Source: a virus
Reading direction: 5' to 3' (one strand)
Virus record (IMG/VR): IMGVR_UViG_3300049484_000125
Span: 1-32,373 of that record
DNA: 32,373 bases
In this document: positions 1 to 32,373 of the stretch, one piece after another
Position numbering within the stretch: the stretch's first letter is position 1
Layout of the letters: the number at the start of each line of letters is the position of its first letter
Program-made: the position numbers and the translations under genes
Notes under the pieces: generated by a model
Told to the model about the DNA's origin: nothing
What the model saw: only the letters and a program-made list of their open reading frames with translations
Databases searched by the model: none

Positions 1-423
1 AATACTTGGGTCGATTCCCTGTTTTTGCGCCATTTTCATGGCAATCGTCAATTTGTCGTAACTGATAAAAACGTCATCAGCAACTTGGATAAGTCTGCTT
101 GCCTCTTCGGTTGTACTTCCTAATGAACGGGAAACGTCACGCACCGAATCAGCATATTTGACAAACTCCCCGCCCGTCTTTTCCCAAACCTGCTGTCCCA
201 CCCGCACCACATCCAAGACCGTAGAATACATGGAGCGAAAATCCGTCCAAGACATGCTCGCTGTCTTTGCCGCTGTAACGCTTGCGGTAGACGCGGCTTT
301 ATTACGCGCGGCAAATTGGTCAAGGTCTTTGTCAAGAAGATTTAACTTTTTTGTTAAGTCGTCTATCTTGCCTTGTATTTCAACTGTAACGCCTGTGGTA
401 CTACCACCGCCGACTAATGGCAT
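1..423 (-). CDS. tail tape measure protein, N-terminal part (cut by window edge)
   Basis: The frame is open from ATG at 423 to the window start, giving the first 141 residues of what should be a very long protein. It begins MPLVGGGSTTG, then has a helical, Ala/Lys/Asp-rich stretch and a block around residues 95-141 (SVRDVSRSLGSTTEEASRLIQ and onward) typical of phage tail tape measure proteins, which set tail length and help eject DNA. Its start overlaps the stop of the upstream tail chaperone extension by 10 nt. Its place just after the chaperone frameshift pair is the standard siphovirus order. The family call rests on this block and the context; the C-terminal part is outside the window. 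Confidence 0.85.
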   Translation of the reverse strand, partial: MPLVGGGSTTGVTVEIQGKIDDLTKKLNLLDKDLDQFAARNKAASTASVTAAKTASMSWTDFRSMYSTVLDVVRVGQQVWEKTGGEFVKYADSVRDVSRSLGSTTEEASRLIQVADDVFISYDKLTIAMKMAQKQGIDPSI

Positions 424-1009
424 AATATTTCAGCCTCATTAAGTATTCTTTCTAGGGTTGGATTTTTGGCAGCCCAAGCCGCCCATGATTCGGATTGCGC
501 CCGCGCATGATAGGCGGTCACTATGTTTTCAGCGAGTATCATTCTGCGTAACTCTCCATAATAAAACTGCTTGCGACCCAATATCGCCTCAACTCCAAAC
601 CGGTCTATCTTTTGCAAGTTGTCCATTTCCTGCGAGTACTGCCCGATGCTTGCAAATAAATAAGCATCGGACCTTACCCGTTTGGGATTTCTAATTCTCC
701 AAAATAGACTTGACGTATTTCGCCAAATAACCACTCAATCAATAGGTGACTATCTTTGCGCGGCGATGCTGGGAAGTTGTCAGCCGTCACCTTATCGGGC
801 AGGTTTTCAAGTTCCCATTTCTCAACGCATCCGATTATGGCAGGCAGTTGCATTACGTCTATCACAGACAACCAAACCCGCTCGCCATCAGTCGCTTCCG
901 GCATTTTCATCGCGGCTTCGATTAGCTGCGCCTGTGGGATGGTAAGCGGGTCGGCAATTATCACCGAACCCGCCCATCTTTTAATTGGCGATTGTATTAC
1001 TTTTGACAT
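414..1009 (-). CDS. tail assembly chaperone, frameshifted long form (lambda gpGT-like)
   Basis: A -1 shift at the slippery heptamer (680-686) joins the first 110 residues of the short form to 88 residues read from the downstream open frame that ends at 414, giving a product of about 198 residues. The downstream frame has no convincing start of its own in the overlap: no ribosome binding site precedes its GTG at 734 or its internal ATG. The extension is helical, rich in Arg, Glu and Ala (for example KNPTLERILNEAEILCH at the end). The two-frame layout directly before the tape measure gene matches lambda G/GT and most siphoviruses. The frameshift itself is inferred from the motif, not shown. Confidence 0.75.
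674..1009 (-). CDS. tail assembly chaperone, short form (lambda gpG-like)
   Basis: This 111-residue acidic protein lies between the tail tube-like genes and the tape measure gene, the fixed place of the tail assembly chaperone in long-tailed phages. I see no sequence motif that names it; the call comes from position, size and the frameshift arrangement at its end. Four codons before its stop lies the slippery heptamer C CCA AAC, in phase with this reading frame, and the next open frame is in the -1 register. Most ribosomes should stop here and make this short form. Such proteins bind the tape measure protein during tail assembly and are not part of the virion. Confidence 0.75.
   Translation of the reverse strand: MSKVIQSPIKRWAGSVIIADPLTIPQAQLIEAAMKMPEATDGERVWLSVIDVMQLPAIIGCVEKWELENLPDKVTADNFPASPRKDSHLLIEWLFGEIRQVYFGELEIPNG
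680..686 (-). promoter_or_regulatory. programmed -1 ribosomal frameshift site (CCCAAAC)
   Basis: Read on the minus strand the heptamer is C CCA AAC, a canonical X XXY YYZ slippery sequence in phase with the upstream gene, followed by GGG TAA. The -1 frame continues open to 414. The register change needed to enter the downstream frame is exactly -1. Confidence 0.8.
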
Positions 1010-1042
1010 GCTGTACTACTTTCTGCGGCATTGCCGCGCTAA

Positions 1043-1534
1043 TTACACAATTGCGATTGCGGCCGTGCCCCAGGCGGGCGGAGTTCCACCACCGACACAA
1101 GCCAGCTTCGCGCTGTATGTGCCAGCCGCCGGGTCTACCGTGTAATCGGTAACGATAACAGAGTTATCAGCACCGAAAACGGGGTCGCCAGTTGTCCAAT
1201 ACGTCTGGACGCCGAAGTACACGCCGAAAGCGAGAGGCACTAATAAGCCATTTAGCGGTTCTAATACCGTATGGCTTCCACTCAATGCCGCTACCTCTGT
1301 TGATGCAGAAGCGGTCTTGGCTGCCGTATTGTCAAAGGGGCCTGAAATCGTCAAGCTGAAAGTTGCCTGACCTGACAGGAAACTTTTTACAAGTTCCTGT
1401 AATGCGGACACGTCAACTTCATCATAAGTAAGACCTACATTACCAAATGAGTTAACGGGGATGTCACGGAGTGCCCCGCCGCTATCCTGAATTTGTAACT
1501 TTGTAAATCTTGGGCTAGTTCGTCCAGTTGCCAT
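1043..1534 (-). CDS. tail protein, probable tail tube-like or tail-associated
   Basis: This 163-residue protein lies between a larger tail tube-like gene and the tail chaperone. It has beta-rich, Thr/Ala/Val-rich composition with few charges, as in phage tail tube subunits, and contains the segment TISGPFDNTAAKT, which resembles the LNGLFDNTATTG segment of the 260-residue protein encoded just upstream. The two may therefore share a fold. It would act in the virion tail. I cannot tell which of the two is the main tube protein and which is an accessory one; no catalytic motif is visible. Confidence 0.55.
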   Translation of the reverse strand: MATGRTSPRFTKLQIQDSGGALRDIPVNSFGNVGLTYDEVDVSALQELVKSFLSGQATFSLTISGPFDNTAAKTASASTEVAALSGSHTVLEPLNGLLVPLAFGVYFGVQTYWTTGDPVFGADNSVIVTDYTVDPAAGTYSAKLACVGGGTPPAWGTAAIAIV

Positions 1535-1551
1535 TTTATACTCCTATTTTT

Positions 1552-2334
1552 CTAGTTGCCTCTGACGAACGCCAGGGCATAAGTAATACTTGTTGCCAGC
1601 GTAAACGCTGTTTGAAAACGAATGAATTGCCCAACTGTTGCATTTTTAGCGAGTGCCACAACTCCACTAACGCCACCGCCCACAAAGTTTTTTGTACCGC
1701 TTGAAAGCAAATCACTAAATTCGGCATCGTCGTTTGTGGTGGTGGAGTGCTGTACTTTGATTGCGCCTGTCATGTTTCCAGTACCAGCGGCGGCGGTAAC
1801 GTGATACATCATATATCCGCCTTTTGTAGTATCCGCCAGTTGGTCAAGTCCGATTGCGGTATTGGCGGCTGTCTCTGCGGCTAGTGCGTGCAACAGAATA
1901 CCCCAGGGGCGGGCATAGTTTAGATTAGCGGCGACCCCTGATGTATTCGCAAAGGGAATTGAGAGGGTAATTGGATTCTCGCTTGCGCCTGCCTCGTATC
2001 CTGTTTGTGAGAATTGACCCATAAAAGCGGGGTCATTGTTTATCGGGGTGGCTTGAATACCGGCAGCAATCAATACGTTACGGCTCATCCCAACGGCTTT
2101 TAAGTGGGCATGTATTCCCGTTGTGGCAGTATTATCAAATAGCCCGTTCAACGTTCCCATACCTACCGTTGCATTACCGGGATATGTCTGTTTTACGGGC
2201 AGGGTCACCGCGTCATCAATCCCTTCATCGAACGTACAAGAAAGCGGACCAAACGAACGGGAGTATCCCGACATGTCACGCCCGTCAATGTAAATCCTGT
2301 AGTGGTTTAGTGTGGTTCTACCCAAAACTGTCAT
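1552..2334 (-). CDS. major tail (tube) protein-like
   Basis: This 260-residue protein begins MTVLGRTTLNHYRIYIDGRD and is beta-rich, with small residues and many Thr and Ala, in the position of the major tail tube protein, two genes upstream of the chaperone pair. The pattern of an N-terminal strand-turn-strand followed by LNGLFDNT and a long Ala/Thr region fits a phage tail tube fold. It lies 17 nt upstream of the 163-residue tail protein with which it shares a short motif. Family membership is inferred from composition and order; no database match could be run. Confidence 0.6.
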   Translation of the reverse strand: MTVLGRTTLNHYRIYIDGRDMSGYSRSFGPLSCTFDEGIDDAVTLPVKQTYPGNATVGMGTLNGLFDNTATTGIHAHLKAVGMSRNVLIAAGIQATPINNDPAFMGQFSQTGYEAGASENPITLSIPFANTSGVAANLNYARPWGILLHALAAETAANTAIGLDQLADTTKGGYMMYHVTAAAGTGNMTGAIKVQHSTTTNDDAEFSDLLSSGTKNFVGGGVSGVVALAKNATVGQFIRFQTAFTLATSITYALAFVRGN

Positions 2335-2497
2335 GTCTCACCTTTCCTTTTGGCTTTGGTAATACCTCTACTTCCTGTTCATTCGGTATTTCAAAAGCCT
2401 TGTCCGCTTCGATTAGTGCCCGCGCCTGTTTGTCGGGCACTTCATAGGCAAGCCCCGCCTGATATTCGCCGTCTGTACATGTGATTCTTATTCTCAT
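2318..2497 (-). CDS. small conserved-looking phage protein, 59 residues
   Basis: The start ATG overlaps the stop of the gene before it as TGATG, and the frame runs for 59 residues, overlapping the start of the tail tube gene by 17 nt. The sequence starts MRIRITCTDGEYQAGLAYEV and ends in a Lys-rich tail. The tight stop/start overlaps on both sides suggest translational coupling and a real gene. No known family is recognised. It probably belongs to the head-tail joining or tail module by position only. Confidence 0.6.
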   Translation of the reverse strand: MRIRITCTDGEYQAGLAYEVPDKQARALIEADKAFEIPNEQEVEVLPKPKGKVRHDSFG

Positions 2498-2952
2498 CAG
2501 TTTTGCATCTCCGATATACTAACCGCAAAATCCGCACCAAAAAAATTATTACCTGCCGGGTCTGTGCGGGGCCCGATACTCACGCCCGTTATCTGCATTT
2601 CGATCTTGCCTGAGTACGGGGCGGGCGTTGAAATAATGGCGTTGATAATTAATATCAATTTATCAACTAATGCAGAATAAGAGGCGGGAAAAGCTGAAAT
2701 ATCACCGATTTGCACGCCTAAAAATCTATAATTCAAGGTGTAGGAAATGGTCATTGGGGCGGTGGAACCCTGCATTAGCGCGTCCCAAGTCATGCTAAAT
2801 CCGGTAATCCAGTCATCAGGTTTGGGATATAGGACGTTTGGTAATGGTATCCAGCTACCGGCTATTTCATCCTTATCCTTTACAGTAACGCCCGTTACTG
2901 AGATATTGGAAATCGCATTTGCGACATTCGCAAGGTTGAGGGATACCGTCAT
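2497..2952 (-). CDS. head-tail joining or minor tail protein, unknown family
   Basis: A 151-residue protein encoded directly after the head-tail connector. It starts MTVSLNLANVANAISNISV, contains a Trp/Pro-rich centre (residues 32-60) and ends MQN. Siphoviruses usually encode a head closure or tail completion protein of about this size here, so that is the likely role. The gene's start shares a base with the connector's stop (ATG at 2950-2952). No motif identifies it firmly. Confidence 0.5.
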   Translation of the reverse strand: MTVSLNLANVANAISNISVTGVTVKDKDEIAGSWIPLPNVLYPKPDDWITGFSMTWDALMQGSTAPMTISYTLNYRFLGVQIGDISAFPASYSALVDKLILIINAIISTPAPYSGKIEMQITGVSIGPRTDPAGNNFFGADFAVSISEMQN

Positions 2953-3917
2953 TATGTGTAAGTCCTGTAATGTTCGATAATTCTTTGAGCGAATGAAGGT
3001 ACATCTTCGGGACGAATAACAATACCCGCCGCTGTAACCGTTACCTTCCCGCCGGATGTCTGTCCCGATCTCGTCCCGTTCAAACTCTGGACGATTGCAA
3101 GCGTCGCTTCCTTTACGTCTCTTGGGACAGCGGGATACCCAAACTTACCAACCACTCGCACCGCCTTTCTAAATAATGGGAAATAAGCGGTTGAGTTTGC
3201 CGTGTTCACCTCAATGCAAGTATATGGTTGACCATCCAGCGCGGCATTAGCGGGTAATAGGTCGTAATCTGTGGCAGTTAGCGCGGTATAAGAACGCACG
3301 CCAGAATAATCAACTGATACCGACGTAATACTAGCCAGCGGGTCAATCTCAACCTCATATGCTTCATCCGTTGTATAGTACCTTGTTTCGTCCGAACCGT
3401 TAAGATAAAAGCGGCGGCTTGTTTCATGGTCAATGTGACGGCTTGCGGCTTCTATCATCATTTCAATTACCGCGTCGTCACTGGTATCAGTTCCAACCGT
3501 GCCAGTCAGCCCGCGTACAGCGACCCATGATTTGTATTCTGCGAGCGTTGCATAACCGTTCGATATTCCTTCGCCCGCTGTTGTGTCTGCGCTGATTGGG
3601 GCGGCGGTCAATCCCTGACAGGTATCGTTATCAATGGCGATGTTCATCGTTGTATCATTGGGGGCGGGCAGGCGAGTGGTTAACACCACATCCGCGCCCG
3701 TACCTGATACCGAAAAGAACGCGCCCACATCCGCATCAAGAGCCAGCGCACTTTTAATCTTCACTGCAACAATGGAAGCAGAATCAAGCGCGGTGACAGA
3801 TAGCGATACCGTTTTGGGGCTGTTGGTCATGTTCGCGGCTTTTACGATTACTTCCGCAAGCCCGCTATCCGTTACAGTTCCAAGTACTGTGGCTGTCTCT
3901 ACCTGATTAGTTGACAT
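2952..3917 (-). CDS. head-tail connector (gp6-like) with an extra N-terminal domain
   Basis: The chosen start at 3917 (MSTNQVETATVLG) gives 321 residues and overlaps the upstream gene by 11 nt; longer starts run deep into that gene. Residues 1 to about 115 are a beta-rich, Thr/Ala/Val domain not usual in this family. From about residue 125 the segment YATLAEYKSWVAVRGL, followed by the acidic helix DDAVIEMMIEAASRHID and a Tyr-rich beta region, looks like a phage gp6-like head-tail connector, the ring that joins portal and tail. The fused N-terminal domain may be exposed on the particle. Confidence 0.7.
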   Translation of the reverse strand: MSTNQVETATVLGTVTDSGLAEVIVKAANMTNSPKTVSLSVTALDSASIVAVKIKSALALDADVGAFFSVSGTGADVVLTTRLPAPNDTTMNIAIDNDTCQGLTAAPISADTTAGEGISNGYATLAEYKSWVAVRGLTGTVGTDTSDDAVIEMMIEAASRHIDHETSRRFYLNGSDETRYYTTDEAYEVEIDPLASITSVSVDYSGVRSYTALTATDYDLLPANAALDGQPYTCIEVNTANSTAYFPLFRKAVRVVGKFGYPAVPRDVKEATLAIVQSLNGTRSGQTSGGKVTVTAAGIVIRPEDVPSFAQRIIEHYRTYT

Positions 3918-4572
3918 TTTTCCAATCCTTCCAGTCACCGCGCGGTATGACATCTTCCGGCACGTAGGTATCTTCACTGATGTTAAGCACTCGCACACCT
4001 TCGCCCATTGACCGAATAACTGTTTTATAGCCATTATACCAGTGGTCTAATGGATGCTGAATCGCTATCATGTCGGGACCCCAAAAGTGCATAACGTCTG
4101 CAAGCGGTTCATTAGGCGTTGGCGTTTTGTGCTGCATCCCGATAATTAACATGGTTGTAAATCCCATGTGCCAGGCGATCTGCATCACCGCATCCATTAC
4201 GCGATAATAGGTAATCCCGAAATTGGTCAATGCGTCCCTGTCGTTTGGCAATCTCCCGCCAATAATGACATCGCCCTCCCGATGATAAAATCTGTAAATG
4301 TTTGGACCTTCAAAATCGTCCTGATCCGGGCGGGGAATGAACTTTGGAATGTCACTAAAGTTATCAAGTATTTCTTTTCTGTTGTCTCTAAATAACCGCG
4401 CATCAACGCCGACATAATAGGTCGGCTTCCAGCCCTTGTAATGGAATATCGTATTGACGCTGAAAGATGGATAGTTGAACCACTCAGGCGGGGTTAATTT
4501 CAGGTTCGGACCTACGCCAACGAGCAGACAGGTCTTTCCTTTGTGCAAGTCGTGGAAATCTTTTAGTTGCAT
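3907..4572 (-). CDS. MptE/DUF115-like protein, copy 1
   Basis: A 221-residue protein with the motif LLVGVGPNL at residues 16-24, the nucleotide-binding-type turn of the DUF115 / 6-hydroxymethylpterin diphosphokinase MptE-like family, whose members are often linked to glycan or flagellin glycosylation genes. Further conserved-looking blocks are GWKPTYYVGVD and, near the C-terminus, VLNISEDTYVPEDVIPRGDW. A close paralogue lies at 7483-8121; the two share nearly every motif. Together they bracket the fucosidase and Ig-like genes. The role in this phage is unknown; modification of a virion or host glycan is a reasonable guess. Confidence 0.65.
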   Translation of the reverse strand: MQLKDFHDLHKGKTCLLVGVGPNLKLTPPEWFNYPSFSVNTIFHYKGWKPTYYVGVDARLFRDNRKEILDNFSDIPKFIPRPDQDDFEGPNIYRFYHREGDVIIGGRLPNDRDALTNFGITYYRVMDAVMQIAWHMGFTTMLIIGMQHKTPTPNEPLADVMHFWGPDMIAIQHPLDHWYNGYKTVIRSMGEGVRVLNISEDTYVPEDVIPRGDWKDWKNVN

Positions 4573-4859
4573 TAATGTCTCGCTTTGCGTCCGCGTTTGA
4601 TCGGCTCAATTACAGGCTCATCTTCCACTTGTTGATGATAGATTACTTCATCATGGCGAGGTTCTGGTTTGGGCTGCGCTCCATAGTGTGGGGCGGGCTT
4701 GATCTCAACCGCTTTTTTATTCTCGACAAGATACGCGCCCAAAGTGTCATCAACCTCCAAAACATCCTCTTTGCTAAACACTGTGATTTTTATACCTTCG
4801 TCAATCAAGTAACCGAAAGTATTTGTACCTTGAAAGTTGTCAATCATTTTTATTTTCAT
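4572..4859 (-). CDS. hypothetical protein, 95 residues, lysine-rich C-terminus
   Basis: The start at 4859 has a GGAG box 10 nt upstream, located inside the last codons of the fucosidase gene; a longer start at 4916 would overlap that gene by over 50 nt. The protein has a short beta-rich front half (residues 1-45) and a hydrophilic tail of Pro, Glu, His and Lys ending KRGRKARH. It resembles small head-associated phage proteins with disordered tails. No family recognised. The stop shares the last base with the next gene's ATG. Confidence 0.55.
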   Translation of the reverse strand: MKIKMIDNFQGTNTFGYLIDEGIKITVFSKEDVLEVDDTLGAYLVENKKAVEIKPAPHYGAQPKPEPRHDEVIYHQQVEDEPVIEPIKRGRKARH

Positions 4860-4863
4860 TTTT

Positions 4864-5703
4864 TTATGCTCCAATTTCTGCCAATCTTGTAACTTGTGCG
4901 GCGGATAAATGTCCATCTGTTCCAGGTATCACACCGAGTAAATAAGTTGCGCTGTTTGCGTTTGCATGTGCAATTGCCGCTTTGATTACAGAGGCAGTGC
5001 GGAAATTGTCAGTCACGTCCCACCATTTTGTGTCTGCTCTTATCGTATCCACTTCCTCACAAAGTCTGGTATTGCCGTCCGGTACTGGACCATCTGGAAT
5101 GTATGGTGTTTCGTAAAGTTCAATCTCACTGAATAATGTCGGATGGTCGTGAGAATTTTCAATAATCAAAGTGCTGGGACTTAAGCCTTTTATGGTGTGG
5201 TAAATGACATCAGTGGGGATTTTTGTATGCCCTAAGTGCCAGCTCCAACCATCAAGCCATATTGAGTCAATCGTACCGTAATTGGTCAAGAGTTCTGTCA
5301 ACTGCGCTTGTATCATTGCTATATATGCCGCCGCGTCTGTGGTTTCATCCGTGCCCGATCTTGTTTCGTAGGTTGTATCCCACATCGAGAAATAAAGATT
5401 TGGAGAAATACCACGAGTATTACACTTGCTCACGAATAAACCCACGACATCGGGGCTTCCATTGTTTGAATACCAGGTCGTTTCTGCAATGCTATACGGG
5501 TCATGTCCTGCAACGTAATACGCTGTTGGCCACAGGCAGAACCCGTCATGGTGCTTGACGGTCAAGGTTGCATAAGTACAGCCCGCCGCCTGAATTGCAT
5601 CAAGCCAGTTATCAATATCAAGTCCGGTGGGCGCGAAAGTATCAACGCTCAAATCCGGGTTTGCTTGTTCTGTTCCTACAAAATTAGGCATATTCCAACA
5701 CAC
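4864..5703 (-). CDS. alpha-L-fucosidase-like glycoside hydrolase (GH29) domain
   Basis: The frame contains hallmarks of a GH29 catalytic domain: VKHHDGFCLWPT at residues 49-60, DSIWLDGWSW with the expected nucleophile Asp at residue 151, and a closing block LLGVIPGTDGHLSAAQVTRLAEIGA. GH29 enzymes remove terminal fucose from glycans, so this could trim host surface sugars during adsorption. The only start-like codon is GTG at 5703, without a good ribosome binding site, and it would remove the first beta strand: the in-frame codons upstream, up to 5787, still encode GH29-like sequence (PPNQAQRQAYVNQGFGALV). These upstream codons overlap the end of the Ig-like gene, so a fusion by -1 frameshifting is suspected. 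Confidence 0.75.
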   Translation of the reverse strand: MCWNMPNFVGTEQANPDLSVDTFAPTGLDIDNWLDAIQAAGCTYATLTVKHHDGFCLWPTAYYVAGHDPYSIAETTWYSNNGSPDVVGLFVSKCNTRGISPNLYFSMWDTTYETRSGTDETTDAAAYIAMIQAQLTELLTNYGTIDSIWLDGWSWHLGHTKIPTDVIYHTIKGLSPSTLIIENSHDHPTLFSEIELYETPYIPDGPVPDGNTRLCEEVDTIRADTKWWDVTDNFRTASVIKAAIAHANANSATYLLGVIPGTDGHLSAAQVTRLAEIGA

Positions 5704-5768
5704 TAATGCACCAAAACCTTGATTAACATAAGCCTGTCTCTGCGCTTGGTTCGGCGGAACGCCCCCGC

Positions 5769-7130
5769 CTAGAGAGGGCGGATCAACTCAGTCAACGCCG
5801 CACCGCTTATCGTTCTTGGATATGCGGTAAGGTTTGCCGCCGCGTGACTTGTCTTTACTCCTGTGGCTGTATTGTTGAAAGTTGCACTTGCATAATATAT
5901 GTATCTGTAACTGTCATCCGTATAAACCGCAATCGTATCGCCTGCGGTCACAACAATAAATCTGGCGGCTAATCCATTTGTAAATGCACACGCCGCCGTT
6001 CCAACTTCCGACTCTGACGCCGCTTCAACCTTGATAAGTTTTATTGTAGAATCGCCCTGACTTCCTCTAATTATCCAGCGGTTATCGTCATCTGTGCGCC
6101 TTACACTTAATTCGTAAGTCTCACCAGTAACCGCCGTCCAGGTTGACTCAATAACCGCGTCAGCCGTTGAGGTTATCGTATCGCCAACACCTGCGCTTGC
6201 TGTTCTTGCAGTGGCAATCCCATAATCAGAGTTCCAGGGGGCTCCCAAATTCGCTTCAATGTCATAATAGACATCCATCGTCCCGGCAACTGCGGCAAAG
6301 CCGTGATACACATTCGCGTCAGTTAGAATTTTATTTACATATAATAAAGTCCAATCAGTGAACGCCCCGCCTTTTATCAGAAAGAACGCGCCTGCGGAGC
6401 GTAAAACAATTGCGGTTTCATAATCTGTATTTGCCGCAACAACACCAACCGCAGAACCAGGAATAAGTTGAAGAGTCGTCCCGTTCTTTTGGAATGCGCC
6501 TTTTTGCGGATACGCTGAGGTCGCAGAATGCCAGCCCCAAATTATAGCGGAGTTTGTCGTTACCTTTGAAATGCCCGCCAATCCAGCCGCCCTTACCTTT
6601 ACAGAACCATAAGCACGCGGGTCACCTGTTCCAGTTGCAGAGGCGGCATGTAATTTACCTGCCATAGTGCTTAGTTGATTGCCTGTGTCTATGACCGTCA
6701 TTGTACCGGGTCCAGGTTCGGCTGTTCGTGGGGTTGTCATGGGCGCATCGTCATCTGTTGTAAATTCATCTTTTAGCAACAAGCCGGATGTAATGCTGAA
6801 TTGTGTTGCGGCTGTGTTCCCATTGCCAGCCCCATCATGGAAGGCATCGCCCGCCACGTCTACCGTAATGGTTGCACCTGCGCTAGTCACTGTCAAATCG
6901 GCGGTATAACTTGTCCCACTTCCCGCGAAGTTTCCAACGCTTCCGCCCGCTCCCACAGTAATATCACCTACTGCAAAATCGGTTGCAATCTCGCTTAATG
7001 TAAATGTAAGCGGGATGGGATTTTCAAAAGTTCCATTGCTTTCAGTTGATGTGATTGCAACAGTTGGCGCAATCACATCACCCAACGCGCTATTCATAAA
7101 ACCAGATACAACTAAGACAGACTTTTTCAT
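5769..7130 (-). CDS. virion surface protein with bacterial Ig-like domain
   Basis: 453 residues. Residues about 20-115 (APTVAITSTES, then LTFTLSEIATDF, then GSGTSYTADLTV) form a bacterial Ig-like domain of the type found on phage capsids, tails and fibres. The rest is beta-rich and may be a jelly-roll, with two repeats of a similar layout around residues 150-290 and 300-445. There is no signal peptide. It ends LTELIRPL at a TAG directly followed by a GGCGG/CCGCC hairpin, and the GH29 domain is open in the -1 frame across that stop. Location between capsid and connector genes points to a head decoration or head fibre. Confidence 0.65.
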   Translation of the reverse strand: MKKSVLVVSGFMNSALGDVIAPTVAITSTESNGTFENPIPLTFTLSEIATDFAVGDITVGAGGSVGNFAGSGTSYTADLTVTSAGATITVDVAGDAFHDGAGNGNTAATQFSITSGLLLKDEFTTDDDAPMTTPRTAEPGPGTMTVIDTGNQLSTMAGKLHAASATGTGDPRAYGSVKVRAAGLAGISKVTTNSAIIWGWHSATSAYPQKGAFQKNGTTLQLIPGSAVGVVAANTDYETAIVLRSAGAFFLIKGGAFTDWTLLYVNKILTDANVYHGFAAVAGTMDVYYDIEANLGAPWNSDYGIATARTASAGVGDTITSTADAVIESTWTAVTGETYELSVRRTDDDNRWIIRGSQGDSTIKLIKVEAASESEVGTAACAFTNGLAARFIVVTAGDTIAVYTDDSYRYIYYASATFNNTATGVKTSHAAANLTAYPRTISGAALTELIRPL

Positions 7131-7480
7131 AGTTCGATGACATACAAAATAAATGAACCGGATGTGGAAGTACCACCCTGCGCCACTACCACCTTCGGAT
7201 TGCCAACTACCAAAGGCATGGCGTAGGTTGCGAGTGCCGTCCCGTCTGTGTTCAACGCTTCTAACACTCTTGGGTAAACGATCTGATCTGTATTAAAATT
7301 CGCCTTTGTCAACAGTGGGATGGATAACTCGCCCTGTTCTGCGGTGATAACCACATCAACACCATCGGCAAAAGTACCGTCAACCAATTGCACCGCATAT
7401 AACGCACCCAATACAGCGTTACCGGTGGCGGAGCCGTCACCGCTTGAATTAACCGTCACATCTAATCGCCTAGTTATCAT
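7127..7480 (-). CDS. phage structural protein, probable head decoration
   Basis: This 117-residue protein (MITRRLDVTVNSSGDGSATG at the start, then LYAVQLVDGTFADGVDVVIT and a Val/Gly-rich end KVVVAQGGTSTSGSFILYV) follows a pattern I associate with small beta-sandwich proteins encoded near the capsid gene in many siphoviruses. Its stop overlaps the start of the Ig-like gene as ATGA, so the two are likely translated together and may form one surface assembly. The exact role is not known. Confidence 0.6.
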   Translation of the reverse strand: MITRRLDVTVNSSGDGSATGNAVLGALYAVQLVDGTFADGVDVVITAEQGELSIPLLTKANFNTDQIVYPRVLEALNTDGTALATYAMPLVVGNPKVVVAQGGTSTSGSFILYVIEL

Positions 7481-7482
7481 TT

Positions 7483-8121
7483 TTACCTCTTATATAATTG
7501 CCAATCGCCACGCGGTAGTATCTTTTCCGGCACGTAGGTATCCTGACTTATATTCAGCATGTTTATATTCATGCCTTGCTTCAAAATTGCGATACCTTCC
7601 AGCCAGTCATCAACGGGGGCGGTATCCTTGTCATGTTCATCCCAACCCCAAAAGTGCATTTTTATTTTGTCGGGCTTGTGTTCCATGCCGATAAATAACA
7701 GGGTCGTAAAGCCCATAAAGAAAGCAAGCTGGATTTGAATGTGCATAATACAGCCGTATGTTATGCCGGGGTCTTTCAAAAAGTCACGCGGATAGAGCGG
7801 CTGTTCACGCGGCCACAACGGACCGGGGCGGTGATAAAACCTTACCTTGTTTTCTCCCTGCCACCTGTCCAGATTTGGCGTTGGAATAAAACAGGGAATA
7901 TCCTTGTAAACTTCATCAATTTCTTTTCCGTACTCACGCATCACGCGGCTGTCAACGGCTGTATAGTAAGAGGGCTTCCATCCTTCGTATTTGTAAATCG
8001 TGTTACTTGCAATCGAAGGGTAATCAAACAACTCAGGCGGGGTTAACAATAAGTTTGGACCATTACCAACCAGTAAGCAGGTCTCGCCTTTGTGGATATT
8101 ATGGAAGTCCTCTATTACCAT
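7483..8121 (-). CDS. MptE/DUF115-like protein, copy 2
   Basis: 212 residues, clearly paralogous to the protein encoded at 3907-4572: same opening (EDFHNIHKGETCLLVGNGPN), same GWKPSYY segment, same closing VLNISQ/DTYVPEKILPRGDW-type block here reading LNISQDTYVPEKILPRGDW. The glycine-rich turn GNGPN (residues 19-23) is the expected ligand-binding loop of the family. The internal charged loops differ between the two copies, suggesting different substrates or partners. The start base is shared with the stop of the decoration-like gene upstream. Function in the phage is unknown. Confidence 0.65.
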   Translation of the reverse strand: MVIEDFHNIHKGETCLLVGNGPNLLLTPPELFDYPSIASNTIYKYEGWKPSYYTAVDSRVMREYGKEIDEVYKDIPCFIPTPNLDRWQGENKVRFYHRPGPLWPREQPLYPRDFLKDPGITYGCIMHIQIQLAFFMGFTTLLFIGMEHKPDKIKMHFWGWDEHDKDTAPVDDWLEGIAILKQGMNINMLNISQDTYVPEKILPRGDWQLYKR

Positions 8122-8534
8122 TACGGCTTCATCATCAATAAAACTTGCAAACGATACGCGCCAACCTCAGTACTTGCAATGCCAGTGTGACGCATGAAAA
8201 GCGTATTGCCAGCCGCAAGCAGCGGGGCAACGATTGTTGCTTTTGTACCAGCCGCGCCGATTGCCTTTGAGACTTGCAATGCCGTCGCTGCAACGATGGT
8301 TGTACCACCTGCGGCGATACCGAGCGACCATGTAGCACTTGCGACGCCAGCGGTATCAGTTGCCTCAGTATAAAGAGGCCACGCCGCCACTACGTAAGCA
8401 TCAGTTGGAAGGTCACCAACTAAAACTTGGTCTGCGGTCGTGCCTGAACCGTTATCAATATTTTGTTCTGCGGATTGCACCAGCATGTACCGCTGATTAC
8501 CGCGCGCGATGAAGGGGAATTTTGAGCTTGTCAT
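8121..8534 (-). CDS. putative capsid decoration protein
   Basis: 137 residues, encoded right after the major capsid gene. It is Ala/Thr/Gly-rich with alternating hydrophobic pattern (for example ATWSLGIAAGGTTIVAATAL) and almost no charged residues after residue 25, as in small beta-rich capsid-binding proteins. A GGAGG-containing ribosome site lies about 14 nt before the start, next to a 9-bp hairpin. No domain can be named with certainty; the role is inferred from place and composition. Confidence 0.5.
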   Translation of the reverse strand: MTSSKFPFIARGNQRYMLVQSAEQNIDNGSGTTADQVLVGDLPTDAYVVAAWPLYTEATDTAGVASATWSLGIAAGGTTIVAATALQVSKAIGAAGTKATIVAPLLAAGNTLFMRHTGIASTEVGAYRLQVLLMMKP

Positions 8535-8554
8535 TTTGTTATCCTTTTGCCTCC

Positions 8555-8580
8555 GTGAGGCGGCATTGCTACCGCCTCAC
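8555..8580 (-). other. perfect 9-bp stem-loop between capsid and decoration genes
   Basis: On the minus strand GTGAGGCGG and CCGCCTCAC form a perfect 9-bp stem with an 8-nt loop, 20 nt before the next start codon. No T run follows, so it is not a classical terminator; it could stabilise the capsid message or act as an RNA processing site. Confidence 0.6.
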
Positions 8581-8608
8581 ATCAGGCTATCTTATCGGGA
8601 TATGGTGA

Positions 8609-10210
8609 TTACACACCAATGTTATACAGGATTGCGGAGGCTTCCGCGTCACGGTAGCCAAGTCCTAAGCGGCAAAGGGCGACGATCTCCCACGCATCAG
8701 CGTTTGCAATGCGGGTGACTTCCATCGTCATGCGTCGTTTGTAAGCGAGTTTCCATTGGTCCCAGCGGACGCACAGGGCGGAGCCGGTGGTATTGCTAGA
8801 GTCAGTGCCGTTGATCTTGCCTGCGGTATTCGCCATGCGCTTCGCGCTTAGTGAGTGCATCTGCCATGAGGGAATTCCCTCAACGCCCCAGAGACGGGTA
8901 ACGAAACCATTCTCAACGGTTGCGGCACTGTTGACATCTTTCGTCTTGACTTCGGGCAGTTGTGCAAGAGCATAATGCACATTGCCGTCATAGATGAAGT
9001 TGACTTTGCTCGGGTCCGCGCCGCCAATTCCAGCGGTTCCCATCAGGCGCATGATCTTCAAGAAATCTTCGATTGCCAATGTGCCACTAGCTGACAGGCT
9101 GTTGGTTGTTTCAGTGACAAGCGGGAGCTTACGGAAACCGTTGAACGCCAGGTAGTAAGCGGTTACAGCGGGGTCGCCATTGATATAGTTGATATTGGTG
9201 CTTGAGCTTGTCTCGGTATCGCCGTCAATCACCAGAGATTCAAGCATTTCCTGTCCACTGACTTCAAGCTGTGCGCGAGCTTGGGATGAGAAGCGGATTA
9301 AACTATCCTCTTCCATTTCGCCTGAATAGACGCCACGCGCGCCGACTTTGGCAATCGTGATGTTCTGTTTAGCCGTAGCAAGTTTTGAACTGGCAACGGT
9401 TGCGGCGGGTATATGCAAAGTCGCATCGCCAGCACTGACCTCAGGCACTTTGTACCAAGTCATGTCAGTTGACTCAAGCGGCCATGTCTTGTTGGAATAG
9501 CCGTCGGGGATTACCTCGGACGGGATCTTGCCAACGACATTGGTATTGGCGCGAATCTTGCGCCACAGTTCGGGCGAATAGGCAGTACCTACCCAATCAC
9601 TACCAGCCAGCGAGCCGCCGGTATAAACGGGGTCGCCTTCGGTCTTGACTGCGCCTTTGAGTACCGCGTCAACGGCTTCTTTGGTGGGTTCGATACCGGT
9701 TGCGGCTTTGAATGAGCCTTTGACGTAAGCAACTTCTTTGCGCCCTTCTTCACTGTTGTCATCTTTCAGGTCTGCCACACGCTGCGCCATTGACTTCATC
9801 GCGGCGGGGTCAATCTTGATCTCATTACCATCGGCATAACGAATGCCCTTTGCCTTGAATGCGTTTTGCATATCAACGAACAGGGACAAGTCAACCAAAT
9901 CCAGGTTGTCATATTTCCATGTATCGCTGAATTTCGCGGCGTAGGGGGCTTCGCCAGAGGGCAGGCGGCGGGACTTTGCGGCCCACTTGTCAGCCTCAGC
10001 CTTTACGGCTTCTTTGATTGCCTCAGCCTGCTTTTCAGCGGCTTCCTTGTCTGCCTCTTCTTTCGCGGCTTTCAGTGCAAGCGCACCTGCGCTTTTTGCG
10101 GCATCTTTCGCGGCTTCAAGATTGAGTTTGTTCAATTCCTCAACCTCTTTCTCGCTAAGTTCGTCCTGATGAGCCAGGACATTAATCCTTTCAAGTGTAT
10201 CTTTGTTCAT
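8609..10210 (-). CDS. major capsid protein, HK97 fold, with N-terminal scaffolding domain
   Basis: 533 residues. Residues 1 to about 75 are a charged coiled coil rich in Ala, Lys and Glu (KEEADKEAAEKQAEAIKEAV), the usual delta domain that acts as an internal scaffold and is cut off by the prohead protease. The rest is a typical HK97-like capsid with MLESLVIDGDTETSS and FIYDGNVHYALAQLP segments and a C-terminal block WEIVALCRLGLGYRDAEASA. Length fits the long-delta HK97 type. A GGAG box sits 9 nt before the ATG, and the protease gene ends 12 nt upstream. Confidence 0.9.
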   Translation of the reverse strand: MNKDTLERINVLAHQDELSEKEVEELNKLNLEAAKDAAKSAGALALKAAKEEADKEAAEKQAEAIKEAVKAEADKWAAKSRRLPSGEAPYAAKFSDTWKYDNLDLVDLSLFVDMQNAFKAKGIRYADGNEIKIDPAAMKSMAQRVADLKDDNSEEGRKEVAYVKGSFKAATGIEPTKEAVDAVLKGAVKTEGDPVYTGGSLAGSDWVGTAYSPELWRKIRANTNVVGKIPSEVIPDGYSNKTWPLESTDMTWYKVPEVSAGDATLHIPAATVASSKLATAKQNITIAKVGARGVYSGEMEEDSLIRFSSQARAQLEVSGQEMLESLVIDGDTETSSSTNINYINGDPAVTAYYLAFNGFRKLPLVTETTNSLSASGTLAIEDFLKIMRLMGTAGIGGADPSKVNFIYDGNVHYALAQLPEVKTKDVNSAATVENGFVTRLWGVEGIPSWQMHSLSAKRMANTAGKINGTDSSNTTGSALCVRWDQWKLAYKRRMTMEVTRIANADAWEIVALCRLGLGYRDAEASAILYNIGV

Positions 10211-10221
10211 TTCAATAACTC

Positions 10222-11028
10222 CTATTTATTTAATTTTTTGAGTAATTCTTTTGCCTTACTTTGTGCTTTGTGCTGAATATCCGTAATCTCCGAGCGTTTC
10301 GTTTTATTCAAAACGCCGTGAGTATCACTGACACCAATCAAAGGAAACGGTACATCCGCATCCTTGTAAATTGCTTTTACTGCGGGCAGTGCTACTGCAA
10401 ACCTGTTTGCCGGTTGCATGTTCCCATTGCCCTTTTCCCATAAGCTAATCTCTGCGAAAGGCCATACCGCTATTCGTCCAGGTCTATCCTTTTCGTAGGG
10501 GATAATCTTGTTACCAATGTCAAGCCGCGCAAGATGACTGATACTACCGGACGATACCGCAACCATTCCTTGCTTTGCCGCGTCCATAATCCGCTTTGCC
10601 AGTGCAATCCCCTTATCCAATATCAGGCGGATATGCCAGCCGTCCGATCTCTTTTGCAGCGTGCCCGCCTGTGTCTTACCCACCACGATCAACTTGTCCT
10701 GCAATCCTTTCGCGCCCTGTAATACGCCATGCTGATAAACGGCTAAAGGTGTACTGAATGTCTCGTGCATAATATCAGTATTAGTATCAAACCATTGCCC
10801 ATCACTATCCTTTGAATTGAAAGGAATGGCGAGTACGTCCAACTCCCAATCACCAACGGCTTTGATGCTTGACAGGGACAGGCGATACTTCATCGCGTCT
10901 GTTTTGTTGGCCCACATTCCCATGCACGCGCCAACCGCCTGCTCGTTATCCTTGCCCTCTTCCATCATTTTTGGGACGCAGACTTTCATCCATTCTTCTT
11001 GATCTTGATATTCATTCACATCGGGCAT
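10222..11028 (-). CDS. prohead serine protease (HK97/Caudovirus family)
   Basis: The start at 11028 (MPDVNEYQDQ) is preceded by GAGG 5 nt upstream; an upstream ATG at 11055 lies in the terminator region and lacks a ribosome site. The 268-residue product has the family's catalytic-type His in AVYQHG (about residue 100) and Ser in VSSGSISH (about residues 159-165). It should cut the capsid delta domain during head maturation. An extra N-terminal segment of about 45 residues (EEWMKVCVPKMMEEGKDNEQ) resembles small proteins fused to proteases in other phages. It is the first gene after an intrinsic terminator. Confidence 0.85.
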   Translation of the reverse strand: MPDVNEYQDQEEWMKVCVPKMMEEGKDNEQAVGACMGMWANKTDAMKYRLSLSSIKAVGDWELDVLAIPFNSKDSDGQWFDTNTDIMHETFSTPLAVYQHGVLQGAKGLQDKLIVVGKTQAGTLQKRSDGWHIRLILDKGIALAKRIMDAAKQGMVAVSSGSISHLARLDIGNKIIPYEKDRPGRIAVWPFAEISLWEKGNGNMQPANRFAVALPAVKAIYKDADVPFPLIGVSDTHGVLNKTKRSEITDIQHKAQSKAKELLKKLNK

Positions 11029-11041
11029 TATTACCTCGCAA

Positions 11042-11086
11042 CAAAAAAGCGGCATGGCGTAAGGGGTTATCCTTACGACACGCCGC
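11042..11086 (-). terminator. intrinsic terminator between gp10-like gene and protease
   Basis: On the minus strand GCGGCGTG-TCGTAAGG pairs with CCTTACG-CCATGCCGC around a short loop, giving a long GC-rich stem, directly followed by TTTTTTG. It sits just upstream of the protease start, so it may reduce readthrough from the packaging genes into the capsid genes or attenuate it. Confidence 0.8.
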
Positions 11087-11145
11087 AGTTATGAATTTCT
11101 GCATATAGCGTTATGCTATTCAATTGATACAAATATACCACAAAG

Positions 11146-11649
11146 TTACTTTGACTTCAACCACTCATTGACCGCTCGTTGTGCGGCTTGCAATGCGCCT
11201 TTTGTGTTCGTGCTGATTATATCACGCCACTTGCGCCAACCGACAAGAGCGGGTTGCCTTGCTTGATTGTCGCCAAATACCCATCCCGCCCCGTTTGCGT
11301 CATTCTCAATCTTTACGCTTGTCCAGTTGCTATCTTTTTCTTTTACCGTCCAGGCGTTGGCTATTTCATGCGTCCTATCCTGCGGTATCTTTGTGAAGCC
11401 TTCCGTTTCTGCCGCCACAAACCTGAATTGTTTCCATGAAAAGTAACCGTCAGGCGCATCAGACACTTTGCCATACGCATCCGCGCGTGAGACGAACTTC
11501 CAATCAGGCTCATGGCGCAAGCCCCTGTCCTTATTGCCTAGCATATATTCAGCGAATGCGCGGACAGCGACGATCCGCGTACCTCTCGGTAGGTCTTTCA
11601 AGAATGCCTTTAGTTTTTCAAGTCCGCGAACCGTGAATGATATTTGCAT
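11146..11649 (-). CDS. gp10-like phage protein (head-tail or tail component)
   Basis: 167 residues starting MQISFTVRGLEKLKAFLKDL, the N-terminal pattern of HK97 gp10-like proteins, in which a short beta strand is followed by a helix and then a basic middle. The remaining part is rich in Trp and charged residues. Such genes usually lie after the connector; here it lies between the MuF-like gene and the protease. Its start base is shared with the stop of the MuF gene. Assignment is moderate. Confidence 0.5.
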   Translation of the reverse strand: MQISFTVRGLEKLKAFLKDLPRGTRIVAVRAFAEYMLGNKDRGLRHEPDWKFVSRADAYGKVSDAPDGYFSWKQFRFVAAETEGFTKIPQDRTHEIANAWTVKEKDSNWTSVKIENDANGAGWVFGDNQARQPALVGWRKWRDIISTNTKGALQAAQRAVNEWLKSK

Positions 11650-12365
11650 TATATACCTGCCACAATCGCTTCAAGCCTGCCATACGCGCCGGGGCTTCGC
11701 CGCTTGTCAGTCGGGACCAAACTACACCCGCACCGCCAGCCCTCACAATCAAGTTTTTTATTGGGGGCATGTTGCGGACGTATCCCTAAAGTATCCCATT
11801 CTTTAGCCCTTGCAACGATCCCATCCAATGCTAAACAGGTATTACATTTCTTTTCCGTATCGCCTTCCAGCCATATCATATTCCCGCCATTGTCCACAGT
11901 TATCAGCCGCACCGCTTCGTTGTACGCTTCCGTATATCTCAACGCCCATAAGCCAGCCCGTGCAAGCAGCGGGTCAATGGGAGTTTGGTCTACCCTTGCA
12001 TCTACCACATCCCTGTAATATTGGTCAACGTAATCATACTGCCTCAATATCATATTGTCACGCGATGCGGAAAGGTAATCGGGAAAATCGCCCTGTCCCT
12101 CTTCGTCAATCCATGCCTGATTATATGCCTGCGTCAATTGCCCGCTGATGATATTCGCCATCAGGTCAATAAAGTTTCCGCCGATATTGCCATTATATAC
12201 GCCACGTACCAGTCCTTCGATTTGTTTTAGCATGTAATCATAGGTCTTGTAAGCTGTTGGTGTGTACGCTAAAAATCGCGCCTTGCCTGATAGATGTCTG
12301 ATTACATCAGGGACAGCCAGTATTGCAAGCCTCAGATAACTAGATTTTATAAACGGCATTTTCAA
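11649..12365 (-). CDS. MuF/SPP1 gp7-like head morphogenesis protein
   Basis: 238 residues with a helical N-terminal part and a C-terminal metal-binding-type domain: Cys174 and Cys177 in CNTCLALDG, and later WRCGCSL. This spacing matches the MuF domain found next to portal genes. These proteins are packed in the head in a few copies and aid assembly or ejection. The gene overlaps the portal gene by 26 nt; a start at 12359 is equally possible. A larger toxin-type C-terminus, sometimes fused to MuF, is absent. Confidence 0.75.
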   Translation of the reverse strand: MKMPFIKSSYLRLAILAVPDVIRHLSGKARFLAYTPTAYKTYDYMLKQIEGLVRGVYNGNIGGNFIDLMANIISGQLTQAYNQAWIDEEGQGDFPDYLSASRDNMILRQYDYVDQYYRDVVDARVDQTPIDPLLARAGLWALRYTEAYNEAVRLITVDNGGNMIWLEGDTEKKCNTCLALDGIVARAKEWDTLGIRPQHAPNKKLDCEGWRCGCSLVPTDKRRSPGAYGRLEAIVAGI

Positions 12366-13926
12366 TTACCTTTGCCAGATAAAAGACTGAATCCATTTTA
12401 GGCGGCTTTGTTTGCTCAAATACGTCCGCAACTTCCCCGACATTTCTACAATTTTTCAACTTTGCCGCAATAGTTCTGTATAGTTCATCCGGTATCCGGT
12501 CACTATCAAATTTTATTGCTGATTTTCCAAACGTCCTGATTGCATAGCGTTTCCAGCGCATCAGGTCCGCTTTTACCGTCTCAGTACTGGCATCGTTAGT
12601 CATGGTGTCAACAGGCGTATCCTCTGCGGGCGGCTGTTGCGTTGGCGGCTGTTGGATTATAGCGGGAGGCGGGGGCGTTGGCTTGCCCGTCTGTGCATTG
12701 ATCTGAGAGGGTAGCAAATCGTCCCGCTCATCACCCAGCGGGTCATCCTGATAAAATTCCTTTCGTATTTCTTCCAATGTATGGCTCTTCTCATATACCG
12801 CCTGCTCTTCAAGTTTGAGCTTCTTGTCCACTACGCGCGGGTCATCGAATACCATTACCAGCTTGCGCCCGTAGGGAGGCAAGATGTCAGTTGTACACTT
12901 TTGCGCGATGACTTCCATCAGCGGCCATAATGTCTTCTCAGAATACGTGGCGCGCGCCGCTAGTGCATTTGCTTCCGTTGCACTCTCTGACAGCATGGAA
13001 AGCAAGCCAGGACACATCCGATTAAACACATCGGTCATGTTCTGCTTTAGTCCGCTTACAAAATCCATGTCCTTATTCGATAATGCCCGCTGCATCCATG
13101 TCACGCCGTCGCCTACACCACGTAACATCATCATTTCATTTCTCTTTGCCGCGTCCCGTACTTCCTTCTTTATATCGCCCCAGGCAGGCTCATTCACATA
13201 CTCCTTGAATGATAAGATGCTTTGCGGCGCGCCACCGTATGACGCATAGTTGACGGTATTCGTTTTACGCATTGCTAAATCGCCCTGCAATGTCATAAAC
13301 AACGACTCGAGCGGCGATAATCCTACGAAACGATTAGCGGGGTTGTATGTCCTGAAGTGTACGATCTCCCACGTTTCAAGCCGCATGGATGCTTTGCCAT
13401 TACCGGGGAAGTAATCATAATGGTCAATGTATAGATTTTTGTCCGGTATGGGTGCGACTTGTGAAAATGGAATAGGCCACAATTCCAAAGGCTTTTCATT
13501 TTCACCCGCTTTGTTCTGCCACCATATCGCATTACCGTTCAATAGGTAGTTACTACCTGTATATTGCATCAGTTCCAAGCCACTGTCAGCGGGGTTGGGA
13601 TTGCGTAACAGTAACTCAAACTCATGGTTGGGGATGTCCCGTACCTCTTCGCCCACCATGCGCTTTACATTTGGTTTAGCCGTTCCCAAGTCATTACCCA
13701 GGATACTAACAGCCGTGCCAAGAATAGGGGACAGGCGGTATAAGTCCGCTTGATTTGCGTAGATGCTAGGGTTTGGCATATCCCATTTTTGCGCGTCCGC
13801 TGTCTCACCCAACCAGCGCGGTAACTTCCTGTCTAGTTCGCTTTTTACTGCTTCCGATAATTTATCCTCGAATTGCCTTTGGCTGATAAATCCAAAACGA
13901 TTGAATAGTGTGTCAATAATGGTCAT
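12340..13926 (-). CDS. portal protein (HK97 family)
   Basis: The start at 13926 has GAGG 6 nt upstream; another ATG at 13941 lies before the ribosome site. The 528-residue product contains the portal core features: NPNPADSGLELMQYTGSNYLLNGNA, IVHFRTYNPANRFVGLSPLESL, and the long helical region SESATEANALAARATYSEKTLWP. The portal forms the dodecamer through which DNA enters and leaves the head. The C-terminus has a Pro/Gln-rich linker (around residues 415-440) followed by a helical tail of about 90 residues not seen in short portals. Confidence 0.9.
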   Translation of the reverse strand: MTIIDTLFNRFGFISQRQFEDKLSEAVKSELDRKLPRWLGETADAQKWDMPNPSIYANQADLYRLSPILGTAVSILGNDLGTAKPNVKRMVGEEVRDIPNHEFELLLRNPNPADSGLELMQYTGSNYLLNGNAIWWQNKAGENEKPLELWPIPFSQVAPIPDKNLYIDHYDYFPGNGKASMRLETWEIVHFRTYNPANRFVGLSPLESLFMTLQGDLAMRKTNTVNYASYGGAPQSILSFKEYVNEPAWGDIKKEVRDAAKRNEMMMLRGVGDGVTWMQRALSNKDMDFVSGLKQNMTDVFNRMCPGLLSMLSESATEANALAARATYSEKTLWPLMEVIAQKCTTDILPPYGRKLVMVFDDPRVVDKKLKLEEQAVYEKSHTLEEIRKEFYQDDPLGDERDDLLPSQINAQTGKPTPPPPAIIQQPPTQQPPAEDTPVDTMTNDASTETVKADLMRWKRYAIRTFGKSAIKFDSDRIPDELYRTIAAKLKNCRNVGEVADVFEQTKPPKMDSVFYLAKVIENAVYKI

Positions 13927-13933
13927 GTTTACC

Positions 13934-15199
13934 TCATGCAAAATCTACTAATTGAGCGGCGGCGGGCGCGTCTATCCCGCTTGCGACATAGCGCAAAGCA
14001 TCAAGCCTATGATAAGTTGCTTTGTCTTTTATCTTTTCTGTGGACTGCCCGTTGGCGTCCAGTTCCCTGCTATACGTTCCAAACTCGTCTATGATACCAA
14101 TACAGGTATCAAATACAAATAATTTCTTTTCCTTCAATAATGCAATCACCCTGTTTATACCACTTTCCACCTCCCAAACAGGAGGCTCGCTTATATGTAA
14201 CCCCGCCGCGCCCCAATCCATGCGCGGCTGCGTCTCTGACTTTGCCCCGCCCCATGCCCTCAAATTGTACTCGCTGTATTGCTTGACGCTTGCGACTTGC
14301 TCCGCTGTTGTCTTGTTGCCTTCCAATGCTTCACGATATAAATAGAATATTTTGCTTTTAGGGTCCTGCGCTATCCATATCTTGGCAGTATGCACCGCGC
14401 CAAAATCAACACCCAGGTAACGCGCCCAATCAGCGGGAATGTCAAAGGCGGGCAGGATATGAAGTTGTGAAAAGTCCTCGTATATCATTCCGGCTGGGCG
14501 GCTAAAGTTACCGTTGTAAAACATCTCAAACTTCCATGCCGGTAATGTTCGTCTTGCCCGCTCGTATTCAGCAACAGGAAAGGATGGATTCATGGTTGAC
14601 TTGAATTGCACTACCTGTATATCAGGATCGCCGCCTCTCCACTTATCAAATATCTGTGTCTTAAGCCAGCCTAGATTATAGGGCGTTGTACCACCTAGCA
14701 CGCGCCCGCCTGATAATGATAGCCGTCTTTGCAGTGCCTCCCATGCACCAACCTTTACACCATCCTGCCCGCACTCATCAAATAACGCGCCTTTTGCACT
14801 CGCTGATTCTAGCCCGCCTTCCGCATCCGCAGAACGGCAAATAATACGGGTGAACATGCGCGGCTTATCCTGCCTGTATATTGTCTTTTCGCTTGCGCTG
14901 AATTGCCATTGAAACAAATGACAAAAATAATTTTGTAACTCTGGCAGGAACTTCATTTTCAACAGGTCGTATGTGCTGGTAACTGCCAGATAATCACCTT
15001 GACCTTTTTCCCTTATTTCCCTGTCAAGCCATATCGGGAGGTAGGACGTTTTGCCGCTCTGCGTGCCCGCTATGATGAACACAAAGCGTTTTGTACTATC
15101 ATGCGCCTGTGTCTGTCCAGGGTGCAAGTTTAGTGTCAGTTTTATGCCGTCATAACTGATTAGGTTACTCGTCTTTGGTATTGGTATAGTTTCTAACAA
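13934..15199 (-). CDS. terminase large subunit
   Basis: 421 residues with all expected parts. The ATPase domain has Walker A AGTQSGKT at residues 44-51 and Walker B GALFDEC at 137-143 with the Asp-Glu pair. The nuclease domain has GVDFGAVHT with Asp265 and a C-terminal HRLDALRY with Asp400. It pumps DNA into the prohead and cuts it. It overlaps the small subunit by 35 nt and the portal gene's longer ORF slightly, and all three are in one operon. Confidence 0.95.
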   Translation of the reverse strand: MLETIPIPKTSNLISYDGIKLTLNLHPGQTQAHDSTKRFVFIIAGTQSGKTSYLPIWLDREIREKGQGDYLAVTSTYDLLKMKFLPELQNYFCHLFQWQFSASEKTIYRQDKPRMFTRIICRSADAEGGLESASAKGALFDECGQDGVKVGAWEALQRRLSLSGGRVLGGTTPYNLGWLKTQIFDKWRGGDPDIQVVQFKSTMNPSFPVAEYERARRTLPAWKFEMFYNGNFSRPAGMIYEDFSQLHILPAFDIPADWARYLGVDFGAVHTAKIWIAQDPKSKIFYLYREALEGNKTTAEQVASVKQYSEYNLRAWGGAKSETQPRMDWGAAGLHISEPPVWEVESGINRVIALLKEKKLFVFDTCIGIIDEFGTYSRELDANGQSTEKIKDKATYHRLDALRYVASGIDAPAAAQLVDFA

Positions 15200-15590
15200 T
15201 TTCTATAACCTTTGGCGGAGCCAGAGTACCGTCACTGTTGGATAAATCAAGTGCCTGTTTTGGCTTACCTTCCTCACGATCTGTAAGAGTTGCCAGCATA
15301 CGGGCGTTGGGTTCGCGTCCATAATGAATAATTGATATGAAAATAAGAGCATCTTTTATCGGTAAATCAACAGGGAGTTCTTTTAGCAATTTTCCAACCT
15401 TTGACTTTTCCCCCACGTATTCAATCGCCTCGCCTGCGGTCATATCTGTAATACGCTTGATAGTATCCGCCCATGATTGACCACGAACAGGCGCGCCCTT
15501 GCGATTTATGCGCGGATCGCCCTTTACAAAAGGTTTCCCTTTTGGCATTTTATGCTGTTTTTCCTCACTGTTAACTGTTGGTAGTGTCAT
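15165..15590 (-). CDS. terminase small subunit-like DNA-binding protein
   Basis: 141 residues. The N-terminal half has a basic segment KGKPFVKGDPRINRKGAPVR of the type seen in DUF5681-like phage proteins, followed by helices with spacing compatible with a DNA-recognition domain. Its position directly before the large terminase gene fits the small subunit that recognises the packaging site. The start at 15590 is preferred because a -10-like box lies 7 nt upstream, as in a leaderless transcript; the alternative ATG at 15548 is 14 residues further in. Confidence 0.65.
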   Translation of the reverse strand: MTLPTVNSEEKQHKMPKGKPFVKGDPRINRKGAPVRGQSWADTIKRITDMTAGEAIEYVGEKSKVGKLLKELPVDLPIKDALIFISIIHYGREPNARMLATLTDREEGKPKQALDLSNSDGTLAPPKVIEIVRNYTNTKDE

Positions 15591-15597
15591 TTGCTTA

Positions 15598-15626
15598 ATT
15601 GTAGTCCTAATATCGAAGGTTGTCTA
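15598..15626 (-). promoter_or_regulatory. probable late promoter, leaderless start
   Basis: On the minus strand TAGACA, 17 nt, then TACAAT, each 5 of 6 matches to the sigma70 consensus. The -10 box ends 7 nt before the ATG at 15590, so transcription would start at or within 1-2 nt of the start codon. Confidence 0.65.
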
Positions 15627-15698
15627 TATGTGGTAAAATTACCCTAGATGTGGTCGCATTTCCGAAAAGAGATGAGTACGATTTGCCGCCACCAGTTG

Positions 15699-15737
15699 AG
15701 CCACTAAAAGCCTGTCCGCTGATAGTGGCTATTTTTT
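15699..15737 (+). terminator. intrinsic terminator in plus orientation
   Basis: AGCCACTA (15699-15706) and TAGTGGCT (15723-15730) form a perfect 8-bp stem with a 16-nt loop, followed by ATTTTTT. The orientation is opposite to all nearby genes, so it would stop antisense transcription. The minus-strand side overlaps the stop codon of the small zinc-ribbon gene. The rest of the gene-poor stretch 15627-15880 shows nothing else clear. Confidence 0.55.
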
Positions 15738-15815
15738 ACCTTTTTTACACGCCTCACATTTGCGCTTTGGCTTGCGTATCCTAGCTCCACACTTGCACAA
15801 AGTATAGCGGCTCAT
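15729..15815 (-). CDS. 28-residue cysteine mini-protein, zinc-ribbon-like
   Basis: A short frame encoding MSRYTLCKCGARIRKPKRKC and eight more residues ending ACKKGKK. Two CxC/CxxC pairs and many Lys and Arg suggest a tiny zinc-binding nucleic-acid-interacting protein, or a remnant of the N-terminal ribbon of an HNH-type protein. No Shine-Dalgarno site is visible; a TATATA box lies about 15 nt upstream. Its stop lies in the stem of the plus-strand terminator. Whether it is translated is unsure. Confidence 0.4.
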   Translation of the reverse strand: MSRYTLCKCGARIRKPKRKCEACKKGKK

Positions 15816-15879
15816 TGGATCAACAACTTATATATGCAATTCAGGCATACGCATATCAGGCAAAACAGCATAAAGTTAA

Positions 15880-16566
15880 TCATGGCGCAAGTACATTGAG
15901 ATAGGTCCAGCCAGTGGGAAAGGTTGTCAGCATTTGACAATTCTCTACCGGTATCCATCGCTCACCCGCCGTAATACGGGGAACCCAAATATCCAATCCC
16001 TGCTCACTGCCTCCGCCGATCTTGAATATACTGCCCGCCCGGTTAATCGCAGATGGGTAAAAATAATACACGTATCTGTAAAACGGGTCATCGAAATAAC
16101 GTTGCTTTAATCCGATAATGCTTTGAGTATTTTGAAAGCATACTTGTCTCAAGAATTTACCATCTGCGGAACGGGCATCAAAGGCAAAGATATTGCCGCC
16201 CCCGTCATCCGGACGAATGTTCACATTTTTTGTGTCATCAATTACCCCGCCAATCCCATCATTAAAACACATGGATTCATAGTTACGACCCCATAGCCGC
16301 GCCGCAGGATTATTTATCTCGTCATAGTGTGGCCACCAGTCTATATTAGAGTTTATTTTTTTCCAGGGTACAAGATTACCCAACCTGACGCCATCAGGGT
16401 AAACAATTGGATAATCCTGAGTAAACGCCTCATCGGGAGCCAACGTTTCAGGCACATTGTCAAATCGGTCTTTGTTATGCAAAATCCGTGCCCAACCCCA
16501 TAAAGGGTTAGGTACAACTTTTACATATACTTTAGGGTTTTGCCCGGCTCTAATTGTCCTGAGCAT
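15880..16566 (-). CDS. hypothetical protein, 228 residues
   Basis: The sequence is rich in Trp, Tyr, Asp and Pro, with a soluble beta-rich look (for example YRYVYYFYPSAINRAG and GGSEQGLDIWVPRI). No signal peptide, membrane segment or catalytic motif was recognised. It starts 1 nt after the previous gene's stop (TAA ATG), and is the last gene of the minus-strand run before the packaging operon. Such composition is common in tail-tip or host-range proteins, but that is a guess. Confidence 0.5.
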   Translation of the reverse strand: MLRTIRAGQNPKVYVKVVPNPLWGWARILHNKDRFDNVPETLAPDEAFTQDYPIVYPDGVRLGNLVPWKKINSNIDWWPHYDEINNPAARLWGRNYESMCFNDGIGGVIDDTKNVNIRPDDGGGNIFAFDARSADGKFLRQVCFQNTQSIIGLKQRYFDDPFYRYVYYFYPSAINRAGSIFKIGGGSEQGLDIWVPRITAGERWIPVENCQMLTTFPTGWTYLNVLAP

Positions 16567-16914
16567 TTACGATACCCTCTCCCAAATCTCATCCGCATCT
16601 GTTATCCATGTAACGCCGCCATCGGTTGAATACTGGACTATCATTCTTTCCTTTTCAGCAGGCGGCTCAACAGGCGGAGGATTACCGGGAGGCGTTGCAT
16701 TCTGCGTCACTATCAAATTAGCCTTGTATGCCTTGCACGGCTGCGCCAGGATGGTGATAACTCCCGTTACCCGTTCCACAATCGTTATATTGATAATGTC
16801 GGTTGCGATTTCAGTACCATAACAGGAATCGCCAATGTACAGATAATCAAAAGGCGTGCTACCGCCCGCCATTAGTTTCAAGTTCGTCTTTAGCCTTGCG
16901 GTTCCTTTGACCAT
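16567..16914 (-). CDS. hypothetical protein, 115 residues, proline linker
   Basis: The start at 16914 (MVKGTARLKTNLKL) overlaps the upstream stop as TAATG, the likely coupled start. Residues 1-65 are beta-rich (DYLYIGDSCYGTEIA), then comes a Pro-rich linker (NATPPGNPPPVEPPAEK) and a C-terminal block with YSTDGGVTWITDADE, which resembles a BNR-like Asp-box (S-x-D-x-G-x-T-W). Asp boxes occur in sialidases and other beta-propeller or virion proteins, but one copy alone proves little. Probable virion or tail-accessory role by neighbourhood. Confidence 0.5.
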   Translation of the reverse strand: MVKGTARLKTNLKLMAGGSTPFDYLYIGDSCYGTEIATDIINITIVERVTGVITILAQPCKAYKANLIVTQNATPPGNPPPVEPPAEKERMIVQYSTDGGVTWITDADEIWERVS

Positions 16915-17093
16915 TATTTCACCTGTTGGTTGAGTAGTTCTAGTATTTCCAAAGCCGTCCACTTCTGGTTACAGCCGGGACAATAAGCGAATAAAGTACC
17001 ATCTTCGGACACTTCCCATTTGTAATCATGGCGATGGTACACCCTATCTATTTTATAAATTGTCTTTACGTCTGTATATGCTGGCAGGGTCAT
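16914..17093 (-). CDS. small protein with one CxxC knuckle, 59 residues
   Basis: A 59-residue frame starting MTLPAYTDVKTIYKIDRVYH, with CPGC near residue 38 and a helical end LEILELLNQQVK. The stop overlaps the next start as TAATG. The single CxxC could bind metal as a dimer. It is too short for confident family assignment, but the coupling on its downstream side supports it as a gene. Confidence 0.5.
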   Translation of the reverse strand: MTLPAYTDVKTIYKIDRVYHRHDYKWEVSEDGTLFAYCPGCNQKWTALEILELLNQQVK

Positions 17094-17107
17094 GGCAATA
17101 TTATAAT

Positions 17108-17305
17108 CTATTTGAAAGGGATACCGCTTAATAATCTTTGAATAATATCTACAAACTTTTGCGGTAGGTCTGGGTCATCAAGCATCTTTTGATAGGTCAA
17201 AAGTAACCTTTTACGCTCGTTGGCTATGTAGAACTCAAGCGCACAATAGGCACATAACCCGCCCACCAACTCATCCCGCACCTGCCCGCAAATAAAGCAC
17301 CGCAT
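17108..17305 (-). CDS. small zinc-ribbon protein, 65 residues
   Basis: The N-terminus MRCFICGQVRDELVGGLCAYC has two CxxC pairs 11 residues apart, a zinc ribbon or treble-clef-like knuckle, followed by a long charged helix. Phages carry many such small proteins, often without known partner. The start overlaps the stop region of the previous gene closely, consistent with operon translation. Confidence 0.6.
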   Translation of the reverse strand: MRCFICGQVRDELVGGLCAYCALEFYIANERKRLLLTYQKMLDDPDLPQKFVDIIQRLLSGIPFK

Positions 17306-17306
17306 T

Positions 17307-17618
17307 TCATTCGACTTTTACCATATCTTCATTAAACCATTCGTAACTTTCCAATTCCACTTTCCCGCCCATTTCAATTGCCAGGGCAATCAATACCCTA
17401 TTCTTTTTCATCATAGTTTCAAGTTCTTTTGTCTTTGCAGCGTCTACCTCCCTTTCCTTTTTTATCTCTATTATTTCAGTTTTCAGCCCAATGTATAAAT
17501 CCCGGTAATTTAATTCTTCCTGAGAGCCATCAAGATGTACTTTTGATCTTGTTTGCCATGCAACAAGCATTATCGTCAACACGGCAATTAGAATCTGAAT
17601 AAAAACGCCCAGCTCCAT
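17307..17618 (-). CDS. membrane-anchored coiled-coil protein, possible lysis accessory
   Basis: The start at 17618 (MELGVFIQILIAVLTIMLVAW) gives 103 residues: one N-terminal membrane segment (residues 4-21) followed by a long charged, predicted coiled-coil stretch (KTEIIEIKKEREVDAAKTKE). This layout, next to holin-like genes, is like that of inner-membrane spanins or holin partners. The stop of the gene upstream overlaps its start. No firm family; the longer start at 17663 would add 15 residues inside that upstream gene. Confidence 0.5.
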   Translation of the reverse strand: MELGVFIQILIAVLTIMLVAWQTRSKVHLDGSQEELNYRDLYIGLKTEIIEIKKEREVDAAKTKELETMMKKNRVLIALAIEMGGKVELESYEWFNEDMVKVE

Positions 17619-17869
17619 TACTTCAACCTTGCAAATATCAGGATGGTGGACAGGGTTATACAATTCAACAATACATTTGCCCGCGCTATCAATTGCTTGT
17701 CAAGAAGGGAAAGGTCAAAATATGTGAAATAAACGTAAATCAAAAATTGCGTAAATGTAGTAAGTGCAAATATCTTAAGTGATATGGGTTTATGCTCATC
17801 GTGCGTAAATACAAGGACAGTTGTTATCAACGCCGATACCGCAATTAAGCCGGTTGGTATTTCATTCAA
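17618..17869 (-). CDS. small three-helix membrane protein, holin-like
   Basis: The product has three hydrophobic stretches (near residues 5-20, 34-51 and 60-79), the usual topology of a class I holin. The start is taken as TTG at 17869 because GAGG lies 6 nt upstream; an earlier TTG at 17881 lacks this spacing. It neighbours a two-segment holin-like protein and a coiled-coil membrane protein, so the group may be the lysis cassette. No endolysin was recognised nearby. Confidence 0.5.
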   Translation of the reverse strand: MNEIPTGLIAVSALITTVLVFTHDEHKPISLKIFALTTFTQFLIYVYFTYFDLSLLDKQLIARANVLLNCITLSTILIFARLK

Positions 17870-17887
17870 AATAAGCCTCAATCATGG

Positions 17888-17912
17888 GGGGCGGCTCGTA
17901 GTGAGCCGCCCC
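17888..17912 (-). terminator. strong GC hairpin, possible terminator or processing site
   Basis: GGGGCGGCTC and GAGCCGCCCC form a perfect 10-bp stem with a 5-nt loop, in the gap between the two holin-like genes. On either strand there is no T run after it, so termination would be factor-dependent or absent. Confidence 0.55.
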
Positions 17913-17963
17913 GCTGTTATCCCGCCCTAAACGTGGAACCAAACTAGGCGCGGAAGGGAGGGA

Positions 17964-18242
17964 CTATTTGGCGCGTGCTTTCAGCGAGTAATGGATACCA
18001 AACGCACCAAGCACCGTGACGATCAAAGTAAAGACGGTCAGTACCACTTGCTGATATTGGACGGGTACAAGGGCAAGCCCTTGATTTGCCAGTGCCACAA
18101 CCACCGTTACAAAGGCGGCGGTGATCTGCGCTGCGGAGCCGCTAATATCCCAATTCGGGAACAGGGACTTCAAGCCGTTGGTGACAAGGAAGCCAATACC
18201 AGCCGCAAGCAAAACAACAATTTCATTCGGTAACGTAATCAT
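17964..18242 (-). CDS. phage holin-like membrane protein, 92 residues
   Basis: Starts MITLPNEIVVLLAAGIGFLV and has two or three hydrophobic segments: residues 7-22, about 37-55, and 66-86, ending with a basic tail SLKARAK. Size, topology and a charged C-terminus fit a small phage holin, which would form holes in the inner membrane at the end of infection. A Shine-Dalgarno-like AGGAG lies before the ATG (minus-strand AGGAGATATAAAAAATG). The exact holin family is not known. Confidence 0.6.
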   Translation of the reverse strand: MITLPNEIVVLLAAGIGFLVTNGLKSLFPNWDISGSAAQITAAFVTVVVALANQGLALVPVQYQQVVLTVFTLIVTVLGAFGIHYSLKARAK

Positions 18243-18288
18243 TTTTTATATCTCCTATTAATAGATTTTTGTCGACAGGCGCATTATA

Positions 18289-18411
18289 TCACTTATGCTC
18301 ATCTACAAAACGCCGTAACTGATAACGTGCTGCCCGTGCATCAATGTTCAGGGCAATAATATACAGCACCATTGCCGCGATGCAAATCAGTTTTGCAATA
18401 GTTTCTTTCAT
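18289..18411 (-). CDS. small single-pass membrane protein, 40 residues
   Basis: Starts MKETIAKLICIAAMVLYIIA with one membrane segment (residues 6-22) and a basic C-terminal end RYQLRRFVDEHK. GAGG lies 6 nt before the ATG, and the start overlaps the upstream gene's stop as ATGA. It is the middle member of a chain of very short membrane proteins. No function known. Confidence 0.55.
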   Translation of the reverse strand: MKETIAKLICIAAMVLYIIALNIDARAARYQLRRFVDEHK

Positions 18412-18518
18412 GGTTTCCTCATTTCCAGCCATATCCCATATTTACGGATAAGCGGCAAAACGGTAGAAACGTACATCCATACTAACACCAGCGACAAAAC
18501 AAGTATGATCTTTTTCAT
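18408..18518 (-). CDS. small membrane protein, 36 residues
   Basis: The product starts MKKIILVLSLVLVWMYVSTV: a hydrophobic N-terminus that may be a signal anchor, then a short basic tail. It overlaps the phosphoesterase stop (ATGA) and the next gene's start (ATGA), a tight translational coupling pattern that supports it as a gene. Function unknown. Confidence 0.5.
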   Translation of the reverse strand: MKKIILVLSLVLVWMYVSTVLPLIRKYGIWLEMRKP

Positions 18519-19396
18519 ATCGTCACCACATCACCACGCAAAGAGGTCATCAATATTGGCTCTTCAATTTTTATATCCCCGTTTGCCGGGATCTGAATAA
18601 TCTGCAATCCAACCTTATTTTTAGTAACCGGCATTTTATCCCTAACATAACGAGTCTTATCCTGCCAGCTAGGGAGGATAACATAGTGCATTGTTTTATT
18701 GTCGGGCGTTGTCCAGGTCGCATGGTCTGGATTGTGTACGTGAGCGGTAAGTATCAAGTCAGGAACAGGCACGCCCTCGACCTTACAGGTGTAATAGATG
18801 CGCTTAAGTTGGTTTATCTCTGCATTGCCTTTGTTTGGATATTCGCCCGCCTGTACTCCCTGATGATAAGCCCAAACCAGCTTCCCATTTATTACCGCCT
18901 CTAAAAATGAGGTGCTGTACAGCCCGCCGGGGAATTGATACGCCCCAAGTTGCGCCCCAATACTTGACTCTTCATCACCTGAATGTACGTAGGTACTATC
19001 AAAACAGTATAGTTCATCGCCCCTTTGATATTTCAATTTTTCTTTGATGTATTGAAAAAGTTGGATGTGTGTATCTTTCTGCTCCCCTATATTCCTTGTT
19101 ACCAGTTCATGTGTCCCGTGATGGTCGCCGTCTATCGCTTCGCCCATCTCGAATAATATCAGTTTATTTCCATCCCTAGCCTTTGCGCCGGCTTCAAGGC
19201 ATATATTCAAATGGTCCCAAATCTTCTCTTGTTTTGAGGATAGAAAATAGTGGTTATTGTGTCTGTAATTCCATCCCCCAACCTCCAAAAGTGACTTGTA
19301 TTTTCCGTTTATTTTTACGACACCCGGATGCAGCGCCGCCATACTTCCCGTTTGCATATCCGCGAAAGGTATCAACGTTATATCTTTTTTAGGCAT
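18515..19396 (-). CDS. calcineurin-like metallophosphoesterase
   Basis: 293 residues from ATG at 19396 (a GTG one codon upstream is possible; AAAGGA lies before it). Motifs follow the calcineurin-type phosphoesterase order: FADMQTG near the N-terminus (Asp in place of the usual D-x-H), EAIDGDHHGTHE about residues 87-97, and a late LTAHVHNPDH equivalent to the GHxH motif. These enzymes hydrolyse phosphoesters in nucleotides, nucleic acids or proteins; substrate here unknown. Its neighbours are small membrane proteins, and it is the largest gene in this stretch. Confidence 0.7.
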   Translation of the reverse strand: MPKKDITLIPFADMQTGSMAALHPGVVKINGKYKSLLEVGGWNYRHNNHYFLSSKQEKIWDHLNICLEAGAKARDGNKLILFEMGEAIDGDHHGTHELVTRNIGEQKDTHIQLFQYIKEKLKYQRGDELYCFDSTYVHSGDEESSIGAQLGAYQFPGGLYSTSFLEAVINGKLVWAYHQGVQAGEYPNKGNAEINQLKRIYYTCKVEGVPVPDLILTAHVHNPDHATWTTPDNKTMHYVILPSWQDKTRYVRDKMPVTKNKVGLQIIQIPANGDIKIEEPILMTSLRGDVVTI

Positions 19397-19444
19397 CACT
19401 TTTCCTTTTGCCCGCCGAACTGGACGGGCTATATCTTTATACCA

Positions 19445-19798
19445 CTATTTGCATAGATATTTTGAACTAACCCAGCCGGTCAAATATAAACCAACCTCAA
19501 CCTCATACCAGGGGATTAAAACAGGGGTAAATTCGTTGCCTGTCAATGAAACTATCAGCCCATCCGGTAACGGGTCTTTCCTTGCCAACGGTTCACCCTG
19601 TCCAGGTCTTGTATGGATATTCAAGCCGCCGCTGTTGCAGACTGTCATCCGCACCGGCTCAGTATGCGTTGGTCCGATCTGAATAACAGCGGCATTGCTA
19701 ACAGGGATGGAAGTAGCAGCAGGCGCAAGCGGTAACGGGTCTTGAATGCCGCAAGCTAAAACTGCCAACAAGAGGACAAGAATAAATAGATATTTCAT
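19445..19798 (-). CDS. lipoprotein with bacterial SH3 domain
   Basis: 117 residues. The N-terminus MKYLFILVLLLAVLACG is a lipoprotein signal with lipobox VLAC, Cys at residue 16. After a Pro/Ala-rich linker, residues about 50-115 contain GGLNIHTRPGQGEPLARK and WVSSKYLC, the pattern of a bacterial SH3 domain (LN-x-R-x-GP-like). It would be exported and anchored to a membrane, perhaps changing the cell envelope or blocking superinfection; that is inference. Its start overlaps the stop of the next small membrane gene. Confidence 0.7.
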   Translation of the reverse strand: MKYLFILVLLLAVLACGIQDPLPLAPAATSIPVSNAAVIQIGPTHTEPVRMTVCNSGGLNIHTRPGQGEPLARKDPLPDGLIVSLTGNEFTPVLIPWYEVEVGLYLTGWVSSKYLCK

Positions 19799-19914
19799 GT
19801 TTCATCCTTTTCGTTATCTCGTTCTGAAATACGGGACGAATAGACATTGATGGATACCACCAGTCCCAGAACTAACACAATAACCAGAACACCCGCACCG
19901 ATTATTATATACAT
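19795..19914 (-). CDS. small single-pass membrane protein, 39 residues
   Basis: Begins MYIIIGAGVLVIVLVLGLVV, a membrane segment, followed by a charged tail SSRISERDNEKDET. It overlaps both neighbours (ATGA with the lipoprotein; 10 nt with the 133-residue protein). The layout suggests a co-translated set of envelope proteins. No family recognised. Confidence 0.55.
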   Translation of the reverse strand: MYIIIGAGVLVIVLVLGLVVSINVYSSRISERDNEKDET

Positions 19915-20306
19915 TTTTCTGCCTCTTTTACTGCCACTAGGTCAAATCCGATCCCGTCAATAGTTTCATTGATATTAATACTGATACCGCCTGCCACTAG
20001 GATGATTTTAGGGAATTGGATATGCTCATTGACGATTACCTTCCTCACTACCACTAGGCCGCCCGCCGCTTGAAAGTCCGCTAAAGCTCCTGCCACTAGC
20101 CCAGCCTTTGACCTCAATACCTCTAATTCCGCACTCGTCCAGGTCTTGCGTAAAGCGTTCTGGATAGTGGCAGTCATGGGAGATAATGAACTCTTCGACA
20201 CGCCTTTTACCATACTCTCCAAGCCTAGTGGCAGCGTCGAAACGTCCGACGTAACCGCCTTTTTCTCTAACTCTGCTTTTATTTTCGTATGTGGCGAATT
20301 TGCCAT
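19905..20306 (-). CDS. hypothetical protein, 133 residues, in repeat-rich DNA
   Basis: The ATG at 20306 has AAGG 8 nt upstream; a GTG at 20315 is an alternative. The product starts MANSPHTKIKAELEKKAVTS and has a helical first half and a beta-rich second half with repeated LVAG/LVAV tetrapeptides. These come from copies of CTAGTGGCA in the same frame. About 280 nt of the gene overlaps another open frame on the same strand. No family is recognised. Confidence 0.5.
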   Translation of the reverse strand: MANSPHTKIKAELEKKAVTSDVSTLPLGLESMVKGVSKSSLSPMTATIQNALRKTWTSAELEVLRSKAGLVAGALADFQAAGGLVVVRKVIVNEHIQFPKIILVAGGISININETIDGIGFDLVAVKEAEKCI

Positions 20307-20424
20307 GGTGGACACCTTTTTGACAATCGAACTCTAGCCATTTTTTCCTGAATTTTGCCTGACTGCCACTAGGCTGACACAGAGCCTCGAAAATCGCTGA
20401 TAGGTCATCTTGGCTAGTGGCAGT
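19930..20424. repeat. cluster of seven TGCCACTAG repeats
   Basis: Copies of TGCCACTAG or its complement occur near 19931, 19990, 20047 (one mismatch), 20091, 20224 (inverted), 20360 and 20413 (inverted), spaced 44-136 nt. The repeats fall in different reading frames and both orientations, so a DNA-level function such as protein binding, replication or partition is likely. One further copy lies in the capsid gene near 9083. Confidence 0.75.
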
Positions 20425-20526
20425 GACTTCCTGTTCGTCTTGATAAGCCTGTGCAACGTTTAGGGCTGGTTTTGGGGCTTTGTCCCGTTTGGCCCCTGTG
20501 CTTTTGGGGCAAGTGTTGGCAATGTC
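20026..20526 (-). CDS. overlapping open frame without clear start (possible frameshift extension)
   Basis: A 167-codon frame open on the minus strand that crosses the end of the membrane protein gene, the 150-nt gap and the first 280 nt of the 133-residue gene. It has no ATG early on. Its translation looks protein-like, with segments KPALNVAQAYQDEQEVTATS, KFRKKWLEFDCQKG and GKRRVEEFIISHDCHYPERF. It could be reached by a -1 shift from the membrane protein gene, but I see no canonical slippery heptamer there. It may be a gene with a rare start, a recoded tail, or chance. Confidence 0.3.
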   Translation of the reverse strand, partial: DIANTCPKSTGAKRDKAPKPALNVAQAYQDEQEVTATSQDDLSAIFEALCQPSGSQAKFRKKWLEFDCQKGVHHGKFATYENKSRVREKGGYVGRFDAATRLGEYGKRRVEEFIISHDCHYPERFTQDLDECGIRGIEVKGWASGRSFSGLSSGGRPSGSEEGNRQ

Positions 20527-21230
20527 TCATCGGAAGCCGCGTACCTTAGTGTTGGCTGCTGTGGCTTGCTAGCTCTGCGCTCTGTTGGCTGTTGCTTTTT
20601 ATCGCCGCGCAAAATCCGAAGTACCGCCTCAACCTCTTCGGGTGTATATTTCTTTTCAAGCCCTTCGATTGTACTCAGTAACGTATTGCCATTTTCAAGC
20701 AGGTTTTCAGCAACTTTGGCGTTCATTTCTTGATCTAACATCGCCGCTAATGATTGAGCCTTGCGCCGCTTGCGCGCTACGTCCGGGTCATTGTAGTAAT
20801 ACAGGAACCCGACAATCGTATGCAAACCGGTAGCGATAACCACGCCACCCAAGAGCCATACCGCCACAGTCGCATCAGTATCAGCGGTAGGAATGAAATC
20901 AGCCACACCTAAGATTATCGAAGTTATAAAGGCGATACCAGCCATAATCAAGGAACCTTTACGCCAACCTTCGGTTGTGTGATTGTACTGCCAAGACACT
21001 TCCCACATGATAAAGGGGATTGCACAGGCAAATGAGGCTGCCAGAGCCTTCCAAATGCTTTGAGTCAATCCATAGATGACATCATAGGCGCGGACATCGG
21101 AAACGATCACCACAACGTTGGAAAATGCAGCTACGATCAGCGGGGCATTACCCACCACGTTTTTTGAGATCCAACCTTCCTCTTCATTTTGCGCTTGCAA
21201 TAATCCCGCAACTGTTTTTTTTTCACTCAT
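20460..21230 (-). CDS. multi-pass membrane protein with cytoplasmic tail, 256 residues
   Basis: Residues about 28-50, 58-80, 92-112 and 120-145 are hydrophobic, giving four membrane segments. A charged, helical region follows (KRRKAQSLAAMLDQEMNAKV, then GLEKKYTPEEVEAVLRILRG) and a Gln/Pro-rich tail. GGAGGT lies 9 nt before the ATG. Resembles host- or phage-encoded membrane proteins of unknown function. The tail could extend into the -1 frame, which remains open past the stop. Confidence 0.6.
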   Translation of the reverse strand: MSEKKTVAGLLQAQNEEEGWISKNVVGNAPLIVAAFSNVVVIVSDVRAYDVIYGLTQSIWKALAASFACAIPFIMWEVSWQYNHTTEGWRKGSLIMAGIAFITSIILGVADFIPTADTDATVAVWLLGGVVIATGLHTIVGFLYYYNDPDVARKRRKAQSLAAMLDQEMNAKVAENLLENGNTLLSTIEGLEKKYTPEEVEAVLRILRGDKKQQPTERRASKPQQPTLRYAASDETLPTLAPKAQGPNGTKPQNQP

Positions 21231-21375
21231 TCCATACCTCCAAATACCGCTTTATTTTGCCGTCCTCGATAATGACTGACATCAGCCGCCGCCCGCGCTT
21301 GACCTGCGGCGCAGCCGTGAACTGCAACAAGGACAGAAATAGACATACTAGACCGAACAAGAGAAGACCTATCAC
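21223..21375 (-). CDS. small membrane protein, 50 residues (GTG start)
   Basis: The GTG at 21375 overlaps the upstream stop as GTGA. The translation starts with a membrane segment (IGLLLFGLVCLFLSLLQF, residues 2-19) and ends in a basic soluble part (VKRGRRLMSVIIEDGKIKRY). This frame is preferred over another frame here that starts ATG but has no such pattern. It overlaps the start of the four-segment membrane gene by 8 nt. Confidence 0.55.
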   Translation of the reverse strand: MIGLLLFGLVCLFLSLLQFTAAPQVKRGRRLMSVIIEDGKIKRYLEVWNE

Positions 21376-21572
21376 TCATTTTCTTCCAGTTTGTCCGCTT
21401 CAAACTCGCATTGTTCGGCGATATGCTCATCACCTGCCACACGCCACAACTCCGCCGCCCGTATCCAGTTTCCAACCGTTGGATACTCCCGCGCCAGCTT
21501 CCTAGCCGCACGCGCCTTATCTTCTAGCCCGCGCTGTAACTCTTCAATTTGCCGTTCATCCGCTGATTTCAT
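21372..21572 (-). CDS. small helical protein, tandem paralogue 1
   Basis: 66 residues, strongly helical: KSADERQIEELQRGLEDKAR, then a middle YPTVGNWIRAAELWRVAGDE. It is clearly related to the protein encoded at 21594-21803 (ADERQI at the start, NW-AA in the middle, AEQC near the end). The leader before the ATG (ATAGGTGACAAAATG) is also shared, so the duplication includes the ribosome site. Function unknown; similar length and charge suggest a structural or regulatory adaptor. Confidence 0.6.
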   Translation of the reverse strand: MKSADERQIEELQRGLEDKARAARKLAREYPTVGNWIRAAELWRVAGDEHIAEQCEFEADKLEENE

Positions 21573-21593
21573 TTTGTCACCTATTCATAATTA

Positions 21594-21803
21594 TCAAATT
21601 CGTAAATCATCAATTCCACTCGCGGCTTTTGCCAGGCATTGTTCGGCAACCTCATCCAGCCCTGCCAGTTTCGCCAATGCCGCCGCCTGTGTCCAGTTGA
21701 ACAGGGTTGGGAAATTGTTGGCACGCTGCAAGGTGATCTTTGCCTTGTTTTCCAGTTCTGCAATCTGTCGTTCGTCTGCTTTTCTAATCATCCAATCAAG
21801 CAT
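21594..21803 (-). CDS. small helical protein, tandem paralogue 2
   Basis: 69 residues with the same pattern as its downstream neighbour: KADERQIAELENKAKITLQR, FPTLFNWTQAAALAKLAG, VAEQCLAKA. A ribosome site AGGTGAC precedes the ATG within a leader shared with the other copy. The two copies differ at many positions, so the duplication is not recent. No known family. Confidence 0.6.
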   Translation of the reverse strand: MLDWMIRKADERQIAELENKAKITLQRANNFPTLFNWTQAAALAKLAGLDEVAEQCLAKAASGIDDLRI

Positions 21804-21813
21804 TTGTCACCTA

Positions 21814-22344
21814 TTAGAAATAACCTTGAAATTCCAGCTTTCCCGTTATACCCAAAGACCTAATGCTCATCATTCTGTAAAATTCGTCTTTGTAATGTTC
21901 TGCAATTTGTTGTTTTTCTTGTCTCGCTTGCTTCCCAATCATAATGTCGGTTGACTTTTCGATAAGGATTTCATAAAAATCCATACCAAGTTGCGAGAGT
22001 TTCCATTCCTTGAAAACATGCGGGTTTTGTTCAAACTTTGAATGACAACCGTAACAATGAGCATCAGCATCTAACGGGTCAAATCTTACAGAATAATTAG
22101 CGCGTCCGATGTAGTGACTACAATGTAAACCCTGATTTTTAGGTAATCCGGCTCCGGTATATTGTGGCTCGTAATGTTTGCCGCAAGCCTGACAGGTCCA
22201 GTTTGCACGTTCCCTAACACACAAGCTAAACCACATATCGGGGGATTCACGCTTGATTTTCTTCTTTGTCTTGACCGGCTTCGGCTTCGGATGGATTGCC
22301 GCCATAACCAGGTGTTGATCTGCGGCTCTAGTAATGTTACTCAT
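21814..22344 (-). CDS. ninG: NinG-like recombination protein (zinc-binding)
   Basis: The start at 22344 (MSNITRAADQHLVM) gives 176 residues. The core has a Cys/His cluster typical of lambda NinG: CQACGKHYEPQYTGAG, then LHCSHYIGRANYSVRFDP and CYGCHSKFEQNP. NinG (Rap) is a lambda protein involved in Red/phage recombination and branched-DNA handling. Its start overlaps the upstream gene's end. The family call rests on the Cys/His order and the flanking aromatic residues. Confidence 0.75.
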   Translation of the reverse strand: MSNITRAADQHLVMAAIHPKPKPVKTKKKIKRESPDMWFSLCVRERANWTCQACGKHYEPQYTGAGLPKNQGLHCSHYIGRANYSVRFDPLDADAHCYGCHSKFEQNPHVFKEWKLSQLGMDFYEILIEKSTDIMIGKQARQEKQQIAEHYKDEFYRMMSIRSLGITGKLEFQGYF

Positions 22345-22597
22345 GCGCGTGTAATACTTCCTCAAACATCGGAGCGGGAACTTTCTCGCCTGCAATCGCC
22401 TTAGCGTATGCAATCTTTGGCTCTTCGCCAGCATTGCGCCAATCCCTGTACAGCCGGGCGCGTGACTTACACTGCTCGTATTCGCCCGTATTATAGAGTT
22501 GGTCAAGCTGCAAGCCTGCGATAATATTATGCGCCTGTTTCCAGTGCCGCGCTATCTTTTCGTCAAGCATCCAGTCGGTAAGATTGAATCCGCTCAT
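22337..22597 (-). CDS. hypothetical helical protein, 86 residues
   Basis: Starts MSGFNLTDWMLDEKIARHWK and ends EEVLHAHE. Strongly helical, with several Arg/Lys clusters (CKSRARLYRDWRNAG). It overlaps NinG by 8 nt and the larger upstream gene by 4 nt (ATGA). No family recognised. In such position, phages often encode replication or recombination helpers; that is guesswork. Confidence 0.5.
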   Translation of the reverse strand: MSGFNLTDWMLDEKIARHWKQAHNIIAGLQLDQLYNTGEYEQCKSRARLYRDWRNAGEEPKIAYAKAIAGEKVPAPMFEEVLHAHE

Positions 22598-23121
22598 TTT
22601 TGCACCTTTGGAAAAGCTAAATCATACTCTTTTACAAATATCTTTGACGCCCTTACTAATCGGGTAGGTACTCCAAAATCTGTGGTTAACTTGCTTGCCC
22701 ATTTATACATTATGGTGGCTCTGCGTTCCCACTCTGGCGCGCCGTGCTTGTTTTCGATCTCCGCTTCCATCGCGTCATTCCCGCCGCTGAAATTCTCAAG
22801 CCAGTCCTGCGCCTCTTCCAAATCAAACTCATGGATGCGCCAGTTACGGCAAACCACCGCCCAGCGGGTATATGGAAACTTGCGCCGTAACTTCCTAATC
22901 GGTTCGGAATTGCCACCATTCTTGTATGAATACTTTAGCAATTGGACGAAAAGAGTATAAGCATCCGACAGATTTTTTACGGTATCCTCACCGCGTCCGA
23001 TTGCGCTTGCCATTTTCAGGACATCGCGCCGGCTCCGCAATTGATAGGCAAGGCGCGCCACACGCCACCGCTTTGCATCCGCCTGAGACCATAACAGGCG
23101 GGCAAGTTCAAAATTATTCAT
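22594..23121 (-). CDS. hypothetical protein, 175 residues
   Basis: The start at 23121 (MNNFELARLLWSQADAKRW) has CGGAG 5 nt upstream; longer frames overlap the regulator gene. Helical and basic, with YTRWAVVCRNWRIHEFDLEEA in the middle and a C-terminal block VPTRLVRASKIFVKEYDLAF. Possibly DNA-binding or replication-linked, but no domain can be named. It overlaps the winged-helix-like gene by 8 nt, so it is in the same operon. Confidence 0.5.
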   Translation of the reverse strand: MNNFELARLLWSQADAKRWRVARLAYQLRSRRDVLKMASAIGRGEDTVKNLSDAYTLFVQLLKYSYKNGGNSEPIRKLRRKFPYTRWAVVCRNWRIHEFDLEEAQDWLENFSGGNDAMEAEIENKHGAPEWERRATIMYKWASKLTTDFGVPTRLVRASKIFVKEYDLAFPKVQK

Positions 23122-23344
23122 GCGACTCCGGGTTGTGTTTGTAACTATCAACGATCCGGTAAACGTGCTTTCCGCCCCGTTGTATCTTCTCTGCCATTCC
23201 CAGCCGCACCAGCTTTTCAAGCAGCCAACTGATATAACCAGAACTTTCCGAACCCAAAACGTCACCCATTTCAGACATAGTTAGTGTCGGGTGACGTTGG
23301 CTTTGCGCCTCTAATAGTTGTTTATGTTTCTTTTCAATATCCAT
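23114..23344 (-). CDS. winged-helix-like transcription regulator
   Basis: 76 residues from the ATG at 23344. Residues about 20-65 (TLTMSEMGDVLGSESSGYIS, then LLEKLVRLGMAEKIQ, then GGKHVYRIVD) read as helix-turn-helix plus beta wing, as in MarR- or ArsR-like small regulators. It is preceded by a perfect TTGACA-17-TATAAT promoter with the -10 box only 7 nt from the ATG. It would be the first gene of a transcript of its own and could be an early or lysogeny regulator. Confidence 0.6.
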   Translation of the reverse strand: MDIEKKHKQLLEAQSQRHPTLTMSEMGDVLGSESSGYISWLLEKLVRLGMAEKIQRGGKHVYRIVDSYKHNPESHE

Positions 23345-23351
23345 GACTTGC

Positions 23352-23380
23352 ATTATACGAAAATATCTTCTAACTGTCAA
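23352..23380 (-). promoter_or_regulatory. perfect sigma70 promoter, leaderless
   Basis: On the minus strand TTGACA (23375-23380), 17 nt, TATAAT (23352-23357). The next 7 nt (GCAAGTC) lead directly to the ATG at 23344, so the transcript should begin at or next to the start codon. Confidence 0.85.
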
Positions 23381-23397
23381 GTAAAAAAAACCCCATG

Positions 23398-23475
23398 TCA
23401 AGAGTTCATCACCTGCCAAATTGCGGCTATGACAAGCAGTGCCAGCAACGCCTGGACCATATCGCCGCGCATCAT
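23398..23475 (-). CDS. tiny membrane peptide, 25 residues
   Basis: Starts MMRGDMVQALLALLVIAAIW; a single hydrophobic helix with little else. The start overlaps the stop of the upstream gene as ATGA. Peptides of this kind can be membrane-active, but it may also be non-functional. Weak evidence beyond the overlap. Confidence 0.35.
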   Translation of the reverse strand: MMRGDMVQALLALLVIAAIWQVMNS

Positions 23476-23630
23476 AACGGCTCAAATCCTTCAAGCGCGT
23501 CTGAATGCTCTTCAAATATACCTGCCAGTTCCCACGCCCACTTTGCGTCAATTTTAACCTCATACCAGTAATCACCCCATAAGTCAAAAAAGATAATCAT
23601 TCGGTTTATAAACTTTATTATTTTATTCAT
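23472..23630 (-). CDS. hypothetical protein, 52 residues
   Basis: The product begins MNKIIKFINRMIIFFDLWGD, then has an acidic helical end (EHSDALEGFEPL). AGGAG is 7 nt before the ATG. It overlaps the larger upstream gene by ATGA. No known family. Confidence 0.5.
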   Translation of the reverse strand: MNKIIKFINRMIIFFDLWGDYWYEVKIDAKWAWELAGIFEEHSDALEGFEPL

Positions 23631-23911
23631 TTCGTCTCCTCTCCCGCACAGGCGGGGACCAGTATCAGTTCTGCAAAACAGCCTTCAACAAGCCGGATAT
23701 ATTCGCCGCCTGCCATATTACAATAATGTTCTGCGCGTGTGCGGCATGTTTGCGCTGTTGAGTATCGCCCGTTTTGATTAGCCAGGATTGCCAACCTTTG
23801 CCAGTCTTTGGCGTATTCTTGCATATCAGGGATGTTATTCATCAAGGATAGCTCACACCATCTATCCATAATTTCATCACGTACAATATAAGGGGCTTGT
23901 AATTCACTCAT
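23627..23911 (-). CDS. hypothetical protein, 94 residues
   Basis: A helical, Cys-containing protein (MSELQAPYIVRDEIMDRWCE, then QEYAKDWQRLAILANQNG, then TCRTRAEHYCNMAG). It has some likeness in layout to the tandem helical proteins at 21372-21803, in that residues in the middle form a TPR-like pair, but this is not certain. It shares its first base with the stop of the next gene. Role unknown. Confidence 0.5.
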   Translation of the reverse strand: MSELQAPYIVRDEIMDRWCELSLMNNIPDMQEYAKDWQRLAILANQNGRYSTAQTCRTRAEHYCNMAGGEYIRLVEGCFAELILVPACAGEETK

Positions 23912-24459
23912 TATCTTTGTCCTGTCTTTGCAATTCTCGGACGTGCTACATTTGCGGGGCGGGGTACATAGGTAGTTTCAGCCGCCTTTCGCTCTTCTAT
24001 CATCGCTCTTGTTTGTTCTATCTTTTCTGTGTTCAACGTCGGCATGGCGGGCTTTGCCTTGCTTTTCATCCCAATTGCCGTGACCGTCAACGCGCCAGGA
24101 CGTCCAACCGTAAAGCCTTTGTCGCTTTGCGCTTGCGCCCAAGCCATGCGGATGTGATCGGGTTGCAACTTCTCATCCTTCCATGCCCAAAAGGTATCTA
24201 CAAAGTCGGTAAACGTCCGCTTTGTCGGTTCCTGCCCGGTCAGTTCGTGATACAAATCCGCGTAAACTAATAACGGCTCTGGTATCCTTTCCCGATTCTC
24301 GTAATTGTTCGGCTGCTTGTTTATCGCGTCAAGTTGCTGTTGTGTTATCTTGTCATCGCTCTGCATTAGTATCTCTAATGGAAGCGGCGCACCTGCAAGC
24401 CGTTGCTTCATGCGTTCTTTATATTCTTGTTTCGCTACTTCCTGTATACTCATTGTCAT
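23911..24459 (-). CDS. hypothetical protein, 182 residues, possible replication-related
   Basis: GAGG lies 7 nt before the ATG at 24459. The N-terminal half is helical; the middle (VDTFWAWKDEKLQPDHIRMA, then WAQAQSDKGFTVGRPGALTV) looks like part of a helical DNA-binding or replication module, and the tail is basic and disordered. I do not recognise a named family. It follows the long gene-free stretch that may encode a structured RNA. Confidence 0.5.
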   Translation of the reverse strand: MTMSIQEVAKQEYKERMKQRLAGAPLPLEILMQSDDKITQQQLDAINKQPNNYENRERIPEPLLVYADLYHELTGQEPTKRTFTDFVDTFWAWKDEKLQPDHIRMAWAQAQSDKGFTVGRPGALTVTAIGMKSKAKPAMPTLNTEKIEQTRAMIEERKAAETTYVPRPANVARPRIAKTGQR

Positions 24460-24474
24460 TGTTTACCTCTTCTT

Positions 24475-24965
24475 TTTTTATGGTCTGGTTCGCACCTTAG
24501 GGCGGAGGGTAGGAGCGAAGCGCAGTTATTCCTTGTCCTTGCATGTCTGACTTCACTCAGGAATTGCACCTTAGGGCGTATGGGTTATCGCTTGCTTGCA
24601 ATTCTCAACTATAGCCAAATTACTCGCCTGTTGAAACGCATCTATTCCGCGTTGGCATTAGTTGACGTTCGTATAGTTCCAGTTCATTTATAGTCTGATA
24701 GACTTAGGGCGCGTGCCTCTCGTTGTTCGTAGAGGTTTGAGGGTGATCTAATTTGCGTTCGCTACTCCGCCCCGGTGTTGTGGTCAGTCACACCCGCCGG
24801 GAGGCTTGTATCTGGTTTATTACTATGTATCTTTTACGCGATACCGTAAAAGAATTTCTGCCAGTATTGGAGTTTCCATCATTTACCGAACACCCTAAAG
24901 CTGAGTCTCCTGTATAAATGATACTCACATCGCCTATCCCGCCGCTGACAGCTCCAGCGTTTAGT
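24475..24965 (-). ncRNA. candidate large structured RNA in a gene-free stretch
   Basis: About 490 nt with no convincing gene on either strand. It carries several local inverted repeats: 24831-24838 with 24845-24852 (8 bp), 24716-24720 with 24731-24735, 24692-24696 with 24700-24704, 24561-24567 with 24598-24604, 24943-24947 with 24955-24959. GCACCTTAGGGCG occurs twice exactly (24492-24504 and 24566-24578) and a related copy near 24702. The density of stems and repeats suggests a folded RNA, likely on the minus strand with its neighbours. I cannot match it to a known class. Confidence 0.4.
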
Positions 24966-24975
24966 GCGGAGTGGC

Positions 24976-25455
24976 TTATATACTATTCATTGTGCTAATT
25001 AATGCGTTTATGCTCTTCAATTCAATTTCTTTTATTGCTATAAATGCTGAACTTTTATCCTTATTCCATATTTCTCTTCTCTGTTTATCAAGCATTCCTG
25101 TACTTCTAATTTTATTTATATCCACCAACCACCAATCAATAACCTTTTCTTCCTGCGTCCAAATATAAAGGTAATAATCGGCAAATCCTTTTCTTATCTT
25201 TTGCAATTCTGTCTCGGTTCCGTAAGGTCTGCGTGATCGTATTGTTAAGTCTTTATATTGACTTCCGATACTGCGCCTAATCCTTACCGCAACTGTTCCG
25301 CCTTTCACGTTTACTATAAAGTCGGTTGCTTGCTTCATGTCTGCGTGTTCGTCTGCAACATCTATTTTTATTAGGCTTATGCTATTCAATAAAAGTATTT
25401 GTTTAACGTATTGATAAAAATTTGTTTGCCAATCGAAATCTTGAGTAAAGTTCAT
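24976..25455 (-). CDS. nuclease-like protein (possible PD-(D/E)xK fold), 159 residues
   Basis: The start ATG at 25455 overlaps the methyltransferase stop as ATGA. Residues about 32-64 (DVADEHADMKQATDFIVNVK, then GGTVAVRIRR) and later RSRRPYGTETELQKIRKGFA and YLYIWTQEEKVIDWWLVDI have the strand order of a PD-(D/E)xK-like nuclease: an Asp, a glycine turn, then a strand with a basic residue. The usual Glu-x-Lys pair is not clear (the strand reads VAVRIR), so activity is uncertain. Pairing with a DNA methyltransferase suggests a restriction-like role. Confidence 0.45.
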   Translation of the reverse strand: MNFTQDFDWQTNFYQYVKQILLLNSISLIKIDVADEHADMKQATDFIVNVKGGTVAVRIRRSIGSQYKDLTIRSRRPYGTETELQKIRKGFADYYLYIWTQEEKVIDWWLVDINKIRSTGMLDKQRREIWNKDKSSAFIAIKEIELKSINALISTMNSI

Positions 25456-26432
25456 TTTGCTTCTTTGCCCCATCCATCAAACCCATCAATCTTACGACGA
25501 TTGAACATATCCAATCTACGCCCTGCCGTGACGCGTCTCAGTGTTTCGTAAAACTCTTCGGGCTTTTCACTGTGTCCAGTCCGTTCACCTTCAAAGGATG
25601 TCTTAAATGCTTTGGTATCAATAAAAATAGGCGTTCCTTTACGTCCATATAAAACAAACTCATTATTATATTGAGGTAATCCCACAACTTGATAACCGCC
25701 CTTTTTGTGCCAATTGAACGTACAAACATACTTCAAACCCCAAACATCTAAAAGTTTAAATGCGGAAGGCAAATATTTTTGAGTTGTCCATAAAAACACA
25801 TGACAATCATCGGCACATGGTATTTGTAGTGCGCCTATTTCTTCTAATTCCATAGGTGGGTAATCAAAAGATGTTTGGTTGGGTCTTACGTCTCGTTCTA
25901 TTTTTTCCATAACCCAGGGCGGGTCAATAACTATTACATCGTAAACCCCGTTGACTTTTTTAGTTTCCATAATCCCTATATCAATCAAGTTAGACTTCGC
26001 TTCATCACGCCTTAACTCTTTTATCATCCCGCTTGTGGTAATAGGTCTTTCGCCGCGCATTTCTTCAAGATGTTTTTCGAATACCAATTCTGGCATTTCT
26101 GCTACTTGTTGCCAGCGATAAGCGGATGCGACAGGAATATTGTTTTCTTCTATAACTTCTTTGAAGTCGGAAACTTTATCAGCCTGATATAGTTTTGATG
26201 GCCTTCCCTCTTGTCCGTGATCTAACTGCTTTAAAAACTCGCCCGCCTTGCGCTCTGCCCTTGCTTTTACTTCCGCCGCATGGTTGTACGCCTCAAGCCC
26301 CAGCTTTGCGGCTCTGGCGTATGTCCGTGCCGCCTCTGCAATGTCCATGATGTTTTTTACTTCATCAAGGCTCTTCGCCTCTGCTAACATCTGTGTTGCT
26401 TTGTCTAGTTTTGCGAGTGCGTTTATGCTCAT
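25452..26432 (-). CDS. MT-A70 family adenine DNA methyltransferase
   Basis: 326 residues. The N-terminal 150 form a helical region with EVKARAERKAGEFLKQLDH, and a helix-turn-helix-like part VASAYRWQQVAEMPE, the type found in ParB/RstR-like fusions to these enzymes. The catalytic part has DPPW at residues 170-173, then FLWTTQKYLPSAFKLLD, NEFVLYGRKGTPIF, and HSEKPEEFYE, all expected in MT-A70 proteins, which transfer methyl groups to N6 of adenine. GAGGAC lies before the ATG. Its message is preceded by a large hairpin with a T run. Confidence 0.85.
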   Translation of the reverse strand: MSINALAKLDKATQMLAEAKSLDEVKNIMDIAEAARTYARAAKLGLEAYNHAAEVKARAERKAGEFLKQLDHGQEGRPSKLYQADKVSDFKEVIEENNIPVASAYRWQQVAEMPELVFEKHLEEMRGERPITTSGMIKELRRDEAKSNLIDIGIMETKKVNGVYDVIVIDPPWVMEKIERDVRPNQTSFDYPPMELEEIGALQIPCADDCHVFLWTTQKYLPSAFKLLDVWGLKYVCTFNWHKKGGYQVVGLPQYNNEFVLYGRKGTPIFIDTKAFKTSFEGERTGHSEKPEEFYETLRRVTAGRRLDMFNRRKIDGFDGWGKEAK

Positions 26433-26453
26433 TTGTCCTCAGTGTTTAGGGTT

Positions 26454-26539
26454 AAAAAAAGTCGGCTTTCTTTGGGCTTGCGGCTTGCGGACTCCCAACG
26501 GGCAGGGATGCCACAAACCCAAAGAAAAACGACTTTCTT
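26454..26539 (-). terminator. intrinsic terminator or attenuator before the methyltransferase gene
   Basis: On the minus strand AAAGTCG-TT-TTTCTTTGGG pairs with CCCAAAGAAA-GC-CGACTTT across about 40 nt of internal sequence, then TTTTTTT. It lies about 20-40 nt before the methyltransferase start, so transcripts from upstream must pass it. It may be an attenuator. Confidence 0.75.
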
Positions 26540-26594
26540 GGCCCGTTATTTTTTATTAGCGTCCGCACGCTGTTTGTCTTACGCATTAATATTA

Positions 26595-26801
26595 TCACGA
26601 ATTACCAGAAATACAAGAGGCAATTTTTTTCATCTCTGCCCGGTGCCTGCGTCCGTACTCCGCCTTGCAAGCATGGCAGACATTACCGTGCGTTGGGAAG
26701 CTGCCAGCGGTAGGTCCACACTTGCGGCATACTCTCAGCTTCTTTGGCGGCTGGTTGGCTTGCCTGAGTTCTGTCAAGCGTTGAGACGTGATCGCGTTCA
26801 T
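26595..26801 (-). CDS. small zinc-finger protein, 68 residues
   Basis: The start at 26801 overlaps the upstream stop as ATGA. The centre has CRKCGPTAGSFPTHGNVCHACK, two CxxC pairs with a spacing that fits a zinc ribbon, and a basic C-terminal region KAEYGRRHRAEMKK. Such a protein could bind nucleic acids or form part of a nuclease. Its gene ends before the large hairpin. Confidence 0.6.
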   Translation of the reverse strand: MNAITSQRLTELRQANQPPKKLRVCRKCGPTAGSFPTHGNVCHACKAEYGRRHRAEMKKIASCISGNS

Positions 26802-26971
26802 TTTACGTAAGCCACCACGCGCCCTATTGTTTCGCTTGTCCAAATCCAAGCCTCTTCAATATGCTTATCTTCAAGCCATGCGGCAGTATCATGGTCGTAT
26901 TGCTTCGCCTTGATAATGTGCCAGGGTTCCAATGTATCAGGCGGGGCTTCGTCGTAATGGATGATTGTCAT
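26798..26971 (-). CDS. hypothetical protein, 57 residues
   Basis: A short frame beginning MTIIHYDEAPPDTLEPWHII, with several His and Trp residues (AAWLEDKHIEEAWIW). AGGA lies 8 nt before the ATG. It is the first clear gene of the minus-strand operon, after a hairpin-rich leader. No family recognised. Confidence 0.55.
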   Translation of the reverse strand: MTIIHYDEAPPDTLEPWHIIKAKQYDHDTAAWLEDKHIEEAWIWTSETIGRVVAYVK

Positions 26972-26990
26972 TGTTTATCCTTTCGTAATG

Positions 26991-27147
26991 TTGCCCGTCA
27001 ATGGAACTGTTAAGGGAAGCATTGACGGGCAAGTCCTGAAACGGGCGGATCGTGCCCGTATTCATTCTGTAAAGGTATCCTCATCACCCCGCCCGCCATT
27101 TTCCTGTTTACTGCTAAGTCGGACTGATTTACACGAAACGGGCGGGG
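26991..27147 (-). promoter_or_regulatory. hairpin-rich leader of the leftward operon
   Basis: Three inverted repeats lie between the control region and the first leftward gene: TTGCCCGTCAATG with its perfect complement (26991-27003, 27020-27032), ACGGGC/GCCCGT (27041-27046, 27054-27059), and CCCCGCCCG/CGGGCGGGG (27087-27095, 27139-27147). No gene is seen here. No T runs follow, so they look like leader structure rather than terminators. Confidence 0.5.
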
Positions 27148-27179
27148 CTTCCAGAGGAGAAAGCGCCATGAAACGCTTC

Positions 27180-27200
27180 GATGTCATATTAGCATAAAAT
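27180..27200 (-). promoter_or_regulatory. possible leftward promoter with extended -10
   Basis: On the minus strand TATGCTAATATG contains TG-N-TAATAT, an extended -10-like box, just left of the 13-bp-arm palindrome. No good -35 box. It could drive the leftward operon starting at 26971. Confidence 0.35.
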
Positions 27201-27213
27201 CAAATAAAAAACA

Positions 27214-27248
27214 GTTAGCTTAAGTTTGCGTTTTCAACTTAAGCTAAC
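27214..27248. promoter_or_regulatory. 13-bp-arm palindrome between divergent genes (operator or terminator)
   Basis: GTTAGCTTAAGTT (27214-27226) and its perfect complement (27236-27248), separated by TGCGTTTTC. It lies between the leftward and rightward genes. On the minus strand TGTTTTTTATTTG follows, so it could also act as a terminator for antisense transcripts; its position between possible divergent promoters favours a repressor site. Confidence 0.6.
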
Positions 27249-27281
27249 CATTCTCTAATCTAATTTTGGAGTATTTCATTG

Positions 27282-27287
27282 TAGAAT
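27282..27287 (+). promoter_or_regulatory. -10 box of a probable rightward leaderless promoter
   Basis: TAGAAT (5 of 6 consensus bases) ends 6 nt before the ATG at 27294; no ribosome site lies close to the ATG. A -35 box is weak. The +1 would coincide with the start codon. Confidence 0.5.
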
Positions 27288-27293
27288 AAGCAT

Positions 27294-27551
27294 ATGACAA
27301 ATAAAGATGTAACCAAAATAAGAGCCAATAAATTTGATGAGTGCGTTTTGGAGCTTTCACCAGACGCTCAAAAATACTTCAAAAATACCGTGAAGTATAT
27401 ATCAGACCAACTTGCAAATGGAGCCGGGACGTTATCTGCAAAGGAATTGATATTTCAATTTATGCGTTATATGAATGACAAACAGGCGGAAGCGATAAGC
27501 CAACCTGAGATATTGCGGGATGGAGCAGTGGTTAGCTCGGAACGCTCATAA
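27294..27551 (+). CDS. hypothetical protein, 85 residues, overlapping a tRNA gene
   Basis: Starts MTNKDVTKIRANKFDECVLE and is helical and mildly acidic; the region up to AEAISQPEILRD reads like a compact helical domain. The last 12 codons lie inside the tRNA gene, and the stop TAA is formed from the anticodon loop. First gene of the rightward set, likely leaderless. The protein may have ended elsewhere originally, with the tRNA inserted at its 3' end. No family known. Confidence 0.6.
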   Translation: MTNKDVTKIRANKFDECVLELSPDAQKYFKNTVKYISDQLANGAGTLSAKELIFQFMRYMNDKQAEAISQPEILRDGAVVSSERS

Positions 27552-27586
27552 CGTTCAGGTCGGCAGTCCGAATCTGCCTCCCGCAA
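27514..27586 (+). tRNA. tRNA-Met (CAT anticodon)
   Basis: A complete cloverleaf: acceptor TGCGGGA with TCCCGCA (7 bp), D stem GAGC/GCTC with AGTGGTTA loop, anticodon stem GAACG/CGTTC with loop CTCATAA (anticodon CAT at 27547-27549), T stem GGCAG/CTGCC with loop TCCGAAT, discriminator A. No CCA is encoded. The anticodon stem lacks the three G-C pairs of an initiator, so it is an elongator Met or a CAT tRNA-Ile. The T loop has C where T/psi is usual at position 55. Confidence 0.85.
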
Positions 27587-27604
27587 CTTATTAGAAAGGA
27601 TACC

Positions 27605-27790
27605 ATGACTAAAACAAATCTAACGCCCTCAGTACAGATAAGCACATCAGGCACAAAGCAGGACATCAAGGTTACGCCCAAGTATCCTTTTGAAAGTATC
27701 CGGCAGCTTGACAATAAGAACGGCGAGCGCGGTACGCAGAACAAGCCGCACGCGCATGTAAAGCCGCCCAAACATTTTTGGCAAAAATAG
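27605..27790 (+). CDS. small basic protein, 61 residues
   Basis: AGAAAGGA lies 6 nt before the ATG. The product starts MTKTNLTPSVQISTSGTKQD, is polar and basic and likely disordered, ending HVKPPKHFWQK. It follows the tRNA by 18 nt and precedes a larger gene by 11 nt. No family recognised. Confidence 0.5.
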   Translation: MTKTNLTPSVQISTSGTKQDIKVTPKYPFESIRQLDNKNGERGTQNKPHAHVKPPKHFWQK

Positions 27791-27801
27791 GAGATAAGAC
27801 C

Positions 27802-28200
27802 ATGAAAATTGAATTACTACAATATGTAAAATCATTTAGTCCTGCCTCGCCAATTCCATCATGGTTAATGACCATGGGCGATCTTGCAGAACTTCTCACC
27901 ACCAAAGCAGAATTAGAAGAGGGCATGAAACTTATGATGACACTAGGCAGTGACGACGATAAAAAGGTTGACGGTATTATTATGCAGGCTGAAAAGAAAA
28001 TGACGCGGCACGTTAATCCTGCGACAAATGGAAGCGTGCGCCCATTGCCGCGCACCACGACAGAGCGGACAGCAAATGCTGCCGATATTGCGCTGGATGA
28101 AAATGGAAATCTACGCCCATACGCCAGCTATTCCCAAAAGTCACGCGGCGCGTTAGTTGACAATCATGAAATACACTCCTATACATGGGACGGTGAATAA
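27802..28200 (+). CDS. hypothetical protein, 132 residues
   Basis: The ATG at 27802 is preceded by TAGGAG; an ATG further upstream lies within the previous gene. The N-terminal 60 residues are helical and acidic (TTKAELEEGMKLMMTLGSDD); the C-terminal half is polar with ERTANAADIALDENGNLRPY. Its stop shares a base with the next start. Unknown function; early-gene position. Confidence 0.5.
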   Translation: MKIELLQYVKSFSPASPIPSWLMTMGDLAELLTTKAELEEGMKLMMTLGSDDDKKVDGIIMQAEKKMTRHVNPATNGSVRPLPRTTTERTANAADIALDENGNLRPYASYSQKSRGALVDNHEIHSYTWDGE

Positions 28201-28454
28201 TGATTACATGGATAAGATTTGATTGGAAGGAACAACCAACTTTTCAAGATATAAGTGAAGCCCTAGCCCCTCATGGACTTACTGTAAAAAGTTTTGAAAA
28301 TGGCGATGAATACGAATACGCCATTGTTACACCCGAAACAACAAACAGTCAAATTATAGATAGTATTATTGACAATTTTGACGATGCGGATAAAACGCGG
28401 GAAGAATTACACAAAGAACTATTAACATTTATTAAGGAGTTGCCAGCCGCCTAG
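28200..28454 (+). CDS. hypothetical acidic protein, 84 residues
   Basis: Starts MITWIRFDWKEQPTFQDISE and has many Asp and Glu residues (IDSIIDNFDDADKTREELHK). The start overlaps the stop of the preceding gene (TAATG). Small acidic phage proteins sometimes mimic DNA or inhibit host enzymes, but there is no specific evidence here. Confidence 0.5.
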   Translation: MITWIRFDWKEQPTFQDISEALAPHGLTVKSFENGDEYEYAIVTPETTNSQIIDSIIDNFDDADKTREELHKELLTFIKELPAA

Positions 28455-28547
28455 TACCTCGCCGCACGTCCCGCCCGCAGTCCCGCCGGTATGCAGGACA
28501 CAAATCAAACATGGGCAACGCCCTATAACTAAAAAGGATAAACTAAA

Positions 28548-29021
28548 ATGGACGCTAATGAACTATTCCCCGAATCACAATATTTGAAATCAGATGACGT
28601 TGAAGCTGTTGGAGAAATGCTGTTGACAATCAAAAGCATTGTACCCAAGATTTACACCGACGAAACCACCGGCAAAGAAGAGCGAAAGGGCGACCTTTCA
28701 TTTGTTGAAGAGAAAAAGAAACTTGCTACCAATGTCACAAACAACAGAACTCTTGTTGCTATGTTCGGAAAAACAGACATTGAAAAGAACTGGGTCGGAA
28801 AACAAATTACTCTTTATGTTGATCACAATATCCCGTATGGCAATAAAATAGTAAGTGGGATACGCATTCGTAACATTGACCCAAAACAGGATGCAATTAC
28901 CGCGTTTTGGACGGAAGCTCATAAGATGGGATTGACCAATATCGAAGGTCAAGCCATTGTAAAAGAAAACGGCGGCGATTTTGCAAAAGCATTAGCCGCA
29001 CTGGATAGCCCGTTCAAATAA
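28548..29021 (+). CDS. phage protein of a recombination/replication neighbourhood, 157 residues
   Basis: A ribosome site AAAGGA lies 11 nt before the ATG. The protein starts MDANELFPESQYLKSDDVEA and has a beta-rich core with NRTLVAMFGKTDIEKNWVGK, QITLYVDH, and VSGIRIRNIDPK, a pattern I associate with conserved phage proteins found beside ssDNA-annealing or exonuclease genes. Its C-terminus is helical. No catalytic site is apparent. Family assignment is by memory of layout only. Confidence 0.5.
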   Translation: MDANELFPESQYLKSDDVEAVGEMLLTIKSIVPKIYTDETTGKEERKGDLSFVEEKKKLATNVTNNRTLVAMFGKTDIEKNWVGKQITLYVDHNIPYGNKIVSGIRIRNIDPKQDAITAFWTEAHKMGLTNIEGQAIVKENGGDFAKALAALDSPFK

Positions 29022-29084
29022 CCCCGTCCCCGTCCTCCCGCTCTTGTCGCTCTTGACCGGGCGGGAGGCAAGGCAACAAATACC

Positions 29085-29357
29085 ATGAAATGTCCATACG
29101 GAAACCACGAAACGAACAAAGCAGTTCAACAAGGTGATAAGTTCTGCACGTGTAATGTTTGCGGAAAATCATCAGCCGTTGTTACATTTGGAACACTGGA
29201 CGGGTATAAATATCAACTCGTAAAGGTTGGTAGAAATACATCCAACGATCCAAAACTTGTCCGCAATATAAGGCTTTCAAATTCTGAAATGAAGGCGATT
29301 GAACGTGGCGACTTGAAATTATCTGTTAGTGGTTTTCGTATTACACTTACTATATAA
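29085..29357 (+). CDS. small zinc-ribbon protein, 90 residues
   Basis: Starts MKCPYGNHETNKAVQQGDKF and then CTCNVCGK, giving CPxxxH and CxxC elements for a zinc ribbon, followed by a beta-rich basic C-terminus LKLSVSGFRITLTI. It is the last gene before the first attC-type core sequence, only 6 nt after its stop. The preceding gap 29022-29084 holds CCTCCCGC/GCGGGAGG, an 8-bp inverted repeat over a 19-nt loop. Confidence 0.5.
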   Translation: MKCPYGNHETNKAVQQGDKFCTCNVCGKSSAVVTFGTLDGYKYQLVKVGRNTSNDPKLVRNIRLSNSEMKAIERGDLKLSVSGFRITLTI

Positions 29358-29363
29358 ACAATA

Positions 29364-29370
29364 GTTAGGC
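29364..29370 (+). other. left boundary core GTTAGGC of the cassette array
   Basis: GTTAGGC, the R' core of an integron recombination site, occurs alone here: there is no upstream GCCTAAC or palindrome within about 130 nt. It could be a secondary insertion point or an attI-like crossover site at which the first cassette was inserted. Confidence 0.5.
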
Positions 29371-29393
29371 GTTTTCTTCGAGAGGCATAGGTT

Positions 29394-29567
29394 ATGAAAG
29401 AGATTGTTTTAGATCATCCAGTAGCAGAAGTTACCGTGTTTTATGTTGAGGAATATAACGCTATTGTTCTCAGGCAAGAAACGCGAAAAGGTCATGTTGA
29501 TATTTTGATGACGATAAGCCAGTTGCAAGAACTTGTAAAAAAACTTGTCGAGATAGATTGCGTCTAG
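29394..29567 (+). CDS. cassette A gene 1, hypothetical, 57 residues
   Basis: First gene of the first cassette, 30 nt after the boundary core, with AGAGG 9 nt before the ATG. The protein starts MKEIVLDHPVAEVTVFYVEE and ends with a helical stretch QLQELVKKLVEIDCV. Beta-helix layout; no family recognised. It is one of two genes in a cassette of about 340 nt. Confidence 0.5.
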   Translation: MKEIVLDHPVAEVTVFYVEEYNAIVLRQETRKGHVDILMTISQLQELVKKLVEIDCV

Positions 29568-29574
29568 GTGCTAC

Positions 29575-29709
29575 ATGGCAAAACAAATAGTCTTTTGGCT
29601 TTTATCTGAATTTCAATGGTGGTGGGTAAACAAATACCCTAGCCAAATGATACCGAATAAAAAGGTGCGTGAGTTTTTGAAGTCCGCTTTTCAATGGTCA
29701 CACGCCTAA
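29575..29709 (+). CDS. cassette A gene 2, hypothetical, 44 residues
   Basis: Starts MAKQIVFWLLSEFQWWWVNK, a Trp-rich amphipathic or membrane-active peptide, and ends FQWSHA. The stop codon TAA comes from the GCCTAAC core of the following attC site. Only 7 nt separate it from gene 1, suggesting a two-gene unit. Function unknown. Confidence 0.45.
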   Translation: MAKQIVFWLLSEFQWWWVNKYPSQMIPNKKVREFLKSAFQWSHA

Positions 29710-29827
29710 CAATGCTTGCACTGGACAGGGCTTCGCCCCTGATCGCCAGCGGGTCTTCCCTGCTGATGTGCTTGAAAGCAGAAACGCCTTGCCCGCGTCG
29801 CCCTGCCAGTAAAGCAAACCGTTAGGC
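29704..29827 (+). repeat. attC site 1 (124 nt)
   Basis: Starts GCCTAAC and ends GTTAGGC, an inverted pair, with imperfectly paired flanks: CTTGCACTGG at the left and CCAGTAAAGCAAACC at the right. The centre contains GGGCTTCGCCCC. Matches the layout of an integron attC with a long variable middle. Confidence 0.85.
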
Positions 29828-29843
29828 TTCTTGAAGGTGAAAC

Positions 29844-30041
29844 ATGAGATCATTCCATAGCGACAGAGAGCAAGCGCAAGAGTTCTGCAACGCCACAAAT
29901 CATAAATGGCTTGAAGAATATTACGGCTATGTTTGCGAGAATTGCGGGTTATTCATCCCGTATGGTTCAGCGCCGTGGATGCCATTTGACCCTGATGATT
30001 GTCCAGAAGTATATTACTTCGAGTGGGATGACGAAGCCTAA
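29844..30041 (+). CDS. cassette B gene, zinc-knuckle-like, 65 residues
   Basis: AAGGTGA precedes the ATG by 3 nt. The protein starts MRSFHSDREQAQEFCNATNH and contains CENCG plus upstream Cys and His residues that could bind zinc; the C-terminus is acidic and aromatic (DCPEVYYFEWDDEA). The stop TAA lies in the GCCTAAC core of attC 2, as in other cassettes. No family recognised. Confidence 0.6.
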   Translation: MRSFHSDREQAQEFCNATNHKWLEEYYGYVCENCGLFIPYGSAPWMPFDPDDCPEVYYFEWDDEA

Positions 30042-30126
30042 CACCGCGTGCACCAGACGTCAGGCAGGCTGGCGTCATAATTGGACAGTAGCCAGTGCCT
30101 GCCGCTGGTAACGCAAACCGTTAGGC
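30036..30126 (+). repeat. attC site 2 (91 nt)
   Basis: GCCTAACACCGCGTGCACCAG at the left folds with CTGGTAACGCAAACCGTTAGGC at the right, an imperfect palindrome with unpaired bases, as expected for attC. The middle has a second inverted segment around GGCAGGCTGG/CCAGTGCCTGCC. Confidence 0.9.
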
Positions 30127-30132
30127 AACCCT

Positions 30133-30792
30133 ATGCGTATCCTTGTAGCTTGTGAGTTCAGTGGTGTGGTTCGTGAAGCGTTCTCCGCGCTCGGTCACGA
30201 GTCCTGGTCATGTGATTTATTGCCTACGGAAATCCCAGGCAATCACTATCAGGGTGACATCCGAGATATTTTATACAGCGGATGGGATTTGATGGTTGCA
30301 CATCCTCCCTGCACAAGGTTATGTAATTCGGGCGTTCGTTGGCTCGCAGAAAGAAACCTTTGGCAGGAAATGCGGGAAGCATCCGAGTTCTTCAAACTCA
30401 TTCTAAATGCACCTATCGCAAAGATTGCAGTTGAAAATCCGATACCCCATAAATACGCGGTTGAAATCATCGGTAGAAAATACGATCAGATAATACAACC
30501 GTATCAGTTCGGGCATGGTGAAACAAAAGCTACATGCCTTTGGCTAAAAGGTTTGCCAATGCTTGAGAGTACAAATATCGTGGAAGGTAGGGAACAAAGA
30601 ATACATAAAATGTCACCTGGAGAAAACCGTTCACATGAGCGGTCACGCACGTATCAGGGTATCGCAAACGCATTTGCGGCGCAATGGGCAGGTTGCCTAA
30701 CACCGCGTGTACCCGACTCTTTGAAGGCTGGCGTTTTGAGCCTGCCTGAATCCGTGTTCGTTGAAAATGCCTTGCCTGCCGTGAGCGGGTAA
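30133..30792 (+). CDS. cassette C gene, DNA methylase-like phage protein
   Basis: 219 residues; starts MRILVACEFSGVVREAFSAL, then HESWSCDLLPTEIPGNHYQGDI, WDLMVAHPPCTRLCNSGVRW, AVENPIPHKYAVEIIG, and YQFGHGETKATCLWLKGLP. The pattern matches a widespread phage family resembling C5-cytosine methyltransferases (nucleotide fold at the start, a PC motif in HPPCT, ENP motif), often annotated as DNA methylase-like. Activity on DNA is plausible, not shown. Family members usually end near QWA-G; here the frame runs on through attC 3 for about 30 residues encoded by the recombination site. No good ribosome site lies before the ATG, which is 7 nt after attC 2. Confidence 0.75.
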   Translation: MRILVACEFSGVVREAFSALGHESWSCDLLPTEIPGNHYQGDIRDILYSGWDLMVAHPPCTRLCNSGVRWLAERNLWQEMREASEFFKLILNAPIAKIAVENPIPHKYAVEIIGRKYDQIIQPYQFGHGETKATCLWLKGLPMLESTNIVEGREQRIHKMSPGENRSHERSRTYQGIANAFAAQWAGCLTPRVPDSLKAGVLSLPESVFVENALPAVSG

Positions 30793-30807
30793 CGCAAACC
30801 GTTAGGC
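30695..30807 (+). repeat. attC site 3 (113 nt)
   Basis: GCCTAACACCGCGTGTACCCG at the left, GAGCGGGTAACGCAAACC then GTTAGGC at the right. Same inner boxes as site 2 (GTAACGCAAACC). It overlaps the 3' end of the methylase-like frame. Confidence 0.9.
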
Positions 30808-30856
30808 GTTTTGTTGCGCGGTCAAAAACTCGTGATAAATTGGTGTCTCCAAACCC

Positions 30857-30885
30857 TTGACACGTTGTACAACGTGTAGTAAGAT
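30857..30885 (+). promoter_or_regulatory. cassette-borne promoter with 18-bp palindromic operator
   Basis: TTGACA (30857-30862), 17 nt, TAAGAT (30880-30885). A perfect 18-bp palindrome ACACGTTGTACAACGTGT (30860-30877) fills the region between the two boxes. Binding of a dimeric repressor here would block transcription of the two genes that follow. Confidence 0.75.
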
Positions 30886-30936
30886 AGGGGTATAAGTTGA
30901 TAGGCGCTATCAACAAAATCAAAAAGGAGTTTTGAA

Positions 30937-31131
30937 ATGAACAAGAATATCGTAGACACCGCAACAAACGAAGTTATCGGATCAGTCGTCACCAACCAAT
31001 CTTTGACATTTGACCAAACAATGGAACTTGCAGGTTTTGAATATGTCGAAGGTAACGAAACTGGTTGGTCAAAAGATGGCGGGCGCACCGTCTACAACGA
31101 AGAAACCGCTGAAATCGTCGAAGCCGAGTAA
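30937..31131 (+). CDS. cassette D gene 1, hypothetical, 64 residues
   Basis: AAAAAGGAG precedes the ATG by 8 nt, about 50 nt after the cassette promoter. The protein starts MNKNIVDTATNEVIGSVVTN, has a middle QTMELAGFEYVEGNETGWSK and an acidic end ETAEIVEAE. Small acidic partner-like protein; it could be an antitoxin or regulator given its promoter, but no domain supports this. It ends just before the start of the second gene. Confidence 0.6.
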   Translation: MNKNIVDTATNEVIGSVVTNQSLTFDQTMELAGFEYVEGNETGWSKDGGRTVYNEETAEIVEAE

Positions 31132-31132
31132 C

Positions 31133-31345
31133 ATGGCAGAAAAAACAAAGGGGAGCCGCAAGGCTCCCCGCACCCATCAGGCACACTGGCACGATAACAC
31201 CATCAACGCCCGAAGCGATAAACGCAAAGCAGAAATGCAAGCGGCGGCGGAGTTGAATGGCTTTGAAAAGTGGTCAACGATGATGACCTACATAAAAAAT
31301 CAGGCGTTGCAAGGCAAAGCAACTGTAAGCAAAGACAACGCCTAA
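31133..31345 (+). CDS. cassette D gene 2, basic protein, 70 residues
   Basis: Begins MAEKTKGSRKAPRTHQAHWH, strongly basic at the N-terminus, and ends QALQGKATVSKDNA. The start lies 1 nt after the previous stop. The stop TAA belongs to the GCCTAAC core of attC 4. A basic protein after an acidic one behind a palindromic operator is the layout of many toxin-antitoxin or DNA-binding pairs; function not shown. Confidence 0.6.
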   Translation: MAEKTKGSRKAPRTHQAHWHDNTINARSDKRKAEMQAAAELNGFEKWSTMMTYIKNQALQGKATVSKDNA

Positions 31346-31468
31346 CACCGCTTGCACTGGACTGGTGGGTACGGCGCGGCTCACAAGCATTATCTACACT
31401 AAAAATTTGGTTGCGCTTTCTGGCTTTATCTCCACCCTCCCACCAGCCAGTAAAGCAAACCGTTAGGC
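31339..31468 (+). repeat. attC site 4 (130 nt)
   Basis: GCCTAACACCGCTTGCACTGG at the left; CCAGCCAGTAAAGCAAACC and GTTAGGC at the right. Outer arms pair as in sites 1-3; the long middle is A/T-rich and differs. Confidence 0.9.
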
Positions 31469-31493
31469 AACCACTTTTCAAAAGGAGTTTTAC

Positions 31494-31655
31494 ATGAAAG
31501 CACACACGTTTTTCGCATGGAAGTTTTGCAAGTTTGGTTATATGTATCGCGGTGAAAACTTCTGGCAATTGCTTCTCGGCATTGTCATCATAAGCCGTAT
31601 GCCCGCTGATAGTCGTGCGGTGCAAGAGTATTGGGCAAGCAAGCAGGTTGCCTAA
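31494..31655 (+). CDS. cassette E gene, 53 residues, possibly membrane-associated
   Basis: AAAAGGAG lies 8 nt before the ATG. Starts MKAHTFFAWKFCKFGYMYRG, then a hydrophobic stretch FWQLLLGIVIISRM (residues 23-36). The stop is in the GCCTAAC core of attC 5. One gene in a cassette of only about 190 nt plus the site. No family recognised. Confidence 0.55.
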   Translation: MKAHTFFAWKFCKFGYMYRGENFWQLLLGIVIISRMPADSRAVQEYWASKQVA

Positions 31656-31739
31656 CAAAACATGCAGCGGACATTGGGCGGGCGCAGGTAATTTACTGCG
31701 AAGGTTCTACCGCCCATGCCGCTAATGTAGCCGTTAGCC
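31650..31739 (+). repeat. attC site 5 (90 nt)
   Basis: Starts GCCTAAC and ends GTTAGCC, so the next cassette begins TTAGCC. The inner arms GCAGCGGACATTGGGCGG and CCGCCCATGCCGCTAATG pair. The inner boxes differ from those of sites 1-4, indicating a different attC subtype. Confidence 0.85.
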
Positions 31740-31764
31740 TGCTTCCTTGCAGGCGGAGGTAATA

Positions 31765-32166
31765 ATGGACAAACTCGAAATTTATAAAAATAAAGCCATG
31801 CGCCTAGAAAAAGCACTTCGCCAAATTATTGATACCCGTCATCGTTCTTACGATGGCATGTTGAGCATTGCTAATTATGCGCTTGAAGAAGAAGTCCGCA
31901 TCGAAGAAGCGCAGGCTAACACCGCGTGCGGCGGAATTGGGGCGGGCGTAGGTGTCCGCAGGTTGAGAACCAGCCGCCCCAATCCGCTAATGCCTACCGT
32001 TAACCCGCTCGGAGCAAATATGGTTATTGTGAAATTAAGTCAATTGCTAGAAGTAGCCAATCGCATAATTAGCGAGTCTCGCCAGTTAGGTGATTTGAGC
32101 GAAAGAGATATTCTTGTATTGCAAACGGGTTTTCAAAAGTTGCTGCGGGGTCTAACACCGCGTTAA
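31765..32166 (+). CDS. cassette F/G fused open frame, 133 residues
   Basis: GGAGGT lies 5 nt before the ATG at 31765. The first 52 residues (MDKLEIYKNKAMRLEKALRQ, helical) end at attC 6, but the frame stays open through that site, encoding about 30 residues of Gly/Arg/Pro-rich sequence, and continues into the next cassette (MVIVKLSQLLEVANRIISES, helical). The second part also has its own ATG at 32020 with GGAG 5 nt upstream. The stop lies in attC 7. Possibly two cassette genes that read as one by chance, or a true fusion. Confidence 0.5.
   Translation: MDKLEIYKNKAMRLEKALRQIIDTRHRSYDGMLSIANYALEEEVRIEEAQANTACGGIGAGVGVRRLRTSRPNPLMPTVNPLGANMVIVKLSQLLEVANRIISESRQLGDLSERDILVLQTGFQKLLRGLTPR
31914..32005 (+). 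repeat. attC site 6 (92 nt)
   Basis: Starts GGCTAAC, the exact complement of the TTAGCC with which this cassette begins, and ends GTTAACC. Arms GCGGCGGAATTGGGGCGG and CCGCCCCAATCCGC pair. It resembles site 5 in its inner boxes. The last three bases deviate from GTTRRRY. Confidence 0.8.
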
Positions 32167-32278
32167 CCCGACAAAAGGGATTTGTCCCCGTCTCAGGCAT
32201 TTTCTCAGCCTGAATTTTTATCCGACTTATAAGGTTTGTCCTAGCCCGCCCTTTTGCGGGTTAAGCAAACCGTTAGGT
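32150..32278 (+). repeat. attC site 7 (129 nt)
   Basis: Starts GTCTAACACCGCGTTAACCCG and ends GCGGGTTAAGCAAACC plus GTTAGGT. The outer arms pair well (GCGTTAACCCG with CGGGTTAAGC). Inner box GCAAACC is as in sites 1-4. Confidence 0.85.
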
Positions 32279-32309
32279 GGCTTCATTGCCAGCCGAGAAG
32301 CGAGAGAAA

Positions 32310-32373
32310 ATGAAACACTATAAAAACAAACGTGTCATGCTAAGAAATGGTGGAAAGTTTCGCAAGGCTATTC
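32310..32373 (+). CDS. start of cassette H gene (cut by window edge)
   Basis: ATG at 32310 follows a purine-rich stretch (GAGAAGCGAGAGAAA), about 32 nt after attC 7, and the frame is open to the window end. The first 21 residues (MKHYKNKRVMLRNGGKFRKA and one more) are basic. Too short to classify; it shows that the array continues beyond the window. Confidence 0.5.
   Translation, partial: MKHYKNKRVMLRNGGKFRKAI

Follow-up and report, generated by a model that had tools for sequence, protein, structure and literature searches.

Clusters of attC sites lacking an integron integrase gene (CALINs) are already known in phages as a kind. Qi et al. (2023) described 17 integrase-less attC clusters in phages, with methyltransferase cassettes, found that phage attC sites recombined with attI1, five of the six tested sites being positive, and reported an attI at a CALIN start in the Shewanella prophage M16-3 (PMC9892861). 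The array analysed here shares attC sites, methyltransferase cassettes and the lack of an integrase gene with the CALINs of phages TJE1, P12002L and PH101, and the single direction of its cassettes with those of TJE1 and PH101. In contrast to those CALINs, it has an attI at the array start, several array-bearing relatives, probable Chloroflexota hosts, and whole cassettes that are common to viral contigs with very different terminases. Integron parts within a phage genome have also been described for temperate Vibrio anguillarum and Shewanella phages (PMC9892861); the Vibrio phage integrons are pieces of the host's own chromosomal integron, whereas the present cassettes were not found in the 396 host-class genomes that we searched at the DNA level, without a positive control. 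The class 1 integrons of plasmid R388 and others have the same attC fold, R''/R' boxes and G|TT crossover, and a model of their sites recognises the present ones, but here the attC loops are longer, intI is absent and the cargo is phage-like. Finally, the chromosomal integrons of Anaerolineae have attC sites of the same class and resemble the present array in the attI core, which makes a shared integrase specificity likely, but they carry longer cassettes and an intI gene, which diverged in direction from the array in those examples that were inspected. In the open literature, with subscription journals and preprints outside the search, we found no further phage-integron study and none on Anaerolineae phages.

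The preliminary description of this DNA had proposed a phage-borne cassette array as a new vehicle for cassette movement. The array on a phage is supported, because the attC models, the attI at the junction, the repetition of this junction in an independent contig and the sharing of whole cassettes all agree with it, but the vehicle is not wholly new, given the arrays of Qi et al. What is new is the recurring attI at the start of phage arrays, the sharing of cassettes across very different terminases and the Chloroflexota setting.

The window, i.e. the whole stretch of DNA analysed, is an IMG/VR record, a linear contig of 32,373 bases that terminates within the eighth cassette, so that the array is incomplete at the right. 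Its left 29 kb had been taken for a tailed phage, and PHROGs matches indeed recognised, within positions 1..29084, a head-tail adaptor (2952-4034), the major head protein (8609-10210), the portal (12340-13941) and TerL (13934-15199), all on the minus strand, with homologs in the syntenic viral contigs G009, G010 and G441. Early genes follow after TerL, and then plus-strand genes (27294-29021), the last of which (28548-29021, 157 aa) had no viral relatives in our search. A 90-aa gene (29085..29357, plus strand) comes next, with its stop codon inside the attI described below. The structural region also encodes an alpha-L-fucosidase domain (4864-5703, minus strand; PF01120, 1.5e-30) and, at 5769-7130 (minus strand), a bacterial Ig-like domain protein (Big_12). 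Two similar proteins (3907-4572 and 7483-8121, both minus strand) match one same gene in G009 and in G441, and are probably products of a duplication in the window phage. A tRNA-Met (cat) at 27514-27587 (plus strand) overlaps the end of a plus-strand ORF.

Seven palindromes of the integron-attC type, noticed earlier, are all present on the plus strand, 90-129 nt in length and between short plus-strand genes: attC1 (29704-29827), attC2 (30036-30126), attC3 (30695-30807), attC4 (31340-31468), attC5 (31650-31739), attC6 (31914-32005) and attC7 (32150-32278). The exact heptamers GTTAGGC/GCCTAAC occur 10 times on the two strands, all within 29364-31656, a number never reached in 100 shuffles (mean 3.45), and sites 5-7 carry the variant boxes GCCTAAC/GTTAGCC, GGCTAAC/GTTAACC and GTCTAAC/GTTAGGT, respectively. 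We scanned the window with two covariance models, R1, built from 15 attC sites of class 1 integrons on plasmids and nothing else, and R2, built from 23 related sites of other contigs with the window sites excluded. The best places of R1 in the unfiltered scan were six of the seven sites, with exact R''-R' ends (25.7, 16.4, 21.7, 14.5, 25.1 and 18.6 bits for attC1 to attC5 and attC7); only attC6, with its degenerate boxes, was missed, and all places outside the array scored below 10 bits. R2 placed all seven at the top (46.3, 77.8, 61.2, 36.6, 55.2, 48.1 and 24.1 bits for attC1 to attC7), the next best place in the window reaching 11.1 bits. As a positive control, R1 found two sites in phage TJE1, whose attCs have been shown to be functional (PMC9892861). 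In the R2 alignment, the proposed fold paired 92.8% of the cells, and a slide of the pairing partners by one column destroyed it, a control biased towards the fold, as the structure was written with the same sequences in view; independently of that, 83 double changes were counted, as against 28.5 in shuffles. Pairing was lower in the outer R''/R' helix (83.9%), which would be expected of an R' that is part of the following cassette. The predicted bottom-strand folds of the window sites leave unpaired bases of the usual attC kind, and no Rfam match was obtained for any of the seven sites. By model and by fold, with R'', L'', L' and R' boxes as in a complete integron, the palindromes are thus integron attC sites, and seven within 2.6 kb exceed the two or more clustered sites that define a CALIN.

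The left end of the array, judged by its sequence, is an attI (29347..29370, plus strand), as at the start of a complete integron. An attI matrix was derived from 11 Anaerolineae chromosomal integrons, compared at their first-cassette junctions, and the 18 bases to the left of the window crossover (G29364|T29365) ranked first of 64,712 places on both strands, the ranking having used these 18 bases only, with TTAGGC left out. The lone GTTAGGC at 29364 had been considered as half of an attC; this was rejected, as it is the crossover point of the top-ranked attI. Similar attI sequences precede the arrays of other viral contigs, and among 14 that were aligned, including that of the window, the core is complementary to a downstream R''-like box in 12, mostly the box of the first attC. 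Seven of the 14 share the left arm TGTACATTC. When IMG/VR was searched with the TGTACATTC motif alone, five contigs were obtained, three already known and two new, both of the latter with an attC just downstream on the same strand. A consensus promoter scan at the attI found no promoter, and a strict pattern for a left boundary like that of contig L031 matched L031 only. Two attI sites, each with an array of its own, are present on the viral contig G014 (L107, L108); the arrays lie on opposite strands, and G014 gave no strong IntI match.

No TIGR02249 match was found anywhere in the record, in agreement with the earlier statement that the window lacks an integron integrase. There is thus no integrase near the attC cluster within the record, which ends inside the array, and no intI next to the attI in the 32 kb, the right flank lying beyond the contig. 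A strong IntI match was detected in only a few of 25 viral array contigs, and large contigs such as G010, G014, G015 and G017 gave at most weak recombinase matches; G444 had no IntI match. Since the record has none and most viral array contigs are without IntI, the integrase is probably supplied by the host or by another phage and would then act in trans, although the contig ends within the array and an intI may lie beyond it. The same platform could, for that reason, have its own IntI in a part of the genome outside the contig and recombine in cis. Indeed, IntI, an attI-like sequence and an array occur together in G021, a contig that has a phage portal; IntI and array run the same way there, and in the IntI tree the G021 protein falls together with that of G030:C358, whose layout is alike. 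In addition, G006 (L087 871-1908) encodes, between two attC sites and thus in a cassette-like manner, an IntI-like recombinase with the integron-specific patch, which sits on a very long branch of the IntI tree, where we are unsure of its placement. We nevertheless regard recombination in cis as unlikely, in view of the few strong IntI matches among the 25 contigs and the lack of IntI in G444; moreover, the IntI of G021 lies to the left of the array beside the attI, where the window has the 90-aa gene. A distinct clade of IntI, co-directional with its cassettes, is represented in L047 and L295, of which one lies in a viral contig that has a portal gene and the other in a 13-kb MAG contig that encodes an SSB-like protein.

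We therefore interpret the locus, with good confidence and on comparative evidence, as an integrase-less integron platform on a phage, consisting of an attI that overlaps the end of a phage gene and at least seven cassettes with attC sites of the Anaerolineae type, which would be swapped by IntI. During infection, IntI would be supplied by the chromosome of the Anaerolineae host or by a co-infecting phage of the G021 kind in the same cell, and would cut the folded attC bottom strands at G|TT, so that cassettes could be added, removed or reordered at the phage attI. Phages would thereby exchange their cargo, in this case a DNA methyltransferase and small unknown proteins, by single cassettes, probably as an adjustment to the restriction of the host.

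The crossover points delimit eight cassettes, all on the plus strand: C1 (29365..29821; ORFs 29394-29567 and 29575-29709), between the attI and attC1; C2 (29822..30120; ORF 29844-30041), between attC1 and attC2; C3 (30121..30801; ORF 30133-30792), which encodes a DNA methyltransferase (phrog_757, 1.4e-60); C4 (30802..31462; ORFs 30937-31131 and 31133-31345), between attC3 and attC4; C5 (31463..31733; ORF 31494-31655), between attC4 and attC5; C6 (31734..31999; frame from 31765), between attC5 and attC6; C7 (32000..32272; ORF from 32021), between attC6 and attC7; and C8 (32273..32373), which begins at the attC7 crossover and is cut by the record end at 32373. The stop codons at 29709, 30041, 31345 and 31655 (plus strand) are formed by the attC itself (GCC TAA C), as in 10 of 98 cassette ORFs as counted in the viral contigs. 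The C6 reading frame (31765-32166, plus strand) continues without a stop through attC6 into C7, possibly as a fusion protein.

The R'' box of an integron cassette can pair with the start of that cassette, as the excised circle joins the two. We examined this relation in 80 testable cassettes from 27 viral contigs. Of the 80, 61 had four variable R'' bases that fully matched the own start, as against 12 in which they matched the downstream R', with shuffled starts giving a mean of 10.7 and a maximum of 19 matches, and 56 of the 60 informative cassettes favoured the own start (binomial p 4.5e-13). Within the window, C5 and C6 are informative and fit the own start and not the next R', and R'' of C7 fits neither side fully; all others have the same box on both sides, with R'' of C1 complementing its own start. 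Parts of the array may be decayed, because attC6 fails R1 and the R'' of C7 fits neither side.

Whole cassettes are also shared between viral contigs. The C3 cassette recurs in G014, a 56 kb viral contig, with 95.2% identity over exactly 681 of 681 nt, the identity stopping at the G|TT points, and in G444, a 37 kb viral contig, with 86% identity; its neighbours differ in both. Among the best 80 viral relatives of the C3 methyltransferase, the three closest lie in attC arrays, as against none of the remaining 77. The clearest of the other shared cassettes are those of G008/G015 (82%) and G009/G444 (88%). As the entire C3 cassette recurs in distantly related viruses, gene exchange among these phages appears to proceed cassette by cassette.

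These data bear on the idea that the array is a fragment of a host integron captured once and now an inert fossil, as the degenerate boxes of attC6 and attC7 and the record without IntI might suggest. This is doubtful, since whole cassettes ending at G|TT are found in differing neighbourhoods of viral contigs, the own-cassette complementarity is kept, many viral contigs have retained an attI in front of their array, and the search of the 396 host genomes gave none of the window cassettes.

The preliminary description had also allowed that the window spans a phage-integron junction, or that position 29364 is an assembly error. The former, taken as a junction of a phage with a host chromosome, does not hold, as the array starts at an attI that itself lies within phage sequence. 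In contig L031, moreover, an array of the same type has phage genes on both sides; terminase and portal-like genes stand at one end, and a gene for a minor capsid protein (PF06152) stands at the opposite end. As to the latter, a phage contig might have been misjoined at 29364 to a bacterial cassette array, since arrays are repetitive and many contigs break inside them. However, the 90-aa gene has a single homolog among the contigs compared, at 43% identity, and this homolog immediately precedes the attI of G444, a contig in which the best match to the window TerL reaches 22% identity. Because a contig with so distant a terminase repeats the order of 90-aa gene, attI and array, the comparison indicates that the junction is real. 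The array therefore lies inside a phage genome, with phage genes to its left in the window, the same order in G444 and phage genes on both flanks in L031. An assembly chimera is also at odds with cassettes that are common to other viral contigs and yet were not found in the 396 host genomes, and with the equal G+C on the two sides of the junction (0.466 and 0.470), and we consider it very improbable. The reading of the palindromes as terminators, or as repeats of the REP type, located between small genes of the phage, with which imperfect hairpins separating short genes would agree, has a negligible chance of being right and was dropped, because it leaves unexplained the class 1 model matches with exact ends and the shared cassettes, and such repeats would show neither the own-start rule nor whole-cassette sharing.

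The hosts of the window phage are probably Anaerolineae, because the attC and attI classes match those of their chromosomes and TerL relatives occur in their genomes, with the reservation that MAG binning can err. IntI above the curated cut-off was found in 56 of 199 genomes of this class and attC sites by model in 68 of the 199, and TerL relatives of 36-56% identity in 12 of 396 Anaerolineae genomes; among isolated phages, TerL identity was 24% at best in the matches listed. No attC was detected in the TerL-bearing stretches of Anaerolineae MAGs, and the search of the 396 genomes for the window cassettes gave no sign of exchange with host chromosomes. In GTDB genomes, a strict attC pattern had no match, and a looser one matched at five places, of which four were in MAGs labelled Chloroflexota and the fifth was in a Pseudomonadota-labelled one. 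As the array contigs were mostly found through attC, we counted prevalence only via TerL or major head protein searches, excluding more distant major-head-protein matches: attC sites were present in four of the six relatives of at least 30 kb (G001, G002, G010, G435) and none in the other two (G436, G441).

The larger phage cassettes mostly encode DNA methyltransferases of several kinds, and further cargo includes a Mom-like modification protein, an HNH endonuclease, an RNA ligase and FtsK gamma domains; PADLOC matches in the phage cassettes were mainly to methyltransferases and HNH proteins. In contrast, the cassettes of the Anaerolineae host integrons carry restriction-modification, toxin-antitoxin, NUDIX and transporter genes, although several encode methyltransferases too, and we observed no proven excess of methyltransferases in phage over host cassettes. 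A role of the phage cargo in counter-defence is plausible.

Taken further, and on balance slightly favoured, is a phage-dedicated integron system, in which different Anaerolineae phage lineages would keep an integrase-less attI and exchange their own cassette pool, made of DNA modification and other possible counter-defence genes, and would rely on IntI supplied by the host or by a few helper phages whose own IntI is distinct and co-oriented. Phage mosaicism is usually attributed to illegitimate or homologous recombination. If the phage-dedicated system exists, phages would in addition swap genes site-specifically, and would be users, not just carriers, of integron cassettes. As docking site and cargo are in the same genomes, single-cassette exchange between distant phages is directly testable. 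In Anaerolineae, an abundant and little-studied bacterial class, the restriction-modification integrons of the hosts and the orphan-methyltransferase arrays of the phages look like one recombination system.
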